Of a stretch of 64,000 nucleotides of DNA, positions 1 to 64,000 are shown piece by piece. Positions within the stretch are counted from its first letter, which is position 1, and the number at the start of each line of letters is the position of its first letter. The notes below the pieces were generated by a model. That model ran no database searches, was not told the DNA's origin, and worked only from the letters and a program-made list of their open reading frames with translations. The DNA lies in assembly GCF_020164485.1 (NCBI RefSeq), contig NZ_JAIQZA010000025.1, positions 1 to 64,000 on the forward strand, read 5' to 3'. The stretch is from Salegentibacter tibetensis (lineage in GTDB: Bacteria > Bacteroidota > Bacteroidia > Flavobacteriales > Flavobacteriaceae). Both the position numbers and the translations under genes were made by a program.

Positions 1-1
1 A

Positions 2-1048
2 CTTATTGGTAACAGTTCTGAAAGCCGGGTAATCAATAAAAAAATTGATGAAACCAAGGTGCAGCTCTATAAAACCCAGGACAGTCTTTTAAAAGAAGGA
101 CTGCTGATAACGGCACAGACGGTCAAAGCTAGATTTCTGGGGAGTGATCAGCAACATTATACGCTAATCTATTTGATCAAATATCACAAAGAGAAAATGG
201 GTAAGGTTTTAAAGTATGGGACTATGAAAAACTATACTACTACGGAAAACTACCTCAAAGATTTTTTAAAAGACCAGTATCATACTTCGGATATTTATTT
301 AAAACAGGTTGATTACCAATTTACATTGAGCTTTGAAAGTTTTTTAAGGGGCTTGCCCAGCCTCCAAAATAATGGAGTCATGAAACATATGGAACGCTTT
401 AAAAAATTAATGCGCCTTGCCGAAGATTTGGACTGGATTGAAAAGAACCCAACCAAAAGGTTTAAACTCCGTTTTGACCAGGTGGATATGGTCTATCTTT
501 CCAAAGCGGAATTACAAAAAATAAAAAACAAAAAATTTAAAAGGTCTACTCACAATATCAACCGAGATATTTTTGTGTTCTGCTGTTATACTGGATTGCC
601 ATATGGCGATGTCAAGGAGCTAAAGAAAAAGCATATTCAGATAGGTGTTGATGGGAATAAGTGGATCTACACCCGAAGGATCAAAACTAATACGATGCTG
701 AGAATCCCGCTGTTAGAAGAAGCTGAACGAATTCTTGAAAAGTACCAGGACCATCCAAAGGTTTGTTCCAGTGATGTTTTACTTCCGGTCTATTCCAACC
801 AGAAAACCAACCAGTACTTACGCGAAATCACTAAAGAGGTAAAGATAAATAAAGAACTTAGTTTCCACGCCGCTAGGCATACATTCGCAACAACGGTAAC
901 CTTAGCCAATGGTGTTCCTATTGAAACAGTATCTAAGCTTTTAGGACATACAAAATTATCTACTACTCAAATTTATGCCCGGGTGATTGATTCCAAAATT
1001 TCAAGTGATATGGACTCTTTGAGAATTAAATTAAATAATAAAAATTAA
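2..1048 (+). CDS. Tyrosine recombinase/integrase, 5'-truncated by the window edge
   Basis: The frame is open to the first base of the window. The first usable start inside is a GTG at 59, but the reading continues sensibly upstream, so the true start lies outside. Bacteroidetes integrases of this kind run about 400 residues with an N-terminal arm-binding domain that is mostly missing here. Visible parts (numbered from the GTG): a SAM-like core-binding domain around residues 30-130, and a catalytic domain with HAARHTF (HxxR), LLGHTKLSTTQIYARV (second His and nucleophilic Tyr). The first catalytic Arg block reads TGLPYGDVKEL, where the Arg is replaced, as is also known for the CTnDOT-type recombinases. 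It probably integrated a genomic island or conjugative element lying to the left of the window. No recombination partner gene is seen. Confidence 0.9.
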   Translation, partial: LIGNSSESRVINKKIDETKVQLYKTQDSLLKEGLLITAQTVKARFLGSDQQHYTLIYLIKYHKEKMGKVLKYGTMKNYTTTENYLKDFLKDQYHTSDIYLKQVDYQFTLSFESFLRGLPSLQNNGVMKHMERFKKLMRLAEDLDWIEKNPTKRFKLRFDQVDMVYLSKAELQKIKNKKFKRSTHNINRDIFVFCCYTGLPYGDVKELKKKHIQIGVDGNKWIYTRRIKTNTMLRIPLLEEAERILEKYQDHPKVCSSDVLLPVYSNQKTNQYLREITKEVKINKELSFHAARHTFATTVTLANGVPIETVSKLLGHTKLSTTQIYARVIDSKISSDMDSLRIKLNNKN

Positions 1049-1100
1049 AACTTCTTTTAAAGAAATGCAGTTGGTGCAAACCAAGATGTATGAAAATTTT

Positions 1101-1171
1101 GTCCCGCCCACGGGACGAAATCGAATAGCAAGAGGGTAACACGCAGAGCGATGTTATTCGATTTCTTTTTT
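1101..1171 (+). terminator. Two abutting hairpins ending in a T-run, 3' of the integrase
   Basis: A 6-bp perfect stem GTCCCG/CGGGAC (1101-1106/1111-1116) is followed without a gap by an 11-bp perfect inverted repeat GAAATCGAATA/TATTCGATTTC (1117-1127/1155-1165) and six T (1166-1171). It lies 53 bp after the integrase stop and fits a rho-independent terminator, although the 27-nt loop of the second hairpin is long. An element end or small RNA is an alternative. Confidence 0.5.
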
Positions 1172-1737
1172 AACAAAGGCCTGATTTTACAGGGCTTTTA
1201 AATTTGAAACTTTAAAAAAATATCCACCCTACTGGATATACCCGTCTGGAAAGGTCAGTAAAATAAAGATGGCGGTAGCCAGTAAGTATTAAAATAGTAT
1301 CCATTATGACAAAATAAAGGGTTCAACTAAAAACAAGTACGACAGACAAGTTGCTGAAGTTTTCTAAAAAAGCTTAGAATATAAAGTACGCGAAGTATAA
1401 TACCAAATAAGCTTTTTGACTCAAGTCCGCTAGGCGGTGACTTAAATTCACCGATCAGGATTTCATAATTTCTTTAAAACCCTTCTTACATCACCTTACC
1501 TTTCAATGCTAAAAAAACAAGCTTTGAAATTAACCGGAGCGCATAAACCGCTTTGCTATTTATAGCTCCTCTATAATTTTAAAGCTTGAAGATATAGAAG
1601 CATCAAAAGGTAATGCGATGGCACTGGAAGAAGTAAATAAAAATTCAGAATAAACCGTTTCATCCTGATCTTCACTATTTTTTCTTTTCGCCGGCAAAAG
1701 GAAAATGCTCCAGATGAAAAAAGTAAATTGGATCTTG

Positions 1738-1896
1738 TTATAAACTTTCCGGATTGAACAGGTTCGATGCTATAATCCTTAATTTATTTTTGGAGTCGGA
1801 ACTTTTAATTTCCTTCAATAATATGAGCGCATTACTACTCCATTTATTTGTATATTTGGTTAGGTCAGAATATCAAACTGCACCAATACGTTCTAT
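1738..1896 (-). pseudogene. Possible C-terminal remnant of an unidentified gene
   Basis: Read on the minus strand this stretch gives a lysine/serine-rich tail (contains YSDLTKYTNKWSSN and LRIIASNLFNPESL, then a stop), about 43 codons free of stops after one in-frame stop. Composition resembles real flavobacterial protein more than the surrounding DNA does, but I do not recognise a family and chance is not excluded. Confidence 0.2.
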
Positions 1897-1982
1897 TTAA
1901 ATTTTGAGTTAATCGTGAGTTCAAAAATTGGAACTGCGTGAAACCGTATAAATACTGGGGTTTTCAGCGTTTTAAAAGCGTT

Positions 1983-1999
1983 CTGCCACCCCGACTTTT
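1983..1999 (+). other. Possible attachment-site remnant (tRNA 3'-end-like 17-mer)
   Basis: CTGCCACCCCGACTTTT matches 15 of 17 bases of the complement of 58535-58551. The string resembles the 3' side of a T-arm/acceptor stem of a bacterial tRNA gene, the usual target of tyrosine integrases. There is no TTCGA T-loop or complete tRNA here, so it is at most a leftover half-site. It lies about 0.93 kb downstream of the integrase. Confidence 0.25.
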
Positions 2000-2164
2000 T
2001 GAGTATCAAAATACATCAAAAAAACACCTAAATAAATGATTTTCAGTTTTTTAAGTAAAACTGGGGATCATTTTTTTTAGTTTCATATCAAATAAAATGT
2101 GACCTATTCGGTTACCTGATTCATTTAATCCAGAATGATTCGGTGAATCCAATACATTTAAATG

Positions 2165-2197
2165 AAAAAAGGGATCCTTCCTAAAGAAAAATCCCTT
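2165..2197 (-). terminator. Rho-independent terminator of the minus-strand gene at 2232-2528
   Basis: A 7-bp stem AAGGGAT/ATCCCTT (2169-2175/2191-2197); on the minus strand it runs into a T-stretch (2165-2170). It is about 35 bp past the stop codon. Confidence 0.75.
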
Positions 2198-2231
2198 CTA
2201 AATTTTAATACAGAACTCAGTTAACAGTTCA

Positions 2232-2528
2232 CTATGACTTGTCTTCTTCCTCTTCGTCCTTTTCTGGGATTTCTACAATAGGTTCGTTGTAATCTGCATC
2301 ATCATAGTCCTCTTCGTCAAAATTAGCCATAGTATTTTCAAGGCGTGTACTTACCTTCACCAGGTATATAGCATCTTCAGTTTTTACCTCAACTGCTTCA
2401 ATCTTTTCGTTTTTTGCGTTTTTAAATGCAATAATTTGGTCATCGTCGTATCCGTCGGGATATTTCTCCACTAGAAGTCCGAGGATCTCTGGAGTTAGTT
2501 TCTTGTAGTCAACAATAATTCTTTTCAT
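2232..2528 (-). CDS. Conserved flavobacterial hypothetical protein with acidic tail
   Basis: A 98-residue protein that I cannot assign to a function. The first ~65 residues (start MKRIIVDYKKLTPEIL) look like a compact alpha/beta fold; the last ~30 residues are almost wholly acidic (runs of D and E, ending DEEEEDKS), which is typical of an unstructured tail. No signal peptide, membrane segment or Cys/His metal motif. It lies downstream of aroB on the same strand with a gap of about 60 bp and is followed by a clear terminator, so the two may be co-transcribed. The start ATG at 2528 is the only Met at the head of the frame. Confidence 0.75.
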   Translation of the reverse strand: MKRIIVDYKKLTPEILGLLVEKYPDGYDDDQIIAFKNAKNEKIEAVEVKTEDAIYLVKVSTRLENTMANFDEEDYDDADYNEPIVEIPEKDEEEEDKS

Positions 2529-2589
2529 AAATAAAAGTTTATGAGGATGTAGTTAGTAGGTTTTAAAAATACTGTTTTTATATTATAAA

Positions 2590-3678
2590 TCAAGCTTTCC
2601 TGTAATATTCAAAAGCATTCCAAATTAGTTCATTAGGAACTTTGCAATCTATCACTGTGTCGCCAATATCTTTTAGCAGTACAAAATTTATATTTCCGTG
2701 GGAATTTTTCTTGTCGTATTTCATCAAATCTATGATTTGCTGAATATCTTCTTCTGAAAATTCAACACGTTCATAAATATCCAGAATTTTATTAGTGATT
2801 TCCTTTAGTTTATCTTCAGGGAAATCCTGCAGTTCTTTAGAAATATAAGTGGCCAATACCATCCCAACAGCTATGGCTTCTCCATGAAGTAAAGTAGTTT
2901 TTTCTGAATGTGTCAAAAAATAGGACTCTATAGCATGACCAAGTGTGTGGCCGTAATTTAGTGTTTTTCGTAATCCGTTTTCTTCGGGATCTTCGGTAAC
3001 TACTTTAGATTTAATCTCTACCGATTCTTTAATGATCTCGTCCAGGTCATCTAAAGTAAGTTCACTTAGATTAGTCACCTTATTCCAGTAAGTTTCGCTG
3101 CTAATTAGGGCGTGTTTTAAAATTTCAGCAAGACCGCTTCGCATTTCGGTTTGCGGTAAGGTAGCCAGAAATGAGGGATCAATTATCACCATTTCTGCAT
3201 GGTTAATAACCCCAATTTGATTTTTTAAGTTCCCGAGATCAACACCGGTTTTTCCGCCAACCGATGCATCTACCATAGCCAGTAAGCTGGTGGGTACGTT
3301 TATATAACTAATGCCACGTTTAAAAGTTGAAGCAACAAATCCGCCAAGATCGGTTACCACGCCACCACCAACATTTATCATCAGGCTTTTACGATCGGCA
3401 TCTAATTCAGAAAGGGCATTCCATAAACCGGTACAGGTCTCTAGATTTTTATTGATTTCACCGGCTTCAATTTCTAAAATATCAAAATTCTCGGAAGCTT
3501 CAATCTTCTGAAGGAAAACAGCCAGGCAATCACGATGTGTGTTATTGTCTACTAAAATAAAGACTTTAGAAGGTTTTGATTCCTTTAAATAAGCATTTAT
3601 TTGGAGAAAGCCGTCTTCCTGGAAGTAAACCGGCCCATTAACTGCCATATTAGACATAGTTCTTGACGTTTTTAGCAT
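2590..3678 (-). CDS. aroB: 3-dehydroquinate synthase
   Basis: Second step of the shikimate pathway: converts DAHP to 3-dehydroquinate using NAD and a divalent metal, in the cytoplasm. The 362-residue length is normal for the family. Diagnostic blocks in order: GGGVVTDLGGF (NAD binding, ~residue 104), PTSLLAMVDASVGGKTGVDLG-type segment (~129-150), the metal-ligand region LAEILKHALI (~183-192) and NYGHTLGHAIE (~241), which carries the metal-binding His. The chosen start at 3678 gives MLKTSRTMSNMAVNG; an internal Met 7 residues on is equally possible. It is transcribed divergently from the proline dehydrogenase gene (86 bp apart). Confidence 0.96.
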   Translation of the reverse strand: MLKTSRTMSNMAVNGPVYFQEDGFLQINAYLKESKPSKVFILVDNNTHRDCLAVFLQKIEASENFDILEIEAGEINKNLETCTGLWNALSELDADRKSLMINVGGGVVTDLGGFVASTFKRGISYINVPTSLLAMVDASVGGKTGVDLGNLKNQIGVINHAEMVIIDPSFLATLPQTEMRSGLAEILKHALISSETYWNKVTNLSELTLDDLDEIIKESVEIKSKVVTEDPEENGLRKTLNYGHTLGHAIESYFLTHSEKTTLLHGEAIAVGMVLATYISKELQDFPEDKLKEITNKILDIYERVEFSEEDIQQIIDLMKYDKKNSHGNINFVLLKDIGDTVIDCKVPNELIWNAFEYYRKA

Positions 3679-3737
3679 TTGTGATTCGGCTTCGAAAATA
3701 AGCAGAAATATTCATAATAAAATCAAACTTCAATAAT

Positions 3738-3745
3738 TATATTTG
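3738..3745 (+). promoter_or_regulatory. Candidate -7 box of the proline dehydrogenase gene
   Basis: TATATTTG matches the Bacteroidetes -7 consensus TAnnTTTG and ends 19 bp before the ATG at 3765. A matching -33 TTG is not obvious, so this is a one-box call. Confidence 0.4.
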
Positions 3746-3764
3746 CGGCACTTAAGACACGCTC

Positions 3765-4967
3765 ATGATTAATAGAAAAATCTTTAACGACACTAAAACA
3801 GCTTTTAAATTAAAAACCGATTTAGAGCTGGATCGTGCTATCTTTTTGTTTAGCATGATGAATAAAAAGCAGTTGGTTGACGTTGGTTCCTGGTTGACCA
3901 AATTTTCTTTAAAACTACACCTGCCGGTAGAGGGACTGATTAAAAAGACAATTTTTGAACAGTTTTGTGGTGGTATAACCGAAGAGGATTGTAAGCCACT
4001 TACCAAGGAAATGTATTCTAAAAAACTGCATAGCATCCTTGATTACTCGGTAGAAGGGAAGGAAACTGAAGAACAATTTGATTCTGCTTTAAATAAGAAA
4101 ATGAAGTTGATAAAATTCGCTGCGGAAAGTGATGAATTACCATTTTCTCTCTTTAAACCAACCGGAATAGGAAGATTTGCTATCTGGGAAAAAATCACGG
4201 AGCGTATTAATCTTAGTGATGACGAAAAAGAAGAATGGGAACGTGTTAAGGAAAGAGTTAATAGCCTTTGTAAATGTGCTTACGATAACAACGTAAGATT
4301 ATATGCCGATGCCGAGGAAAGCTGGATGCAACTCGCAGCCGATGAGTTGATGGAGGAAATGATGAAGAAATATAATAAGGACAAAATCCTTATTTATAAT
4401 ACCTTCCAGTGTTACCGTTGGGACAGATTGGAATATGTGAAAGCTTTACACGAAAGAGCTAAAAAAGAAGGATTTAAAGTCGGAGCTAAGATTGTACGCG
4501 GAGCTTATATGGAGAAGGAAAATGCGCGCGCCAAAAAATACAATTATACTTCACCAATTTGCGAAAACAAAGAAGCAACAGATGTTAACTTTAACAGTGT
4601 GATGTCTTATTGTTTAGCAAATCTTCAGGATATTCACTTATTTATAGGAACTCATAATGAGGTGAGTAATTATCTTGCGCTGCAAAGTATGGAAGACAAA
4701 GGATTACCTTTAGACGACGATCGTATTTGGTTTAGCCAGTTGTACGGGATGAGTGATCATATTAGTTATAACTTGGCCAAAAAAGGTTATAATTCAGCTA
4801 AATTACTGCCTTTCGGACCGGTACGGGAAGTAGTGCCGTACTTATTGAGAAGGGCACAGGAAAATACATCTGTAAAAGGACAAACCGGTCGTGAACTTTC
4901 GCTTCTGGAAGAAGAAAAGAAACGCAGAAAAGGTCAGCCTACCAAACACGATAGGGGCGAGCATTAA
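3765..4967 (+). CDS. Proline dehydrogenase (monofunctional PutA-type)
   Basis: Oxidises L-proline to 1-pyrroline-5-carboxylate with FAD and passes electrons to the quinone pool. At 400 residues it has only the PRODH barrel, without the P5C dehydrogenase half found in proteobacterial PutA; it has the larger size common in Bacteroidota and eukaryotes. Motifs: KIVRGAYMEKE (~residue 243), the QLYGMSDH strand (~325), and the substrate-binding C-terminal block PFGPVREVVPYLLRRAQEN (~346-364), with the two adjacent Arg expected to grip the proline carboxylate. No partner P5C dehydrogenase gene lies nearby. The C-terminus (KKRRKGQPTKHDRGEH) is basic. Start ATG 3765 follows the TAnnTTTG box closely. 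Confidence 0.94.
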   Translation: MINRKIFNDTKTAFKLKTDLELDRAIFLFSMMNKKQLVDVGSWLTKFSLKLHLPVEGLIKKTIFEQFCGGITEEDCKPLTKEMYSKKLHSILDYSVEGKETEEQFDSALNKKMKLIKFAAESDELPFSLFKPTGIGRFAIWEKITERINLSDDEKEEWERVKERVNSLCKCAYDNNVRLYADAEESWMQLAADELMEEMMKKYNKDKILIYNTFQCYRWDRLEYVKALHERAKKEGFKVGAKIVRGAYMEKENARAKKYNYTSPICENKEATDVNFNSVMSYCLANLQDIHLFIGTHNEVSNYLALQSMEDKGLPLDDDRIWFSQLYGMSDHISYNLAKKGYNSAKLLPFGPVREVVPYLLRRAQENTSVKGQTGRELSLLEEEKKRRKGQPTKHDRGEH

Positions 4968-5004
4968 ATTTAAAAAGCTGTTTGGGAATCAAATTTCTTA
5001 GGCC

Positions 5005-5087
5005 GTCATTCTGAACTCGTTTCAGAATCTAATATGTTAGAACTCCGAAAAATTATCGGAGCAGGCTCTGAAACGAGTTCAGGTTGA
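5005..5087. repeat. Long intergenic inverted repeat
   Basis: A perfect 16-bp arm CTGAACTCGTTTCAGA (5011-5026) pairs with 5067-5082, flanked by GTCA/TGAC-like ends, and an inner 6-bp stem CTCCGA/TCGGAG (5043-5048/5056-5061) sits in the loop. Sequences beginning with GTCATTCTGAA are common intergenic dyads in Bacteroidetes. It lies between the convergent proline dehydrogenase and yebC genes and could end transcription of both. Confidence 0.7.
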
Positions 5088-5138
5088 CGATTAAAGAATA
5101 ATCCCAAATAGCTTTTTTACGTTTTATACTGAAGAAAA

Positions 5139-5858
5139 CTAATCCTCGGTTTCTTCCATAGTATGATATACATTTTGTACATCGTCGTCTTCTTCCAGTC
5201 TTTCCAGTAGTTTTTCAACATCAGCGGCTTCTTCTGCTGAAAGTGGTTTTGTTACCTGTGGGATTCTTTCAAACCCTGAAGAAAGTATTTCGATTTCCCG
5301 GTTTTCCAGTTCTTTTTGGATCGCTCCAAAAAATTCGAAGGGCGCATAAATATGAATTCCATCTTCATCTTCAAAAACTTCTTCAGCCCCAAAATCTATA
5401 AATTCCAGTTCCAGTTCTTCCACGTCCAATCCTTCAGCATTCAACCTGAAATTACAGGTATGATCAAACATAAACTCTACAGATCCTGAAGTTCCCAGGT
5501 TTCCGTCACATTTATTAAAATGAGAACGAACATTGGCAACAGTACGGTTATTGTTGTCGGTAGCGGTTTCTACCAACACAGCGATTCCGTGGGGGGCGTA
5601 ACCTTCAAACAGTACAACTTTATAATCGCCCTGACTTTTATCACTAGCCCTTTTAATGGCACGTTCAATATTGTCTTTGGGCATATTCACGCTCTTCGCG
5701 TTTTGGATAACCGCCCTTAGTTTTGCATTGGTATCAGGATCGGGTCCGCCTTCTTTAACGGCCATAACGATATCTTTTCCAATACGGGTAAAGGCTTTGG
5801 CCATTGCAGACCAGCGTTTCATCTTACGCGCCTTTCTAAATTCAAATGCTCTTCCCAT
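5139..5858 (-). CDS. YebC/PmpR family protein (TACO1-like)
   Basis: A cytoplasmic protein of the YebC/TACO1 family, annotated historically as a transcription regulator and tied in recent work to translation of difficult peptide stretches. The full family length (239 residues) is present. Start MGRAFEFRKARKMKRWSAMAKAF is the family N-terminus; the conserved middle includes GGPDPDTNAKLR (~37-48), NMPKDNIERAIKRA (~58-71) and EGYAPHGIA (~84-92), and the C-terminal domain ends in an acidic tail. Downstream lies the large dyad at 5005-5087. A TAnnTTTG promoter (5882-5889) precedes it. Confidence 0.93.
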   Translation of the reverse strand: MGRAFEFRKARKMKRWSAMAKAFTRIGKDIVMAVKEGGPDPDTNAKLRAVIQNAKSVNMPKDNIERAIKRASDKSQGDYKVVLFEGYAPHGIAVLVETATDNNNRTVANVRSHFNKCDGNLGTSGSVEFMFDHTCNFRLNAEGLDVEELELEFIDFGAEEVFEDEDGIHIYAPFEFFGAIQKELENREIEILSSGFERIPQVTKPLSAEEAADVEKLLERLEEDDDVQNVYHTMEETED

Positions 5859-5881
5859 TTATTCTGAATAAAAAATTGAGA

Positions 5882-5909
5882 CAAAAATATAAAAAAGCTT
5901 CCAATTCAA
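5882..5909 (-). promoter_or_regulatory. Candidate promoter of the yebC-like gene
   Basis: On the minus strand TATTTTTG (plus 5882-5889) fits TAnnTTTG, with TTG (plus 5907-5909) 17 bp upstream as the -33 element. It overlaps the terminator hairpin of the upstream pterin dehydratase gene. Confidence 0.4.
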
Positions 5910-5928
5910 TTTGAAAATTGGAAGCTTT
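5890..5928 (-). terminator. Rho-independent terminator of the pterin dehydratase gene
   Basis: A 13-bp stem AAAGCTTCCAATT (5894-5906) pairs with 5916-5928; read on the minus strand it ends in a T-run. It lies 26 bp past the stop codon at 5954. Confidence 0.8.
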
Positions 5929-5953
5929 AAATTTTAAAATATTTTTTCTGAAA

Positions 5954-6244
5954 CTAAGCTGAAGCCTCTACTATTTCTTCAATAGCTTTTGCCAGCTTAA
6001 AATCCTTTTCGGTTATCCCATCTGCATCGTGGGTGGAAAGTGAGATTTCCAGTTCGTTGTACACGTTTCCCCAGTTAGGATGGTGTTCCTGGGCTTCAGC
6101 TTCAAAAGCAATACGCATCATTACCGTAAAAGCATCTTTAAAATTAGCAAACTGAAAAGATGTATGAATTGCATTATCCTTGTAGACCCATCCTTCAAGA
6201 CTCTCCAACTTTTTATTGATTTCGTCTTCGCTAAGCTTTTTCAT
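5954..6244 (-). CDS. 4a-hydroxytetrahydrobiopterin dehydratase (pterin-4a-carbinolamine dehydratase)
   Basis: Dehydrates the 4a-carbinolamine formed by aromatic amino acid hydroxylases so that the pterin cofactor can be recycled. At 96 residues it has the family length. The signature EHHPNW (~residues 53-58), followed by VYNELEISLSTHDADGIT, contains the active-site His pair and the THD motif. No phenylalanine hydroxylase is in the window. Monocistronic by its own terminator; about 90 bp separate its start from the SDR gene upstream. Confidence 0.93.
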   Translation of the reverse strand: MKKLSEDEINKKLESLEGWVYKDNAIHTSFQFANFKDAFTVMMRIAFEAEAQEHHPNWGNVYNELEISLSTHDADGITEKDFKLAKAIEEIVEASA

Positions 6245-6333
6245 CTTAATAATTTTTAGTGATTAGTTCTTTAAATTTAAGCATCTAAAGCCTGAATTTT
6301 TAATCTATATCACTTTTAGTACAAGATTAACAC

Positions 6334-7149
6334 CTAGTTCTTTACTGAAGCCTTTGTGACCTGTTGTACTGAAACCTGCAGGTTTTTGGGTAAGATATTT
6401 TCTTTGGGTAAAACCGCTAAAAACCGATCGAAATTAGAATCGTAGATATTTTTAAAAATAAGGTTCTTATGTCCTAGAACTTCGCAAACTTCTTCAATAA
6501 AATCTTTTTGATGAACCAGGTCGGTGCTGCCTAGATGAAAAACCCCTTGTTTTTTACGATTAATGATATAATGAATTTGCTGGGTTACTTTTTCAATTTC
6601 AGTAACATTAATTACCACGTTTGGAAAAACCTCTATAGCTTCCCCTAAATCTATAAGCGTTTTAATTTGCTTGATCCGGGGAGAATTTTGGCCAAAAACC
6701 ATGGGCAAACGTAAGATGTTGTATTTATCGTTTGGAAGTCTTAGCAGTGCATTTTCAATTTTAATTTTAAACCTGCCGTAAATACTTTGCGATAAAGTCT
6801 TATCGTATTCATAAGAGGGAAAATTGGTAAAAGCATCAAATACATTGGCCGATGAAATAAAAAGCAATTTACACTTATGGGTAAGGATATAGTTGATTAT
6901 TTCAAAATGCGCGATAATTTGGGCGTCAAAATTTCCCCGAACAGCGGAGATAATTATTGTAGGCTTTATATTTTGAAGCAGGATTTCAATATTTTCAGTT
7001 TCCATGTCAAAATGGTGAAACTGATGATTTTCCTCAAAAACGCGGTTTGCAGTATGATAGGTTCCGTGGGTATCAAAAAAGGAGCACAGTTCTTTATATA
7101 AGGCATTGCCTATAAAGCCGCTTGCTCCTAAAATTAAAATTCGTTCCAA
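6334..7149 (-). CDS. NAD-dependent epimerase/dehydratase family protein (extended SDR, RmlD-like)
   Basis: A Rossmann-fold short-chain dehydrogenase of 271 residues. GASGFIGNALY (residues 8-18) is the glycine-rich nucleotide-binding loop; FISSANVFD (~97-105) gives the catalytic Ser region, and YGRFK (~124-128) matches the YxxxK pair. The body resembles dTDP-4-dehydrorhamnose reductase, but no sugar-nucleotide genes stand nearby, so the substrate is unknown. It starts 3 bp after the gcvT stop, so the two are almost certainly one transcript; whether they share a pathway is not clear. Confidence 0.82.
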   Translation of the reverse strand: MERILILGASGFIGNALYKELCSFFDTHGTYHTANRVFEENHQFHHFDMETENIEILLQNIKPTIIISAVRGNFDAQIIAHFEIINYILTHKCKLLFISSANVFDAFTNFPSYEYDKTLSQSIYGRFKIKIENALLRLPNDKYNILRLPMVFGQNSPRIKQIKTLIDLGEAIEVFPNVVINVTEIEKVTQQIHYIINRKKQGVFHLGSTDLVHQKDFIEEVCEVLGHKNLIFKNIYDSNFDRFLAVLPKENILPKNLQVSVQQVTKASVKN

Positions 7150-7152
7150 AAA

Positions 7153-8235
7153 TTATCCTTTATAAAAGGGCAATTTCACCTGTACGGCCGGAATGGATTT
7201 CTTTCTAACTTTTATAAAAATCTTGTTGCCAAATTTAGCAACTTCAGCAGGCACGTAGCCTAAGCCTATTCCTTTTTCCAGCGATGGTGACATTGTCCCC
7301 GAAGTTACTTCGCCAATAACCTTGCCATCTTCATCTTCAATTTCGTAACCCTGGCGTGGGATTCCACGCTCTTCCATTTCAAATGCGATCAACTTTCGTT
7401 TTGGCCCTTCTTCTTTTTCTTTCTTTAATGCTTCAGAATTAATAAAGTCTTTGGTGAATTTGGTGATCCAGCCTAATTTAGCTTCAATAGGGGAAGTGGT
7501 TTCGTCAATATCATTTCCGTAGAGACAAAAGCCCATTTCCAGTCTTAAAGTATCACGTGCAGCCAGTCCTATGGGTTTTATTCCGAAGTCTTTTCCGGCC
7601 TCCATCACACGATCCCAAATTTGCTCGGCATCTTCGTTTTTGAAATAGATCTCAAATCCGCCGCTTCCGGTATAACCTGTAGCTGAAATTATCACTTTAT
7701 CTACTCCCGCAAATTCGGCAACTTCAAAAGTGTAAAATTTCATATTAGAAAGGTCTACATCTGTCAAAGATTGCATTGCTTCGGCAGCTTTTGGCCCCTG
7801 AATTGCTAAAAGCGAAAATTCGTCTGACATATCACGCATTGTAGCATCCATCGTATTATGCTGCGAGATCCAGTTCCAGTCTTTATCAATATTAGAAGCA
7901 TTTACTACCAGTAAATATTTTTCAGAATTAATCCTGTAAATGATTAAATCGTCTACAATTCCGCCGGTTTCATTAGGCATCACGGTGTATTGTGCTTTCC
8001 CGTCTACCAGTTTTGAAGCATCATTGGTAGTAATCTTTTGTATAAGTTCCAGTGCCTTATCACCGGTGATAAGGAATTCTCCCATATGGGAAACATCAAA
8101 AACACCTAATTTCTCACGAACGTTTTGATGTTCAATATTTACACCTTCATAGGAAACAGGCATATTATAACCTGCAAAAGGTACCATTTTGGCATTTAGT
8201 TCTTTATGTCTGGCAGCGAGGGCAACTTCTTTCAT
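7153..8235 (-). CDS. gcvT: Aminomethyltransferase (glycine cleavage T protein)
   Basis: Transfers the methylene group from the lipoyl-H protein to tetrahydrofolate, releasing ammonia, as part of the glycine cleavage complex. The 360-residue length is standard. Recognisable blocks: PVSYEGVN and FDVSHMGEF (~27-55), [16 protein letters not shown] (~69-84), [11 protein letters not shown] (~115-125), [11 protein letters not shown] (~188-198), [15 protein letters not shown] (~227-241) containing the folate-binding region, and [10 protein letters not shown] near the C-terminus. gcvH and gcvP are not in the window. No glycine riboswitch is visible in the 214 bp upstream. Confidence 0.96.
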
Positions 8236-8473
8236 TTTATCTAAAATTTGCGCAAATTTATTGATTTCACTTTGAATACAATATTAAAAAGGGCTTTTTG
8301 TGAAGAATCCTTGGAATAATGGAGCAGGGCTTAGTTTCCCAGGTAATAAAGTCTTTGAATTAAACTTTTATTGGCAAATCCATTTGAAATTTAAGTTTAG
8401 ATTAATTTTTTAAGCCGAAGCTTTCAGGCATTAATTTGTAATTTTATGAATGAAAATTTCAACGAAGCCAATT

Positions 8474-9997
8474 ATGAAAATATTATCCGCAGAACAATTA
8501 GGCGAAGCCGACGAAGTCACACTTAAAAATGAAGGAATTTCAAGTACGCGTTTGATGGAGCGGGCGGCGAGCCTGGTATTTAACGAAATTCACACAAGGC
8601 TGGAAGGTGCAGATATCAATATTAAAATTTTCTGCGGAATAGGGAATAACGGTGGCGACGGACTTGTAGTAGCGCGTTTACTGCATAAATACGGCTATAA
8701 GGTGAAAGTTTATGTGGTGAATTACAGCGATAAGCGCTCTGATGATTTTCTGGTGAATTCCGATCGTTATAAAAAGGAAAGCCACACCTGGCCTGAACTG
8801 ATAAAACGAAAAGAAGATTTTCCTGAAATTTCTCCCGGTGATTTCGTGGTAGACGCGATTTTTGGAATTGGCCTAAACCGACCAGCAGAGGGATGGCTTG
8901 CAGAATTACTGGAACATATAAATGAATCTGGAGCCTTTTGTCTGGCTTTAGATATGCCATCTGGTTTGTTCCCGGATAAAGCACCTGCAAAAGATGCCTC
9001 AGTGATTAAAGCGAATTATACCCTGACTTTCCAAACTCCAAAAATTGTGTTTTTTCTGCCGCAAACGATGAGATATGTGGGGGAAATGCAGGTTCTGGAT
9101 ATTGGTTTGGACCGCGAATATTTGAAAGAGGTTAAAGCTATGGCTCAACTAATAGGTAAGCGTGAAGCCAGGCAATTTTATAAACCGCGTAATAGAAATA
9201 GCCATAAAGGTGACTATGGCCACAGTCTTGTAGTAGGAGGAAGCTATGGGAAAATTGGAAGTATGGTGCTTTCAGCTAAATCTACGCTAAGGGCAGGTGC
9301 TGGATTATGTAGTGTTTTTGTGCCAAAATGCGGTTACAATATTTTACAAACGAGCTTTCCGGAAGCTATGGTAATTACCGATGAAGATGATAACGAACTC
9401 ACCAATATAGATACCGATCTCGAACCAGATGTTATTTGTTTTGGGATGGGCGCCGGTAAATCTTCTAAAACCGTAAATGCCTTCAAAAAGTTATTAGAAA
9501 AAACTGAAAATCCCATGCTTATTGATGCTGATGGATTAAATATGCTTTCTGAAAATAATGAACTTTTGGAATTGCTCCCAAAAAAATCGGTTTTAACGCC
9601 TCATCCCAAAGAACTGGAAAGGCTTATTGGAAAATGGGAGGATGATTTTGAAAAGATTGATAAGATCGAGGATTTCACGAAAAAATATAAGGTGATAGTG
9701 GTTTTAAAAGGAGCACATACCTTTGTTTTTAGCGGGAAACACACCTATATAAACAATTCCGGCAATCCCGGAATGGCAACAGCGGGAAGTGGAGATGTGC
9801 TTTCAGGAATTATTGCAGGTTTGATGTCTCAAAAATATGAACCGCTTGTTGCAGCAATTTTAGGTGTTTATGTACATGGACTTTCAGGTGATATTTGCGC
9901 TGAAGAAAGAGGATACGAAGCTTTGCTTTCCGGAGATATTAGCGATAATTTAGGGAGAGCTTTCCTTGCTCTAAAGAAAGATGAAGATCATGTCTAA
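8474..9997 (+). CDS. nnr: Bifunctional NAD(P)H-hydrate epimerase / ADP-dependent (S)-NAD(P)H-hydrate dehydratase
   Basis: Repairs hydrated NAD(P)H: the N-terminal YjeF domain epimerises NAD(P)HX and the C-terminal ribokinase-fold domain dehydrates the S form with ADP. N half (~1-215): GIGNNGGDGLVVAR (nucleotide loop) and the DAIFGIGLNR segment. C half (~225-505): KGDYGHSLVVGGSYGKIGS, GMGAGKS, LIDADGLN, LTPHPKEL, and AGSGDVLSGIIAG, the ADP/metal site with the catalytic Asp. I prefer the ATG at 8474 (MKILSAEQLGEAD), which matches the family start; an in-frame ATG at 8450 would add eight residues. Monocistronic; the gene diverges from gcvT. Confidence 0.94.
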   Translation: MKILSAEQLGEADEVTLKNEGISSTRLMERAASLVFNEIHTRLEGADINIKIFCGIGNNGGDGLVVARLLHKYGYKVKVYVVNYSDKRSDDFLVNSDRYKKESHTWPELIKRKEDFPEISPGDFVVDAIFGIGLNRPAEGWLAELLEHINESGAFCLALDMPSGLFPDKAPAKDASVIKANYTLTFQTPKIVFFLPQTMRYVGEMQVLDIGLDREYLKEVKAMAQLIGKREARQFYKPRNRNSHKGDYGHSLVVGGSYGKIGSMVLSAKSTLRAGAGLCSVFVPKCGYNILQTSFPEAMVITDEDDNELTNIDTDLEPDVICFGMGAGKSSKTVNAFKKLLEKTENPMLIDADGLNMLSENNELLELLPKKSVLTPHPKELERLIGKWEDDFEKIDKIEDFTKKYKVIVVLKGAHTFVFSGKHTYINNSGNPGMATAGSGDVLSGIIAGLMSQKYEPLVAAILGVYVHGLSGDICAEERGYEALLSGDISDNLGRAFLALKKDEDHV

Positions 9998-10027
9998 ATC
10001 GGCTTTTACAATTGTTTAAGTTATTTT

Positions 10028-10061
10028 TTGAAAATATCTTAAAAATTTAGTTTTAAATTTG
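10028..10061 (+). promoter_or_regulatory. Candidate promoter upstream of hutH
   Basis: TTG (10028-10030), 23 bp, then TAAATTTG (10054-10061) fits the Bacteroidetes TTG / TAnnTTTG pattern. It is 184 bp from the hutH ATG, implying a long leader, so it is uncertain. Confidence 0.3.
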
Positions 10062-10245
10062 GATTACGTTAGTAGAAATAAGAATTTTGGCGCAGAAATT
10101 TAAGTGGATTTGATTTAATAGTGAATTCAAAATTTAGAACCCTTTTTAGATCAAAAATCATTCATTTCAAAAAACCTGATTAGGCCTGCGAATACTTAAA
10201 TGTAAAGGCTTTAACATTAAACTTCATTACCTAAAACCATAATTT

Positions 10246-11754
10246 ATGCAGTCTCACCATTATATCAGTTCAGCCATTTTGGATTTGGAAACCATAGAAG
10301 ATATATTGAGGAGTAAAATGAAATTGGCGCTTAGTGAAGAAGCTGAATGTAATATCCGAAAATCAAGAAAATACTTAAACAAAAAAATTACTGAAAGCGA
10401 AACCCCAATTTATGGAATCAACACCGGTTTTGGGGCTTTATGCAATGTGAAAATAAGTCCGGGTAAACTAACCGAACTTCAGGAAAACCTGGTAAAATCG
10501 CATGCCTGCGGAACCGGAGATAAAGTTAACAAAGAGATTGTGAAGCTGATGCTATTGCTGAAAATTCAATCTTTAAGCTATGGGAATTCAGGGATCGCCT
10601 TAGAAACCGTTTTAAGACTTATCGATTTATATAACCTTGATATTTTACCGGTAGTTTACGAACAGGGGTCTTTGGGAGCTTCCGGCGATCTTGCCCCACT
10701 TGCTCATTTGGCCTTGCCCTTAATTGGGGAAGGGGAAGTGTATTTTGAAGATAAAATAATTAGCGGAGAAGAATTGCTTAAAATTCAGGGTTGGGAAGCT
10801 CTACAATTACAATCCAAAGAAGGTTTAGCTTTGTTAAACGGCACCCAATTTATGAGCGCCCATGGGGTTTATGCCTTATTGAAATCTTATAAATTATCTT
10901 ATCTGGCCGATCTTATCAGCTCGGTTTCCATAGATGCTTTTGATTGTAATTTGTCTCCTTTTAATGAGTTGGTTCACCTTGCCAGGCCACATCGGGGACA
11001 GATTAAAACAGCGGAGCGTATTCGTAGATTTTTAGATGATAGCCAGATTGCGAAAAGCGAAAAGGAGAATGTGCAGGATCCTTACAGTTTTAGATGTATC
11101 CCCCAGGTTCACGGGGCGAGCAAGGACACTTTGAGTTTTGTAAGAAAAACCATTAAAACCGAGATCAATTCGGTAACAGACAACCCTAATATTTTTATTG
11201 AAGAAGATAAAATTATTTCCGGAGGAAATTTTCACGGGCAACCATTGGCTTTAGCTTTGGATTATTTAGCGATCGCACTAGCTGAACTCGCCAATATTTC
11301 AGAAAGACGAATTTATCAATTGGTTTCCGGACTTCGCGGCTTACCAGCATTTTTGGTTGAAAATCCTGGATTAAACAGCGGATTTATGATTCCGCAATAT
11401 ACCGCAGCCAGTATTGTTAGTCAGAATAAACAACTTGCAGTTCCAGCTTCAGTAGATTCTATTGTTTCTTCAAACGGGCAGGAAGATCACGTGAGTATGG
11501 GTGCTAATGGAGCTACAAAACTTTTAAAAGTTGTAGAAAATTTAAATAGTGTATTGGCGATTGAATTATTTAATGCTTCGCAAGCTATGCACTTTAGAGA
11601 GCCGGCGGAAACTTCAGAAATGTTAAGGAATGTTTTAAACGAATTTAGAGTTGTGGTTCCTGTACTGCATACCGATGTGACAATGGCACCACATATAAAA
11701 GCGGCCAAATCTTATCTGGAGGGGTTTAATTTCAAAGAAAATATTTTCGATTAA
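10246..11754 (+). CDS. hutH: Histidine ammonia-lyase
   Basis: Deaminates L-histidine to urocanate, the first step of histidine breakdown. The 502-residue protein carries GSLGASGDLAPLAH, whose Ala145-Ser146-Gly147 cyclises to the MIO electrophile, plus NGTQFMSA, the QDPYSFRCIPQVHGA block and SADSIVSSNGQEDHVSMG-like C-terminal active-site region. No hutU, hutI or hutG gene flanks it; solitary hutH occurs in Bacteroidota, and a related aromatic amino acid lyase or aminomutase activity cannot be excluded from sequence, but the His-lyase motif set is the best fit. It converges on the STAS-like gene, sharing 4 bp at the stop codons. Confidence 0.9.
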   Translation: MQSHHYISSAILDLETIEDILRSKMKLALSEEAECNIRKSRKYLNKKITESETPIYGINTGFGALCNVKISPGKLTELQENLVKSHACGTGDKVNKEIVKLMLLLKIQSLSYGNSGIALETVLRLIDLYNLDILPVVYEQGSLGASGDLAPLAHLALPLIGEGEVYFEDKIISGEELLKIQGWEALQLQSKEGLALLNGTQFMSAHGVYALLKSYKLSYLADLISSVSIDAFDCNLSPFNELVHLARPHRGQIKTAERIRRFLDDSQIAKSEKENVQDPYSFRCIPQVHGASKDTLSFVRKTIKTEINSVTDNPNIFIEEDKIISGGNFHGQPLALALDYLAIALAELANISERRIYQLVSGLRGLPAFLVENPGLNSGFMIPQYTAASIVSQNKQLAVPASVDSIVSSNGQEDHVSMGANGATKLLKVVENLNSVLAIELFNASQAMHFREPAETSEMLRNVLNEFRVVVPVLHTDVTMAPHIKAAKSYLEGFNFKENIFD

Positions 11755-12125
11755 ATTCTAAATTTGATCCAATTTATAGCCTCTTCTAAATTGTCAAAAA
11801 CTTCAAAAGAATCGGCGTCTTTGTAGAATTGTCGTTCTACTTTATGAGCGTTTAATTTAATTAGCTCGTTTTCGCTCACCACTGCGATGGCTTTTAAGTT
11901 TTCTGCACGTGCAGATTCCCTATATACTAGAGGATCTACGGCATAAGAATTTTTTCGTAAAGAGATATAGCCGTAAGGTTTATTTTGAAAAACTTCCTTT
12001 CCAATATTTAATAATTCCTGATTATTATTTGTATTAAAAAGTACGCCTTCATTTAATTCGGCGATAAGGATGTTTTGAAAAATAAGCACCTGCCCAAATT
12101 CCAATTCCATTATTTCTGTAATCAT
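11751..12125 (-). CDS. STAS/SpoIIAA-like small protein, function unknown
   Basis: A 124-residue soluble protein with alternating beta/alpha pattern (LEFGQVLIFQNILIAEL at the start, LKAIAVVSEN in the middle, a final helix DNLEEAINWIKFRI). It resembles the STAS/SEC14-like proteins annotated in flavobacteria. No phosphorylatable Ser motif can be defined with confidence. It overlaps the hutH stop by 4 bp in convergent orientation and sits upstream, in the transcription sense, of nothing obvious; the clpC gene on the same strand precedes it by more than 100 bp and has its own terminator. Confidence 0.6.
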   Translation of the reverse strand: MITEIMELEFGQVLIFQNILIAELNEGVLFNTNNNQELLNIGKEVFQNKPYGYISLRKNSYAVDPLVYRESARAENLKAIAVVSENELIKLNAHKVERQFYKDADSFEVFDNLEEAINWIKFRI

Positions 12126-12176
12126 TAATATAGGGATTAATTTCGGGCAAATTTAATATAATTCAGCGACTATATT

Positions 12177-12214
12177 AAAAAAAGGCTATTTGAAATTAAT
12201 CTTTCAAATAGCCT
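12177..12214 (-). terminator. Rho-independent terminator of clpC
   Basis: A 13-bp perfect stem AGGCTATTTGAAA (12183-12195) pairs with 12202-12214, with a T-run on the minus strand beyond it. It is 29 bp after the clpC stop. Confidence 0.85.
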
Positions 12215-12242
12215 CTTATAAAATTGATAATCTTCTAAAATC

Positions 12243-14804
12243 CTAAGATTCTGTTTCTTCAATTTTTTTATCAATCTTTATGGTTAATTCATTTTTTTCC
12301 TCATCGAGATCCATAAAAATTTTATCTCCTTCCGCTAATTTTGAAGTGATGATCTCTTCTGCCAGCGCATCTTCAATATATTTCTGAATAGCTCTGTTCA
12401 AAGGCCTTGCACCATATTGCTTATCGAATCCTTTTTCAGCAATAAAATCCTTGGCTTTATCACTTAAGGTCATATCGTAACCAAGGCTTCCAATTCTACT
12501 AAATAGTTTTGTCAATTCAATATCAATAATTTTATGAATATCCTCACGTTCAAGACTATTAAAGATCACTACATCATCAATTCTATTCAAGAACTCAGGT
12601 GCGAATGCTTTTTTAAGCGCATTTTCAATTACACTTCTTGCATTTTCATCGGCTTGAGAACGTTGTGAAGCGGTTCCGAATCCAACTCCCTGACCGAAAT
12701 CTTTCAGTTTTCTCGCTCCAATATTAGAAGTCATAATAATGATTGTATTTCTAAAATCTATTTTTCTTCCTAAACTGTCGGTTAAATATCCATCATCCAG
12801 TACCTGAAGAAGCATATTGAAAACATCTGGATGGGCTTTTTCAACCTCATCGAGCAGAATTACAGCATAAGGTTTTCTTCTTACTTTTTCAGTTAACTGG
12901 CCACCTTCTTCATATCCAACATATCCCGGAGGTGCTCCAATTAACCTGGAGATAGCGAACTTCTCCATATATTCACTCATATCTATTCGAATAAGCGAGT
13001 CGTCATTGTCAAATAACTCACGGGCAAGTACCTTAGCTAATTGTGTTTTACCAACCCCGGTTTGACCTAAAAATATAAATGACCCAATTGGTTTGTTAGG
13101 GTCTTTAAGTCCCGCACGATTTCTTTGAATGGCTTTCACAACTTTACCAACCGCATCGTCCTGACCAATTACTTTTCCTTTTATCTTCTTGGGGAGTTCT
13201 ACCAGTTTATTGCTTTCGGTTTGCGCAATTCTATTTACGGGAACCCCTGTCATCATAGAAACAACATCAGCAACACTATCTTCGTCAACTGTTTCTTTGT
13301 GTTTTTTAGATTCCTCTTCCCATTTTTCCTGGGCTATTTGTAATTCTTTCTCAAGGTTTTTTTCATCATCCCTAAGTTTTGCAGCTTCTTCGTATTTCTG
13401 CTTTTTAACTACAGAATTTTTCTTTTCGCGTACTTCTTCCAGTTTGCGTTCCAGGTCTAAAATCTGTTTTGGAACATCTATATTGGTAATGTGTACACGA
13501 GAACCTGCTTCATCTAAAGCATCGATAGCCTTGTCCGGTAGAAAACGATCGGTTAAATACCTGTTGGTTAATTTCACACAGGCCTCAATCGCTTCATCGG
13601 TATAAGAAACATTGTGGTGATCTTCGTATTTATCTTTAATATTATTAAGGATCTCAATAGTTTCCTCTACCGTAGTAGGTTCAACAATAACCTTTTGGAA
13701 TCTTCTTTCTAAAGCACCATCTTTTTCAATATACTGTCTATATTCATCTAAAGTGGTAGCACCAATACATTGAATTTCCCCTCTTGCAAGAGCAGGTTTA
13801 AACATATTACTTGCATCAAGACTTCCTGTAGCGCCGCCGGCGCCAACAATAGTGTGGATCTCATCTATAAAAAGAATAATGTCGTCATTCTTTTCAAGTT
13901 CGTTCATCACGGCTTTCATACGTTCCTCAAACTGACCGCGGTATTTGGTTCCTGCAACTAAACTGGCAAGGTCTAAAGTGACTACGCGTTTGTCAAACAG
14001 TATTCTTGAAACTTTACGTTGAATGATTCTAAGTGCTAGACCTTCAGCAATAGCCGATTTACCAACCCCAGGTTCACCAATAAGTAAAGGGTTGTTTTTC
14101 TTTCTTCGACTTAAAATCTGGGAAACCCTTTCAATTTCTTTCTCACGACCTACTACGGGATCCAGTTTATCGGCTTCTGCCATGGCGGTTAAATCTCTTC
14201 CGAAGTTATCTAAAACAGGGGTTTTGGATTTTTTGGAAGTTTTGCCGGGGCCACTGCCACCTCCGCTAAACGGATTGTCTTTAGTAGCATCATCTGTACT
14301 ACTATCGTCGTCTGAAAATGACTCGGCCGTTGGACTATCCTGGAAGTCATTTTCATCACTCGCTATCATATATTTAAACTGATCTTTAACCCCGTCATAA
14401 TCTATTTTAAGTTTATTAAGCAGCTTAGTGGTGGGATCGTTCTCGTTTCTCAAAATACAAAGCAGTAAGTGAGCGGTATTTATATTAGAACTTTGAAAAA
14501 GCTTGGCTTCTAAAAAAGTCGTTTTTAGGGCCCGCTCTGCCTGGCGGGTAAGGTGCAGGTTTCGTTTTTCGTTAGAAACCGCAGTAGATTCGGGATTTGC
14601 GGGGCTAAGTATTTCAACTTTACGTCTTAAATGACTTAAATCTATATCTAATGCATTTAAAATATCTATGGCCTTGCCATCTCCGTCTCGCAACAAACCA
14701 AGCATAAGGTGTTCAGTACCAATAAAATCGTGGCCTAAACGCAGCGCTTCTTCTTTGCTATATGCGATTACATCTTTTACTCTCGGTGAAAAATTATCAT
14801 CCAT
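12243..14804 (-). CDS. clpC: ATP-dependent Clp protease ATP-binding subunit ClpC
   Basis: An AAA+ unfoldase that feeds proteins to ClpP. The 853-residue chain has two N-terminal Clp_N repeats (~1-145), an acidic/Gly linker (~150-195), AAA-1 with Walker A GEPGVGKS (~245) and IILFIDEIHT Walker B, a UvrB/UvrC-type coiled middle region (~430-490, containing KQKYEEAAKLRDDE) that marks ClpC rather than ClpB, and AAA-2 with GQTGVGKT (~590) and VILLDEVEKAHPDVFN. The C-terminal D2-small domain ends LTIKIDKKIEETES. No mcsA/mcsB/ctsR genes accompany it, as expected outside Firmicutes. Divergent to gyrA with a 248-bp gap. Confidence 0.96.
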   Translation of the reverse strand: MDDNFSPRVKDVIAYSKEEALRLGHDFIGTEHLMLGLLRDGDGKAIDILNALDIDLSHLRRKVEILSPANPESTAVSNEKRNLHLTRQAERALKTTFLEAKLFQSSNINTAHLLLCILRNENDPTTKLLNKLKIDYDGVKDQFKYMIASDENDFQDSPTAESFSDDDSSTDDATKDNPFSGGGSGPGKTSKKSKTPVLDNFGRDLTAMAEADKLDPVVGREKEIERVSQILSRRKKNNPLLIGEPGVGKSAIAEGLALRIIQRKVSRILFDKRVVTLDLASLVAGTKYRGQFEERMKAVMNELEKNDDIILFIDEIHTIVGAGGATGSLDASNMFKPALARGEIQCIGATTLDEYRQYIEKDGALERRFQKVIVEPTTVEETIEILNNIKDKYEDHHNVSYTDEAIEACVKLTNRYLTDRFLPDKAIDALDEAGSRVHITNIDVPKQILDLERKLEEVREKKNSVVKKQKYEEAAKLRDDEKNLEKELQIAQEKWEEESKKHKETVDEDSVADVVSMMTGVPVNRIAQTESNKLVELPKKIKGKVIGQDDAVGKVVKAIQRNRAGLKDPNKPIGSFIFLGQTGVGKTQLAKVLARELFDNDDSLIRIDMSEYMEKFAISRLIGAPPGYVGYEEGGQLTEKVRRKPYAVILLDEVEKAHPDVFNMLLQVLDDGYLTDSLGRKIDFRNTIIIMTSNIGARKLKDFGQGVGFGTASQRSQADENARSVIENALKKAFAPEFLNRIDDVVIFNSLEREDIHKIIDIELTKLFSRIGSLGYDMTLSDKAKDFIAEKGFDKQYGARPLNRAIQKYIEDALAEEIITSKLAEGDKIFMDLDEEKNELTIKIDKKIEETES

Positions 14805-14884
14805 CTTTATCTTCCTTTCTCTCTGATTTATTCAGCACAAAACTTTCAAAAATTGTACCTAATCCTATGATATTAGCTAATTGA

Positions 14885-14892
14885 CAAAATTA
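14885..14892 (-). promoter_or_regulatory. Candidate -7 box of clpC
   Basis: On the minus strand TAATTTTG fits TAnnTTTG about 80 bp before the clpC ATG. No well-spaced -33 TTG is visible. Confidence 0.25.
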
Positions 14893-15052
14893 CTTTCAAT
14901 ATTCAAAGGGTAAAATAAGGAACTTATTAACGATAGTACACTAAATTTTTGTTAATAAAATTTGGTTAAACAATACGCCAAACAGGGCTTCAACATCTAT
15001 AAAATATGTAAATTGGCACGTTAGATTCGAGAACTAAAATAAACTTTACAAT

Positions 15053-17584
15053 ATGGCTGAAGGAGAAAAGCTTATTCCTATAAATATTGAAGATGAAATG
15101 AAATCGGCCTACATTGATTATTCAATGTCGGTCATTGTGTCACGTGCTTTACCAGATGTTCGTGATGGCTTAAAACCGGTGCATCGCCGGGTATTGTATG
15201 GTATGTATGAACTTGGAGTCCTCTCTAACCGGTCTTATAAAAAATCGGCCAGGATTGTAGGGGAAGTTCTTGGTAAGTATCACCCACACGGGGATTCTTC
15301 TGTTTATGATACTATGGTAAGAATGGCTCAGCACTGGAGCATGCGTTATATGCTTGTAGACGGGCAGGGTAACTTTGGATCTGTAGATGGCGATAGCCCT
15401 GCGGCAATGCGTTATACCGAAGCCAGGATGCGAAAAATTAGTGAGGATATGCTGGCTGATATCGATAAAGAAACGGTAGATACTCAGCTTAACTTTGATG
15501 ATTCGTTGAACGAACCGGTAGTTATGCCTACCCGTATTCCTAACCTTCTTGTAAATGGAGCCAGCGGTATTGCCGTAGGTATGGCGACCAATATGGCACC
15601 GCACAATATATCTGAAGTAATAGACGGAACCGTTGCATACATTGAAAACAATGATATTGAGATCGAAGAGCTAATGGAACATATTAAAGCTCCCGATTTC
15701 CCTACCGGTGGAACTATTTATGGTTACGATGGTGTTCGTGAAGCTTTTAAAACAGGAAGAGGTCGTATTGTAATGCGAGCCAAATCTCAATTAGAAGAAA
15801 TTAATGGAAAAGAATTTCTCGTAGTTACTGAAATTCCTTATCAGGTGAATAAGGCAGATATGATCAAGAAAACTGCTGATCTGGTTAACGAAAAGAAAAT
15901 TGAAGGGATTAGTCTGATTAGAGATGAATCTGATAGAAATGGAATGCGTGTCGTTTATCAATTAAAACGGGATGCTATTCCTAATATCGTTCTAAATACG
16001 CTTTATAAACATACTGCTTTACAAACTTCTTTTAGTGTAAATAATATTGCACTGGTAAAAGGAAGGCCGGAGATGCTCAACTTAAAAGATATTATTTATC
16101 ATTTTATTGAGCACAGGCACGAAGTTGTAGTAAGAAGAACTGAATATGAACTCAGAAAGGCTGAAGACCGGGCTCACATCCTTGAAGGTTTAATTATCGC
16201 TTCAGATAATATAGACGAAGTTATCGCTTTAATTCGTTCCTCTAGTAATGCCGAGGAAGCCAGGAATAAGTTAATTGAACGCTTTGAATTGAGTGAGCTA
16301 CAGGCAAAAGCCATTGTAGAAATGCGTTTACGTCAGCTTACCGGCCTGGAGCAGGATAAACTGCGTGCAGAGTATGAAGAAATAATGAAAACCATAGAAG
16401 ACCTTAAAGACATTTTGGCGCGAAAAGAACGCAGAATGCAGGTTATTAAGGACGAACTTCTTGAAATAAAAGAAAAATACGGAGACGAAAGACGGTCTAC
16501 TATAGAATACTCTGGAGGAGATCTTAGTATTGAAGATATGATTCCGGACGAACGGGTGGTTATTACAATTTCTCACGCCGGATACATTAAAAGGACTTCC
16601 TTAACCGAATACAAAACCCAGAACAGGGGAGGAGTAGGCCAAAAAGGATCCAATACCCGAAATGAAGATTTCCTTGAATATTTATTCTCAGGAACGAACC
16701 ACCAGTATATGTTATTCTTTACTCAAAAAGGAAAATGTTTCTGGATGCGGGTTTACGAAATTCCCGAAGGAAGTAAAGCTTCAAAAGGAAGGGCGATTCA
16801 AAACCTTATCAATATTGATCCTGACGATCGCGTAAAAGCATTTATATGTACCCAGGATCTTAAAGATGAAGAGTACATAAATAAACATTACGTGATTATG
16901 GCCACTAAAAAAGGCCAGGTGAAGAAAACTTCTTTAGAGCAATACTCAAGGCCAAGAACAAATGGAATAAATGCCATTACCATTAAAGAAGACGATGAAT
17001 TACTGGAAGCAAAACTAACCAACGGCGATAGCCAGGTAATGCTTGCGGTAAGAAGTGGTAAAGCCATTAGGTTTGAAGAAGGAAAAACCAGACCGATGGG
17101 AAGAAACGCTTCAGGGGTGAGAGGTATTACCCTTGCCGACGATAAAGACGAAGTAGTAGGAATGATTTCCGTAGAAGATTTTAATTCTGATATTCTTGTA
17201 GTTTCTGAAAATGGCTACGGAAAAAGATCCAGTCTTGAAGATTATAGAATCACGAACCGTGGCGGAAAAGGTGTCAAAACTATTTCCATCACCGAAAAAA
17301 CCGGAAGTCTTGTTGCTATTAAAAATGTTTCAGACGATGAAGACATTATGATCATTAACAAATCTGGAATTGTAATAAGAATGGAAGTTGCAAATCTTAG
17401 AGTTATGGGGCGTGCAACTCAGGGAGTTAGATTAATTAACCTTAAAGGAAATGACGCTATTGCAGCCGTTGCAAAAGTACTGCATGACGAAGACGATGTT
17501 GAGTTGATGGATGACCCGGAAAAGGCTGAAGATGCTGAAGAAAACCCAAATGGCACAACTATTGCAGACGATAGTGAAGAATAA
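15053..17584 (+). CDS. gyrA: DNA gyrase subunit A
   Basis: Breakage-reunion subunit of the type IIA topoisomerase that introduces negative supercoils. 843 residues. N-terminal [20 protein letters not shown], catalytic Tyr121 in MRYTEARM, and six C-terminal beta-propeller blades. The quinolone-resistance region reads [11 protein letters not shown]: Ser82 and Asp86, the equivalents of E. coli Ser83 and Asp87, are the wild-type residues. Blade one carries QNRGGVG, a variant of the GyrA box QRRGGKG; a second similar string TNRGGKG occurs near residue 743. Acidic C-terminal tail. Followed 22 bp later by the TPR gene, with a terminator only after that, so the two are probably co-transcribed. Confidence 0.97.
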
Positions 17585-17606
17585 CTAAATTTAAAACCAA
17601 AACGAA

Positions 17607-18848
17607 ATGAAGACTAATATCTTTACTGTAGCGTTGTCATTATTATCAGTGGCTGCCGTTGCACAAAAAAGCGAAATTAGAAGTGCGGGTAACGCCGTAG
17701 ATGATGGCAACTTTGCAGAAGCCAAAACTGAATTACAAACTGCTGAATCTATGCTTTCTGAAGCTAATGATAAATGGACAGAGAGATTCTACCTTTATAA
17801 AGGTCAGGCTTACTTAGGAAGTGGTGAAAATGCTTCTCTGGAAGATTTGGAAACCTCAGCAGAAGCTTTCAAAAAAGCCCAGGAAATGGGTAATGATGAT
17901 GAAGCCGTGCAGGGATTTGATCAGGTAAGAAATGCTTTAGTTCAAAGTGCGATCAATGATCAGAATACTGAACAGTATGAGAGTGCTTCAAATAAATTGC
18001 GGTATAGCTACCAATTAAATAAACAGGATACGCTTTATTTATACTACGCTGCTGCAAACTCTTTAAATGCTCAGGATTACACTACTGCATTAGAGGATTA
18101 TAAAGAACTTAAAGAAGTAGGTTTTGATGGTTCCGGTGTAGAATTTCTTGCCACCAATGTAGAAACTGGTGAGGAAGAGATTATGCCTAGTAAAGAACAG
18201 AGAGATTTAATGGTTAAAACTGGCGAATATGAGGACCCTAAGGAGCGTAAAATTCCTTCCAAGAAAGGAGAGATTGCTAAAAATATTGCTTTAATATATA
18301 TCCAGGAAGGTGAAGATGAGAAAGCTATTGAGGCGATAAAAGATGCAAAAGCTGAAAATCCTGACAATATTGCATTACTTCAAGCTGAGGCCGATGTTTA
18401 TTACCGTATGGGTAATAAGGAAAAGTACAATGAGCTGATGCAGGAAATGGTTGAAAAAAATCCTAACGATCCTAATATCTACTATAATCTTGGTGTAACT
18501 GCTGCTGAATTAGGTAATAATGAGCAAGCTATTGAATACTATGAAAAAGCACTTGAGATTGATCCCGAAATGAGTAATGCAAGAATGAATATTGTAGTTG
18601 CCATTTTAGCAAAAGAGCGTGATCTTATCGACCAGATGAACGAACTTGGAATGAGTAAGGAAGATAATAAACGTTATGATGAGCTTGAACAAGAGCGTAA
18701 AGAGATTTACGAGCAAGCTGTTCCTTACCTGGAAAAAGTAATTGAAGCAGATCCAGAAAATGTTAGTGCTATTAGAACTGCAATAAATATCTATAACCAA
18801 TTAGGTGAAGAAGAGAAAGCTGCAGAGCTTAAGGCAAGATTGGAGTAA
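17607..18848 (+). CDS. Exported tetratricopeptide-repeat protein
   Basis: A 413-residue protein with a signal peptide (MKTNIFTVALSLLSVAAVAQ, cleavage after AVA) and several TPR units; the clearest is PNIYYNLGVTAAELGNNEQAIEYYEKALEIDPE (~291-323), with others around 225-290 and 365-405. TPRs mediate protein-protein contacts; the role is unknown and the location is periplasm or outer-membrane side. It follows gyrA by 22 bp and shares its terminator. This gyrA-TPR pairing suggests only shared transcription, not shared function. Confidence 0.85.
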   Translation: MKTNIFTVALSLLSVAAVAQKSEIRSAGNAVDDGNFAEAKTELQTAESMLSEANDKWTERFYLYKGQAYLGSGENASLEDLETSAEAFKKAQEMGNDDEAVQGFDQVRNALVQSAINDQNTEQYESASNKLRYSYQLNKQDTLYLYYAAANSLNAQDYTTALEDYKELKEVGFDGSGVEFLATNVETGEEEIMPSKEQRDLMVKTGEYEDPKERKIPSKKGEIAKNIALIYIQEGEDEKAIEAIKDAKAENPDNIALLQAEADVYYRMGNKEKYNELMQEMVEKNPNDPNIYYNLGVTAAELGNNEQAIEYYEKALEIDPEMSNARMNIVVAILAKERDLIDQMNELGMSKEDNKRYDELEQERKEIYEQAVPYLEKVIEADPENVSAIRTAINIYNQLGEEEKAAELKARLE

Positions 18849-18871
18849 AAATAATCTAAGTCCATTAATTA

Positions 18872-18899
18872 AAACCACCGGATTCCGGTGGTTTTTTTA
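18872..18899 (+). terminator. Rho-independent terminator after the gyrA-TPR unit
   Basis: A 10-bp GC-rich stem AAACCACCGG/CCGGTGGTTT (18872-18881/18885-18894) with a 3-nt loop and a T-run, 24 bp past the stop. Confidence 0.92.
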
Positions 18900-19010
18900 T
18901 GCCTTAATTTTTATGCATAAAATTTAGAACAAATAAGTGGATAGAAAATTATTATTCGGTTCAAAGCTAATGGAGGCTTTGTGTAATCAGCAACTTTGGA
19001 ATGCAAAAAG

Positions 19011-19228
19011 CTATATCTCGAAATCAAACAAGGTTTTTCTACAACCATTACTCGCAAAGGGAAGGTACTTGTAATAAGTAACAAAAAGCAAAAGAGGCAG
19101 ACCTACGGTTGGGCAATGGCTGAAGGAAGTCAGTATCATTTAAAACTATTTTAGATACTATCACCAGCTCTATGGCTTCAGGTAAGATTTTAAAGTCAAA
19201 AGAAGCACCCAGCCATAGTAGTTTTTGA
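19011..19228 (+). pseudogene. Possible decayed Phd/YefM-like antitoxin
   Basis: One frame reads LYLEIKQGFSTTITRKGKVL and on to AEGSQYHL, then a shift of frame continues TILDTITSSMASGKILKS to a stop at 19226-19228. The EIKxG...TITRKGK pattern resembles the Phd-type antitoxin core (ITRxGKxVA). There is no intact start, at least one frameshift and no toxin gene, so it would be a fossil. The remaining bases 18900-19281 hold nothing else I can name. Confidence 0.25.
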
Positions 19229-19281
19229 ACTTTTGTAGTTTAATTTAATTTGTTTCCTTATTTTTAGAAAAATATATTATC

Positions 19282-19746
19282 ATGGCAGAATTTAATGTAA
19301 CTATCAACGGAGAAAAACGTAATCTTAACGTAGATCCCGATACGCCTCTACTCTGGGTTTTGAGAGACAATTTAAAACTGGTTGGAACAAAATATGGCTG
19401 TGGAATCGCCCAATGTGGTGCTTGTACTGTTCATTTTAATGGGTCTGCGGTAAGATCCTGCCAGGTTCCGATTTCAGCAGTAAAAGATAATGAAATAACA
19501 ACTATAGAAGGTCTATCAGAAGAAGGCGATCATCCGGTTCAACAAGCCTGGCTGGAACACGACGTGCCTCAATGCGGGTATTGCCAGGCTGGACAGATTA
19601 TGGCTGCTACTGCTCTCTTGAAAAATAACCCCAGTCCAAGCGATGAAGAAATTGAAGATGTTATGAATGGTAATATTTGTCGCTGTGGAACTTATACAAG
19701 AATAAAGGCCGCTATTAAAACAGCTTCGAATTCGCAGATCGTCTAA
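19282..19746 (+). CDS. (2Fe-2S)-binding small subunit of an IorA-type molybdenum hydroxylase
   Basis: Electron-transfer subunit of a xanthine-oxidase-family enzyme, 154 residues. The N-terminal plant-ferredoxin-like domain has KYGCGIAQCGACTV followed by a fourth Cys in RSCQVP; the C-terminal helical domain has CGYCQAGQI and NICRCGTYTRI for the second cluster, the one next to the molybdopterin. No separate FAD subunit gene is present, as in isoquinoline 1-oxidoreductase and related aldehyde dehydrogenases. It has no Tat signal and would be exported bound to the large subunit, whose gene starts 28 bp downstream. Confidence 0.93.
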   Translation: MAEFNVTINGEKRNLNVDPDTPLLWVLRDNLKLVGTKYGCGIAQCGACTVHFNGSAVRSCQVPISAVKDNEITTIEGLSEEGDHPVQQAWLEHDVPQCGYCQAGQIMAATALLKNNPSPSDEEIEDVMNGNICRCGTYTRIKAAIKTASNSQIV

Positions 19747-19774
19747 TTTATCAGTTTATTTAAATTCGAAAGAA

Positions 19775-22051
19775 ATGAGTAAAGTAAAAACAGGAATGGG
19801 CAGAAGATCTTTCATCAAGAACGTTTCTCTTGCCGGAGGTGGATTAATAATCGGGTTTAACTGGCTGGCATGTAAGCGTGCGGCCGAGGAAGGCGGGAAA
19901 GAGATGGCCCTGGAAATGCCAGATGAATGGTTCGAAATGAATGGTTATCTTAAAATTGGGGATAATGGAGTCGTAACTATCTACTCTCCAAATCCGGAAA
20001 TTGGACAAAATGTGAAGACATCCATGCCAATGCTCGTTGCAGAGGAACTAGATGTAGACTGGAAAAATGTGATCGTAGAGCAAGCACCCTTAAATACAGA
20101 TGTTTTCACCAGACAATTGGCTGGAGGAAGCCAGTCCATCCGTCAGGGTTGGGAGCCGTTAAGGATGGCTGGAGCTACAGCCAGAAAAATGCTGCTTACA
20201 GCTGCAGCAAGTGAATGGGACGTATCGGTTTCTGAACTTTCTGTGGAAAACGGAATTATTTCACATACAGATAGCGACAGGTCTTTAGGCTTTGGGGAAA
20301 TTGCTAAAGCTGCCGCACAGGTTGAAGTGCCTGAAGAAGTTGAACTTAAAGATAATAGTGACTTTAAAATTATAGGTACTTCGCGCAAGAATGTAGATGC
20401 AAAAGGCATGATTACGGGCAAGCCCTTATACGGTATTGATGTTCACCGGGATGATATGCTTATCGCTATGATAGTTCAACCCCCCGCCTTTGGTATGGAG
20501 TTTAAATCTATGGATGCCGCAAGAGCAAAGGAAATGTCCGGAATAATAGATGTTTTCACTATAGATACTTACCCGGAAGATATGGAAAGGGAGTGGAGTG
20601 ACGTAGCTGCGTTCTCCAAACTGGTAGTAGTTGTTGGTGAATCAACATGGCAGGTAATGCAAGCAAAAAAAGCATTGAAAGTTGAATGGGATCTAAACCC
20701 GAAATTGACAAAACAAATTCAGATACTCGAAAAAAGTGCTGGTTTAGCCGAAGGAGGAGGATTGGAAAACTCAGATATCCATTATTCCTTAATGGCCCAA
20801 CTTGGTTCTGATAATTCTGAAACAGTAAGGAAAGACGGGGACCCTGAGGCCGCTTTCAGCAATGCGGCCCGTGTTATTGAACGTTCTTATACCTGCCCGT
20901 TTCTTGCCCATAATTGTATGGAACCAATGAACTTTTTTGCTAATGTTACCAATGACAAGGCAGAATTATTGGGACCTATTCAAACTCCTGAGTATGCAGA
21001 AAAGAGTGTGAACAAACGCTTAGGTTTGGATCTTGAAAATATAGATATACAAATGACCCGTATGGGTGGTGGATTTGGCCGACGGCTCTATGGAAATTTC
21101 CTTGTAGAAGCTGCAGTTATTTCCCAAAAAATGGGAGTACCAATAAAACTTGTTTATACCCGTGAAGATGATATGACCAACGGAGTCTACCGCCCGGCTT
21201 ATCATGTTACTTACCGGGCTGCCCTGGATGGGAATAATAATCTTACCGCTTTTCACGTGAATGCCGGTGGTATGACGGAAAGTCCTCTTTTTGCCGATCG
21301 TTTTCCTGCGGGAGCGGTTGATAATTATCTTGCTGAGAGCTGGACGATTGAATCAAATATTTCTACAGGGGCCTTTAGGGCACCCAGGTCTAATTTTATT
21401 GCGGGAGCAGAACAGTCATTTCTGGATGAACTTGCTGAAGAAATGGGGCAGGACCCTATTCAGTTTCGCCTTGATATGTTAAAACGTGCGCAAAATGACC
21501 CTGTTGGAGAAAACAACGATTATGACGCGGCCCGTTATGCCGGGGTTTTGGAAGTAGTGAGGGATAAAGCAGGTTGGAATAACGGCAGTTCTACTTCAAG
21601 CAGAGGTGTTGCTGCTTATTACTGCCATAATTCCTATGTGGCGCAGATACTGGATATGAACTTAATAGATAATGAACCGGTAATCGATAAAGTTACCTGT
21701 GCGGTAGACTGCGGAATTGTGGTGAACCCAGATGCGGCAAAGAATATGGTGGAAGGTGGAACTATAGATGGTATAGGGCATGCACTGTATAGCGAATTAA
21801 CATTTAAGGACGGAGTTACACAACAAAATAATTTTGACTCATACAGGCTTATTCGCCACCGCGAAGCTCCAAAGAAGATTGATGTACATTTTATTGAGAA
21901 CGGTCTGGATCCAACAGGACTTGGAGAACCGCCTTCTCCTCCTGTGCAGGGAGCATTGGCAAATGCATTATATAAAGCAACAGGAAAAAGAATCTATAAG
22001 CAACCATTTTACCCGGAAATAAGTACTGAAAGCAGGGAAATAAAAACCTAA
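19775..22051 (+). CDS. Molybdopterin-binding large subunit of an IorB-type molybdenum hydroxylase (Tat-exported)
   Basis: Catalytic subunit of the xanthine-oxidase family, 758 residues. It opens with a twin-arginine signal: GRRSFIKNVSLAGGG then a hydrophobic stretch ending near WLAC, so the enzyme should work in the periplasm. The molybdopterin domains carry the tandem repeats typical of IorB, MGGGFGRRLYGNF (~435), TGAFRAPRSN (~529) and near the C-terminus GLGEPPSPPVQGALANA, whose Glu is the expected catalytic base. Best family name is isoquinoline 1-oxidoreductase beta subunit, but substrate assignment by name is unreliable in this group (aldehydes, N-heterocycles). Forms a pair with the preceding gene; the electron acceptor is unknown since no FAD subunit or c-type cytochrome is encoded nearby. 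Confidence 0.93.
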   Translation: MSKVKTGMGRRSFIKNVSLAGGGLIIGFNWLACKRAAEEGGKEMALEMPDEWFEMNGYLKIGDNGVVTIYSPNPEIGQNVKTSMPMLVAEELDVDWKNVIVEQAPLNTDVFTRQLAGGSQSIRQGWEPLRMAGATARKMLLTAAASEWDVSVSELSVENGIISHTDSDRSLGFGEIAKAAAQVEVPEEVELKDNSDFKIIGTSRKNVDAKGMITGKPLYGIDVHRDDMLIAMIVQPPAFGMEFKSMDAARAKEMSGIIDVFTIDTYPEDMEREWSDVAAFSKLVVVVGESTWQVMQAKKALKVEWDLNPKLTKQIQILEKSAGLAEGGGLENSDIHYSLMAQLGSDNSETVRKDGDPEAAFSNAARVIERSYTCPFLAHNCMEPMNFFANVTNDKAELLGPIQTPEYAEKSVNKRLGLDLENIDIQMTRMGGGFGRRLYGNFLVEAAVISQKMGVPIKLVYTREDDMTNGVYRPAYHVTYRAALDGNNNLTAFHVNAGGMTESPLFADRFPAGAVDNYLAESWTIESNISTGAFRAPRSNFIAGAEQSFLDELAEEMGQDPIQFRLDMLKRAQNDPVGENNDYDAARYAGVLEVVRDKAGWNNGSSTSSRGVAAYYCHNSYVAQILDMNLIDNEPVIDKVTCAVDCGIVVNPDAAKNMVEGGTIDGIGHALYSELTFKDGVTQQNNFDSYRLIRHREAPKKIDVHFIENGLDPTGLGEPPSPPVQGALANALYKATGKRIYKQPFYPEISTESREIKT

Positions 22052-22068
22052 TCGGAGCTTTCTGCGAA

Positions 22069-22407
22069 ATGAAAAAGATCAAATTCAAATGTTGGGTAGA
22101 GTACGAAGGGGAAAAATTCTACGGCCCCGGCCCAAACGAATTGATCAAGCAAATTAAGAAAGAGGGATCTCTTGCAAAAGCTGCAGGTCAAATGAATATG
22201 TCTTATAAAAAAGCTTGGAGCCTGGTTCAGAGATTGAATAATAATTCTGAAGATCCCTGGGTAATTTTAAAAAAAGGCGGACAACATGGTGGCGGGGCTG
22301 AGGTAACTCCAAATGCTATAAAAGCCGTCCAGGAATATGATAAACTACAGCAAAAGATTAATGAGCTGCTCAAGCAGCAGGAGGATTTGCTGAAAGTTTT
22401 AAAATAA
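22069..22407 (+). CDS. ModE-type winged-helix regulator (N-terminal domain only)
   Basis: A 112-residue LysR/ModE-like DNA-binding protein. The helix-turn-helix region GSLAKAAGQMNMSYKKAWSLVQ (~38-60, shortened here in text) matches ModE, as does GGQHGGGAEVTP (~80-91). The molybdate-binding MOP domains of full ModE are missing; the C-terminus is a short coiled coil. Stand-alone ModE-N proteins are common and often sit with molybdoenzymes. It lies 17 bp after the large subunit gene and is followed by a terminator, so it is the third gene of that operon and a likely local regulator. Confidence 0.9.
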   Translation: MKKIKFKCWVEYEGEKFYGPGPNELIKQIKKEGSLAKAAGQMNMSYKKAWSLVQRLNNNSEDPWVILKKGGQHGGGAEVTPNAIKAVQEYDKLQQKINELLKQQEDLLKVLK

Positions 22408-22445
22408 ATTGAAATAAGACGTTTGATAAGTTTTTTACACGTGAT

Positions 22446-22477
22446 AAACCAGCCCGTCCGCTTAGGAGGGCTGGTTT
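22446..22477 (+). terminator. Hairpin terminator after the IorAB-ModE unit
   Basis: A 10-bp stem AAACCAGCCC/GGGCTGGTTT (22446-22455/22468-22477). The T-run is short, so efficiency is uncertain. Confidence 0.65.
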
Positions 22478-22529
22478 CAGCTTCTAATTTATTTTAAATT
22501 ATAATCATATTTGATTCTGAAATAAACCT

Positions 22530-22560
22530 ACCTGACCGGACGGGCAGGTTGAGAATGACG
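22530..22560. repeat. Short intergenic dyad of the Bacteroidetes GAATGACG type
   Basis: ACCTG/CAGGT (22530-22534/22545-22549) followed by GAGAATGACG. The ending is the complement of the GTCATTCTGA start of the dyad at 5005, so it may be a degraded copy of the same class. Confidence 0.35.
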
Positions 22561-22616
22561 TTTTAAAGACTTTTTTAAATAGTTTATACCGATATATACA
22601 AGGATACATAACGTTA

Positions 22617-23771
22617 ATGCAAGGAAAAAGAAAAATATATCTCGACTATAATGCAAGCACTCCGGTAGATCAAAGAGTGGTTGATACTATGTTGCCATAT
22701 TTCACTGAAAAATTCGGAAATGCCAGCAGTGATCACATTTTTGGTTGGGATGCGGAGGAAGCAGTTGAAAATTCGCGGGAACAAATTGCCGGATTAATAA
22801 ATTGTAAAATCACTGAAATAACTTTTTCATCCGGTGCAACCGAAGCTGCCAATCTCGCACTGTTTGGTTTTTGTGAAAGAAACAGATATAAAGGCAATCA
22901 CATTATTACCTGTAAAACCGAGCATAAGGCTGTACTAGACACAATGCTGGCATTGCAAAGGAAAGGTTTTGAAGTCACCTATCTGGATGTGGATCTAGAA
23001 GGTAATATTGACCTTCAGGAACTAGCAGAGTCAATTACTTCGGAAACAATTCTCGTGTGCCTTATGCTGGCAAATAATGAAACCGGATTGATCCATCCCA
23101 TGCTGGAAATTGAAAAGATAGTGCACTCCAAAAATGTGAAATTGATGAGTGACATTACTCAGGCGGTGGGCAAAATTCCGATTGACCTAAAACGACTGAA
23201 TTTAGATCTGGCTATTTTCTCTTCTCATAAAATTTACGGGCCTAAAGGGGTAGGCGCATTGTACATTAATAAGAAAAATAAAGTGGAAATTGATCCTTAT
23301 GTTTTTGGTGGGGGACAGGAAAAGGCAATACGGCCCGGCACATTGAATGTTCCCGGAATTGTTGGCTTTGGTAAAGCCGCTAAAATTGCTTCTACTGAAA
23401 TAGAGAAAGAATCAGAAAGAATTTTAGATTTAAAAAATAAACTGGAAAGCGATCTGAAAATGATCGAGGATACTACAATCAATTCTGAAGCTTGTGACAG
23501 GCTTCCAAATACCACGAATATTTCATTTAAAAATATTGAAGGCGGCCAATTAGTTAGAAAACTGAATAATCTAGCCATTTCAAGGGGCTCGGCCTGTACC
23601 TCAAATACAGTTCAGGCCTCCCATGTTTTAAAAGCAATGGGGTTAGACGATGAATTGGCGTTATCTTCTATTCGTCTTAGTTTGGGAAATGGTACTACCC
23701 TGGAGGATATTAATTTTGCCGTAATGGAGATCACTAAAACTGTAAACAAGTTAAAAGGGATAATTGTATGA
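22617..23771 (+). CDS. Cysteine desulfurase (NifS/IscS class)
   Basis: PLP enzyme that takes sulfur from cysteine, 384 residues. Start MQGKRKIYLDYNASTP is typical; Lys205 in SSHKIYGPKG binds PLP, TEHKAVL (~101) supplies the His that stacks on it, and RGSACTS carries the catalytic Cys. The gene overlaps the XdhC gene by 4 bp and belongs to the molybdoenzyme maturation set. In Rhodobacter capsulatus a comparable NifS-type protein (NifS4) hands sulfur to molybdenum cofactor bound by XdhC, so this copy is probably dedicated to cofactor sulfuration rather than Fe-S assembly. No IscU or SufU gene is nearby. Confidence 0.92.
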   Translation: MQGKRKIYLDYNASTPVDQRVVDTMLPYFTEKFGNASSDHIFGWDAEEAVENSREQIAGLINCKITEITFSSGATEAANLALFGFCERNRYKGNHIITCKTEHKAVLDTMLALQRKGFEVTYLDVDLEGNIDLQELAESITSETILVCLMLANNETGLIHPMLEIEKIVHSKNVKLMSDITQAVGKIPIDLKRLNLDLAIFSSHKIYGPKGVGALYINKKNKVEIDPYVFGGGQEKAIRPGTLNVPGIVGFGKAAKIASTEIEKESERILDLKNKLESDLKMIEDTTINSEACDRLPNTTNISFKNIEGGQLVRKLNNLAISRGSACTSNTVQASHVLKAMGLDDELALSSIRLSLGNGTTLEDINFAVMEITKTVNKLKGIIV

Positions 23772-24922
23772 GGGAGTTGGATGCCATCATATCAAAATAT
23801 GAACTTCTGAGAGAACAGGATATTGAATGTGTACTCGCAACCGTTGTGCATGTGGAGGGATCCTCTTATCGAAGAGCAGGAGCAAGGATGCTGGTGGATG
23901 AATACGGAAATATTACCGGGGCAATTAGCGGAGGCTGCCTGGAGGGTGATGCACTCAGGAAGGCACTCCACGCAATGCACCAGCAACAAAATAAATTGGT
24001 TACTTATGATACCAGCGATGAGGACGATGCCGTAATTGGTGCCCAGCTGGGGTGCAACGGGATTATCCAGGTTTTGTTTGAACCCATGGATTATGAGGAT
24101 GCTCTTAATTCCTGTGAGTTGCTTAAAAAAGTAATTAATCAAAAGAAGCCGCTGGCAATTGTAGTGCAGTTTAATCTGAATAAATCTAAAGTTCAGCCGG
24201 GAACCAAAATGATAATTTCTGAAAATTCAGAAGTTATTGGCAGCAAGCCTAAAGAGGAATTATATAGGCATATCCTGGAACAGGCCATCCTGACCCTGAA
24301 AATTAACAATCCTAATTTTGCTGAATATTTACTTGAAGACGAAAATCATCATGTTTTTATTCAGAATTATCAGCCACCCCTAAAATTGATCATAGTTGGT
24401 GCCGGAAATGACGCCCAGGTTTTGGCACAACAGTCCGATTTGCTGGGTTGGGAGGTGGTAGTAACCGATGGACGACCTACCCATGCCAATAGGGAAAGGT
24501 TTGCTTCTTCTTGCCAGGTAATTGTCTCAAAGCCCGAACGAACCCTCGAAAATATCGAACTGGATAATCGCAGCTATTTTGTATTAATGAGCCATAATTA
24601 CAATTATGACCTGAGGGTTTTGAAGCTACTTTTAGCAGAAAAAACAATACCATACATTGGGATTCTTGGTCCTTTAAAAAAATACCAAAGGATGTTGAAA
24701 GATCTGGAAGAAGACGGGTTTGATGTTAAAGAGGAAGATTTAAACAAGATATACGCCCCCGTAGGTCTGGAAATAGGGGCCGAGACGCCTGCAGAGATCG
24801 GGCTTTCGATTCTAGCAGAAATTCAGTCGGTTTTAACGGGAAAGACTGCCAGGCCTTTAAGGGAAAAATCTTCTCCTATCCACAAAAAAGAGGATACTCA
24901 ATTTAAGCAGGTTCAGATTTGA
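23768..24922 (+). CDS. XdhC/CoxI family molybdenum-cofactor maturation protein
   Basis: Binds molybdopterin cofactor, protects it during sulfuration and inserts it into xanthine-oxidase-family enzymes. 384 residues with both family domains: the N-terminal XdhC/CoxI part (VVHVEGSSYRRAGARMLV ~26-43, GAISGGCLEGD ~51-61) and a C-terminal Rossmann domain (LIIVGAGNDAQVLAQQ ~207-222, YVLMSH-type block near FVLMSHNYNYD ~272, then IGILGP and IGAETPAEIGLSILAEI). It overlaps the desulfurase gene before it and the MocA-like gene after it, which fixes it in a translationally coupled trio. Confidence 0.93.
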   Translation: MRELDAIISKYELLREQDIECVLATVVHVEGSSYRRAGARMLVDEYGNITGAISGGCLEGDALRKALHAMHQQQNKLVTYDTSDEDDAVIGAQLGCNGIIQVLFEPMDYEDALNSCELLKKVINQKKPLAIVVQFNLNKSKVQPGTKMIISENSEVIGSKPKEELYRHILEQAILTLKINNPNFAEYLLEDENHHVFIQNYQPPLKLIIVGAGNDAQVLAQQSDLLGWEVVVTDGRPTHANRERFASSCQVIVSKPERTLENIELDNRSYFVLMSHNYNYDLRVLKLLLAEKTIPYIGILGPLKKYQRMLKDLEEDGFDVKEEDLNKIYAPVGLEIGAETPAEIGLSILAEIQSVLTGKTARPLREKSSPIHKKEDTQFKQVQI

Positions 24923-25527
24923 AGGAAAAGGTGAAAATAGGAATTATTATTCTTGCCGCAGGATCTTCCAGCCGCCTCGGTTATCCAAAACAAATAGTGG
25001 AATTCAGGGGGAAATCCTTACTTCAGCATAGTATAGAGGTTGCGGAATCCCTAAAATTTGACTCTAAGATCCTTGTTTTAGGAGCAAAGGCAAAAGAAAT
25101 TGAAAAGAAAATTGATTGCAGGAATTTTAAAATAGTATACAACCAAAATTGGAAAGAAGGAATGGGCACAAGTATTGGCAAAGGTACTTCTGAAGCGCTT
25201 AAACTTGAAGATGATCTGGACCATATTCTAATCCTGCTTTCAGATCAGCCTTTTATAACTTCAGAAAAGATTCAGGAATTGATACGGATACAACTCAGTA
25301 CTAATAAGCCGGCAACATTCTCAGAATATTTAGGTAATGTTGGAGTTCCCGCTATCTTTTCCCGATCACTTTTTTCTGACTTAAAAGGGTTGAAAGGAGA
25401 CCAGGGAGCTAAGAAACTGCTAAGAAATAAGAGTTTTGAATTCAGGACCGTACAATTTGAAAAAGGGATTTTTGATGTGGATACCGCTGCAGATGTTACT
25501 TTATTAAAACAGATGGAAGAAGAATGA
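24919..25527 (+). CDS. MocA-like nucleotidyltransferase (molybdenum cofactor cytidylyltransferase family)
   Basis: A 202-residue MobA-like NTP transferase. ILAAGSSSRLGYPKQ (~11-25) is the nucleotide-binding loop, LLSDQPFI (~101-108) the metal-binding DxP segment, and GDQGAKKLL (~155) the C-terminal helix region. In E. coli MocA adds CMP to molybdopterin for enzymes of the xanthine-oxidase family, which matches the context. The start is a TTG at 24919 that overlaps the XdhC stop (TTGA), or possibly a GTG four codons later; no ATG is available. It ends the coupled trio; the TSUP gene follows 82 bp later. Confidence 0.88.
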   Translation: MKEKVKIGIIILAAGSSSRLGYPKQIVEFRGKSLLQHSIEVAESLKFDSKILVLGAKAKEIEKKIDCRNFKIVYNQNWKEGMGTSIGKGTSEALKLEDDLDHILILLSDQPFITSEKIQELIRIQLSTNKPATFSEYLGNVGVPAIFSRSLFSDLKGLKGDQGAKKLLRNKSFEFRTVQFEKGIFDVDTAADVTLLKQMEEE

Positions 25528-25609
25528 AAGTGACAATGAATTTTTTAACAAGCTCTTTAAAATCCCGATCTAAAATGGAAATAAGGTCTAATGTTTCTAA
25601 TTTCCTTAT

Positions 25610-26365
25610 ATGCCAATAGAGTACCTTCCGTTAATTTTTTTCTTTATCGCGCTATTTTATAGTTCTGTAGGTTTTGGTGGCGGGTCCAGTTACCTGGCTA
25701 TCCTGAGTCTATTCTTTACGGATTTTTATGAAATCCGCTCTACAGCCCTTGTACTGAATATTTGCGTAGTTAGCATTGGGACAATCATGTTTATAAGGCA
25801 CCGTGTATTTAATTTTAAGTTATTCTGGCCGTTTTTACTAACCAGTATTCCGCTTGCCTTTTTGGGTGCACAACTCAAACTTTCCCAAAAGGTCTTTTTC
25901 CTGGTCCTGGGTGGTGCTTTAATTCTTTCAGGCTTGTTTCTGATTCTAAAATATCTTCAGAAAAAAATAGAATCAAAAGACTTTTCAAATCCCAGGAAAT
26001 TCTTGTTAGGTGGCTTTGTAGGTCTACTTTCAGGCATTTCAGGAATAGGGGGAGGTATTTTTTTGTCCCCGGCCCTAAATATTCTAAAATGGGCAAACCC
26101 AAGGATTACTGCCTCGCTGGCTTCCGTATTTATTTTGGTCAATTCGGCGGCAGGTCTGGTAGGTTTGAAGATGGCGGGAACTTTTCAAATAAACTATGAG
26201 CTTATCATTCAGTTAATTATCGCCGTTGTTCTTGGCGGAACCCTGGGATCTTATCTTTCCAGTAAAAAATTCAATCTTAAGTTTTTAGGTATTTTAACCG
26301 CCCTTTTAGTGTTTTATGTGGGCCTCAAATTAATTTTAGGTTATGGCTTTGGCATAAATATCTAA
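25610..26365 (+). CDS. TSUP (TauE/SafE) family membrane permease
   Basis: A 251-residue integral membrane protein with seven to eight hydrophobic segments. Family signatures are the paired glycine motifs GFGGGSSYLA near residue 21 and GISGIGGGIFLSP near 146. Members move sulfite, sulfoacetate and other organic anions or sulfur compounds. Placed after the molybdoenzyme maturation genes it may export a product or bring in sulfur or substrate for the IorAB enzyme; this is inferred from position only. No terminator is seen directly after it. Confidence 0.88.
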   Translation: MPIEYLPLIFFFIALFYSSVGFGGGSSYLAILSLFFTDFYEIRSTALVLNICVVSIGTIMFIRHRVFNFKLFWPFLLTSIPLAFLGAQLKLSQKVFFLVLGGALILSGLFLILKYLQKKIESKDFSNPRKFLLGGFVGLLSGISGIGGGIFLSPALNILKWANPRITASLASVFILVNSAAGLVGLKMAGTFQINYELIIQLIIAVVLGGTLGSYLSSKKFNLKFLGILTALLVFYVGLKLILGYGFGINI

Positions 26366-26809
26366 TATGCTTATCCGTTTAGAAACCTACAAACAGTTTT
26401 TGTCACCCTGAGACCCGTGATAAAAAAAATACCTAGCGTAGGAAAATGACGTTTTCGAGCAAAGCGAGTTTTAAACTCCGTGTGTGAGTGTAGAAAATCA
26501 GCAGCGTTAATAATTTTTGAAAGCTTGTCCTGAGTGGAGTCGAAGGGCCCTGGAAAAAATTTAGCTGTTGATTTGCGATTTTTTCTGCCTCCGACGACCA
26601 GAAGGGAGGAAGGCAGTTGCCAAAAAAACACCTCCACATAAGACGCCCTTCCTGCCCGTCCGTTCAGGCGGGTTTTGTTTCGCTTACTTGTATCCGACGA
26701 ACGTAGTGAGAGGAATACACGCAAAAAATGAAAAAAAAGAAACTTGCATAACAGTTAAGTTTTATTTTGAATTATAAAAACAAGCCTGAATAACAGGATT
26801 TTAAAAATA

Positions 26810-26863
26810 CGTCGATGGTAGCGCAGTCGAAGGGTCAAACAAAAACGTCTCGACTGCGCGACG
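26810..26863. repeat. Intergenic inverted repeat, GCGCAGTCGA class
   Basis: GCGCAGTCGA (26821-26830) pairs perfectly with TCGACTGCGC (26850-26859), with outer CGTCG/CGACG arms at 26810-26814/26859-26863. This GCAGTCGA dyad is a familiar dispersed intergenic element in Bacteroidetes genomes. Confidence 0.65.
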
Positions 26864-26875
26864 TGACACTTTATT

Positions 26876-27070
26876 TCAATTTTGCCTTTTGGGTCTCTTA
26901 CGGATATACAATATATCTAATAAAAGGGATTTTAAGCTGAATAAGTTAAGTAGTTTATTATATGCCTCAATATCGATCTCAGGACTTTGTAATAAAAAAT
27001 ATTTCTTTGGCTTTTTCTAAAAATGATACTTCCCAACGGTTTACGTACCCCATTTCAGGATTATGGTTTT
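26876..27070 (-). pseudogene. Possible decayed gene tail, family unknown
   Basis: On the minus strand, a stop-free run of about 40 codons (includes SPEIDIEAYNKLLNLFSLKS, ending RKRPKRQN then TGA at 26876-26878) is preceded in another frame by GYVNRWEVSFLEKAKEIFFI. A one-base shift would join them. I do not recognise the family; AT-rich DNA can produce such runs by chance. Confidence 0.2.
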
Positions 27071-27281
27071 AATAAATTTTCCTGGCATTTATTTCATATA
27101 AATTATTAAAAACCTTTGAAATTATTGCGCCCATAAAAATGATATTACACTCTTGATTTATTACGTATAAATACTTAGTTAATGGTTTGATTGCTTAAAT
27201 TGTGTTTCCAATAGATAATTTTGATTAGGGAATACAAGTCTTGAAATATTCCAGATTGAGTTTAAATTAACCTGAAAAGAA

Positions 27282-28073
27282 ATGAGAACGTTAACCAATA
27301 TACCAAAATGTACAATTGTGGGCGCTGGCCCGGGAGATTCCGATTTAATTACTCTAAAAGCAGTAAAAGCCTTAAATAAAGCAGAAGTGGTACTGTATGA
27401 TGCCCTGGTAAATCCTGAAATCCTGGAACACGCTCCACAGGCCGAAAAAATCTTTGTTGGAAAAAGAAAAGGTTGCCATGCCTATGCCCAGGATCAAATA
27501 AATGAGCTTATCGTAAAATTTGCTATGGAGAAAGGGACGGTAGTACGTTTAAAAGGTGGTGATCCCTTTGTGTTTGGTAGGGGAAGTGAAGAGAAAAACT
27601 ATGCTAGTAAACATGGGGTAGCAGTAGAAGTAATTTCAGGAATTTCTTCGGCTATTTCTGTACCGGCTTCGGTGGGAATTCCGGTCACCAAACGGTATAC
27701 CGCTGAAAGCTTCTGGGTGATTACCGGAACAACTTCAGGGCATAAGCTCTCCAAAGATGTTGCCATGGCCGCAAAAACTTCAGCAACCGTTGTAATTTTA
27801 ATGGGAATGGGTAAACTTGCTGAAATTGTAGCTTTATATAAGGAAGAAGCTAAAGAGAAATTGCCGATTGCGATAATACAAAACGGTACATGCAAAGAGC
27901 AAAAGCTAATCGCCGGCAACATCAGTAATATTGAAAACCTGGTCAAAAAGTATAAATTAGGTACGCCTGCAATTATCATTATTGGGGAGGTGGTAAGAGA
28001 ATGTGAGGCTTATAATAAAGAGTTAAGCACAACGGAAATTGATGAATTTATACTTCAGAATTTGACTATATGA
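27282..28073 (+). CDS. cobA: Uroporphyrinogen-III C-methyltransferase
   Basis: Adds two methyl groups from SAM to uroporphyrinogen III to make precorrin-2, the precursor of siroheme. 263 residues, single-domain form without the CysG oxidase/chelatase half. Motifs: VGAGPGDSDLITLKA (~13-27), VVLYDALVNPEI, the VVRLKGGDPFVFGRGSEE segment (~86-103), GISSAISVPAS and PVTKR, and VVILMGM (~170). It lies beside the siroheme-dependent nirB locus and converges on its last gene, so its job here is most likely siroheme supply for nitrite reductase. A precorrin-2 dehydrogenase/ferrochelatase gene is not in the window. Confidence 0.95.
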   Translation: MRTLTNIPKCTIVGAGPGDSDLITLKAVKALNKAEVVLYDALVNPEILEHAPQAEKIFVGKRKGCHAYAQDQINELIVKFAMEKGTVVRLKGGDPFVFGRGSEEKNYASKHGVAVEVISGISSAISVPASVGIPVTKRYTAESFWVITGTTSGHKLSKDVAMAAKTSATVVILMGMGKLAEIVALYKEEAKEKLPIAIIQNGTCKEQKLIAGNISNIENLVKKYKLGTPAIIIIGEVVRECEAYNKELSTTEIDEFILQNLTI

Positions 28074-28166
28074 ATTTTCCCCATACTGCAGAATTGTATT
28101 AATATCAATGCATTTCGAAAGATGAGGGTTAGTGCCTAATGAAACATTTTTGTTAGATTTAAAAAA

Positions 28167-29615
28167 TTATCCAACCTTTTCCTGTATACGTTTTTCAAAG
28201 TCTGACTTTGAAGACTCGCAGAGCTGACATTTATAGGATTCTGGAAGCTTTTCAAAGCTGGTTCCTGGTGGGATTTCCTGAGTGATGTCTCCAAATTCTG
28301 CATCGTAAATACTAAGACAGGCCTTACATTGCCATATTTCCCTGCTCTTTTTTTCTTTTTTAGGTTCTGGTTCTGGCTTTTTTTTGGGTTTTTCTTCCTC
28401 TTCCCCCAACTGATTAAAATACATTTTACTTAATTCAATAAGTAGTCTTGGTAGTTCTACCTTATCTACATCCTGCACGTGAATCACATAATTTTGTGTA
28501 TTTGGGTCAAAATTTTGAGCATAGAGTAAATTGTAAGTATCGCGTAACCGCATACCTTCCAAGATCTGCCGGGCTTCATTTTTCTCAATCACAACCGCGG
28601 TAAAATAGTTGCTTTTTTTTGTAGAATCGAAAATTCCGAAAGTAAGCCCATAGGTACTAATGTCGTTTTGGTCAAAATTGGAGACCAGGTATTTTTTTAG
28701 TTTCAAAGCCTCTTCATTATCTACCGGAATATGCCAGTTTAACTCTAGCATTGAGTGCCGCACGTTAATTCCGCGCTTTCCGAGAAATTTTTCCCACTCG
28801 AGTTTCGACTTTTTTGGAATTCCTTTTATAATCAAAGATTTCCAGGGCGTAATTGAAATCTTTCCAATTTTAGATTCGGCACATAAATCACACATCGCTT
28901 TTAGGAAGTTTGTGTAATATTTATTATTTCGCCAGTAGAGTCCCAGCCAATAACTATCCATCCCAATTCTATTCATTCCTTCGTAATATGGGAAGGGGTG
29001 ATAGGGGATATCCAGGGATTTATCTATCGTACGATTATTGGTTTCCAAAGCATCGCTTAACAAATTAAAAATCATCCCAACCTCTTCGGGTTCTTCCTGA
29101 AGTATTTCCTCAATTCCATAAACAATATCTCCCACGTCCCAGGTATAGATAAGCGCCGGATAAACCTGCATTTGTTTCCAATGCGGTAATTGAATGTACA
29201 AATACCAATAATCTTCGTGTTCTGATGCTATAAAATTTAAATGCCCGGTAAATAAGGGAACCAAACGTTGTTTGGGGTCTGTGATGTTGACTTTTAAATT
29301 TGGGGGTATTCTAAACTGTTCCAGCACGTATAAATAGCGGTCGCCGGTAAGCCAGTGGGTTCCAGGAAAAATATCTGTAGTTACATAAGAAGAGACAATA
29401 TTTTCAGCTCCCTCGGTTTTTGGCGGAATAATTTGATATTTATCTTCTTTAGAAAAATTTTCAGCATCAATGGCTTTAGTGATTAAAATATCCTGCCGGG
29501 ATCCCAACGAAATAGAATTTGAACCGGATGCTTCGGCCAATTCTACGATTTCCTTTAATTCCGCAGGAGATAAAACCCCTCCTTTTATAATTAATCTTGA
29601 GAATGTTTTTTCCAT
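28167..29615 (-). CDS. Sulfite/nitrite-reductase-like protein with C-terminal rubredoxin domain
   Basis: 482 residues. The N-terminal part imitates the ferredoxin-like half-domain of siroheme reductases: IIKGGVLSPAELKEIVELAE (9-28) then SLGSRQDILI (37-46), and IPPNLKVNITDPKQ (103-116). A second half-domain follows at 251-290 (GKISITPWKSLIIKGIP), matching the L-T-P-x-Q-x-L-x-x-x-G strand of those enzymes. The four cysteines that hold the siroheme-coupled 4Fe-4S cluster are absent; the only upstream pair is C242-DL-C245. After a Lys/Glu/Pro linker (~405-425) comes a rubredoxin with Cys430, Cys433, Cys463, Cys466. So it looks like a reductase scaffold without siroheme catalysis joined to a one-electron carrier. 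Last gene of the nitrate operon, 50 bp after the nitrate reductase: an electron-delivery or assembly role there is inferred. Confidence 0.82.
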   Translation of the reverse strand: MEKTFSRLIIKGGVLSPAELKEIVELAEASGSNSISLGSRQDILITKAIDAENFSKEDKYQIIPPKTEGAENIVSSYVTTDIFPGTHWLTGDRYLYVLEQFRIPPNLKVNITDPKQRLVPLFTGHLNFIASEHEDYWYLYIQLPHWKQMQVYPALIYTWDVGDIVYGIEEILQEEPEEVGMIFNLLSDALETNNRTIDKSLDIPYHPFPYYEGMNRIGMDSYWLGLYWRNNKYYTNFLKAMCDLCAESKIGKISITPWKSLIIKGIPKKSKLEWEKFLGKRGINVRHSMLELNWHIPVDNEEALKLKKYLVSNFDQNDISTYGLTFGIFDSTKKSNYFTAVVIEKNEARQILEGMRLRDTYNLLYAQNFDPNTQNYVIHVQDVDKVELPRLLIELSKMYFNQLGEEEEKPKKKPEPEPKKEKKSREIWQCKACLSIYDAEFGDITQEIPPGTSFEKLPESYKCQLCESSKSDFEKRIQEKVG

Positions 29616-29665
29616 GATATTCTATTTAACTTTATATAGAGCGGTCAGTTAGGGCGCAGTCGGGA

Positions 29666-32600
29666 CTAAACAGCCGCCAAAATCTGCCGAACTTCGGTTT
29701 TACAACTTCCGCACCCCAAACCGGCACCGGTTTCTTTACAAAGAGCCGTAAAATCTTGATTTCCATTTTTAATGGCTTCTTCCAGGTTCCCGGCTCCAAC
29801 CTGGCTGCAGGAGCAAACCAGTTTTCCTTTTACCGGTTTACTGGTTCCTGAACCACGTAATAAGGTATCGCGCTTATCGGCCAGTTCCATCTTACTTTCA
29901 ATAAGTGTTTTAAACTGGGCAAATTCGTTTTTATCCCCCATTAAAATTGCACCAACCAGTAAATCATCTTTTACAATGCATTTTTTATAATAACGTTTAC
30001 TAACATCAATAAAAACAATTTCCTCATATGCAGGGTCGTTATCAGGGACATTAATGTCTCCAATACTACAAAGATCCAGGTCTTTAAATTTCAGAATATT
30101 CATTAGTACTGAACCCTGGTAAATACTGCCTACATCGCCGGCCAGAAAATTAGAAAGGGTCTCGGCCTGTTCTTCGGCTGCAGAGGTGATTCCGAACAAT
30201 TGACCTTTATATTCAGCAATTTCACCAATTGCAAAAATATCGGGATTAGAAGTTTGCAAATGCTCGTTTACCTTAACGCCGCGTCCACAATTTAGTCCGC
30301 TTTCTTTGACAATTTCAATATTTGGGCGTGTCCCAATGGCATAAGCAATGGCGTGTGCGTTAAGGATTTTTCCACTTTTCAGAGTAATATTTAGTTCACC
30401 GGGATTATCTTCATCGTCAAAAACAGTACTTACCTCGTTGTCAAAATAAATATTAATGCCCCGTTCCTGAACGTCCCTGGCCAGTAGTTTGCTGGAGAGG
30501 ATATCAAGCTGGCGCTCCATAAGCCGGGACGAACGTTGTACTATGGTAATTTTTATATTTTCCTTTTGAAGGGCCGCCGCCAGTTCAAGACCAAGCAGAC
30601 CCCCGCCTACAATCACCACATGTTGTTCTTCAGGTGGGAGGCCGGTATTTTCGAGGTAAGTTTTAAATTCATCGGCGTCTGCTTTGCTTCGCATCGTAAA
30701 TCTACCTGGTAAACCAAGCTGGGCATCTTTCGGAACAAATGCACGGCTTCCTGTTGCAACAATCAATTTATCAAAATGATGTTTTATCTCCAGATCATCG
30801 GTAACCGATTTATTTTTTTGGTCTATTTGGGAAATTGAACGGTCTTTATGAAGCTGGAGGTTTAATTTTCCCAGTTCAACTTCCTTGATTTTTAAAAGTT
30901 TCTCCCAGCTGAGTTCTTCCGTAACATACTCGGGCAGTAGAACACGATTGTAAAAAGGATGCTCTTCTTTTGAAAATACGTGCAACTCATCATCTTTATT
31001 GTGGTCACGATAATTTTGAAGAAATCGGAATGCAGCTGCCCCGGCTCCGATAATTATAATTTTTTCATTCGGCTTTTTATATTTTGAAACCGAAACCGTA
31101 GTGAATTTGAAGTCGGGTTCTTTTGACTGCGGATCAACCCGATTAAAGGTTAAGTTATTTGCCCGGTTAAGATCACTCTTAAGTTGTTTTCCCCAATGCA
31201 TCGGTAAAAATAGTACACCCGGCCTTACGTCTTTGGTGATTTTTGCTCGTATTCTAACATTTCCATTTTCGCTTTTTACTTCAACGACATCACCATTCTT
31301 AATAAAATTTTTAATACCATCTACAGGATTGATTTCTAAAACCGGTGAAGAATAATGTGTACGAAGTCGGGAGACCTTTCCCGTTTTTGTCATACTATGC
31401 CACTGGTCCCGAACCCTTCCTGTTGTTAGGATTAAAGGGAATTCTTCATCGGGTTGCGTAGATGTGTTATTAATTGAAGCAGGAATATTAAAAATCGCTT
31501 TTTTAGAAGGGGTATAAAACTGATGGTCCTCAAATAGCCTTTTAGTGCCAGGATGACGATATTCCGGTACTGGCCACTGAATGGTTCCTTCGTTTTTTAA
31601 GCGATCGTAGTTTAGGTGGGAAATATCTATATTGGTGCCTCTAGTCATTTCACAGTATTCTGCGTAAATTTCTTCAGTACTATTGTAGTTAAATTCAGTG
31701 AATCCCATTCTTTGCGCAAAATCACAAAAGATCTCTACATCTGCACGGGCTTCTCCGGGTGGGGTGAGTGCCTGTGGTAGATACGAAATCCGTCTTTCAG
31801 AATTTGTCATGGTACCTTCTTTTTCCAACCACCCGGCAGCCGGCAGCACTAAATCGGCATATTTTAAAGTATCAGATTTATGGGAGATTTCCTGTACTAC
31901 AACAAATTTGGCCTTTTTAAGTGCAGCTTCCGCTTTACGAACATCTGGCAAGCTCACTAACGGATTGGTGCAGGCAATCCATACCGCCTTTAATTTGCCG
32001 CTTTCCAGGGCATCAAACATCTCGGTAGCGGTGTAGCCTGGTTTTTCTGAAATCTTATCTATACCCCAAAAATTAGCAACTTCCTGTCTGTGTTCCGGAT
32101 TATTCAAATTTTTATGAACTGCGAGCAAATTGGCCATTCCACCAACTTCCCTTCCGCCCATGGCATTAGGTTGCCCCGTAAGAGAAAAGGGCCCATTGCC
32201 GGGTTTTCCCACTCTTCCGGTTATTAGGGAAAGATTAAGCAATGCGAAATTTTTATCGGTACCCACAGAACTTTGATTAAGCCCCATCGCCCACATACTG
32301 ATAAAACCTTTGGAGTGTCCAATCATTTCAGCAGCTTCTTTAATTTCTTCTACGGGAACGCCGCATTCTTTAGCTGCTTTTTTGAGAGAAAGTGAATATG
32401 CCTGTTTTTTATAATCCTGAAAGTTTTCAGTGTGTTCTTTTATAAAATCTTTGTCTATGTAGCCCCTTTCTATCAATCTTCGACCTATGGCGTTGAATAA
32501 AATAATATCGCTACCGGGAATTAGTTGAAGGTGAAGGTCGGCAAAGCGTGCAGAATCGGTTTTACGAGGGTCTACCACAATTACTTTAACATCTTCCGGG

Positions 32601-33190
32601 TTTTCTTCTTTATGTTTTTCCAGTCTACGGAAGAGAATAGGATGGCACCAGGCCGGGTTAGCGCCGGCTATTAAAAAACAATCGGCCAGTTCAATATCAT
32701 CATAAGAGACAGGCACCGAATCTTCCCCGAATGTTTTTTTATAGGCTACAACCGCCGAGCTCATGCATAAACGGGAATTGGTATCAATATTATTCGTGCC
32801 TAAAAAACCTTTGGTAAGTTTGTTGGCGATGTAATACTCTTCGGTAAGGCATTGCCCCGAAACGTAGAAACCAACGCTATCTGGTCCATATTTTTGAATG
32901 AGTGTTTTAAAAACCTGGGCGGCGCGATCAAGGCCATCATCCCAGCTTACCCGTTCCCGCGGATGGGATTTGCTCCAACGCATTTCCGGATGCAAAATCC
33001 TGTCAGACAAATCATTCGCCACATAATCAAGATTCATACCTTTTGAACATAGCATTCCGCGGTTTACAGGATGGTTTTTATCACCTTCAACCGTAATTTT
33101 ATTATCAGGGCTTTTTTGTGCTACAATACCACAGCCTACCCCGCAATAGGAGCAGGTAGTTTTAATTTCTTCTTTTAGTATTTTCTTCAT
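29666..33190 (-). CDS. nasA: Assimilatory nitrate reductase fused to FAD/NAD reductase and BFD [2Fe-2S] domain
   Basis: Reduces nitrate to nitrite in the cytoplasm. The first ~715 residues are the bis-MGD catalytic unit: Cys13, Cys16, Cys20 and Cys48 bind the 4Fe-4S cluster, SRLCMSSAVVAYKKTFG (~139-155) has the Cys ligand of molybdenum, and the C-terminal molybdopterin-binding domain contains TTGRVRDQWHSMTKTG. Residues ~720-1110 are a pyridine nucleotide-disulfide reductase (IIIGAGAAAFRFL for FAD, VVIVGGGLLGLELAAAL for NAD, AIGEIAEYKGQLFG). The end is a BFD-type site, CSCSQV and CGSCKTEV. Thus catalytic unit and NADH donor unit (NasA and NasB of others) are one 1174-residue chain, an arrangement known in flavobacteria. 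No signal peptide. It follows narK by 114 bp. Confidence 0.94.
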   Translation of the reverse strand: MKKILKEEIKTTCSYCGVGCGIVAQKSPDNKITVEGDKNHPVNRGMLCSKGMNLDYVANDLSDRILHPEMRWSKSHPRERVSWDDGLDRAAQVFKTLIQKYGPDSVGFYVSGQCLTEEYYIANKLTKGFLGTNNIDTNSRLCMSSAVVAYKKTFGEDSVPVSYDDIELADCFLIAGANPAWCHPILFRRLEKHKEENPEDVKVIVVDPRKTDSARFADLHLQLIPGSDIILFNAIGRRLIERGYIDKDFIKEHTENFQDYKKQAYSLSLKKAAKECGVPVEEIKEAAEMIGHSKGFISMWAMGLNQSSVGTDKNFALLNLSLITGRVGKPGNGPFSLTGQPNAMGGREVGGMANLLAVHKNLNNPEHRQEVANFWGIDKISEKPGYTATEMFDALESGKLKAVWIACTNPLVSLPDVRKAEAALKKAKFVVVQEISHKSDTLKYADLVLPAAGWLEKEGTMTNSERRISYLPQALTPPGEARADVEIFCDFAQRMGFTEFNYNSTEEIYAEYCEMTRGTNIDISHLNYDRLKNEGTIQWPVPEYRHPGTKRLFEDHQFYTPSKKAIFNIPASINNTSTQPDEEFPLILTTGRVRDQWHSMTKTGKVSRLRTHYSSPVLEINPVDGIKNFIKNGDVVEVKSENGNVRIRAKITKDVRPGVLFLPMHWGKQLKSDLNRANNLTFNRVDPQSKEPDFKFTTVSVSKYKKPNEKIIIIGAGAAAFRFLQNYRDHNKDDELHVFSKEEHPFYNRVLLPEYVTEELSWEKLLKIKEVELGKLNLQLHKDRSISQIDQKNKSVTDDLEIKHHFDKLIVATGSRAFVPKDAQLGLPGRFTMRSKADADEFKTYLENTGLPPEEQHVVIVGGGLLGLELAAALQKENIKITIVQRSSRLMERQLDILSSKLLARDVQERGINIYFDNEVSTVFDDEDNPGELNITLKSGKILNAHAIAYAIGTRPNIEIVKESGLNCGRGVKVNEHLQTSNPDIFAIGEIAEYKGQLFGITSAAEEQAETLSNFLAGDVGSIYQGSVLMNILKFKDLDLCSIGDINVPDNDPAYEEIVFIDVSKRYYKKCIVKDDLLVGAILMGDKNEFAQFKTLIESKMELADKRDTLLRGSGTSKPVKGKLVCSCSQVGAGNLEEAIKNGNQDFTALCKETGAGLGCGSCKTEVRQILAAV

Positions 33191-33304
33191 AAACTCAGCG
33201 GCAAAAGGTACTTAAACGCTGGTTGTTAAGCGCTTATAATTTATTAAAAGACAGGGTTTTTTCTGCTAAATCTTTATAAAACCCAGCTGTTTATTACGGT
33301 GTTT

Positions 33305-34705
33305 CTATGCATTTTGGTGGCTTAATTCCATAGCAGCTTCTTTCTCATCCTCCTGAGAAAAACGAATTGCCAGGCTAACGAGCCCTGCGGCTAGAATGCT
33401 GAAACCAATCCATAGAAATGCATCAGAAATTGCTGCTGAAGATGCCGAAGCTCTTGCTGCTTCAATTACTTCACTAGTGCGGCCTTCGTTAGCGGCGATT
33501 GCTGCTTCTTCGGCGGCAACCGATTTTATTTTTAAATACAGAGCTGCTAGAAACGCCCCTACATTACCGCCTGCACCCACAATTCCTGAGATAGAACCTA
33601 TGGCTTTTTTATTGATAAATGGAACCACAGCAAAGGTGGCGCCCTCTGCCATTTGTACTGCCAAACTAAATGCAGTAAGTAGTACAATGGCCATAATAAG
33701 ACTACCGGCCATAGAGAAGAGGGATAGGATTACTCCTTCAGCAATTAAAATTAGGGTGAGAAAGAACACACGGCCTCTTAATCCGCCTTTTTCCCCCGAT
33801 TTATCACCAAAGTATCCGCCCAGGGTCCTGGCAAAAAGGTTCATAAGTGCGAAAGCCAAAATAATGTTTCCGGCTGTTACCCGCTCCAGGTTAAAGGTGT
33901 CTTGCAGATAGCTGTCCATGGTACCATACACGGTAAGTTCTATTCCGAAACAAACCCCGTAAACTACAAAGAGTATCCAGACGCGATAATCTTTGATAGC
34001 GGTTAAAAATCCGTTTTTGTCCTTTTTAATAGGAATCCTTTTTCCCGACTTTTTTAAATCTGAAAAATTTCCTTCCGGGGTGTCCTGAGTAAAGAAGTAA
34101 TATATAAAACCCATACTGAAACAAACCAGCCCGGCCACAACCATAGCATAACGCCAAACTTCAGCTTCAGCCACTCCCAAAGCAACAAGCCCGGCGGCAA
34201 TTAATGGCATTCCCAGCCGATTTGCCCCGCCGCCCAGGTTACCCCAACCGGCGGATGTCGCATTGGCAGTTCCTACTATATTGGAAGCAAACATTAGTGA
34301 AGTATGTACCTGTGTAATTACAAACGAAGCTCCGATGAAACCCATAAACAAACGACAAAGCTGGAATTGCAATGGAGTTTGTACCAGCCCACAGAGAATG
34401 GTGGGAATGGCTCCCAACATCAACAACCAGGTGTAGCAGATCCTGGGACCGTACTTATCGCATAATTTACCAATAAGCAGTCGGGCAAAGACTGTTCCCG
34501 ATACAGCCAGGATAATCGCGTTCCATTTTTGAGAAGGGCTAAGCCCCAAATCTTTTTCCACCTGTGGCATAAATGGAACAATTCCAAACCAGGAGAAGAA
34601 ACAGATAAAAAAGGCAATGGCCGAAATCCAAAACGTCCTTATTGGAATACTTCTTAAGTTTCTTAAGTCTAACTTTGTTGCTTTACCAGTGATCACTTCT
34701 TTCAT
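33305..34705 (-). CDS. narK: NarK-type nitrate/nitrite transporter (MFS)
   Basis: Twelve-helix major facilitator protein, 466 residues, in the inner membrane. FSWFGIVPFMPQVEKDLGLSPSQKWNAI near residues 38-65 and the GWGNLGGGANRLGMPLI block (~153-169) match the nitrate signature of helix 5; GIVGAGGNVGAFLAAL (~370-385) is its partner in helix 11. The insertion before the last helix (~390-425) is Ala/Glu-rich. It imports nitrate for the fused reductase gene downstream and may export nitrite. A promoter-like block with a long palindrome lies in front (34730-34764), so it may start its own transcript within the cluster. Confidence 0.93.
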   Translation of the reverse strand: MKEVITGKATKLDLRNLRSIPIRTFWISAIAFFICFFSWFGIVPFMPQVEKDLGLSPSQKWNAIILAVSGTVFARLLIGKLCDKYGPRICYTWLLMLGAIPTILCGLVQTPLQFQLCRLFMGFIGASFVITQVHTSLMFASNIVGTANATSAGWGNLGGGANRLGMPLIAAGLVALGVAEAEVWRYAMVVAGLVCFSMGFIYYFFTQDTPEGNFSDLKKSGKRIPIKKDKNGFLTAIKDYRVWILFVVYGVCFGIELTVYGTMDSYLQDTFNLERVTAGNIILAFALMNLFARTLGGYFGDKSGEKGGLRGRVFFLTLILIAEGVILSLFSMAGSLIMAIVLLTAFSLAVQMAEGATFAVVPFINKKAIGSISGIVGAGGNVGAFLAALYLKIKSVAAEEAAIAANEGRTSEVIEAARASASSAAISDAFLWIGFSILAAGLVSLAIRFSQEDEKEAAMELSHQNA

Positions 34706-34729
34706 AATACTTAGTTTTGTGGTTTAAAA

Positions 34730-34764
34730 TTAAGTATATATACTTAAAAAACTAAGTAAAAATA
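34730..34764 (-). promoter_or_regulatory. Candidate narK promoter/operator: 18-bp palindrome and block shared with nirB
   Basis: TTAAGTATATATACTTAA (34730-34747) is a perfect 18-bp palindrome. Next to it AAGTAAAAATA (34754-34764) is repeated exactly in front of nirB (41022-41032); on the minus strand it runs into TAGTTTTT, a near match to TAnnTTTG. This points to common control of the two ends of the cluster. Confidence 0.5.
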
Positions 34765-34931
34765 AATTAATGCGAAAATTAGAAAAATGAAGCTTTAGAA
34801 TTATAAATGATCAAAAACTTAAGGGATAAATTATTAATGTTCAGGTAAGAGATACTATCTGGTAGGGGGTGTTCGAAGATAAAACTTGTTTAAGGGGGGA
34901 TTTCCTTATTATTTATGAAGGGGTATAACAG

Positions 34932-35603
34932 TTAAATCAAATTAAGTTCACGGGATTTATGGGTAAGTTCCATAAGGTTTTTTACTTCTAACTTTTTCAT
35001 CAAATTAAATCGGTGGGCTTCAGCAGTTCGCTTACTTATTTTAAGATCGGCCCCAATTTCCTGATTATTTTTTCCTTCTAAAATGAGTTTCAGAATTTGT
35101 TTTTCCCTTTTCGTAAGTATGTTTAGTGCCGGATCTTGTTTATGGGCTGACTCATTTAATTGCTTTTCAGAATTTCCACTAACAAAATTATTAACGATAA
35201 TCGCAGAAACATCTCCACTAAAATATTTGCCTCCCCCGGCAATTTTGTTAATGGCTTTAAGGAATTCTTCCTTGCTGGAGCCTTTTAGTAAATAGCCATC
35301 TGCACCTGCCTCTACGCACTGCACTACGTATTCGGTAGAATCATGCATAGAGAGGACTAGTGTTTTTAAATCGGGAAAATCCTTTTTTACTTTTTTCACC
35401 ACTTCAATGCCGTTAAGCTCTGGCATTCGTATATCTACGATGAGTAAATCCGGAATGTCTTTTTCAATAATTTCCAGGGCTTCTTTACCGTTGGCCGCTT
35501 CATTTACCACTTCCAGGTTATCCTCGTTTTCCAGTAAGGCAATAATGCCATCACGTACCAATTCGTGATCATCGGCTAAAAGTATTTTGGTTTTGCCCAT
35601 CAT
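34932..35603 (-). CDS. NarL/FixJ-type response regulator
   Basis: 223 residues: receiver domain (1-125) with the acidic pocket DD at 11-12, phosphoacceptor Asp57 in LLIVDIRMPE and Lys in LLKGSS (~108), then a LuxR-type helix-turn-helix (~155-220; LTKREKQILKLILEGKNNQE, then SKRTAEAHRFNLMKKL). It follows the histidine kinase gene by 46 bp in the nitrate cluster and is most likely its partner; the probable targets are the nirB and narK promoters. Between this gene and the kinase there is a TACG-rich string (35617-35632). Confidence 0.92.
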   Translation of the reverse strand: MMGKTKILLADDHELVRDGIIALLENEDNLEVVNEAANGKEALEIIEKDIPDLLIVDIRMPELNGIEVVKKVKKDFPDLKTLVLSMHDSTEYVVQCVEAGADGYLLKGSSKEEFLKAINKIAGGGKYFSGDVSAIIVNNFVSGNSEKQLNESAHKQDPALNILTKREKQILKLILEGKNNQEIGADLKISKRTAEAHRFNLMKKLEVKNLMELTHKSRELNLI

Positions 35604-35616
35604 ATTTCTGATTTTA

Positions 35617-35632
35617 TACGTACGAAAATACG
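35617..35632. promoter_or_regulatory. TACG-rich string between kinase and regulator genes
   Basis: TACGTACGAAAATACG has three TACG units at 35617, 35621 and 35629. TACGTA also occurs three times in front of nirB, so this may be a site for the same protein, but the string is short. Confidence 0.25.
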
Positions 35633-35649
35633 CAATTTTAAATAGAAGT

Positions 35650-37467
35650 TTAATCTTGTTCTAACGGAAAATTAAGCGTTACCCGTGTCCCTTCTCCCGG
35701 TGAAGAATTAATAAATAGTCGGCCATTAATAAATTTTACACGTTCTTTCATAAAGGTAAGGCCCATTCCGCGATTGCCGTTTTTTTCTTCTGAAATGCTT
35801 TTTGGGTCAAAACCTTTGCCGTTGTCTTCAATACCAATACTTAGGATTTCCTTACTGTGGCTCACACTAACAATAATATGCGTGGAGCCTGCATACTTGA
35901 TGGCATTATTCACAGCTTCCTGGGTGATGCGGTATAGGTTTATTTCGGTAATATTCCCCAGTCGCTGTGAAAACCCGGTTTTATTAAATAAAATAATATC
36001 CTTTCCGGTAAGTTTTGATAACTCTTCGGTGAGTTTTTGAAGTGCTGGTACTATCCCGTGGTCAGTAAGTTCGGGTGGTGTTAGGTTGAAAGTAGCAGCG
36101 CGAACCCCCTGAATAATTCTTGTGCTTAATTCTTTTAAACTTTCAATTTTGCTTTCGGCCTTTTCAGGATATTTAAAATCTATACTTTCCAGGTTGTATT
36201 TAAGCCCCGTTAGCATCTGGCCAATTCCGTCGTGAATATCTTTAGCAATTCGGTTTTGCTCGTTTTCCTGATTTTCAATGATCTTTTTAGCAATCAAGCC
36301 ATGCTGCCGCATCTTTTCTTCATAGCTCTTGCGGGTTAATTCCTCAATTTTTAGCTGTGCTTCTTTATTTTTGGTTATATCTACCCCAATAATAGTAAGT
36401 TCGGTTTTTTCTTTTTCCGGTTGAAACGGCACTATGGAAAGTTCCAGCCAAATATCTTTTTTATCTTTGGTAGAGGCTTTTACTTCTCCCTGCCAGCCCG
36501 ATCTTTTATGTGCTGAAATGAGTTTTTCAATATTGAGTTGCTCATTTTCTTTGGGTGATAATATTTCGGAGAATTTAGTCTCCATATTAAATTTTTTATA
36601 CTGAAATAATTTTGAAAATCGTTCACCTATATGCAAAATATCGCCATTTGGTGTAATTCGGGCAAATAGTAAGATTTTATCCATTGCCTGCCCGAGTGCA
36701 CGTAACTCTTTTACAGATTTTTCACGGGCTTCGCTTATGGCATCTGCATCACGGGCCATTTTTACAGCTCGGGATTCTGCGTGAATCAGGTTTTTGATGT
36801 TATTTTTAACACCTTTGGCCGCCGGTAAAAAAATGAAGAAAAATTCCAGGAGTAAAATAGAAAGAGTGAAAATTGTTAAAAATAATTCCAAACTCTGAAG
36901 TCTCTCTACCCGGGTATGTGCCTCTTCATCATATTGATTTACCATCGCATCCATGAGCTCAAGAAAAGAGGCTTCATTTTCTAAAATCTGTGCTATTTCT
37001 GATGAAAAATCTTCTGTAGGACGCCCCGGGTTTTCTTCTATTTTCAGCAATAAACTCTTAGAAGCTTCCTCAATTGCTTCAAAATAAGGTTGGATCTCAA
37101 TAAATTTCTGCTGAATTTCAGGGCTTTTTTCCGAAGCAATATTTAAACTGTCGCTACCATTTTGAAAGACCTCGTGAGAATGCACCCAGCGCTTAAGGCT
37201 CATCTCGAGGCTTTCAGCAAGGCTTTCTCGCTTCTCTATATTTTCGGTTTCAGAAAGTAAAAGGCTTTCTTTGGTGAGTTTCTGACTCAACATTCGCTGG
37301 CGTCCTGAAATATTGATGAGTTTGGAATCGCCTTCCTGTTCTTCAAGAAATTTTCCGATAAATAACTGACTTATAATTACCGAAAGCGCAATGGCCGTGA
37401 GGGCCAGAATGTATAGCTTTCTAAGTTTTATAAAGGTGTGTTGGTCTAGAGAGCTACGGGGCGCCAT
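35650..37467 (-). CDS. NarX-like histidine kinase with PilJ-type sensor, PAS and HisKA_3
   Basis: 605 residues, inner membrane. TM1 ~15-35, then a periplasmic four-helix sensor with NISGRQRMLSQKL (~47-59), the P-box-like motif shared by PilJ/NarX nitrate sensors; TM2 ~190-215; coiled linker; a PAS domain (~255-375); HisKA_3 with IAKDIHDGIGQMLTGLKYNL (~410-430, phosphoacceptor His) and a HATPase_c domain with NAIKYA, GIEDNGKGF and GNRGMGL. The nitrate-binding Arg of the NarX P-box has a plausible counterpart in the GRQRM segment. It starts 3 bp after the DUF4202 gene, so its expression is tied to nirBD. Confidence 0.9.
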   Translation of the reverse strand: MAPRSSLDQHTFIKLRKLYILALTAIALSVIISQLFIGKFLEEQEGDSKLINISGRQRMLSQKLTKESLLLSETENIEKRESLAESLEMSLKRWVHSHEVFQNGSDSLNIASEKSPEIQQKFIEIQPYFEAIEEASKSLLLKIEENPGRPTEDFSSEIAQILENEASFLELMDAMVNQYDEEAHTRVERLQSLELFLTIFTLSILLLEFFFIFLPAAKGVKNNIKNLIHAESRAVKMARDADAISEAREKSVKELRALGQAMDKILLFARITPNGDILHIGERFSKLFQYKKFNMETKFSEILSPKENEQLNIEKLISAHKRSGWQGEVKASTKDKKDIWLELSIVPFQPEKEKTELTIIGVDITKNKEAQLKIEELTRKSYEEKMRQHGLIAKKIIENQENEQNRIAKDIHDGIGQMLTGLKYNLESIDFKYPEKAESKIESLKELSTRIIQGVRAATFNLTPPELTDHGIVPALQKLTEELSKLTGKDIILFNKTGFSQRLGNITEINLYRITQEAVNNAIKYAGSTHIIVSVSHSKEILSIGIEDNGKGFDPKSISEEKNGNRGMGLTFMKERVKFINGRLFINSSPGEGTRVTLNFPLEQD

Positions 37468-37470
37468 TGT

Positions 37471-38049
37471 CTATTTTAAAGCTTCTTTTATTAAAGTTTC
37501 ACTGTGTTTGGAAAGCGGAAGTTTCATAGCGGCTTCGTGACCTTCGGGAGACATTTTTGCCCAGGTTTTTTTTACGATATCTATAATTTTTTCATCCTTG
37601 TGTTTTGCCGCAAATTCTTCAAAATAATGCTCCATAAAAACCAAACAAACCACATCTTCCATAATTTGGGATCCTTCGTCTTTTTTAATCTGCTTTTTTT
37701 TGATTAAAAATGAAACCCGGTCACGAAAATCTTTATCATAACCTACTTCTTCCAGAATTCCATCTGTAATTGCGGCGTGGGTTTTTTTAAGCCCTTCCCG
37801 CCATTTTAAATATCCAACCCGGTTCATAGGATAGGTGTCCCGAGGTACTTTCCATCGGCAAATATGCTGGGCACGCACTGCAATTTGTAATTCTTCGGAA
37901 CACTGTGGATGAAAATCCAGCAACTTATCAGTCATTCGTTGTGAATACAATAATTCTTTCGGAACTTCTTTTCCATTGGCTTTTTCCACATTTGGATCTT
38001 CAGCATTTTTTTGGTCTATACGTTGTATGGCTTCCTGAAATTTACTCAT
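37471..38049 (-). CDS. DUF4202 domain protein
   Basis: A 192-residue, wholly soluble, mostly helical protein that I assign to DUF4202 from its pattern (ELQIAVRAQHICRWKVPRDTYP ~55-76, LKWREGLKKTHA ~85-96, VVCLVFMEHYFEEFA ~129-143). These blocks have conserved His, Arg and Glu, suggesting a small-molecule or nucleic-acid related activity, but the function is unknown. The family is repeatedly found next to nitrite/nitrate assimilation genes. Here it is wedged between nirD (11 bp) and the sensor kinase (3 bp), so it is fully inside the operon. Confidence 0.75.
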   Translation of the reverse strand: MSKFQEAIQRIDQKNAEDPNVEKANGKEVPKELLYSQRMTDKLLDFHPQCSEELQIAVRAQHICRWKVPRDTYPMNRVGYLKWREGLKKTHAAITDGILEEVGYDKDFRDRVSFLIKKKQIKKDEGSQIMEDVVCLVFMEHYFEEFAAKHKDEKIIDIVKKTWAKMSPEGHEAAMKLPLSKHSETLIKEALK

Positions 38050-38060
38050 GGGTAGGTTTC

Positions 38061-38438
38061 TTAGTCTATAAAACCAATATAGACATTTTCTGCCTCAATT
38101 TTAACGGGATATACTGCAATTTTAAAATCTTCACCATTAAGGTTATTTCCGTCTTTTAGGGAAAAGGTTTTTTTGTGCATAGGGCAGGCCACTTTTGGAA
38201 TTCCTTCTTTGTCGCCAATCATCCCGCGAGAAAGAACCATTTCCAGTTTATGCGGACAAAGGTTTTGACAGGCATACCATTTGGACTCACGAGTGAAATT
38301 AAAAACCGCAATTTGTTTGCTTTTATATTTTATGCAGCCGCCTCCATTTTCAGGAAAATCATTGGTTTTACCTACATTCACCCATTTAAGTACTTGGGGT
38401 GGTGTTACACTTTGGTATTGCGCTAATAATTCTTGCAT
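38061..38438 (-). CDS. nirD: Nitrite reductase small subunit (Rieske-type)
   Basis: 125-residue Rieske-fold partner of NirB. CPHKLEMV and CPMHKKTFSL supply the Cys-x-His and Cys-x2-His ligands, so the [2Fe-2S] cluster is probably retained (in many enterobacterial NirD proteins it is lost). Located 47 bp after nirB and 11 bp before the DUF4202 gene. Confidence 0.92.
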   Translation of the reverse strand: MQELLAQYQSVTPPQVLKWVNVGKTNDFPENGGGCIKYKSKQIAVFNFTRESKWYACQNLCPHKLEMVLSRGMIGDKEGIPKVACPMHKKTFSLKDGNNLNGEDFKIAVYPVKIEAENVYIGFID

Positions 38439-38485
38439 AATTTTTCGATTTTGATATTTTGTATTGGATTAAAAGCCTGTAAAAA

Positions 38486-40996
38486 TTAAGTCCAGGCTTT
38501 GGGCATTTTTTGGTCACGCAAAGGCACAAAACTAATATTATCATCCCCTTCATCTGAATTGACAAAATGTTTAAAACGCTTCATCATTTCAGGATCTTCA
38601 ATAGCCTGTTTCCATTCACATTCGTAATTGGCAACTAAGCCCTGCATTTCTTTTTCAAGGTCTTCGGCAATTCCTAATGAATCTTCAATAACCACTTTTT
38701 TGAGGTGTTCAATGCCACCGTCCAATTTTTCTAACCAGGGTGCGGTACGCATTAAGGGTGCGGCCGTACGGATGTAATACATCAAAAAGCGATCTAGGTA
38801 TTTCATGGTGGTTTCATCGTCTAAACCTTCAGCAAGTAAAATGGCGTGTTTTGGCGTAGCACCTCCATTTCCACATACGTATAAATTCCAACCAGATTCT
38901 ACGGCAATAATGCCAAAATCCTTTCCGCGGGCTTCAGCACATTCCCTAATACAGCCGGAAACTCCGCCTTTTAATTTATGCGGTGAGCGCAAACCTCGAT
39001 AGCGTTCTTCAATTTGAATGGCAAAGCTCACGCTTTCATGCATTCCGAACCGGCACCAGGTAGAACCAACACAGCTTTTAACCGTTCGAAGGGATTTTCC
39101 GTAGGCATGGCCACTTTCAAATCCTGCGTCAATCAATTCCTTCCATATTTCAGGCAGTTGGTGCAATTCGGCACCAAAAAGATCTATACGTTGCCCGCCG
39201 GTGATTTTAGTATAAAGGTCAAATTTCTTAGCTACGGCGCCTATAGTCATTAATTTATCTGGAGTAATTTCACCGCCCGGTATGCGTGGAACGATAGAAT
39301 AAGTCCCATTTCGTTGAATATTGGCTAAAAATTTATCGTTACTATCTTGAATGGTCACTTGTTTATTGGCGGTTTCCATAGTAATACTTGCGAAAATTGA
39401 AGCCAGAACCGGTTTGCATTTTTCGCAACCATGACCTTTTCCGAAGAGATTCAGTGCTTCATCAAAATCTTTGACTTTATTAATTTTCACTAAATCAAGA
39501 AGTTCCTGTCGGTTAAAATCGAAATGTTCGCAAATCACCTCGTTTACTTCCTTTCCAAGGGATTTCATGGTAGCGTTAAACAGGTCTGTAACCATAGGTT
39601 TACAACCGCCACAACCGGTAGAGGCTTTAGTTTTGGCCACAACATCATCCATCGAGCAACATTCACCACTTTCCAAAGGATTGCAGATGTCACCTTTCGA
39701 AACTGCCTCACAAGAACAAATTTGAGCGGTATCGGGTAACTCGGATACTGAACCAAGGGCCGTATTTTCCCCGCCACGACTTCCCAGAATAAGGTCTTCA
39801 GGGTTTTCAGGAAGTTTTATTCCGTTGATATATAGCTGAAATAAATTCTGATAATCTGAAGCATCGCCCACTAAAATTCCACCGAGTAGTTTCTTACCAT
39901 CCCGGGATACTTTTATACGTTTATAAATCCCACTTTGTTTATTTTCGTAGGTAATGGCAGAAACTTCTTCATTTTCAATAAACGGATCGCCAAAACTGGC
40001 CACATCGGTACCAATTAGTTTTAATTGGGTAGACATATCAATATGATCGGCCATAGTTTTATCACCACCACAAATTTGAGAAACGGCAACCTCGGCCATA
40101 TTATATCCCGGGGCGACAAGTCCATAAATAGCGTTGTTGTAGAGTGCAGCCTCACCAATGGCGTATACACCTTTGGCCGAGGTCTCCATTTTATTGTTCA
40201 CGTTGATGCCGCCGCGCTCGCCAGTTTTAAGTCCGCCAGATTTTGCCAGTTCATCCCGGGGCCGAATTCCAGCAGAAATAATAAGCATATCGGTTTCATG
40301 CCGGGAGCCATCTGAAAATGTGAGCGCATCAATTTCTTCTTCACCACTAATTTCTGAAGTGGCTTTATTGGTTAGGATTGTTATGCCTAAACTCTCAATT
40401 TTACGAAGAAGGGTGTTACTGCCGGCTTCGTCCAGCTGCCGCGGCATTAGCCTTGGCGCAAATTCTACCACGCTGGTGTCCAGGCCGAGTTCTTTAGCTG
40501 CGTTGGCCGCTTCCAGTCCTAATAGTCCGCCGCCCAACACCGTGGCTTTTGATTTGTTTTTCTTCTGAAGTTTCTTCGCATAGGTTTTTATAGCATCCAG
40601 ATCTTCTGTAGTACGATAAACAAAGACCCCCGTTTTTTCTGAACCTTTGATTGATGGTATAAAAGCCGAAGAACCCGTTGCAAGCACCAGGTAATCGTAA
40701 CTTATTTTTTCACCTTTATATGTGGTGACATTTTTTTCTTCAGTATTGATTTCTGAAATAAGAGAAGAAGTACGTAGTTCAATTCCATTCTCTTCATACC
40801 ATTCCCTGGGAGCCAGGAGTAGTTCGTCCTTTCTTTTTTCTGAGAAATATTCACTAAGGTGAACGCGATCATAAGCCGGACTCGGCTCTTCTCCAAACAC
40901 CTGAATTTGGTAGCTTTCCCTATCAGGACGGGCTATCAATTTCTCGCAAAATTTATAACCAACCATTCCGTTTCCTACTACAAGTATTTTTTTCAT
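38486..40996 (-). CDS. nirB: NADH-dependent nitrite reductase large subunit
   Basis: Six-electron reduction of nitrite to ammonium, cytoplasmic, 836 residues. Order of domains: FAD/NAD reductase (VVGNGMVGYKF at 5-15, ATVLGGGLLGLEAANAA ~152-168), two BFD-like [2Fe-2S] regions (CSCEAVSKGD ... CGGCKP ~427-466, and CEHF ... GCEKCKP ~490-525), then ferredoxin-like half-domain (~550-615) and the siroheme/4Fe-4S domain with CVGSTWCRFG (~640) and GGVSGCIRECAEA (~678). All four siroheme-site Cys are present. First gene of the minus-strand nitrate run; promoter elements lie directly upstream. Confidence 0.96.
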   Translation of the reverse strand: MKKILVVGNGMVGYKFCEKLIARPDRESYQIQVFGEEPSPAYDRVHLSEYFSEKRKDELLLAPREWYEENGIELRTSSLISEINTEEKNVTTYKGEKISYDYLVLATGSSAFIPSIKGSEKTGVFVYRTTEDLDAIKTYAKKLQKKNKSKATVLGGGLLGLEAANAAKELGLDTSVVEFAPRLMPRQLDEAGSNTLLRKIESLGITILTNKATSEISGEEEIDALTFSDGSRHETDMLIISAGIRPRDELAKSGGLKTGERGGINVNNKMETSAKGVYAIGEAALYNNAIYGLVAPGYNMAEVAVSQICGGDKTMADHIDMSTQLKLIGTDVASFGDPFIENEEVSAITYENKQSGIYKRIKVSRDGKKLLGGILVGDASDYQNLFQLYINGIKLPENPEDLILGSRGGENTALGSVSELPDTAQICSCEAVSKGDICNPLESGECCSMDDVVAKTKASTGCGGCKPMVTDLFNATMKSLGKEVNEVICEHFDFNRQELLDLVKINKVKDFDEALNLFGKGHGCEKCKPVLASIFASITMETANKQVTIQDSNDKFLANIQRNGTYSIVPRIPGGEITPDKLMTIGAVAKKFDLYTKITGGQRIDLFGAELHQLPEIWKELIDAGFESGHAYGKSLRTVKSCVGSTWCRFGMHESVSFAIQIEERYRGLRSPHKLKGGVSGCIRECAEARGKDFGIIAVESGWNLYVCGNGGATPKHAILLAEGLDDETTMKYLDRFLMYYIRTAAPLMRTAPWLEKLDGGIEHLKKVVIEDSLGIAEDLEKEMQGLVANYECEWKQAIEDPEMMKRFKHFVNSDEGDDNISFVPLRDQKMPKAWT

Positions 40997-40999
40997 AAC

Positions 41000-41046
41000 T
41001 ACGTAATTTTAATTCAAACTTAAGTAAAAATACGTAAATATACGTA
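41000..41046 (-). promoter_or_regulatory. nirB promoter with TACGTA operator sites
   Basis: On the minus strand TAAGTTTG (plus 41015-41022) is a perfect TAnnTTTG box 18 bp from the ATG. In place of a -33 TTG stands TACGTA-N4-TACGTA (41031-41046, 14 of 16 bases symmetric), and a third TACGTA covers the leader (41000-41005). The layout suits an activator-dependent promoter. The block AAGTAAAAATA (41022-41032) is shared with narK. Confidence 0.6.
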
Positions 41047-41504
41047 TGAAGATGAATTTTGTTCGTAGAAAAACGGAATTATGAAAATAGAAGCTTCAAA
41101 TTTAAAATTCATCACTTCTTAGAGGCCTAAAAAGAGTATTCTTAAAATTTATTTTTATGAAGGGTGCTTCCAGCATTTTGGACTGAATGCTTTTTTGAGA
41201 TAAAAGTTATCCCAGATTTGGTGAATTTTTTGTAATGCCCTGAAAAAAGCGTGAAAACAAAAAGTCGAATAAAAAAGGCAGGTACATTCTAAAATAGGTC
41301 ACCGCTAATAGAGACCATTTGAATGTAATTAAAATATTATGATGGTTTTAAAAACAAAAAAAATACTGATAATCAATCAATTAATAGTGTTTGTTCTAAA
41401 CAGGGGAAAATCACCCGTTAATGAAGAACATCTTAAATTGTAAAATATATTTAATAAAATTAATGAGTTTTCCGTTTTTCATTTAGCATTTTAAAGGGGA
41501 GGTA
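41047..41504. other. AT-rich intergenic region upstream of nirB and the DAO-Rieske gene
   Basis: I see no coding potential here. It separates two divergent genes and probably holds further control sites, but nothing I can name beyond the nirB operator and the leader hairpins on either side. Confidence 0.4.
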
Positions 41505-41597
41505 CATTGCCGGAATCTCAATGCGGAAGGAAGACTTAATAACTTAAAAATAATAGCCCGCGCCATACCTGACATGGGTGGGAGTAGACCCAGATAG
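41505..41597 (+). promoter_or_regulatory. Structured leader upstream of the DAO-Rieske gene, possible cis-acting RNA
   Basis: Unusually GC-rich for this position. A stem CATTG/CAATG (41505-41509/41519-41523) encloses CCGGAATCT; then CCCGCGCCAT (41557-41566) pairs with ATGGGTGGG (41574-41582) in nine pairs with one bulge around loop ACCTGAC; TGGGT/ACCCA (41575-41579/41588-41592) is an alternative stem that cannot form at the same time. Mutually exclusive stems in a leader ending about 30 bp before the ATG suggest a riboswitch or protein-bound leader. It does not match a class I know. Confidence 0.35.
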
Positions 41598-41624
41598 CAT
41601 TTTAATTTTTAAAACTTAATCACT

Positions 41625-43148
41625 ATGATTTCAAGCCCTATTTGGAATATGTTCGAACCCGCTAATGATTTTCCATTATTAAAAGAGGTTCAAAACGTAG
41701 ATGTGAGTATAATTGGTGGAGGTATTACCGGTATTTCTACCGCTTATTTTCTTAAAAAAGCCGGTTTAAGAGTAGCAGTCCTTGAGGCGGGAAAAATTGG
41801 AATGGGCACCACCGGACATAGCACAGGAAACCTCTATTTAATAATAGCCGAGCTATTATCTTCTCTGGATTCTAAGTATGATGAAGAGATTATTAAAAAA
41901 GTTTTAAAATCCAGGGCTTCAGCTTTGGGAACTATAGAAAAAATTATTCAGGAAAAAGAGCTGGATTGTGATTTCAGCCATCAACCAATGTATCTTTTCT
42001 CTAAGGATAAGGCTGATAAAATTGAAAAAGAAATATCGATTTCTTCAAAACTGGGCATTTCAAATGCAGAAGTGGCCAACGATAATTTTCCATTTGAAGC
42101 AAAAAAAATCCTGAAATATCCTGAGCAGGCGCAATTCAATCCCTTTCTGTATGTCACTCAATTGGCACATAAAATAGTTTCAAAAGAGTGTCAAATTTTT
42201 CAGGATTCCAAGGTTGAGGAGATAAATAAATTGGATTCAGGAAGTTATAATTTAAAAACTGAACAGGGCAGTGTTTTCAGCCGTTATTTAGTGCACGCCA
42301 CACATACACCTAAAGGAATAGACTTAAAATTTGATACCACGCTTGGTCCATACCGGGAATACGCCCTTGCCGCAAAATTAAATAATGATAATTATCCTTC
42401 CGGTATTTTTTGGGAATACAGTGGAAAAGAAAAATTCTCATTTCGCAGCTATAAACGAAATGGACAGCGGTATGTTATGGCTGTAGGGAAATCATATAAA
42501 GTTGGGCAGTCACAAAATAATAGCGAATTACTGGAATCCCTGGAAAGTTATTTAAAAGAAAAATTTTCAGTAAAAGAGATCACACATTTTTGGGGTGGTC
42601 AAAATTATAAACCTGCTGATTTATTACCCTCTATTGGAAGAAAAAGCGAGGGTGAAAATGAATTTATTGCAACCGGCTTCTCTACTGACGGACTGATTTA
42701 CGGATCTCTGGCCGGAAAGATTATTACGGATTTAATTACAGGAAATAAAAATGAATTCGAGGAAGTTTTTAATCCTTTAAGGGTCAACCCGGTGAAATCT
42801 GCAAAGTCTTTTACGAAGGAAACCTTGAATGTAGCTAAAGAATTTTTTAAAGATCATATTCTGGGAAGTTCAACTGAAGAATTACAGAAACTCAAAATTG
42901 GAGAGGGAAAAGTAATGGAAATTGAAGGAAAAAAGCTGGCGATTTCCAGAGGTGATGATGAAAGTTACCGAGTAGTTTCGGCCAACTGCACCCATTTAGG
43001 CTGCATTGTACACTGGAATGATCTGGAAAAAAGTTGGGATTGTCCTTGCCACGGTAGTAGGTTTCAACCTTCCGGTGAAGTCATTGAGGGTCCAGCGATG
43101 GATGATTTATTTAATGTAAGCGATAATAATGAACAGATAATTGCGTAA
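41625..43148 (+). CDS. FAD-dependent oxidoreductase (DAO family) with C-terminal Rieske domain
   Basis: 507 residues. The N-terminal ~380 residues form a DAO/glycine-oxidase-type FAD domain: SIIGGGITGISTAYFLKKAG (~28-47), EAGKIGMGTTGHSTGN (~54-69) with the flavin-attachment-type region, and FIATGFSTDGLIYGSLAG near 350. The C-terminal ~90 residues are a Rieske [2Fe-2S] domain with CTHLGC and CPCHGSRF, so electrons can pass from flavin to the cluster and on to an unknown acceptor. Similar fusions are found widely in Bacteroidota and cyanobacteria without an assigned substrate. No Tat or Sec signal. Monocistronic; preceded by a structured leader. Confidence 0.88.
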   Translation: MISSPIWNMFEPANDFPLLKEVQNVDVSIIGGGITGISTAYFLKKAGLRVAVLEAGKIGMGTTGHSTGNLYLIIAELLSSLDSKYDEEIIKKVLKSRASALGTIEKIIQEKELDCDFSHQPMYLFSKDKADKIEKEISISSKLGISNAEVANDNFPFEAKKILKYPEQAQFNPFLYVTQLAHKIVSKECQIFQDSKVEEINKLDSGSYNLKTEQGSVFSRYLVHATHTPKGIDLKFDTTLGPYREYALAAKLNNDNYPSGIFWEYSGKEKFSFRSYKRNGQRYVMAVGKSYKVGQSQNNSELLESLESYLKEKFSVKEITHFWGGQNYKPADLLPSIGRKSEGENEFIATGFSTDGLIYGSLAGKIITDLITGNKNEFEEVFNPLRVNPVKSAKSFTKETLNVAKEFFKDHILGSSTEELQKLKIGEGKVMEIEGKKLAISRGDDESYRVVSANCTHLGCIVHWNDLEKSWDCPCHGSRFQPSGEVIEGPAMDDLFNVSDNNEQIIA

Positions 43149-43168
43149 AACTTGTTCTTACGCCTTAA

Positions 43169-43237
43169 TTTAATCCCTCATTGAGGGTTTAATTCCCCGA
43201 GGCCTGCCCAAATCATTCAGGCGGGCTTGCCCCGAGG
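43169..43237. repeat. Intergenic repeat copy A (TTTAATCCCTCATTGAGGG)
   Basis: The 19-mer at 43169-43187 recurs exactly at 43831-43849. CCCTCATTGAGGG is itself a small hairpin. It is followed by CCCCGAGG twice (43195-43202, 43230-43237) around a GC-rich dyad (43202-43208/43220-43226). It may also end transcription of the DAO-Rieske gene. Confidence 0.6.
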
Positions 43238-43351
43238 TACTTGATTATATAAATTATCAGGCATATTTCGGTAGTACAGTTTCTAATTCATCCTTCACCT
43301 GAATTTTTCTATCGGAAAACCTGATTTTTTAATTTGAAATTTGAATTTTAT

Positions 43352-43783
43352 ATGTCTTATAAAAATGTGATAAGCTGGGGTATTGCCGTACTAGGATTTA
43401 GTCTAATTGTTTTTTTCTTTTTCAAAGTGGAACAAGCTTTTTCTGATACAAAAACGGTGGATGACGTCCAACAGGCAATTGAAAATTTTCAAATTAGTAT
43501 ATGGTGTGGGTGGGTTCTTCTCACAGGCTCCGCAATTTATCTTCGATGGAAGAATGGTAAGCATACGCTTTTTATAATGGTTTATCTTATCGCTATAACT
43601 GCGTTTGTCATTTTAGGATTGTATGTCAACCAAGGGGCAGAACTTGAATTGTGGTCACTTGGTAGTTCCTTCAGAGAAAATGTCACCTTTATGGTAATTA
43701 TTAATATTTTACTTATATGTGGAATGACAGCTCTTATCCAGGGAGCTATTTGGTGGTTTTCTAAAAAATGGCATCGTAGTTAA
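43352..43783 (+). CDS. Small membrane protein, four predicted helices, function unknown
   Basis: About 143 residues from the ATG at 43352 (MSYKNVISWGIAVLG); an in-frame TTG at 43334 would add six residues but is less likely. Hydrophobic segments at roughly 7-25, 49-65, 72-92 and 112-135; the last ends in WWFSKKWHRS, a positive tail expected to face the cytoplasm. No family recognised. It stands alone between two copies of an intergenic repeat, which is the most notable thing about its setting. Confidence 0.7.
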   Translation: MSYKNVISWGIAVLGFSLIVFFFFKVEQAFSDTKTVDDVQQAIENFQISIWCGWVLLTGSAIYLRWKNGKHTLFIMVYLIAITAFVILGLYVNQGAELELWSLGSSFRENVTFMVIINILLICGMTALIQGAIWWFSKKWHRS

Positions 43784-43830
43784 TCAGAATGTTTTATGAG
43801 CATCCATTTTCTACTGATATACTAGCTGCA

Positions 43831-43917
43831 TTTAATCCCTCATTGAGGGGCGAAATTATAAATAGTTTTCATACCTCGGGGGATTGCCTCGGGGTTACTG
43901 ATTAAAAGCAATGAGGG
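43831..43917. repeat. Intergenic repeat copy B
   Basis: Begins with the same 19-mer as 43169-43187 and ends with CAATGAGGG (43909-43917), the inverse of CCCTCATTG (43837-43845), so this copy is bounded by 9-bp inverted ends. CCTCGGGG strings inside are the complement of the CCCCGAGG strings of copy A. It could be a small non-autonomous element. Confidence 0.5.
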
Positions 43918-44006
43918 AATAAATAATTAAGTAGATAAGGAGTATATTTTGAGTTAACCATATTGGTTGGCTTCATTATAATAAAAGCTAGTCTTTAAAA
44001 TATTGT

Positions 44007-44362
44007 TTAGTTTAATGACCTGTATTCGTTAGGCGTGTAGCCGGTACCTTTCGTAAACATTCTGTTGAAGTGTTGGGGATTTGAAACCTAATTTCATAGG
44101 CTTTTAACTTATGGATTTCTCACGATCTTTGACCAAATCTAATAGTTTTAAGTGAATATGATCCAGGGCTGATTTACCAAAAGCAGTTGGCTTTTAGACA
44201 GATTAGATCGGGTTCTTTTCCAGGTAAAGGTTTGGAAGAAATTTGAAATATTTAATCTCTGTTTCCAGTTGTTTTTTCTTCGGAATGCTGTGAAAACGGA
44301 TTAGAATAAAGAGATTCCGAAGGATTTGAAATCGGCTAAAAAAGCGCCTGTCAATATCCCTC
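44007..44362 (-). pseudogene. Decayed AraC-family regulator
   Basis: Minus-strand translation gives FILIRFHSIPKKKQLETEIK (membrane-proximal linker), then after stops GKSALDHIHLKLLDLVKDRE, another stop, KLGFKS, a one-base frameshift, and PQHFNRMFTKGTGYTPNEYR, SLN, stop at 44007-44009. The last part is the second helix-turn-helix of AraC proteins. Three in-frame stops and a frameshift show it is dead. It lies immediately after the propeller kinase on the same strand and even in the same frame as its stop codon. It resembles membrane-anchored TPR/propeller AraC regulators, but the N-terminal part is gone. Confidence 0.75.
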
Positions 44363-44364
44363 TA

Positions 44365-47300
44365 TTACGCATTTAAAACTTTGCCCTTCGGCTTTTCTCT
44401 GGTAACCGGGAGGGAAATGACAAAAGTGGCTCCCTCACCATCATTCTTCACCAGCTTTAATACTCCGTTATGCCCGTGGGTGATAATATTATAGCTAAGG
44501 CTTAATCCTAAGCCGGTACCTTCACCGGTAGGTTTTGTGGTGAAAAACGGTTCAAAAATCTTCTCCCTTATTTCTTCAGGTACTCCGGGACCATTATCTG
44601 AAATCAATATTTCAGCATGTTCTCCCATTTTTTGGGTTCTGATTTTTATGCGGGGTTCATAATCGCCGTTAAGCTGTTTTTTCTTCCCCATTACGGCATC
44701 TAAAGAATTTCCTATAACATTGAGTAACACCTGGCCTATTTCCTGGCCTACCACTTTTATCTTTCCTATTTCCGGATCTAATTTTTGATCAATTTTGACA
44801 ATGAAATCGGGATATTTATTGCGTTTGCCCTGGTAAGCCAAATCAATATAATCTTTTACGAGAGCATTAAGGTCAAACCATTCAAGTTTGGGAGTTCCTC
44901 CTCTGGCGTGCTGCATCATTGAACGCACGATGGCATCGGCCCTTTTTCCATGTTGCTCAATTTTTGAAGTGTTTTGTTTTAGGTCCTGCATAAGCATCCT
45001 TATCTCCTCTTCATCCCCTTTTTTTCGGGCCTCTTCCAGTTCTTCCACCAGGTCAACTGAAAGTTCAGCAAAATTATTGATGAAATTAAGTGGATTTTTA
45101 ATTTCGTGAGCGACTCCTGTAGCAAGACGACCCAGGGAAGCCATTTTTTCAGACTGTATTAATTGCTTTTGGGTTGCTTTTAATTCGTTATATGCCTTTT
45201 CCAACTCCCGAACTTTTTCCAGTTCGATCGCTTTTTTCTCATTTTCTGCCTGCAGTGCAAGAGCCTCGGCTTCAGCAGCATCCGATCTGGCTGTAGCCGT
45301 TTCGGCCTGTAATTCTGCTTCCCTAATCCTGGCATTATTACGTTCTTTCTTGATAACCCGCTTTCGTTGAATCCGGTCTACTATAAAAATACCCAGACCC
45401 AGGATAAGTCCATAGATAAAGAATGCCCACCACTGAAGCCACCATACCGGTTCTACCAGAAAGGTGTACTGAAGGGGTTCCGCTGCAGTCACCCCACTTT
45501 CATTTTCTGCCATCACTTCCAGGGTATATTCCTTAGGCCCAAAATAAGCGGGCAAGTTGGTATATCTTAAGCGCTTTACCCCCGAGGGTGAAGACCAGTT
45601 ATTTTCATACCCCAGAAGACGTGTTCTGTACCTTACCTCTGCAACATTGGCAAAGCTAAGAGCGGCATATTCAAAAGTGACTTCATTCCTGCTGTCACTT
45701 TTATAGGAAATTTCAGTAGAAGTAAGCTCTAACTTTGGAGGTATCATATTTGCATTGTCTTTTTCGGGATAATAAATAGAAAGGCCGTGCGAAGTACCGT
45801 AGAACACGTTTCCATCCTTATCAACTTTAACTGATCCGTACAACCAAACTTCGTTATCTACTAATCCATCCTGCCTGGTAACAACATTTAGCACTGTTCC
45901 ATCCTCAGAATCTACTTCTGCCAGTCCTTTATTTGTGCCTACCCAAAGGTGGCCTGTGACGGGAGAAAGCGCAAAGCTTATGGCATTATCTGCGGGAAGA
46001 CCACTTTTTCTATTGATGTGGAAAAGTTCCTGTAGGTTTTTAGGATTCAGCACGAAAAGCCCCAGCTGCGTACCTACGTAAAGCTTTTCCTTGTGCCAAA
46101 GTAGTTTTTCTATATGGTTGGTAGGTGATCCTTTATCCAACGACCAAACTTTCTCAAAATAATTTCCTTCAGATTCAGCAATTCTTTGGAGATTCTTCTG
46201 GTTAATCTGGAAATTACTTCGGAAAAGTCCGCGATCAAGCGTACCTACCCAAAGATAGCCTTCTTCATCCAGAGCAACAGATTTATAAAGGGTGGAAGGT
46301 AATCCATGCGAGGGACCCAGTTCATGAATTTTGTCATTACTAAAAGCGTAGAGACTTTTTAGGCCAGGAAACCATACAATCCCTTTAGTTGAATTTTCTT
46401 CTTTGTCCCTAATAATTAGATTTTCTGAAGCAATAAATGGCGGACTGTTGGGAACGGAAAAAAGGAATGCCCCTTTACCAAATAATTCAGTTTCTTGAAC
46501 ATTAACAGCATCTTCTATTATTAATTCCTTTTCAAAAACCACAGCATTAAGGCCCTGGGTAGTTGCTATCCAGATACGGCCTTCATCATCTAATGAAAGT
46601 CCGTTTACCCAATCTCCCGTGAGGCCGTTTTCCTGGGTAAGGAAGACGGATTCCCCTTTTTCATCAACACAGGTTGCGCCACCCTCGGTTCCCACCCAAA
46701 AGCGGCATGGTCCTGTTGAGGGAATAAGAACGGCATTTAGTTTTCCAGATGGAAGAACAGGCTTTTCACCCACAATATATCGAGCCGTATAATTTTCAAA
46801 GGCATTAAAATTAAACCTCATTTTTGAGACTCCTCCCGATTGAGCAATCCAGATATTACCCTCCCTGTCTTCTAATATGTTGTATACATTATTGTTTAAT
46901 AAGCCATTAGCTCGAGAGTAAGAATTTAAAATTTGTCCTGAAGACTTATCGATCCTCGTAATTCCAGATTCTCCATTTCCTGCCATAACAGTACCATCTT
47001 TAAGAAGAGCCAAATTGGTTACGTTAGATGGGGAACCGGCATCAATCTTTTCAGGTGTTTTTTGTGAAGAACTAAAATGAAGGATTTCACCATTTTGCCT
47101 GTAGGCCCAAACTGCTTCATCCTCATCTTCAAGAAGGGCATAAAAATTTTTGCCTTCAGCAACTTCAGAAGCATAAAGAATATTTGATTTGTCATCTGAG
47201 AATTTGACTAATAGTCCGCCTTCCAACCCAGCCAGAATTTTTCCCTTATTGGTCGCCAATAATGAATGCACCTCGAGATTATTCTCACCTTTTACCGCCG

Positions 47301-47826
47301 TAAAAATGGTATCTGAGGTAATATTTCCTTCATTTATTTTATACCTGATAATGCCTTTATCTGAGGTTCCCAGCCATATACGGCCGTGAGTATCAACAGC
47401 TAATTGTTGATTCCTGCTAACGGCTTCCCGGGTAAGAAGCATTCCTTTAAAAAGTGGAGTGAATTGAACTTTTTTTCCATTTTTATATGCCGGAAGTGGT
47501 TTTTCTGAAACCATTAATCCTCCTCCAGAAGAAACCCAAAGATACCCTTCAGCATCTTCTATCATTTGCCAGACCCCGAGATCCCGAAGTCCCTGCTCCT
47601 GATCATATACCTCCATTTCAGAACCGTCGTATCTCACAAGGCCAGAGGTGAATACTGCAAACCATATAAAACCCTGCCTGTCCTGGTAGATATGAGTTAC
47701 CATAGCAGATGGAAGCGCATTTACTTCGCTATCACTGGTAAAGTGGGTAAGCGGAAGCTCCTGAGCTCCCGCGTTGCACCATCCGGATAAAAAGATTACT
47801 ATTGAAAGAAAATACCTCCAATTCAT
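44365..47826 (-). CDS. Periplasmic-propeller sensor histidine kinase (no receiver, no HTH)
   Basis: 1153 residues. Signal peptide 1-21 ([21 protein letters not shown]); two seven-bladed two-component-regulator propellers (~25-700) built from repeats like [17 protein letters not shown] and [13 protein letters not shown]; a Y_Y_Y domain (~700-785); one TM helix (~800-822); an Ala/Glu coiled coil; HisKA with [16 protein letters not shown] (~905) and HATPase with [26 protein letters not shown]. It stops there: the receiver and AraC domains of classical HTCS proteins are absent. It reads a periplasmic ligand, often a glycan in related sensors, and must signal to a separate receiver. In an operon with the lipoprotein upstream (37 bp). 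Confidence 0.92.
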
Positions 47827-47863
47827 TTAAAAATGGGTTGTTAATTTATAGAGCTACAAGGGG

Positions 47864-49207
47864 CTAAATTCCGCCGGTACCATTAAAAGAAGTAAGCAAG
47901 CGTGTATCATTAGAACTTACAGCTTTTGTTTGCACCTTAACTGATACTGCTTTCTCTTCCCCGGGACAGGTTCCGAGCTCCCGGCAGGCTACTGCTTCAC
48001 CATAAATCAAAAGTGCATCGTTAAACGATGAATCAGGTTCTCCTGAAGTCAGTTTGGCCCCCCGACCACTAATAACATTGAGTTCAGCCGTTAGTAATTG
48101 CTGAAGGTATTCATCTAAATCTGTTTTGATAGGCCTGGTAAGGATATCTAAAGCATTGGCTTGTTTGTCATCTCCAAACTGAAAGGGTTCCATCAAAAGT
48201 AATTCTTCTATCCCCGAAAGGAAAACCAGAATATCTTCCTTAGTGTAGTCAGAATTTTTCTTTCCGGCGTGCCGTAACTGCTGAATCCAGTATTTTGTTG
48301 GTTCGGTATCGAGTAGAACCGTAGTTTCAAGATCTTCGATAATTTTTTGGGTGTTCGCCTGAAAACCAAAGTTCAGTCCGGAAACATTTTCTGTTATATC
48401 CTCGACATCGATATAGGAACTACCAATTGCAGTATAATTATCATTTTCCAAAAGATCATCAGTAACTTTAATTCGATAATCCCCCTCTATTACCCTAAAA
48501 GAAAAAGATCCATCAGAAGCAGTTGGAACAGATCCTATTTTCTCATCCATAATATTATATAGATCTATTGGAATCGAGGAAATACCTGACTCTGCCTCCT
48601 GTTTATCTCCACTATTATTAGCATCGATATAGATACTGCCAGATAGGGTATAGACTCCTTTGCAGGGGCCTATTATTTGGCCGGTATCCTCTATACTTCC
48701 ACGAGTAACGGTTGCATTAATAACTCCCAGAGGCATATCCCCTTCATAAGTAATGGAATAATCCTGGCTTCCGTCCTTTGAAACAGAACTATTCCATTTA
48801 ATGGCTTTCGGAAATAAATTAGCTGACTCCTGCGGGGAATAATTTACCACATCTCCAGCACAGTCAGGAGTTTCCAGAAAGAAACTGTCTAATTGAGGAG
48901 TTTCTCCGCCACCGGTTAATGTATAGTAAAAGGTGGTTATTTGATTTTCTTCGTTTTCTGTGAGACTGCGTCCAGTAAATTCAAGTGTATAGGTATTAAT
49001 AAGGCTTGTTTCATACGGTTCTAAAAGATTCAGAAAATAATCAGGTTTAAGAGTTTCCTGCAGTTTGCTTAAAGCATCCTCCTCTGCCACTTTTGTTGTA
49101 TTAATTTCTCTTTCATTGGGAAAAATGGATTCTTCGGAAGGTTCACAACCGAAAAGGATGAGCCCCAATAACAATACACCCACCCATTGGTAATTGCATA
49201 GTTTCAT
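47864..49207 (-). CDS. Lipoprotein with SdrD B-like/carboxypeptidase-regulatory fold
   Basis: About 447 residues from the ATG at 49207 (MKLCNYQWVGVLLLGLILFGC); a longer frame begins at 49258 but its first residues are not signal-like. LILFGC is the lipobox, with acidic residues after the Cys (CEPSEES). A beta-sandwich of the SdrD B/Cna B type lies at ~190-290 (LSGSIYIDANNSGDKQEAE; SDGSFSFRVIEGDYRIKV). The rest is not recognised. Probably on the outer membrane. Gene order (lipoprotein, then propeller kinase, 37 bp apart) suggests that it gathers or presents the ligand for the kinase or reports on the same surface process. Confidence 0.8.
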   Translation of the reverse strand: MKLCNYQWVGVLLLGLILFGCEPSEESIFPNEREINTTKVAEEDALSKLQETLKPDYFLNLLEPYETSLINTYTLEFTGRSLTENEENQITTFYYTLTGGGETPQLDSFFLETPDCAGDVVNYSPQESANLFPKAIKWNSSVSKDGSQDYSITYEGDMPLGVINATVTRGSIEDTGQIIGPCKGVYTLSGSIYIDANNSGDKQEAESGISSIPIDLYNIMDEKIGSVPTASDGSFSFRVIEGDYRIKVTDDLLENDNYTAIGSSYIDVEDITENVSGLNFGFQANTQKIIEDLETTVLLDTEPTKYWIQQLRHAGKKNSDYTKEDILVFLSGIEELLLMEPFQFGDDKQANALDILTRPIKTDLDEYLQQLLTAELNVISGRGAKLTSGEPDSSFNDALLIYGEAVACRELGTCPGEEKAVSVKVQTKAVSSNDTRLLTSFNGTGGI

Positions 49208-49258
49208 AATATTAAGATTTAAATTAAAATATTGTCCGGGAGGTATAAAAAAGCACAT

Positions 49259-49720
49259 TTGAAAAAAGAAAAGTGTGGGACTAAAAGCACTGCATCTTTC
49301 TCAATTACCAATTACATTGTAGAGTATTAACTGGTTTCGTTCAACAAAAGGGCTAAATAATTAACTGGCAGTAAATTAGCTCCAGAAAGATATAAAAAAT
49401 TCTTTAGATTAGAAGATTAAAAATGATATTTTCGTTTCAGATTTTCCATAATTTTTCCTGAAAAATTAAAAATTAGCTGATTTTCTAATCTTTTTATATT
49501 CAATTGTTTAGAGTTTCCATTATTTTGTACTATTTTAGTTGTTCCCCAATTTTATATTCCCCTACATTGTTATTTTTAGCCGAACTAAAATTCCTGCTCC
49601 AGATACATAAGCTCATAAATCACAATACCTACTCCTAAAGTGGATTGTCCGGAAGCAGCCGGAAATGCAACTCAATTTTTTCCGGGAGAGAACCCGGTTT
49701 ATTATATCATTATTCCCTAA
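49259..49720. other. Divergent control region between the two kinase operons
   Basis: AT-rich, about 460 bp, no coding potential seen. It must contain the promoters for both the lipoprotein-kinase operon and the kinase-receiver-cyclase operon. I could not pick out boxes with confidence. Confidence 0.4.
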
Positions 49721-51064
49721 ATGAAAATTTACAGGATGAAAACAGCGGGATTATATGAACTGGAAACCGTTTATGAGGCTACAATTCGTGCCTTGACGGA
49801 TTTTTCTCATGATATTGATTTTGACGAAACTTTTTTACGGGAAATTTTTGCTTCTTCATCTCAGATTACCAGTACAGCCTATCATGAAAGTGGCTCGGAA
49901 ATCGCTGAAATAAGAAAACTTCTAAAACAATACATAAAAACAGCTGAAAATTCTTCAGTAAAACCTTCAACGCAATGTACTTCAATATTTAAGTCTTACG
50001 CTCCGGATGGAAATTCGGCCGTTTATGTAGATAAACTGGAATATTTTTTCGGGTCGTCGCAAAAAATAGTTTTAAGTTTATCAACCACCTTGTTCAAAAT
50101 GGAGCAGGGCTGGAGGGTGGTTAATCTGCATGTTTCCACCCCTGCTTTAAATCCTGAGGGAGAAAATCCTTTTTTAAAAAAGGAATCGAAAAAAGAAGTC
50201 AAACCCATAGAAAAATCCCTTAAAGAAGATAACCCTGCTTTAAGGGAAGCACTTGAGCAAATTACTTCCATACAAACCCAGTTGATTCGTCAGGAAAAAC
50301 TTGCCTCCCTCGGTAAACTAGCCGCCGGCATTGCCCATGAAATAAAAAACCCACTCAATTTTGTTATCAATTTCTCCGATCTTAGTTCAGAGTTACTTGA
50401 TGAAGCCGTGAATGAACTGGACACTCTTGACCAATCTGAAGCCAAACAGGAGATTACTGCAATCCTGGAAGATGTAAAAACCAATCTGGAGAAGATTAAT
50501 CAGCACGGGACCAGAGCCGATAGTATTGTGAAATCCATGTTGAAACACAGCCGGGGTGGAAATGGTAAGCCTGAAGCGGTAAAAATCAATGACCTTATTA
50601 GGGAATATGTGAATTTATCCTTTCACGGTATGCGGGCCGGAAAAAAACCTATTAATGTAAGCATTGACCTGGAATTAGACGATAGAATAGCGGAAATACC
50701 GCTTATTCAGGAAGATTTTAGCAGGGTAATTTTAAACTTGTGTAATAATGCTTTTGATGCAATGCGTGAAAAGCTTCAAAATACCCTGGAGAAAAACACT
50801 TATTCGCCCAGATTAACTGTGAGAACTATTCCCGAGATTAATTTTATAAGAATAGAAGTAGAGGATAATGGTCCGGGAATCCCGGAAGAAATTAAGTCTA
50901 AAATCCTTCAACCTTTTTTTACCACCAAGAAAGGGAACGAAGGTACGGGCTTAGGCCTGAGTATAACCCAAGACATTATTAAAGCACATCAGGGAAGACT
51001 GGAGATTTATTCTGAAGAGGGAAGCCTTTCACGTTTTATAGTTCAGTTACCCTGCAAAAAATAA
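49721..51064 (+). CDS. Soluble histidine kinase with NTF2/SnoaL-like N-terminal domain
   Basis: 447 residues with no membrane segment. The N-terminal ~145 residues fit an NTF2/SnoaL-like fold (FLREIFASSSQITSTAYHE; ending GWRVVNLHVSTP), a domain used as a pocket for small molecules. A charged linker is followed by HisKA with [16 protein letters not shown] (~205) and HATPase ([29 protein letters not shown]). Its kinase core is clearly homologous to that of the propeller kinase at 44365-47826. It is followed by two receiver genes, 6 bp and 2 bp apart, so the three form a phosphorelay operon. Confidence 0.88.
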   Translation: MKIYRMKTAGLYELETVYEATIRALTDFSHDIDFDETFLREIFASSSQITSTAYHESGSEIAEIRKLLKQYIKTAENSSVKPSTQCTSIFKSYAPDGNSAVYVDKLEYFFGSSQKIVLSLSTTLFKMEQGWRVVNLHVSTPALNPEGENPFLKKESKKEVKPIEKSLKEDNPALREALEQITSIQTQLIRQEKLASLGKLAAGIAHEIKNPLNFVINFSDLSSELLDEAVNELDTLDQSEAKQEITAILEDVKTNLEKINQHGTRADSIVKSMLKHSRGGNGKPEAVKINDLIREYVNLSFHGMRAGKKPINVSIDLELDDRIAEIPLIQEDFSRVILNLCNNAFDAMREKLQNTLEKNTYSPRLTVRTIPEINFIRIEVEDNGPGIPEEIKSKILQPFFTTKKGNEGTGLGLSITQDIIKAHQGRLEIYSEEGSLSRFIVQLPCKK

Positions 51065-51070
51065 AATATT

Positions 51071-51451
51071 ATGAAAGTATTAATTGTAGATGATGAAAGG
51101 GATGTGGAGACCTTATTCCGTCAGAAATTCAGGAAGGAAATTAGAAGTAACGATGTAGAATTAGTTTTTGCTTTTTCAGGAGAAGAAGCCATGGAAATCC
51201 TTCAGCAAACAGATCCTCCTAATGTGGTTTATGTATTTTCGGACATTAATATGCCCGGTATGACAGGGCTGGAATTATTGGAAAAGATAAAATCAAGATT
51301 TCCGCAGATCTATGTGAGTATGATCTCGGCCTACAGCGACAATGAAAATTATAGTAAGGCAAAAAAATCTGGTGCGAAGGAGTTTTTTACCAAACCTATA
51401 GATTTTAATTCCCTTAAAAAAGAAATTAAAGAAATGGATAATCAAATATAA
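51071..51451 (+). CDS. Stand-alone response regulator receiver
   Basis: 126 residues, a single receiver domain: acidic pair DDE at 7-9, phosphoacceptor Asp58 in VFSDINMPGMTG, and Lys in FFTKPIDF (~112). There is no output domain, so it acts as a phosphate shuttle, a sink or a protein-contact switch. It sits between the soluble kinase and the receiver-cyclase with almost no spacing, and its sequence resembles the receiver of the latter, suggesting duplication. Confidence 0.92.
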   Translation: MKVLIVDDERDVETLFRQKFRKEIRSNDVELVFAFSGEEAMEILQQTDPPNVVYVFSDINMPGMTGLELLEKIKSRFPQIYVSMISAYSDNENYSKAKKSGAKEFFTKPIDFNSLKKEIKEMDNQI

Positions 51452-51453
51452 CT

Positions 51454-52494
51454 ATGACCAAGATTTTAGTGGTAGATGATGAAACTGACCTGGAAATTTT
51501 GATCAAGCAAAAATTCCGTCAGAAGATTAGGCAAAAACAATACGAATTTATTTTTGCCGAAAATGGCCGGCATGCCCTTGATCAACTAGCAGCACATCCT
51601 GATGTAGACCTGGTGCTAAGTGATATCAACATGCCTGAAATGGATGGTCTTACCTTGTTGTCTAAACTAAGCGAACAGAATTCCCTGTTAAAATCGGTTA
51701 TCGTCTCAGCATACGGCGATATGGAGAATATTCGTACCGCCATGAATCGCGGAGCCTTTGATTTTATCACCAAACCCATTGATTTTAAGGATTTGGAGAT
51801 CACTATAGAAAAAACCATCTCCCATATTGAGGGTATTAAAAAAACCCTTCAGGCAGTAAAAGAAAATAATATTCTGCGAATGTATGTGGATGAGACGGTT
51901 CTCAATTTTATGGGTGGGAAGAAAATAGAAGAGTCTCTCTTTCACAATGAAATAGTGGAAGGAACGGTCGCATTTATTGACATATGCGGATTCACCGCTA
52001 TTAGCGAAACCGAACCCGCCAATAAGGTAGTGGCCATGCTTAATGCTTATTTTGATATCATGGTTAATGAAATTATAAAAGAAGAAGGAACTGTAGACAA
52101 ATTTCTGGGAGATGCGGTGATGGCTTCTTTTAAAGGAGAATTTCACCTGGACCGAGCTATGGATGCTTGCTTATCTATTAAAAAAGCGATCCAACAGGCA
52201 GATATTGGAATTGGCCCCGATCTATACAAGCCAGAGGTTTCCATTGGAATTAACAGTGGAGAAATGGTTTGGGGAAATATTGGTTCAGCTACTTTACGAC
52301 GTCTTGACTATACGGTAATCGGAGATGCCGTGAATGTGGCTGCCAGATTACAAGGGGCCGCTAAAAATGGTCAGATTCTTATTAGTGAAGCCGCCTATAA
52401 CAAAGTCAGGGAATCTTTTTGTTGTAACAGAGTAGCGGAAATAAAGATGAAAAATAAGGAATTGCCCGTAATCGTATATGAAATTTTAAGTTAG
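51454..52494 (+). CDS. Response regulator with class III adenylate/guanylate cyclase output
   Basis: 346 residues. Receiver 1-125 with Asp57 as phosphoacceptor (LVLSDINMPEMDG) and FITKPIDF; a short helical linker; then a CHD-type cyclase domain ~165-345. The two metal-binding Asp are present with the normal spacing: Asp176 in FIDICGFT and Asp220 in FLGDAVMA. DKFLGD and RRLDYTVIGDAVNVAARL give the substrate and transition-state residues, best fitting an adenylate cyclase. It would convert kinase activity into cAMP (or cGMP). It ends the three-gene operon. A palindrome TTAGGT-A-ACCTAA overlaps its stop. Confidence 0.92.
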   Translation: MTKILVVDDETDLEILIKQKFRQKIRQKQYEFIFAENGRHALDQLAAHPDVDLVLSDINMPEMDGLTLLSKLSEQNSLLKSVIVSAYGDMENIRTAMNRGAFDFITKPIDFKDLEITIEKTISHIEGIKKTLQAVKENNILRMYVDETVLNFMGGKKIEESLFHNEIVEGTVAFIDICGFTAISETEPANKVVAMLNAYFDIMVNEIIKEEGTVDKFLGDAVMASFKGEFHLDRAMDACLSIKKAIQQADIGIGPDLYKPEVSIGINSGEMVWGNIGSATLRRLDYTVIGDAVNVAARLQGAAKNGQILISEAAYNKVRESFCCNRVAEIKMKNKELPVIVYEILS

Positions 52495-52533
52495 GTAACC
52501 TAAACAATCTATTTAAAGCCATTTTTGACCTTA

Positions 52534-53517
52534 ATGAATTTATTTAACCAAAATTACTGGTATTCTGTTTTCAGCTTTCGATCGGTATTTTTTACCATAA
52601 TTGGTGTATTCTTCGCGGTATTGGGACTTAAAGGCTTCCTGCTGCCAAATAAATTTATTGACGGAGGAGTAACAGGAATATCAGTACTTCTTACCGGGTT
52701 TTCAGAAATTCATATTAGTTATTCATTATTCCTTATCAATTTACCTTTTATTCTGTTAGGGTTTCGTAAGCTCGGATCCCAGTTTGGGATGCAGGCTTTT
52801 TTAGCTATAACATTACTTTCAACTGGAATGTACTTTATTGAAATTCCCGTCATTACTACTGATAAGGTTCTTATCGCAATGTTTGGAGGGCTTTTCATTG
52901 GTTTTGGTATTGGATGTGTTCTGCGGGGTGGTGGCATTATTGATGGTTTTGATGTGATTGCTCAGTATACTGAAAAAAAATCCCCTTTTACTTCAGGAGA
53001 AATTATTCTAACATTAAACACGCTCATGATCTTAGGCGCGGCCTACCGTTTTGGAATCGAATCGGGTATGTATTCCATAATGGTATACTATACAGCGATG
53101 CAAACAACGAATTATGTGGTTGATGGCTTTGAAAAACATACCGCCCTTAGTATAGTTTCAAACGAGACAAGAGTTATCCAGCAGGTCATTTTAAGTAAAT
53201 TTCAGAAAGGGATTACCATCTTTAAAGGTAGACGGGGCTTTTTGCCCGACTCATTTAATACTAAAACCGACTGTGATATAATAATGACGGTAGTTACCCG
53301 CCTGGAAATTCATCGCATCCAAAAAACCATTAGAATTATAGATCCTGAAGCATTTATTTTTGTTAGCAATCTTAAAGAGATGAGCTATGGAGAAAGCAAC
53401 CACACTCAAGGTTTAAAATCTTTTCTTGTGTTAGAGCCAATATCCGAAACAGAAAATAACTATGCTAAAGACAAAACGCTTAAATCAGATTTAAGAAGAT
53501 ACACACCGAATTATTAA
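52534..53517 (+). CDS. YitT family membrane protein (paralogue 1)
   Basis: About 327 residues from the ATG at 52534; an upstream TTG at 52525 is possible. Five to six TM helices in the first ~210 residues with repeated Gly-rich motifs (GFLLPNKFIDGGVTG; FGGLFIGFGIGCVLRGGGIIDG), then a cytoplasmic DUF2179 domain (~225-300; CDIIMTVVTRLEIHRI). Transport substrate is unknown for the family. The next gene is a close paralogue, 19 bp away, so this is a tandem duplication; the extra C-terminal tail (~30 residues) is found only in this copy. Confidence 0.88.
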   Translation: MNLFNQNYWYSVFSFRSVFFTIIGVFFAVLGLKGFLLPNKFIDGGVTGISVLLTGFSEIHISYSLFLINLPFILLGFRKLGSQFGMQAFLAITLLSTGMYFIEIPVITTDKVLIAMFGGLFIGFGIGCVLRGGGIIDGFDVIAQYTEKKSPFTSGEIILTLNTLMILGAAYRFGIESGMYSIMVYYTAMQTTNYVVDGFEKHTALSIVSNETRVIQQVILSKFQKGITIFKGRRGFLPDSFNTKTDCDIIMTVVTRLEIHRIQKTIRIIDPEAFIFVSNLKEMSYGESNHTQGLKSFLVLEPISETENNYAKDKTLKSDLRRYTPNY

Positions 53518-53536
53518 ATTTATTGAACTATTAATT

Positions 53537-54421
53537 ATGAGCAGCAATACGATAAACTGGAAGTCTATATTTTCCCTGTCATCAATAATTTATACAATTT
53601 TAGGAGTAATTTCGGCTCTAATCGCGCTTCAGGGTTTTATGATCCCTAATCATTTCCTCGATGGTGGGGTAACCGGGGTTTCCATTTTAATTGAAGAGGT
53701 TTTTAATATTCCCTTCAGTATATCCTTAATCCTGTTTAACCTGCCTTTTATTTATCTTGGTTATAGAAAAATCGGGAAAACATTTAGTATAAAAGCTTTT
53801 ATAGCCGTTATTCTTTTGGCGGTATTAATGACGTTCATCACTTTTCCGCAGGTGACCAGCGATAAGGTTCTTATAGCTGTTTTTGGTGGTTTTTTCATCG
53901 GCTTAGGTATTGGACTCGTTATTAGAGGTGGTGGGGTTATAGATGGTCTGGAAATCATAGCTCATTATACCAATAAGCGGGTTGCTTTTTCTACCAGTGA
54001 GATCATTATGAGTGTAAACACGCTACTTTTTATTGGTGCCGCCTTTGAATTTGGTATTGAAACCGCCATGTATTCCATCTTGGTATACTATACAGCTATG
54101 AAAACTTCAGATTATGTCGTTGATGGTTTTGAAGAATTTACGGCACTAACAATAATTTCCAGAGAATATGAAGAAGTGAAATCCATAATTGTAAATGATT
54201 TTGGTAAAGCTATAACTGTATATAAAGGAGAAAGAGGTTATCTTCCGGGTTCATTTGAGGTAAAACAGGATTGTGATATTGTAATGACCATAGTCACCCG
54301 TATCGAGATCCACAGGATCAAGGAAAAAATAAAAGAAACAGATCCAAATGCTTTCTTTTATGTGCAAAGAATTAAGGAGGTTAAAGGTGGCCTGGGAAAA
54401 CATAATGAACTTCAACATTAA
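53537..54421 (+). CDS. YitT family membrane protein (paralogue 2)
   Basis: 294 residues with the same plan as the preceding gene: IPNHFLDGGVTGVSILIEEV, FGGFFIGLGIGLVIRGGGVIDG, and C-terminal DUF2179 (GYLPGSFEVKQDCDIVMTIV). The two align along nearly their whole length. Function unknown. It forms an operon with paralogue 1 and the following HD gene, whose start abuts its stop. Confidence 0.88.
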   Translation: MSSNTINWKSIFSLSSIIYTILGVISALIALQGFMIPNHFLDGGVTGVSILIEEVFNIPFSISLILFNLPFIYLGYRKIGKTFSIKAFIAVILLAVLMTFITFPQVTSDKVLIAVFGGFFIGLGIGLVIRGGGVIDGLEIIAHYTNKRVAFSTSEIIMSVNTLLFIGAAFEFGIETAMYSILVYYTAMKTSDYVVDGFEEFTALTIISREYEEVKSIIVNDFGKAITVYKGERGYLPGSFEVKQDCDIVMTIVTRIEIHRIKEKIKETDPNAFFYVQRIKEVKGGLGKHNELQH

Positions 54422-54422
54422 A

Positions 54423-55004
54423 ATGGATAGATTAAGTAGTATTTACAACAAGGTCATTATTGCCCTTGAGGAAGGCTTGCCTCATTGGCTTACCTACCAC
54501 AATGCTGAACATACAAAATACGTGCTGAAGCAGGCCGAAATTATTTCTAAACATGAGGGAATTACCGGCCGCGACCTGGATTTAGTAAGAATTGCAGCGC
54601 TTTATCATGATACCGGATTTTTAAAAGATCGGAAAAATCACGAAACATTGAGTTGTAACTTTGCTTCGCAAGACCTTAGGGAAAGCCTCACAGAAGAAGA
54701 AACAGACAAGATCTGCGGTATGATAATAGCAACAAAAATCCCTCAAAATCCAGTAAATATTACTCAGAAAATTATAGCCGATGCCGATTTGGAATATTTG
54801 GGAACCGAGAATTTTTTCCGGTTTAGCAGAAATTTATATCAGGAGCTTCTTCATTATAATCCAAGCCTAACCCTAAAAGAATGGGACGAAATTCAGATCG
54901 ATTTTTTAACCAAGCACAGCTATCACACTAATTACTGTAAGCAAACGAAAGAACCCATAAAAAAAAGAAATCTGGAAATGGTGAAGGAAAGGTTGCTTAC
55001 CTGA
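54423..55004 (+). CDS. HD domain protein (putative phosphohydrolase)
   Basis: 194 residues from the ATG at 54423 (MDRLSSIYNKVIIAL), which fits the family start; the open frame extends upstream into the YitT gene and an ATG at 54405 is an alternative. YHNAEHTKYVLKQA (~27-40) supplies the first metal His, AALYHDTGFL (~65-74) the HD pair, and IIADADLEYLG (~123-133) the last Asp. Proteins of this group resemble nucleotide or cyclic-nucleotide phosphohydrolases, and partner genes are often adenylate/guanylate cyclases; the receiver-cyclase is three genes upstream, so a role in nucleotide turnover is conceivable but not shown. Confidence 0.85.
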   Translation: MDRLSSIYNKVIIALEEGLPHWLTYHNAEHTKYVLKQAEIISKHEGITGRDLDLVRIAALYHDTGFLKDRKNHETLSCNFASQDLRESLTEEETDKICGMIIATKIPQNPVNITQKIIADADLEYLGTENFFRFSRNLYQELLHYNPSLTLKEWDEIQIDFLTKHSYHTNYCKQTKEPIKKRNLEMVKERLLT

Positions 55005-55022
55005 AAATCAACTATAGTTTCT

Positions 55023-55045
55023 AATCTCTATTGAAGAGATTTTTG
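55023..55045 (+). terminator. Rho-independent terminator after the YitT-YitT-HD unit
   Basis: A 7-bp stem AATCTCT/AGAGATT (55023-55029/55035-55041) with a 5-nt loop and T's, 19 bp past the stop codon. Confidence 0.8.
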
Positions 55046-55310
55046 TTTCGTGTACTTATACTAATAGATTATCATGCCCGGGACTTTTATCAGAAATTTT
55101 TAATAAACCACTGCTGGTAGATTAGAAAGGCCATGACAAACCTGCTCCGGCACAAAAACGATTATCATAACTGGCAAAAAGTCTTGTGTTTTCCCGGCAA
55201 CATGTTCAACACCTGTTTGCCAGGTTTTTTATTTTCAAAATTTGAATTATCCGGCAGGTTGGTATTCCAACCAAAATTCATCTTATACCTGGTTAAAATT
55301 TTCAAAATAG

Positions 55311-55469
55311 CTCATAGGATTGAGGCCAAAGTTGACCTGTTGGTATATTTTAAAATCGATAGGAGAGGTGTCGCAATTAGTAAAAAGGGAGCTATCTGCA
55401 TTTTTGTTTTATTTAGGAGGCGAAACAACGAGAGCCGTATTAAAAATAGGAAGTATGTTACTGAAATAA
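55311..55469 (+). pseudogene. Possible C-terminal remnant of an unidentified gene
   Basis: One frame, open for about 52 codons, reads KSIGEVSQLVKRELSAFLFY then LGGETTRAVLKIGSMLLK and a stop. The pattern looks like a genuine helical protein end, but there is no start upstream (a stop precedes it) and no family I recognise. The rest of 55046-55565 has nothing else coding; a longer overlapping frame at 55133-55498 is cysteine- and aromatic-rich and not protein-like. Confidence 0.25.
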
Positions 55470-55565
55470 TTTTTATATTTAGTATTGTGAAAATCTAAGA
55501 TGTTTTAGGCCAACAATTACCTTTTCGTTTTATGATCCTGAACAAAAATTTAGAAGAATCAATAG

Positions 55566-56534
55566 ATGTCTGGGGTATTATTATTTATTGGAATTATTTT
55601 ATTGCTTGTAGCAATTCATGACTTTTTTTTCACCACTCTTTCAGGTAATGGAGCCGGATTCGTTTCCAGTAATATTTCTATTTTAACTGATAAGATAATT
55701 GAATTTTGCGTAAAGATCTTTGGAAGAAAAGCATATAATTATAATGGATTATCCGTGAATCTTATGATTCTGTTTACCTGGCTTCTCTTAATATGGGTTG
55801 GACTTTTTCTGGTTTACACTTCTAACCCCGAAGGTATTACCAATAGCAGTGGCAGAGTAGCAAACCATTGGGAACGTCTTTATTTTACAAGTTATACGCT
55901 TTCAACCCTCGGAATGGGAAATTTTACACCAACTTCTCCAATATTTGAACTGGTAACCGGTTCCTTTTCTTTTTTTGGTTTTATTTTTTTTACAAGTTCG
56001 ATGACTTATTTCCTTTCAGTTTCATCTGCGCTCGTAAATAAGAGAACTTTGTCAAAAAATATTTATAACTTAGGGAAAACTCCTCAGGAAATTGCAAAAA
56101 ACATTTTGGGTTTTGATTCATCGTTCAGTTATCAACAAATCTCAGAGCTACAGAAATTAATAGATAAACATTCAGTGAATCATCACGCATATCCTGTGGT
56201 TCATTTTTATAGACAAAGTAAGGAAAAGGATAGTTTAAGTATCAACATTGCTAGATTGGATGAAGCAGTTACCATTATACTTTATTCAAATGATAGTGGG
56301 AATTACCGGGAGGAGTTAAAGTTATTACGCTCTTCTTTGTCAGGTTTTTTAGATGATATGGAAAAGAATTTCACCTCAAATCTGTCGTTAGGAAGAATCA
56401 CGATAGATTCTTATGATTTTCCCTCTTTAGAATCCAAGGAAACTGTAAGAGAACTAAGAAAGCGTAGGATTATAGTTGAAGGACTATTTAGAAGTGAAAA
56501 TTTTACCTGGGAAGATGTTTTTTCTAAAAGTTGA
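55566..56534 (+). CDS. Two-pore-helix ion channel family protein
   Basis: 322 residues, inner membrane. Hydrophobic segments at ~3-22, ~65-83 and ~130-152; between the last two a pore helix and filter STLGMGNFTP (~113-122). This is the Ion_trans_2 layout (TM-pore-TM) with a filter TLGMGN in place of the potassium signature TVGYGD, so ion selectivity is uncertain. The N-terminal segment is an extra helix. C-terminal ~170 residues are soluble and helical, without an RCK motif. Lone gene. Confidence 0.8.
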   Translation: MSGVLLFIGIILLLVAIHDFFFTTLSGNGAGFVSSNISILTDKIIEFCVKIFGRKAYNYNGLSVNLMILFTWLLLIWVGLFLVYTSNPEGITNSSGRVANHWERLYFTSYTLSTLGMGNFTPTSPIFELVTGSFSFFGFIFFTSSMTYFLSVSSALVNKRTLSKNIYNLGKTPQEIAKNILGFDSSFSYQQISELQKLIDKHSVNHHAYPVVHFYRQSKEKDSLSINIARLDEAVTIILYSNDSGNYREELKLLRSSLSGFLDDMEKNFTSNLSLGRITIDSYDFPSLESKETVRELRKRRIIVEGLFRSENFTWEDVFSKS

Positions 56535-56779
56535 AACACAAATTTCCATGGTAATTCATTTCTGTTAAAGCGGTTTCGTCTATTATAAAAACAATCTGTT
56601 GTAAAATTTCAATGACAGCTTTTCGGCTTTAGCCCAAAATCTACCATATTACTAAGAAAATTCTTGAAAAAGATGAAATATATGAGAAAAAAAGCTTAAC
56701 ATTCCCTTTCGATTTGGCCTGTTATTTGAGGCAATTAGAAAATATTATCATTAAACCACTATTTTTTTAAACAGTAATT

Positions 56780-56995
56780 ATGGGCAGACCTTCTACAAAA
56801 GCTAAAGATTTGAGAGATGGATATTATATTGAGGTTCGGAATAAAAACCAAAGAACCGGAATAAAAATCCGAAGGGATACCAAAGAGCAATTGCTTTTAG
56901 CTATCGAAGAATATAAAGAAAGCAAAGAAGTCATTATTTTAGGTAAATCTGAAAATGGAGTTATGAAAGATATTCCAGGTCTTAAAAACAGCTAA
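56780..56995 (+). CDS. Small conserved flavobacterial protein
   Basis: 71 residues, basic, no membrane segment: start MGRPSTKAKDLRDGYYIEVR, then a strand-rich segment TGIKIRRDT and a helix KEQLLLAIEEYKESKE. The layout (two beta strands then a helix with Lys/Arg) could bind nucleic acid, but I do not know the family. A GRPSTKAK start resembles an AT-hook-like or minor-groove-binding tail. It stands alone between the channel gene and the CysQ-like gene, with about 245 bp of non-coding DNA in front. Confidence 0.65.
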   Translation: MGRPSTKAKDLRDGYYIEVRNKNQRTGIKIRRDTKEQLLLAIEEYKESKEVIILGKSENGVMKDIPGLKNS

Positions 56996-57209
56996 TAACT
57001 TTCAGAAGTCAACAAGCGATGGTATTAAAAAGTAAACCCTTAATCGCTTTGAGCGGCATATGATAGAAAAAACAATCACCTAAATTTCAATGTGATTTTC
57101 TCATTAATTTTTCTATCACTTCTTTTTAGTGTTTTCTGAGTCTCATCGATATCCTATTTTGGCAGCTATTTGTCAGTTTTTATCTCAATAAATTATTTAA
57201 TTACACACT

Positions 57210-58016
57210 TTATGGGTTTAATTCTGTTGAATCAAATTGAAAGTTACTTTTGGCAATAAAAGCAGGTAATTTTAGCTTCTCAGTATTGTATTCTAAAGGA
57301 AGGATTCCATCTTTTTTGGTCATCATATTACCGCTTGCCGTTATAAGGGCATCAAAAGCGGCAATCTCCCATTCAGGAACGGGTTTTAAATGAGGATAAT
57401 AGTTATATTTTCCTTCCGCAATTCCGCATAATTTTAGCGGGCTTTGATCAACCACTTCCTTTAAGGAACCCTCCTGATAAGCTTTGAAATCTTCCAGGAA
57501 TTTTTCGGTTTTTTTATTCATTAGGTTTTTACTTTTTAAAATTTTCAAAAAGAAACCTTCAACTGGCTTTCTAATTAAATTCTTCTCTTGCAACAACAAG
57601 GTTTTATCTTCATTTTCTCCAAAAGAGAAATTTTTAATCTTGTATGGTTTATTGTTAATTGCTATAAATAGAACCTTATCTGCAGGAGCATAAATAATTC
57701 CCAGAACCGGGCGTTTCCGGCTAATTTTTGCAATGGAAACTGCAAAATCATCTTTTCCTTCCTTTAAACTTTTTTTCCCCAGTAACGGAGATACTAACCA
57801 GAATTCTTCCCAGTCCTTTCGGATATCAAAATCAGGATTATTAAATTTAGATACTATCGGAAGTCCGGTTCGGTAAAGGAGATTTTTTAAAACTTCATAA
57901 CTTTCCGTTTCACACCTTTGACTAAAAGATCGGTTGCCTGTATGGGTATCCCGGTATCTTAGAATTTCTTTACCAGCACATTGGATTAATCTTATCGCCT
58001 GCTCAATTTCTGTCAT
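57210..58016 (-). CDS. CysQ/inositol-monophosphatase-fold protein with lost metal ligands (probable pseudoenzyme)
   Basis: 268 residues, the length of CysQ (3'(2'),5'-bisphosphate nucleotidase). The family frame is clear: EFWLVSPLLGKKSLKEG (71-87) aligns to the canonical W-L-V-D-P-L-D-G-T-K-E-F, DDFAVSIAKI to the following strand, and PEWEIAAFDALITASG to the E-W-D-x-A-A-G block. But the metal-binding residues are gone: both Asp of DPLDG are Ser76 and Leu79, the Thr is Lys81, the Glu pair after PILS is Lys57-Phe58, and the Asp of EWD is Glu. Catalysis by the standard three-metal mechanism seems impossible, while the reading frame is intact. So it is likely a binding or regulatory protein. No cysteine-pathway genes nearby. 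Confidence 0.82.
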   Translation of the reverse strand: MTEIEQAIRLIQCAGKEILRYRDTHTGNRSFSQRCETESYEVLKNLLYRTGLPIVSKFNNPDFDIRKDWEEFWLVSPLLGKKSLKEGKDDFAVSIAKISRKRPVLGIIYAPADKVLFIAINNKPYKIKNFSFGENEDKTLLLQEKNLIRKPVEGFFLKILKSKNLMNKKTEKFLEDFKAYQEGSLKEVVDQSPLKLCGIAEGKYNYYPHLKPVPEWEIAAFDALITASGNMMTKKDGILPLEYNTEKLKLPAFIAKSNFQFDSTELNP

Positions 58017-58262
58017 TCACATCTTTTTAAAAACGGTTTTCTGCCTACCTTCAATGTAATAAAATCATCAAAAGCACCAAGCATTACCGTATATAATAAA
58101 AGATTTAAGGATGATTAAAAAGGTAAGTTTTTTCAGCAACAACTTATAGTCTATGCAATTTTTGCTAACTTTTTAGTCGGAGACATTACCTCAACCTTAT
58201 TTTCAAAATTATTAAGAATTTCTCTGATTTTCTTTTGCCAATAAGAAAACAGACAATTTAGA

Positions 58263-58385
58263 TTAAAGAAGATTCATATCATCTGCAATCTTTTGATCTA
58301 ACACTCTTGCATATATTTGAGTTATTGACAATTTATAATGACCTAAGAGTTTAGAACAGTTTCTATGGTCACTCCAGTGAATTTT
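58263..58385 (-). pseudogene. C-terminal fossil of a tyrosine recombinase
   Basis: The minus strand encodes GVTIETV, a one-base deletion, then KLLGHYKLSITQIYARVLDQ, then KIADDMNLL and stop (58263-58265). This is the second His and nucleophilic Tyr region of the same integrase type as the one at the left window edge (LLGHTKLSTTQIYARV there). The rest of the gene is missing. Confidence 0.85.
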
Positions 58386-58534
58386 CATTCTCTAATTACG
58401 AGTTCATTTTCGTTAATTTGAGTTAGTTCTTTTAATCGTCGCATTTTTTTGTTGTAGTAAATGTTGTAGCAAAGAAAAACAAGAAAATAAAAAAGCCTTG
58501 TGTTTACAGGGCTTCCAAGAATGATGTGTTGTAT

Positions 58535-58551
58535 AAAAGTCGGGATGACAG
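58535..58551 (-). other. Possible attachment-site remnant (tRNA 3'-end-like 17-mer)
   Basis: AAAAGTCGGGATGACAG is the complement of a tRNA-like acceptor/T-arm string and matches 1983-1999 (reverse complement) at 15 of 17 positions. It lies about 150 bp upstream of the integrase fossil. No complete tRNA is present. Confidence 0.3.
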
Positions 58552-59147
58552 GGTTATTTGGTCCCTCCAGTAATACCAATAAATGCAGTACTTTCCTTAA
58601 TTTTCTTTTCTCCAGGTAACCGAATAGGCAACTTTTAGGATGATATGATTAACTATGCAAAGACAGAGAAGTTTAGAAAAGAGTAAATGAAAATTTTCAA
58701 ATAAGAGAATGCACCACTTTATCTAGGTCGTAAGGTAAATGCCAGTACCTTTTTTGTGCTTTTCCTTTCTTTATGGTAGTTTATTTCGCTTCCAACGATG
58801 TTGTTTTGAATTGATTTCATAGATTTTTTGATCTAGAATTAGTAAGCATTTATAAAAAGAAAGAATGACTCGCTTATGCAATGCGGAATAACTTCTAAGT
58901 TCAGATTTTTTGTATTATAAAAATGGTAGTAAAACAACGGCCGGGAAGTAAATGATATTGCTGAAATTAAAAAACAACCGGAAATGGAATAAATGCAATA
59001 ATGTAATTTTTATCAGACGGGCTTCCTTTTCTAACTTAGATCAACTGGCATTGTAAGATTACAGCTAAAACAGCGGCTAATACATTTTATCAAGAAAATA
59101 TTATTCACCAACTTAAAAGATCTTATAGCAATTCAAAATTATAGGAG
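58552..59147. other. Non-coding, decayed DNA upstream of the DUF2652 gene
   Basis: No gene or repeat I can name. Together with 58017-58262 it makes up the scarred surroundings of the integrase fossil. Short frames in 58385-58579 are not protein-like. Confidence 0.4.
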
Positions 59148-60230
59148 ATGAAAAAAAATTACCCGGCGATTAAAAACGATCAGGCTTTCTATTTTATTCC
59201 AGATATTAGTGGGTTTTCTCAATTCGTGGAGAATACCGCTATTGAACATAGCATTCATATCATTTCAGAATTACTGGAAATTCTATTAGACAATAATGTA
59301 TTGGATATGAAATTGGCTGAAGTGGAAGGCGATGCTCTTTTTATGTATTCGCAAAGAATTTTATCATTTTCAGAAGTCGAAAACCAAGTGACAGCCATGT
59401 TAAATGGTTTTAGGGAGCATCTTCATAAATATGAGCATCAAAGAATTTGCGATTGCGGGGCTTGTTCTACAGCTATTAATCTTCGAATCAAATTTTTGAT
59501 GCATAAAGGAAGATTTGATTTTATTCGTGTAAAAGATATAAGGAAACCCTATGGGCAGGATGTTAATCGTATACATCGTTTGCTCAAAAATGATGTGCCG
59601 CTTGATGAGTATTTACTTTTTTCCAGTCCAACGCTTAATTATTTAAATCTAGATCCAGAAATATCAGGTTTCAAAAAGATAGAAAGTAAGTATGACATCC
59701 ATATTCTTCCTTATTATTATAAAGACCTAAACACTTATAAAACTCCGATTAAAAAGGAATCAGAAAAAAATAACATTCTAATTGATGAAAAAGCTGATTT
59801 TATTATAGAGCGGGATATCCAGATACCTATCGAAAGAGCATTTGAACTTATAAGCAATTTTAAATACAGGCAACTTTGGGATAGCTCGTTAACTGCAATT
59901 ACTTTTGATGAAACCCAGGTAAACAGGTCGGGATCAAATCATACCTGCATCATTGGAAGTCAAAAAATGAAATTTGAAACTGTGGGGATAGATAGCGAGG
60001 CAGATCTTTCTTACGGTGAAAGTACCTCTAATTTACCGATGGCTAATAATTACAGATTTTATATTCTTTTAGATAAGCTAGATCATAATTCTACGAGAGT
60101 GAAAGTTCTTAATTATGTGAATTTAAACTGGATGGGGAAAATAATAAGAAAATCTATTTACAATAAACTGGGAACCAGGTGGAATGATAAATTAAGAAAG
60201 CTGGAAGAAGTAGATGTGCATAGTTTTTAG
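59148..60230 (+). CDS. DUF2652 (class III cyclase-like) protein with C-terminal SRPBCC domain
   Basis: 360 residues. The N-terminal ~190 residues are DUF2652, a relative of class III nucleotidyl cyclases: FIPDISGFSQFV (Asp19) and AEVEGDALFMYS (Asp62) keep both metal-binding Asp positions at the usual spacing of about 43. A Cys-rich loop CDCGACSTA (~105-113) is unusual. The C-terminal ~150 residues (FIIERDIQIPIERAFELISN onward) are an SRPBCC/START-like hydrophobic pocket. The activity of DUF2652 proteins is not established; ligand binding by the SRPBCC part could control the N-terminal part. Single gene with 258 bp after it before the hydrolase. Confidence 0.85.
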   Translation: MKKNYPAIKNDQAFYFIPDISGFSQFVENTAIEHSIHIISELLEILLDNNVLDMKLAEVEGDALFMYSQRILSFSEVENQVTAMLNGFREHLHKYEHQRICDCGACSTAINLRIKFLMHKGRFDFIRVKDIRKPYGQDVNRIHRLLKNDVPLDEYLLFSSPTLNYLNLDPEISGFKKIESKYDIHILPYYYKDLNTYKTPIKKESEKNNILIDEKADFIIERDIQIPIERAFELISNFKYRQLWDSSLTAITFDETQVNRSGSNHTCIIGSQKMKFETVGIDSEADLSYGESTSNLPMANNYRFYILLDKLDHNSTRVKVLNYVNLNWMGKIIRKSIYNKLGTRWNDKLRKLEEVDVHSF

Positions 60231-60488
60231 GAATAAGATATTATATTCTTGTATTCGAAATCAGAATTATTTTGATAACCAATTCATCTTATTTTTTTTT
60301 CAAAAATATAGAGTATCCTATAACTTTTCTGTCCGGTAATTTAAGTAAATCATTTTTTGAAAAGAGATGGTTAATTTCATCACTCTAAATCATAAACTCT
60401 TCCTAAATTGATTGTCTAGTGGGTCAATTTCAATTGGATATTATACACATCGTATTCATTTTTAGTAAATTAGGGTAAATTTGATGCT

Positions 60489-61385
60489 ATGAGTGAGAAG
60501 CAATCTGTTGAAACGGTTATTGAGAAGCATGAAGCTTCCGGGAAATATTTTAATGTTAACGGCATTCAATGTTTTGGCCTTGATCAGGGTAATGGAGAAG
60601 CTGTACTTTGTCTACACGGCGTACCCACTTCTTCTTTTTTATACCGGAAAATCGTTCCGGCTTTGGCCGAAAAAGGATATAGGGGAGTGGCTATTGATTT
60701 TCCGGGCTTGGGCTTTTCTGACAGACCGGAAGATTTTGATTATTCTTTTCCTTCTTTAGCCAAATTTTGCGCCGAAGCAGCTAAAAGTTTAGGTTTGGAT
60801 AAATATCACCTACTAATTCATGATATTGGCGGCCCTGTAGGATTTGCGCTAGCTGCAGAAAACCGGGATAGGATTTTGTCGCTTACTATTCTTAATACGT
60901 GGATAGATGTGGTAAACTTTAAAAAACCATTGCCAATGCGACCTTTTGAAAAACCTGTGTTAGGTGAGATAGAACTGGCAACCCTAAAACATCTTACCTG
61001 GCAACTAATGTTTAATAAAATGGGGGTGAATGATAGTTCGGAAATTCCTAAGAATGAGATTAACGCTTATATAGATATTTTAAAGCGTGATGACGGAGGG
61101 GATGCATTCTTAAAACTGATGCAAAATTTTGATGATTCAGAAGAATTTAGAAGTTTATGCTATAGGGCAGTACAAAATGTGCCTTATCCGATACAGGCAG
61201 TTTGGGGTGCCGATGATCCGTTCCTTACACTTGATCACCATGGGCAGGAAATTAAAAAAGTAGCGGGACTGTCTGAAATTCATCAACTAAGTTCACGTCA
61301 CTTTTTACAGGAAGAGAAACCGATGGGAATAGTGGCAAAACTTGAAGAAATTATTCAACGATCTAAGCAAATGCTTCCCAGGTAA
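60489..61385 (+). CDS. Alpha/beta hydrolase, haloalkane-dehalogenase-like
   Basis: 298 residues. HGVPTSSFLYRK (~43-54) is the oxyanion loop, and LIHDIGGPVG (~109-118) has Asp112 as nucleophile in the pattern of haloalkane dehalogenases and epoxide hydrolases (HDxGGP) rather than Ser. The acid is in WGADDPF (~239-245) and the base His in SSRHFLQEE (~273-281). An Asp nucleophile shows it is not a lipase; substrate not predictable. The second dehalogenase Trp after the nucleophile is absent, and the position reads GGP, so halide-stabilising residues need checking. It converges with the glycosyltransferase gene (22 bp apart). Confidence 0.85.
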   Translation: MSEKQSVETVIEKHEASGKYFNVNGIQCFGLDQGNGEAVLCLHGVPTSSFLYRKIVPALAEKGYRGVAIDFPGLGFSDRPEDFDYSFPSLAKFCAEAAKSLGLDKYHLLIHDIGGPVGFALAAENRDRILSLTILNTWIDVVNFKKPLPMRPFEKPVLGEIELATLKHLTWQLMFNKMGVNDSSEIPKNEINAYIDILKRDDGGDAFLKLMQNFDDSEEFRSLCYRAVQNVPYPIQAVWGADDPFLTLDHHGQEIKKVAGLSEIHQLSSRHFLQEEKPMGIVAKLEEIIQRSKQMLPR

Positions 61386-61407
61386 TATTGAGAATAATAA
61401 GGAGGAT

Positions 61408-62103
61408 TTAACTGTGGTCACTATAAAATCTTTTCAATTGGTTTGGAGATACAGATAAGTTGTAAAGGCATACCAGAAAAACATCAAGCACTAATTGCTT
61501 GGTTGTTCCATTTTCCTCAAATCTTCGTCCCGAAGTTAAAACATAAGCTTGTAATTTTTTAAACTTTCCATTTTGTCTTAGCCTTTTTTGAATTTCAATA
61601 TCTTCCATAAATGAAATTGTTTTAAAGCCGCCAATTGATTTAAATATTTCTTTTTTCACAAAAAAAGCGTGATCACCATAGGTGAAAAATTCCAGGCTAA
61701 AACGGCTACACCAGCTATACAAATTAAGTCCGGGATGTGATTTATCAAATCTTAGCCTAAAGCTACCCCCTATATGTCTGGATTTTTCAAGCTGTTCTGT
61801 TATTAAGCTATAGGTGTTTTCAGGTAGTAACGTATCAGCGTGTAAAAACAATAAAACCTCTCCTTCAGCTTCTTTCGCGCCAAAATTCATTTGGTTGGCT
61901 CTGCCTTTTTTCGAAGAAAAAGTCTTTACGTCTGAAAATTTTCTGGCAATACTTACCGTATTATCACTGCTTCCACCGTCAACAACAATAACTTCAAAAT
62001 TACCCTGGAGCTTCAGGCAATTTTCAATTGTTTTTTCTAAAAAACCGGCTTCATTCAAACACGGGATGATTATGCTTATTTTTATGTTTTGAACCTGTAC
62101 CAT
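61408..62103 (-). CDS. Family 2 glycosyltransferase, TIGR04283-like
   Basis: 231 residues, GT-A fold: ISIIIPCLNEAGFLEKTI (~9-26), VIVVDGGSSDNT (~38-49), FLHADTLLPE (~85-94, DxD-equivalent HAD), and a C-terminal part ending in TSGRRFEENGT (~190-200) typical of the small rSAM/selenodomain-associated transferase 2 group. No membrane helix. Donor and acceptor are unknown; the usual partner (a transferase 1 gene) is not in the window. Confidence 0.85.
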   Translation of the reverse strand: MVQVQNIKISIIIPCLNEAGFLEKTIENCLKLQGNFEVIVVDGGSSDNTVSIARKFSDVKTFSSKKGRANQMNFGAKEAEGEVLLFLHADTLLPENTYSLITEQLEKSRHIGGSFRLRFDKSHPGLNLYSWCSRFSLEFFTYGDHAFFVKKEIFKSIGGFKTISFMEDIEIQKRLRQNGKFKKLQAYVLTSGRRFEENGTTKQLVLDVFLVCLYNLSVSPNQLKRFYSDHS

Positions 62104-62438
62104 TTTTTAATGATTGTTTTCATCCAGGGTTTTAACTGCTCTACGAGTCTCTGTCTAAATAGTGATTTATGAATGTTAGCTGTCGTAGGATATGGATAGA
62201 TTTTGTTCATAAAAACTTTTAAAAATACAGTAAAAAGTGAGTTTGTCAGTAAATTATTTCTATTTGCATTTAATACTAATAATTTAGATGGTAAAGTAAT
62301 CCAATATCCCTGGATTAAGTAGCTTTTACATTAAAGAAATATAAGTTTTATCAATAATATTTTGTGATAAAAAACAACTGAAAATTTAAAAAAAATGTTT
62401 TATTTTAACTAAAATGTGAATAAATTAACTAACCAGTT
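62104..62438. other. AT-rich intergenic region
   Basis: Divergent control region of the glycosyltransferase and the flavodoxin-fold gene; no coding potential and no recognisable element. Confidence 0.4.
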
Positions 62439-63170
62439 ATGAAAAATGATTTCTTTGATTTAAAAGCAGTATTCGTAAACTGTACATTGAAAAAATCTCC
62501 CACAAAAAGTCACACTCGTAATTTAATGGATGTTTCTATTAAAATTATGGAATCTGAGGGGGTAAACGTAGAAGCCATTCGTTTAGCCGATTATCAGGTA
62601 CCGATAGGCGTTCAACCCGATATGACCGAAGAAGGAGAACGGGAGGACGATTGGCCCGAACTCTATAAAAAAATAATTGCGGCAGATATTTTGGTGATAG
62701 GAACACCAATATGGCTGGGTGAGCGTTCTTCAGTCGCTTCAAAACTAATAGAACGTTTATACGCAATGAGTGGATATCAAAATGATAAAGGTCAATATGT
62801 ATATTATGGAAAAGTTGGTGGATGCCTTATCACAGGAAATGAAGACGGAGTAAAACATTGTGCCATGGGTATGCTCTATGCCCTTCAGCATTTAGGATAC
62901 AGTATTCCGCCCCAGGCAGATGCTGGGTGGATTGGAGAGGTTGGACCGGGACCAAGTTATGGAGATAAAGAATGGAATGGTGAGAAAAGGAATCCTCCAG
63001 TTGGTTATGATTCTGATTTCACTAATAGGAACACTACTTTTATGACCTATAATTTACTTCACTTGGCCAAAATACTAAAAGATAATGATGGGTATCCTTC
63101 CTACGGAAATTCTAGAACTGACTGGGATGACGGCACCAGATGGAATTTTGAAAATCCAGAATATAGATAG
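62439..63170 (+). CDS. NAD(P)H-dependent FMN reductase/flavodoxin-fold protein
   Basis: 243 residues, flavodoxin-like. VFVNCTLKKSPTKSHTRNL (~11-29) is the phosphate-binding loop, DILVIGTPIWLGERSSVASKL (~85-105) the FMN-contacting strand and loop, and GGCLITGNEDGVKH (~127-140) the third. The C-terminal part is longer than in small FMN reductases and is rich in Trp, Gly and Asn (WIGEVGPGPSYGD; SRTDWDDGTRWNF). Likely reduces quinones, nitro compounds or flavin with NAD(P)H; the physiological partner is unknown. Followed by a terminator. Confidence 0.88.
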   Translation: MKNDFFDLKAVFVNCTLKKSPTKSHTRNLMDVSIKIMESEGVNVEAIRLADYQVPIGVQPDMTEEGEREDDWPELYKKIIAADILVIGTPIWLGERSSVASKLIERLYAMSGYQNDKGQYVYYGKVGGCLITGNEDGVKHCAMGMLYALQHLGYSIPPQADAGWIGEVGPGPSYGDKEWNGEKRNPPVGYDSDFTNRNTTFMTYNLLHLAKILKDNDGYPSYGNSRTDWDDGTRWNFENPEYR

Positions 63171-63216
63171 TTTTTATTTGCTAATTTTTTACAAAAGATA
63201 AAAAGTTTAATAAACC

Positions 63217-63249
63217 AGGGAATCAATTTTTGCTTCCCTTTTCTTTTTA
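63217..63249 (+). terminator. Rho-independent terminator after the FMN-reductase-like gene
   Basis: A 6-bp stem AGGGAA/TTCCCT (63217-63222/63234-63239) followed by a long T-rich run, 46 bp past the stop. Confidence 0.75.
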
Positions 63250-63437
63250 CATAAATTGTTTTATAACTTATGCATAGAAAGGTTTCATCAACTTCCGAAA
63301 AATGAGTAAAATATTTACTAATTGTTTTGTGGGCTTTCTTAAACCAGCATATAGAATTAAGACTGCATATTTGCGATTAGTTTTTTAAACGCTAATCCCA
63401 TGGTGGATAATTAACATTCAAGAGATGAAGTGGTAAA

Positions 63438-64000
63438 TTATGAAGTTTGCAGTGCGTGTAGTTTTAAGATCTTTATAGTCTTACGGTTATAATCAATAAT
63501 TTTGTTTTTCTTCAAAAGGCTTAAAACGCTTGATACTTCCTGCCGATTAGTGCAAGTAAGCTGGGCAATTTTTTGATGGGTAAGGGAATTATCAATTATC
63601 AATTCCCCGTTATGACTCTTGGAAGAAAGAGCGGCTGTTTCTTTTAAAAAATCTATGATTCTTTGTTGATTATTTTTGCAGGACAAGTCCTGTAAGCGCT
63701 TTTGAGCTTTTTCTAACTTTTCCTCAAGCATTTGACTAAATTTCAGGTTTAGAGCCGGAGCCATCAGTAATAATTCCTTGAATTTTTCCTCCTTCATAAC
63801 ACAGTAAGTCCCTTTCTCTTCCACAATTGCTGCTTCTTTTCTATATTTACTAGCCGTAATAGAAGATTCTCCAAATATTTCGCCCTTTTCCAAAATGCCA
63901 ATAAGGAATTCTTCTCCCGTATGAGCAAATTTGGAGATTCTAATTTTTCCTTCTTTTAAAAAATAAACACTGTTAGAAGGATCAAACTGGAAATACACAA
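63438..64000 (-). CDS. Crp/Fnr family regulator, N-terminus cut by the window edge
   Basis: The frame is open to the last base, so the first part of the cyclic-nucleotide-binding domain is missing; a GTG near the edge is not a credible start. Visible: VYFLKEGKIRISK and GEIFGESSI (the PBC-like glycine/glutamate segment), a long dimer helix, and a winged helix with LTHQKIAQLTCTNRQEVSSV as recognition region. No Cys-rich Fnr cluster motif can be seen in the part present. As the only Crp-type gene in the window it is a candidate reader of a cyclic nucleotide made by the receiver-cyclase, or a redox/NO regulator. Confidence 0.85.
   Translation of the reverse strand, partial: VYFQFDPSNSVYFLKEGKIRISKFAHTGEEFLIGILEKGEIFGESSITASKYRKEAAIVEEKGTYCVMKEEKFKELLLMAPALNLKFSQMLEEKLEKAQKRLQDLSCKNNQQRIIDFLKETAALSSKSHNGELIIDNSLTHQKIAQLTCTNRQEVSSVLSLLKKNKIIDYNRKTIKILKLHALQTS

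Follow-up and report, generated by a model that had tools for sequence, protein, structure and literature searches.

The Bacteroidota are abundant in the sea and in soil, and their assimilation of nitrate is usually read as the work of NasA and NirBD. For the fold of the sulfite/nitrite reductases (SNiRs), represented by SiRHP/CysI, NirA and plant NiR, the cluster coupled to siroheme has long been regarded as the hallmark, and the cluster cysteines are retained in CobG (precorrin-3B synthase), whereas they are missing from the protein described here. In SiRHP, residues R83, R153, K215 and K217 make up what we take to be the anion site. Maturation proteins of the NarJ type have a fold different from that of the SNiRs. 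According to published accounts, the Rieske protein NasG of Paracoccus carries electrons from NasB to NasC (PMC5424462, PMC6618116, PMC4724949), NasC is assembled by the factor NarJ in the same organism, whose nas cluster lacks a dedicated maturation gene (PMC6618116), and the nitrate reductase of Chlamydomonas redirects electrons to partners involved in the handling of nitric oxide (PMC7412212).

Here we analyzed a protein whose gene adjoins that of the nitrate reductase in Salegentibacter tibetensis, within a stretch of 64,000 nucleotides (contig NZ_JAIQZA010000025.1) that is referred to below as the window. We call it RbSN, a working name coined in the present analysis only. RbSN shares with SiRHP/CysI, NirA and plant NiR the whole fold, in which the pair of ferredoxin-like half-domains is accompanied by both of the remaining domains, and it bears R7, R40, N72 and K108-x-N110 at homologous places, but it differs from them in the lack of the cluster motifs (0/107 relatives), of PF01077 and of the R153 equivalent, and in the added rubredoxin tail. 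With NirB/NasB and NirD/NasG it has in common the pathway and the gene cluster, in which the FAD/[2Fe-2S] module recurs in NasA; NasG, however, is a small Rieske protein, whereas in RbSN a rubredoxin attached to a body of SNiR fold is the carrier, and the cluster encodes NirD in addition. The succession of redox core, linker and C-terminal rubredoxin, with a NorW-like flavin module adjoining, is that of NorV/NorW, but the core has the SNiR fold rather than that of a flavodiiron protein, and the NorW-like module lies inside NasA. CobG belongs to the same SNiR superfamily, but RbSN falls far under the CobG cut-off. A likeness to NarJ-type proteins would consist in a possible role beside a cytoplasmic molybdenum nitrate reductase, the presence of a rubredoxin setting RbSN apart.

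Gene neighborhood and domain architecture of RbSN

The preliminary description of this locus, made from the sequence alone, had reported an open reading frame with two half-domain signatures of siroheme reductases and a fused rubredoxin. The frame, which opens with ATG and encodes 482 residues, and all of the quoted motifs are present as described (Table 1). The two signatures correspond to two stretches matching PF03460 (NIR_SIR_ferr; E 6.3e-12 for the protein as a whole, with 45.5 bits where the cut-off is 24), of which the second scores 22.5 bits by itself in the DNA search, under the cut-off, and the rubredoxin is matched by PF00301 over residues 428-473 (E 1.1e-13). In the Pfam searches at E<=1, RbSN matched neither PF01077, the 4Fe-4S/siroheme domain (NIR_SIR), nor Rieske or flavodiiron families. 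Pfam and NCBIfam hold no family covering the whole protein, and the NCBIfam matches are partial and far under the respective cut-offs (rubredoxin, NorV tail, CobG, NirA and CysI-type): the NorV family reaches 32.4 against 711 bits over the tail only, residues 406-478, and CobG, the strongest match of SNiR type (E 0.0012, residues 213-285), 17.8 against an equivalog cut-off of 234.8 bits. The protein has six cysteines in all, at positions 242, 245, 430, 433, 463 and 466.

Table 1. Positions of RbSN, its parts and the neighboring nitrate genes in the window
Feature	Coordinates	Strand	Basis
RbSN, rubredoxin-tailed, cluster-less SNiR-fold protein, 482 aa	28167..29615	-	ORF, Pfam, AlphaFold2 model
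SNiR-fold body, residues 1-406, without paired cluster cysteines	28398..29615	-	Profile alignment, models, cysteine counts
First NIR_SIR_ferr half-domain, residues 6-46, with R7, R40, Q41	29478..29600	-	Pfam
Second NIR_SIR_ferr half-domain, below cut-off by itself	28794..28907	-	Pfam
C242-x-x-C245	28881..28892	-	C245 in 107/107, C242 in 100/107 relatives
Linker, charged, low-confidence, residues 407-424	28344..28397	-	Sequence, model
Rubredoxin domain, residues 425-478 (C430, C433, C463, C466)	28182..28343	-	Pfam, model, alignment
Fused NasA, 1174 aa: Mo/4Fe-4S, NirB/NorW-like FAD-NADH and BFD [2Fe-2S] parts	29666..33190	-	Pfam, NCBIfam
NarK-type nitrate/nitrite transporter	33305..34705	-	Pfam, NCBIfam
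NarL-like response regulator	34932..35603	-	Pfam, NCBIfam
Histidine kinase with PilJ sensor domain (NarX/NarQ-like)	35650..37467	-	Pfam, NCBIfam
NirD, Rieske-type small subunit, 125 aa	38061..38438	-	Rieske_2, PF13806, E 1.5e-27
NirB, NADH siroheme nitrite reductase large subunit	38486..40996	-	Pfam, NCBIfam
Uroporphyrinogen-III C-methyltransferase (siroheme synthesis)	27282..28073	+	Pfam, NCBIfam

As the preliminary description also had it, the gene follows that of the fused nitrate reductase NasA on the same strand after a gap of 50 bp. The flavin part of NasA is NorW-like (NADH:flavorubredoxin reductase; E 1.5e-47) and includes a Rubredoxin_C domain. The name NirD was assigned from the Rieske_2 family and the place of the gene after nirB. 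The source genome (4.2 Mb, 187 contigs) has a single RbSN copy, and its SNiRs are NirB and one full SNiR encoded on a different contig. Further genes lie in or beside the nitrate cluster. A DUF4202 protein (37471-38049, minus strand; PF13875, E 1.7e-77), a homologue of which is present in 27/80 related loci, is encoded between nirD and the nitrate-sensor-like kinase; genes for a molybdenum hydroxylase large subunit (MoCoBD), an aminotransferase V, XdhC and a MobA-like protein adjoin the cluster (19775-25527, plus strand); and an FAD-dependent oxidoreductase with a C-terminal Rieske domain is encoded just past nirB (41625-43148, plus strand).

An SNiR fold without the paired cluster-cysteine motifs

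Profile-profile alignment against seven full-length SNiRs covered RbSN residues 5-405 (E 5e-5, probability 67.5%), and sulfite/nitrite reductases occupied the top ranks of a Foldseek search with the AlphaFold2 model of the window protein (1zj8, E 8.7e-16; mean pLDDT 85.6 from 60 sequences). In VIA-align 2, residues 6-406 of this model matched SiRHP (3aop) with Z 26.2 over 370 aligned residues (rmsd 3.8), and residues 425-478 matched rubredoxins with Z of about 9 (1rdg, Z 9.6); sequence identity to the SNiRs in the structural alignments was 10-15%. A second modelled member, L045 from Echinicola arenosa (45% identical, pLDDT 89.0), gave Z 29.9 against SNiRs (378 aligned residues, rmsd 3.5). Because both models match SNiRs, residues 1-406 represent the complete SNiR fold and not merely two half-domains, and the reductase scaffold proposed in the preliminary description, which a fold search might have shown to be dissimilar from SNiRs, is thus borne out. 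A chance motif match is ruled out by Pfam, the profile-profile alignment and the two structure models. In a profile search of solved structures, the best 60 of 67 matches at E<=1 were all rubredoxins, rubredoxin-fused chains or rubredoxin-bearing enzymes; hhalign against the SNiR part of NirB alone matched 35 columns only; and a viral fold library gave no match at E<=0.001.

The cluster cysteines were assessed in a family alignment of 107 relatives, consisting of 81 and 26 further members, 10 of the latter being orphans, i.e., copies that lack the rubredoxin and lie away from nasA. The C-x5-C and C-x3-C motifs of the SNiR cluster occur in 0/107 relatives versus 7/7 SNiR controls, in line with the absence noted earlier for the window protein. 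All four cluster ligands of SNiRs fall within the stretch 267-406. It is cysteine-free in 68 of the 107, the window protein included, and the remaining 39 have one (17) or two to five (22) cysteines there, none with SNiR spacing; the statement that the ligands are absent refers to cysteine counts and spacing, residue correspondence in the cluster loops being uncertain. Since the paired cluster cysteines were looked for and not found, RbSN is not to be filed as a siroheme reductase, and the loss of the ligand motifs makes an ordinary siroheme nitrite reductase unlikely. Elsewhere in the body, cysteine columns occupied in at least 20% of the members are 245 (107/107), 242 (100/107), 254 (28) and 151 (24). 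The idea of a strict C-x2-C redox pair is weakened by the absence of C242 from 7/107. Conserved C245, with C242 in most relatives, goes beyond the preliminary description, and so does the finding, documented below, that the link to nasA is both strict and widespread.

Loss of the ligands, together with the low identity to SNiRs, would also suit a decayed reductase kept in the operon as a passive scaffold or hitch-hiker, but 48 body columns do not vary at all among 17 diverse members, the majority of these columns being kept in the orphans too, and purifying selection persists even after separation from nasA; we therefore regard decay as very improbable. Several front-face residues are retained: R or K at position 7 in 102/107, R40, Q41 and N72 in all 107, K or R at 108 in 105/107 and N110 in 105/107. 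The structural alignments to 4htr begin with the pairing of residue 83 with residue 7 of the window model and with residue 8 of L045, and the equivalents of SiRHP R83, K215 and K217/N226 are kept in RbSN, whereas that of R153 is lost, the aligned position 71 being Q, E, P, H or A and never R or K in the 107. In addition, a near-invariant set comprising R229, C245, K259, N284, R286, H287, E291 and others is common to nasA-linked and orphan members, with no counterpart that could be assigned. The loop 284-295 was considered as one ordered by a cofactor, being near-invariant with pLDDT <60 in the window model, but it reaches about 76 in the second model, and the idea was set aside. At least 21 members of the second deep branch (L025-L030, L179-L183 and every one of the ten orphans) have a cysteine where the window protein has T325, within the SNiR ligand stretch; this cysteine is absent from the branch of the window protein.

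Because pocket residues are retained and orphans exist, a bound ligand or catalysis can be argued for, and this constitutes the main rival explanation: RbSN would be an enzyme in which the rubredoxin replaces the [4Fe-4S] cluster in feeding a tetrapyrrole or other center of a remodelled pocket, for instance to remove nitric oxide or a different by-product arising from nitrate reduction. Its layout of core, flexible linker, C-terminal rubredoxin and adjoining NorW-like module is that of NorV/NorW, as reflected in the NorW-like match of the NasA flavin part and the NorV-like match of residues 406-478; the persisting front-face residues (7, R40, N72, 108 and N110), the near-invariant set from R229 to E291 and the cysteine at the T325 place, a possible iron ligand of the second branch, likewise speak for it; purifying selection on the orphans indicates that the body is functional in its own right; and two orphans are encoded beside siroheme sulfite reductase and hem genes. 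The partner proteins handling nitric oxide in Chlamydomonas offer a parallel (PMC7412212). Against this stand the position of SiRHP R153, which is never occupied by R or K, the 68/107 members cysteine-free in 267-406, which leaves no bridging siroheme thiolate there, the orphans entirely devoid of rubredoxin, and the 8/10 orphans for which the BLAST queries used revealed no siroheme reductase or hem neighbors. On balance, we consider an enzymatic role rather unlikely. Its more specific version, a catalytic siroheme-type fold without [4Fe-4S] in which the NasA flavin would supply NADH electrons, the rubredoxin would feed a tetrapyrrole or other center, and nitrite or nitric oxide would be handled, appears doubtful; if true, the sulfite/nitrite reductase superfamily would have a one-electron branch that does without the cluster and extends across the Bacteroidota.

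Linkage to nasA and distribution across genomes

A species genome scan yielded at least 578 confirmed RbSN-encoding stretches, of which the best 80 were kept; their titles name Bacteroidota or Balneolota, bar one given only as 'bacterium'. In each of these best 80 loci, the RbSN gene comes immediately after that of fused NasA and is read in the same direction; NasA is complete in 79 of them, and in L082 a contig edge leaves just the 3' end of its gene. The lack of a conserved nasA link that would have refuted the preliminary description was thus not observed. The gaps between the two genes, which depend on the start codons that we chose, range from -4 to 2431 bp, with 22 overlaps, 50 within 50 bp and 5 above 300 bp, the largest (2.4 kb) being that of L055. 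A degenerate single copy or an assembly error is ruled out by the number of encoding stretches, and internal stops were found in 0/33 long matches of the phylum draw described below; in the family draw, G126 shows a TAA because its match continues beyond the end of the frame. In L122, a PF09655 'nitrate reductase-associated' protein is encoded between nasA and the RbSN gene (L122:9796-10299, minus strand). Four plasmid records carry RbSN, which is labelled just 'rubredoxin' in both annotated plasmid records examined; the order on the Spirosoma oryzicola plasmid is nirD, nirB, cobA, porin, narK, nitrate reductase, 'rubredoxin'. In G194, from another family of the window's class, NasA, RbSN and NirB (C17:3318-16214) match those of the window at 75, 65 and 72%, compared with 76, 64 and 68% for the best of the window's own family; because the former is as close as the latter, the cluster of the three genes appears to move between families as a unit. 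A description of RbSN was not found among the papers listed in searches of the open-licence PMC literature.

Co-occurrence was counted in two overlapping genome draws, one of 392 genomes from the phylum and one of 194 from the family of G388, with cut-offs that vary between searches (1e-3 and 1e-20 for RbSN, 1e-100 and 1e-200 for NasA, 1e-60 and 1e-150 for NirB); G033, G091, G370, G388 and G126 gave matches in both draws. Among the 392, RbSN was matched in 109, with a full-length body in 33 and rubredoxin only in the others among the matches listed; fused NasA was found in 36 and NirB in 31, all three genes occurring in the same 31. Among the 194, RbSN was found in 50, fused NasA in 41 and NirB in 50, and all 41 NasA genomes have both others. 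Thus, in raw counts without phylogenetic correction, RbSN is present in 69/69 genomes with fused NasA and NirB (31 and 41, 3 being shared). By contrast, RbSN is present in 0/5 genomes with fused NasA in which NirB was not found at E<=1e-60 (G219, G050, G008, G155 and G179), all outside the window's class. Each of these NasA-only loci has an NirA-type SNiR near nasA; four of them (L132-L135) also have an FAD/NAD(P)H reductase, and L132, L133 and L135 a flavodoxin, which was not found in the frame tested in L134. In L134, one of the five, a single-domain globin is encoded directly upstream of fused nasA (L134:5787-6233, plus strand), a pair reminiscent of the nasC-haemoglobin pair of Bradyrhizobium. 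Among the nine genomes of the family draw with NirB and no detected NasA, RbSN occurs in one, G410, where the copy starts 655 bases into a contig of 7,969 bases, a contig-edge case; the 8/9 that lack it weaken the case for a role connected solely with NirB or with the supply of siroheme.

The strict adjacency to nasA, with its frequent overlaps, would also be expected of an assembly factor for fused NasA (or NirB), the body binding the unfinished enzyme and the rubredoxin holding or sensing iron or redox state, on the model of NarJ, which matures NarG and, in Paracoccus, NasC (PMC6618116). Yet fused NasA occurs without RbSN in 5/36 genomes of the phylum draw and NirB in 8/50 of the family draw, so that neither enzyme needs RbSN in general, and 8 genomes have retained an orphan although NasA and NirB were both not found in them. 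An assembly function thus seems rather improbable.

The orphans are shorter RbSN bodies encoded in ten genomes of the family of G388. In the 30 loci of the family draw that were read, 20 rubredoxin tails have the four cysteines and the 10 orphans lack them; across the alignment, the four cysteines are present in 97/97 aligned members outside the orphan clade and 0/10 inside. In the phylum draw, RbSN without NasA occurs in two genomes, G388 and G126, in both cases without rubredoxin. Neither fused NasA nor NirB was found in 8/10 orphan genomes, the other two (G505 and G471) having NasA, NirB and a rubredoxin-bearing RbSN beside nasA. A tree covering 37 of the relatives in the alignment groups the orphans into a single clade (100/99) within the rubredoxin-bearing members, which implies a single loss of the rubredoxin rather than ten. 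The orphans are under purifying selection: the closest pair has a dN/dS of 0.029 at dS 1.40, and two pairs whose dS exceeds 2 have 0.065 and 0.089, values that represent 3/7 pairs, the other four being saturated. Because they persist under such selection, the function of the body is separable from both rubredoxin and nasA. The service in nitrate or nitrite reduction envisaged in the preliminary description accordingly agrees with the nasA-linked members, including all NasA- and NirB-encoding genomes of the two draws (31/31 and 41/41), but not with the orphan clade. L180 (G398) is a rubredoxin-bearing copy away from nasA in a genome that also has a nasA-linked copy. The orphans with siroheme sulfite reductase and hem genes beside them are L127 and L174; one of the remaining eight, L128, is at a contig start, and no common theme emerged among the neighbors of other orphans covered by family searches. 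The two sulfite reductases (L127:10418-12547, plus strand; L174:5106-7226, minus strand) are of about 700 residues and bear a C-terminal extension matching HEPN (PF05168, E 1.9e-7 in L127; the L174 extension is 66% identical to that of L127).

A putative redox partner of the nitrate reductase

The explanation that we favor, with a probability of roughly 0.38, is that RbSN, an SNiR-fold protein devoid of the cluster, serves the NADH nitrate reductase of the Bacteroidota as a redox partner, with its rubredoxin bridging NADH modules. Fused NasA and NirB share a homologous NirB-type FAD/[2Fe-2S] module, on which the SNiR-fold body would dock in both enzymes; the tethered rubredoxin would then accept electrons from one module, at its NADH-reduced flavin or [2Fe-2S] center, and deliver them to the other enzyme, and such sharing could balance nitrate against nitrite reduction and avoid a build-up of nitrite. 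RbSN would in this way play the part that NasG has between NasB and NasC in Paracoccus, by analogy. This electron path, the cofactors and the purpose are inferred. A redox-partner role at the flavin/[2Fe-2S] module is favored by three observations: the NorW-like part of NasA, the coexistence pattern and a contrast between NasA proteins with and without the partner. Among conserved NasA positions, 5/90 in the FAD-BFD part separate the two groups versus 0/148 in the Mo part (Fisher p 0.007), and with looser limits 8/111 versus 4/226 (p 0.023), a hint that involves five related negatives and a FAD-BFD part that evolves faster.

Several points speak against a redox partner. NasA looks self-sufficient, judging from its redox-center cysteines, which are intact both with and without RbSN; the one negative failing at the N-terminal cysteines, G179, is unaligned at its N terminus, with a match from residue 157, probably owing to a frameshift. 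A rubredoxin replacing a lost NasA center is hence unsupported, and because NasA keeps its cluster cysteines regardless, RbSN comes as an addition rather than as a replacement. The cluster already includes a possible bridge in NirD, and the orphans keep near-invariant residues for which a mere docking body would have no need. The co-occurrence is moreover confounded by shared descent and linkage, as one deletion could remove nasA and RbSN together.

RbSN is a real, widespread and under-annotated variant of the SNiR fold and probably an unrecognized redox partner in the conversion of nitrate to ammonium by Bacteroidota. A third protein thus accompanies the NasA/NirB pair wherever both were found in the genomes drawn, and the label 'rubredoxin' conceals most of it, whether it is a redox partner or an enzyme. 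If RbSN is a catalyst, the siroheme-reductase fold would work without its coupled cluster; if it controls the sharing of electrons, it would set the release of nitrite and nitric oxide by Bacteroidota.
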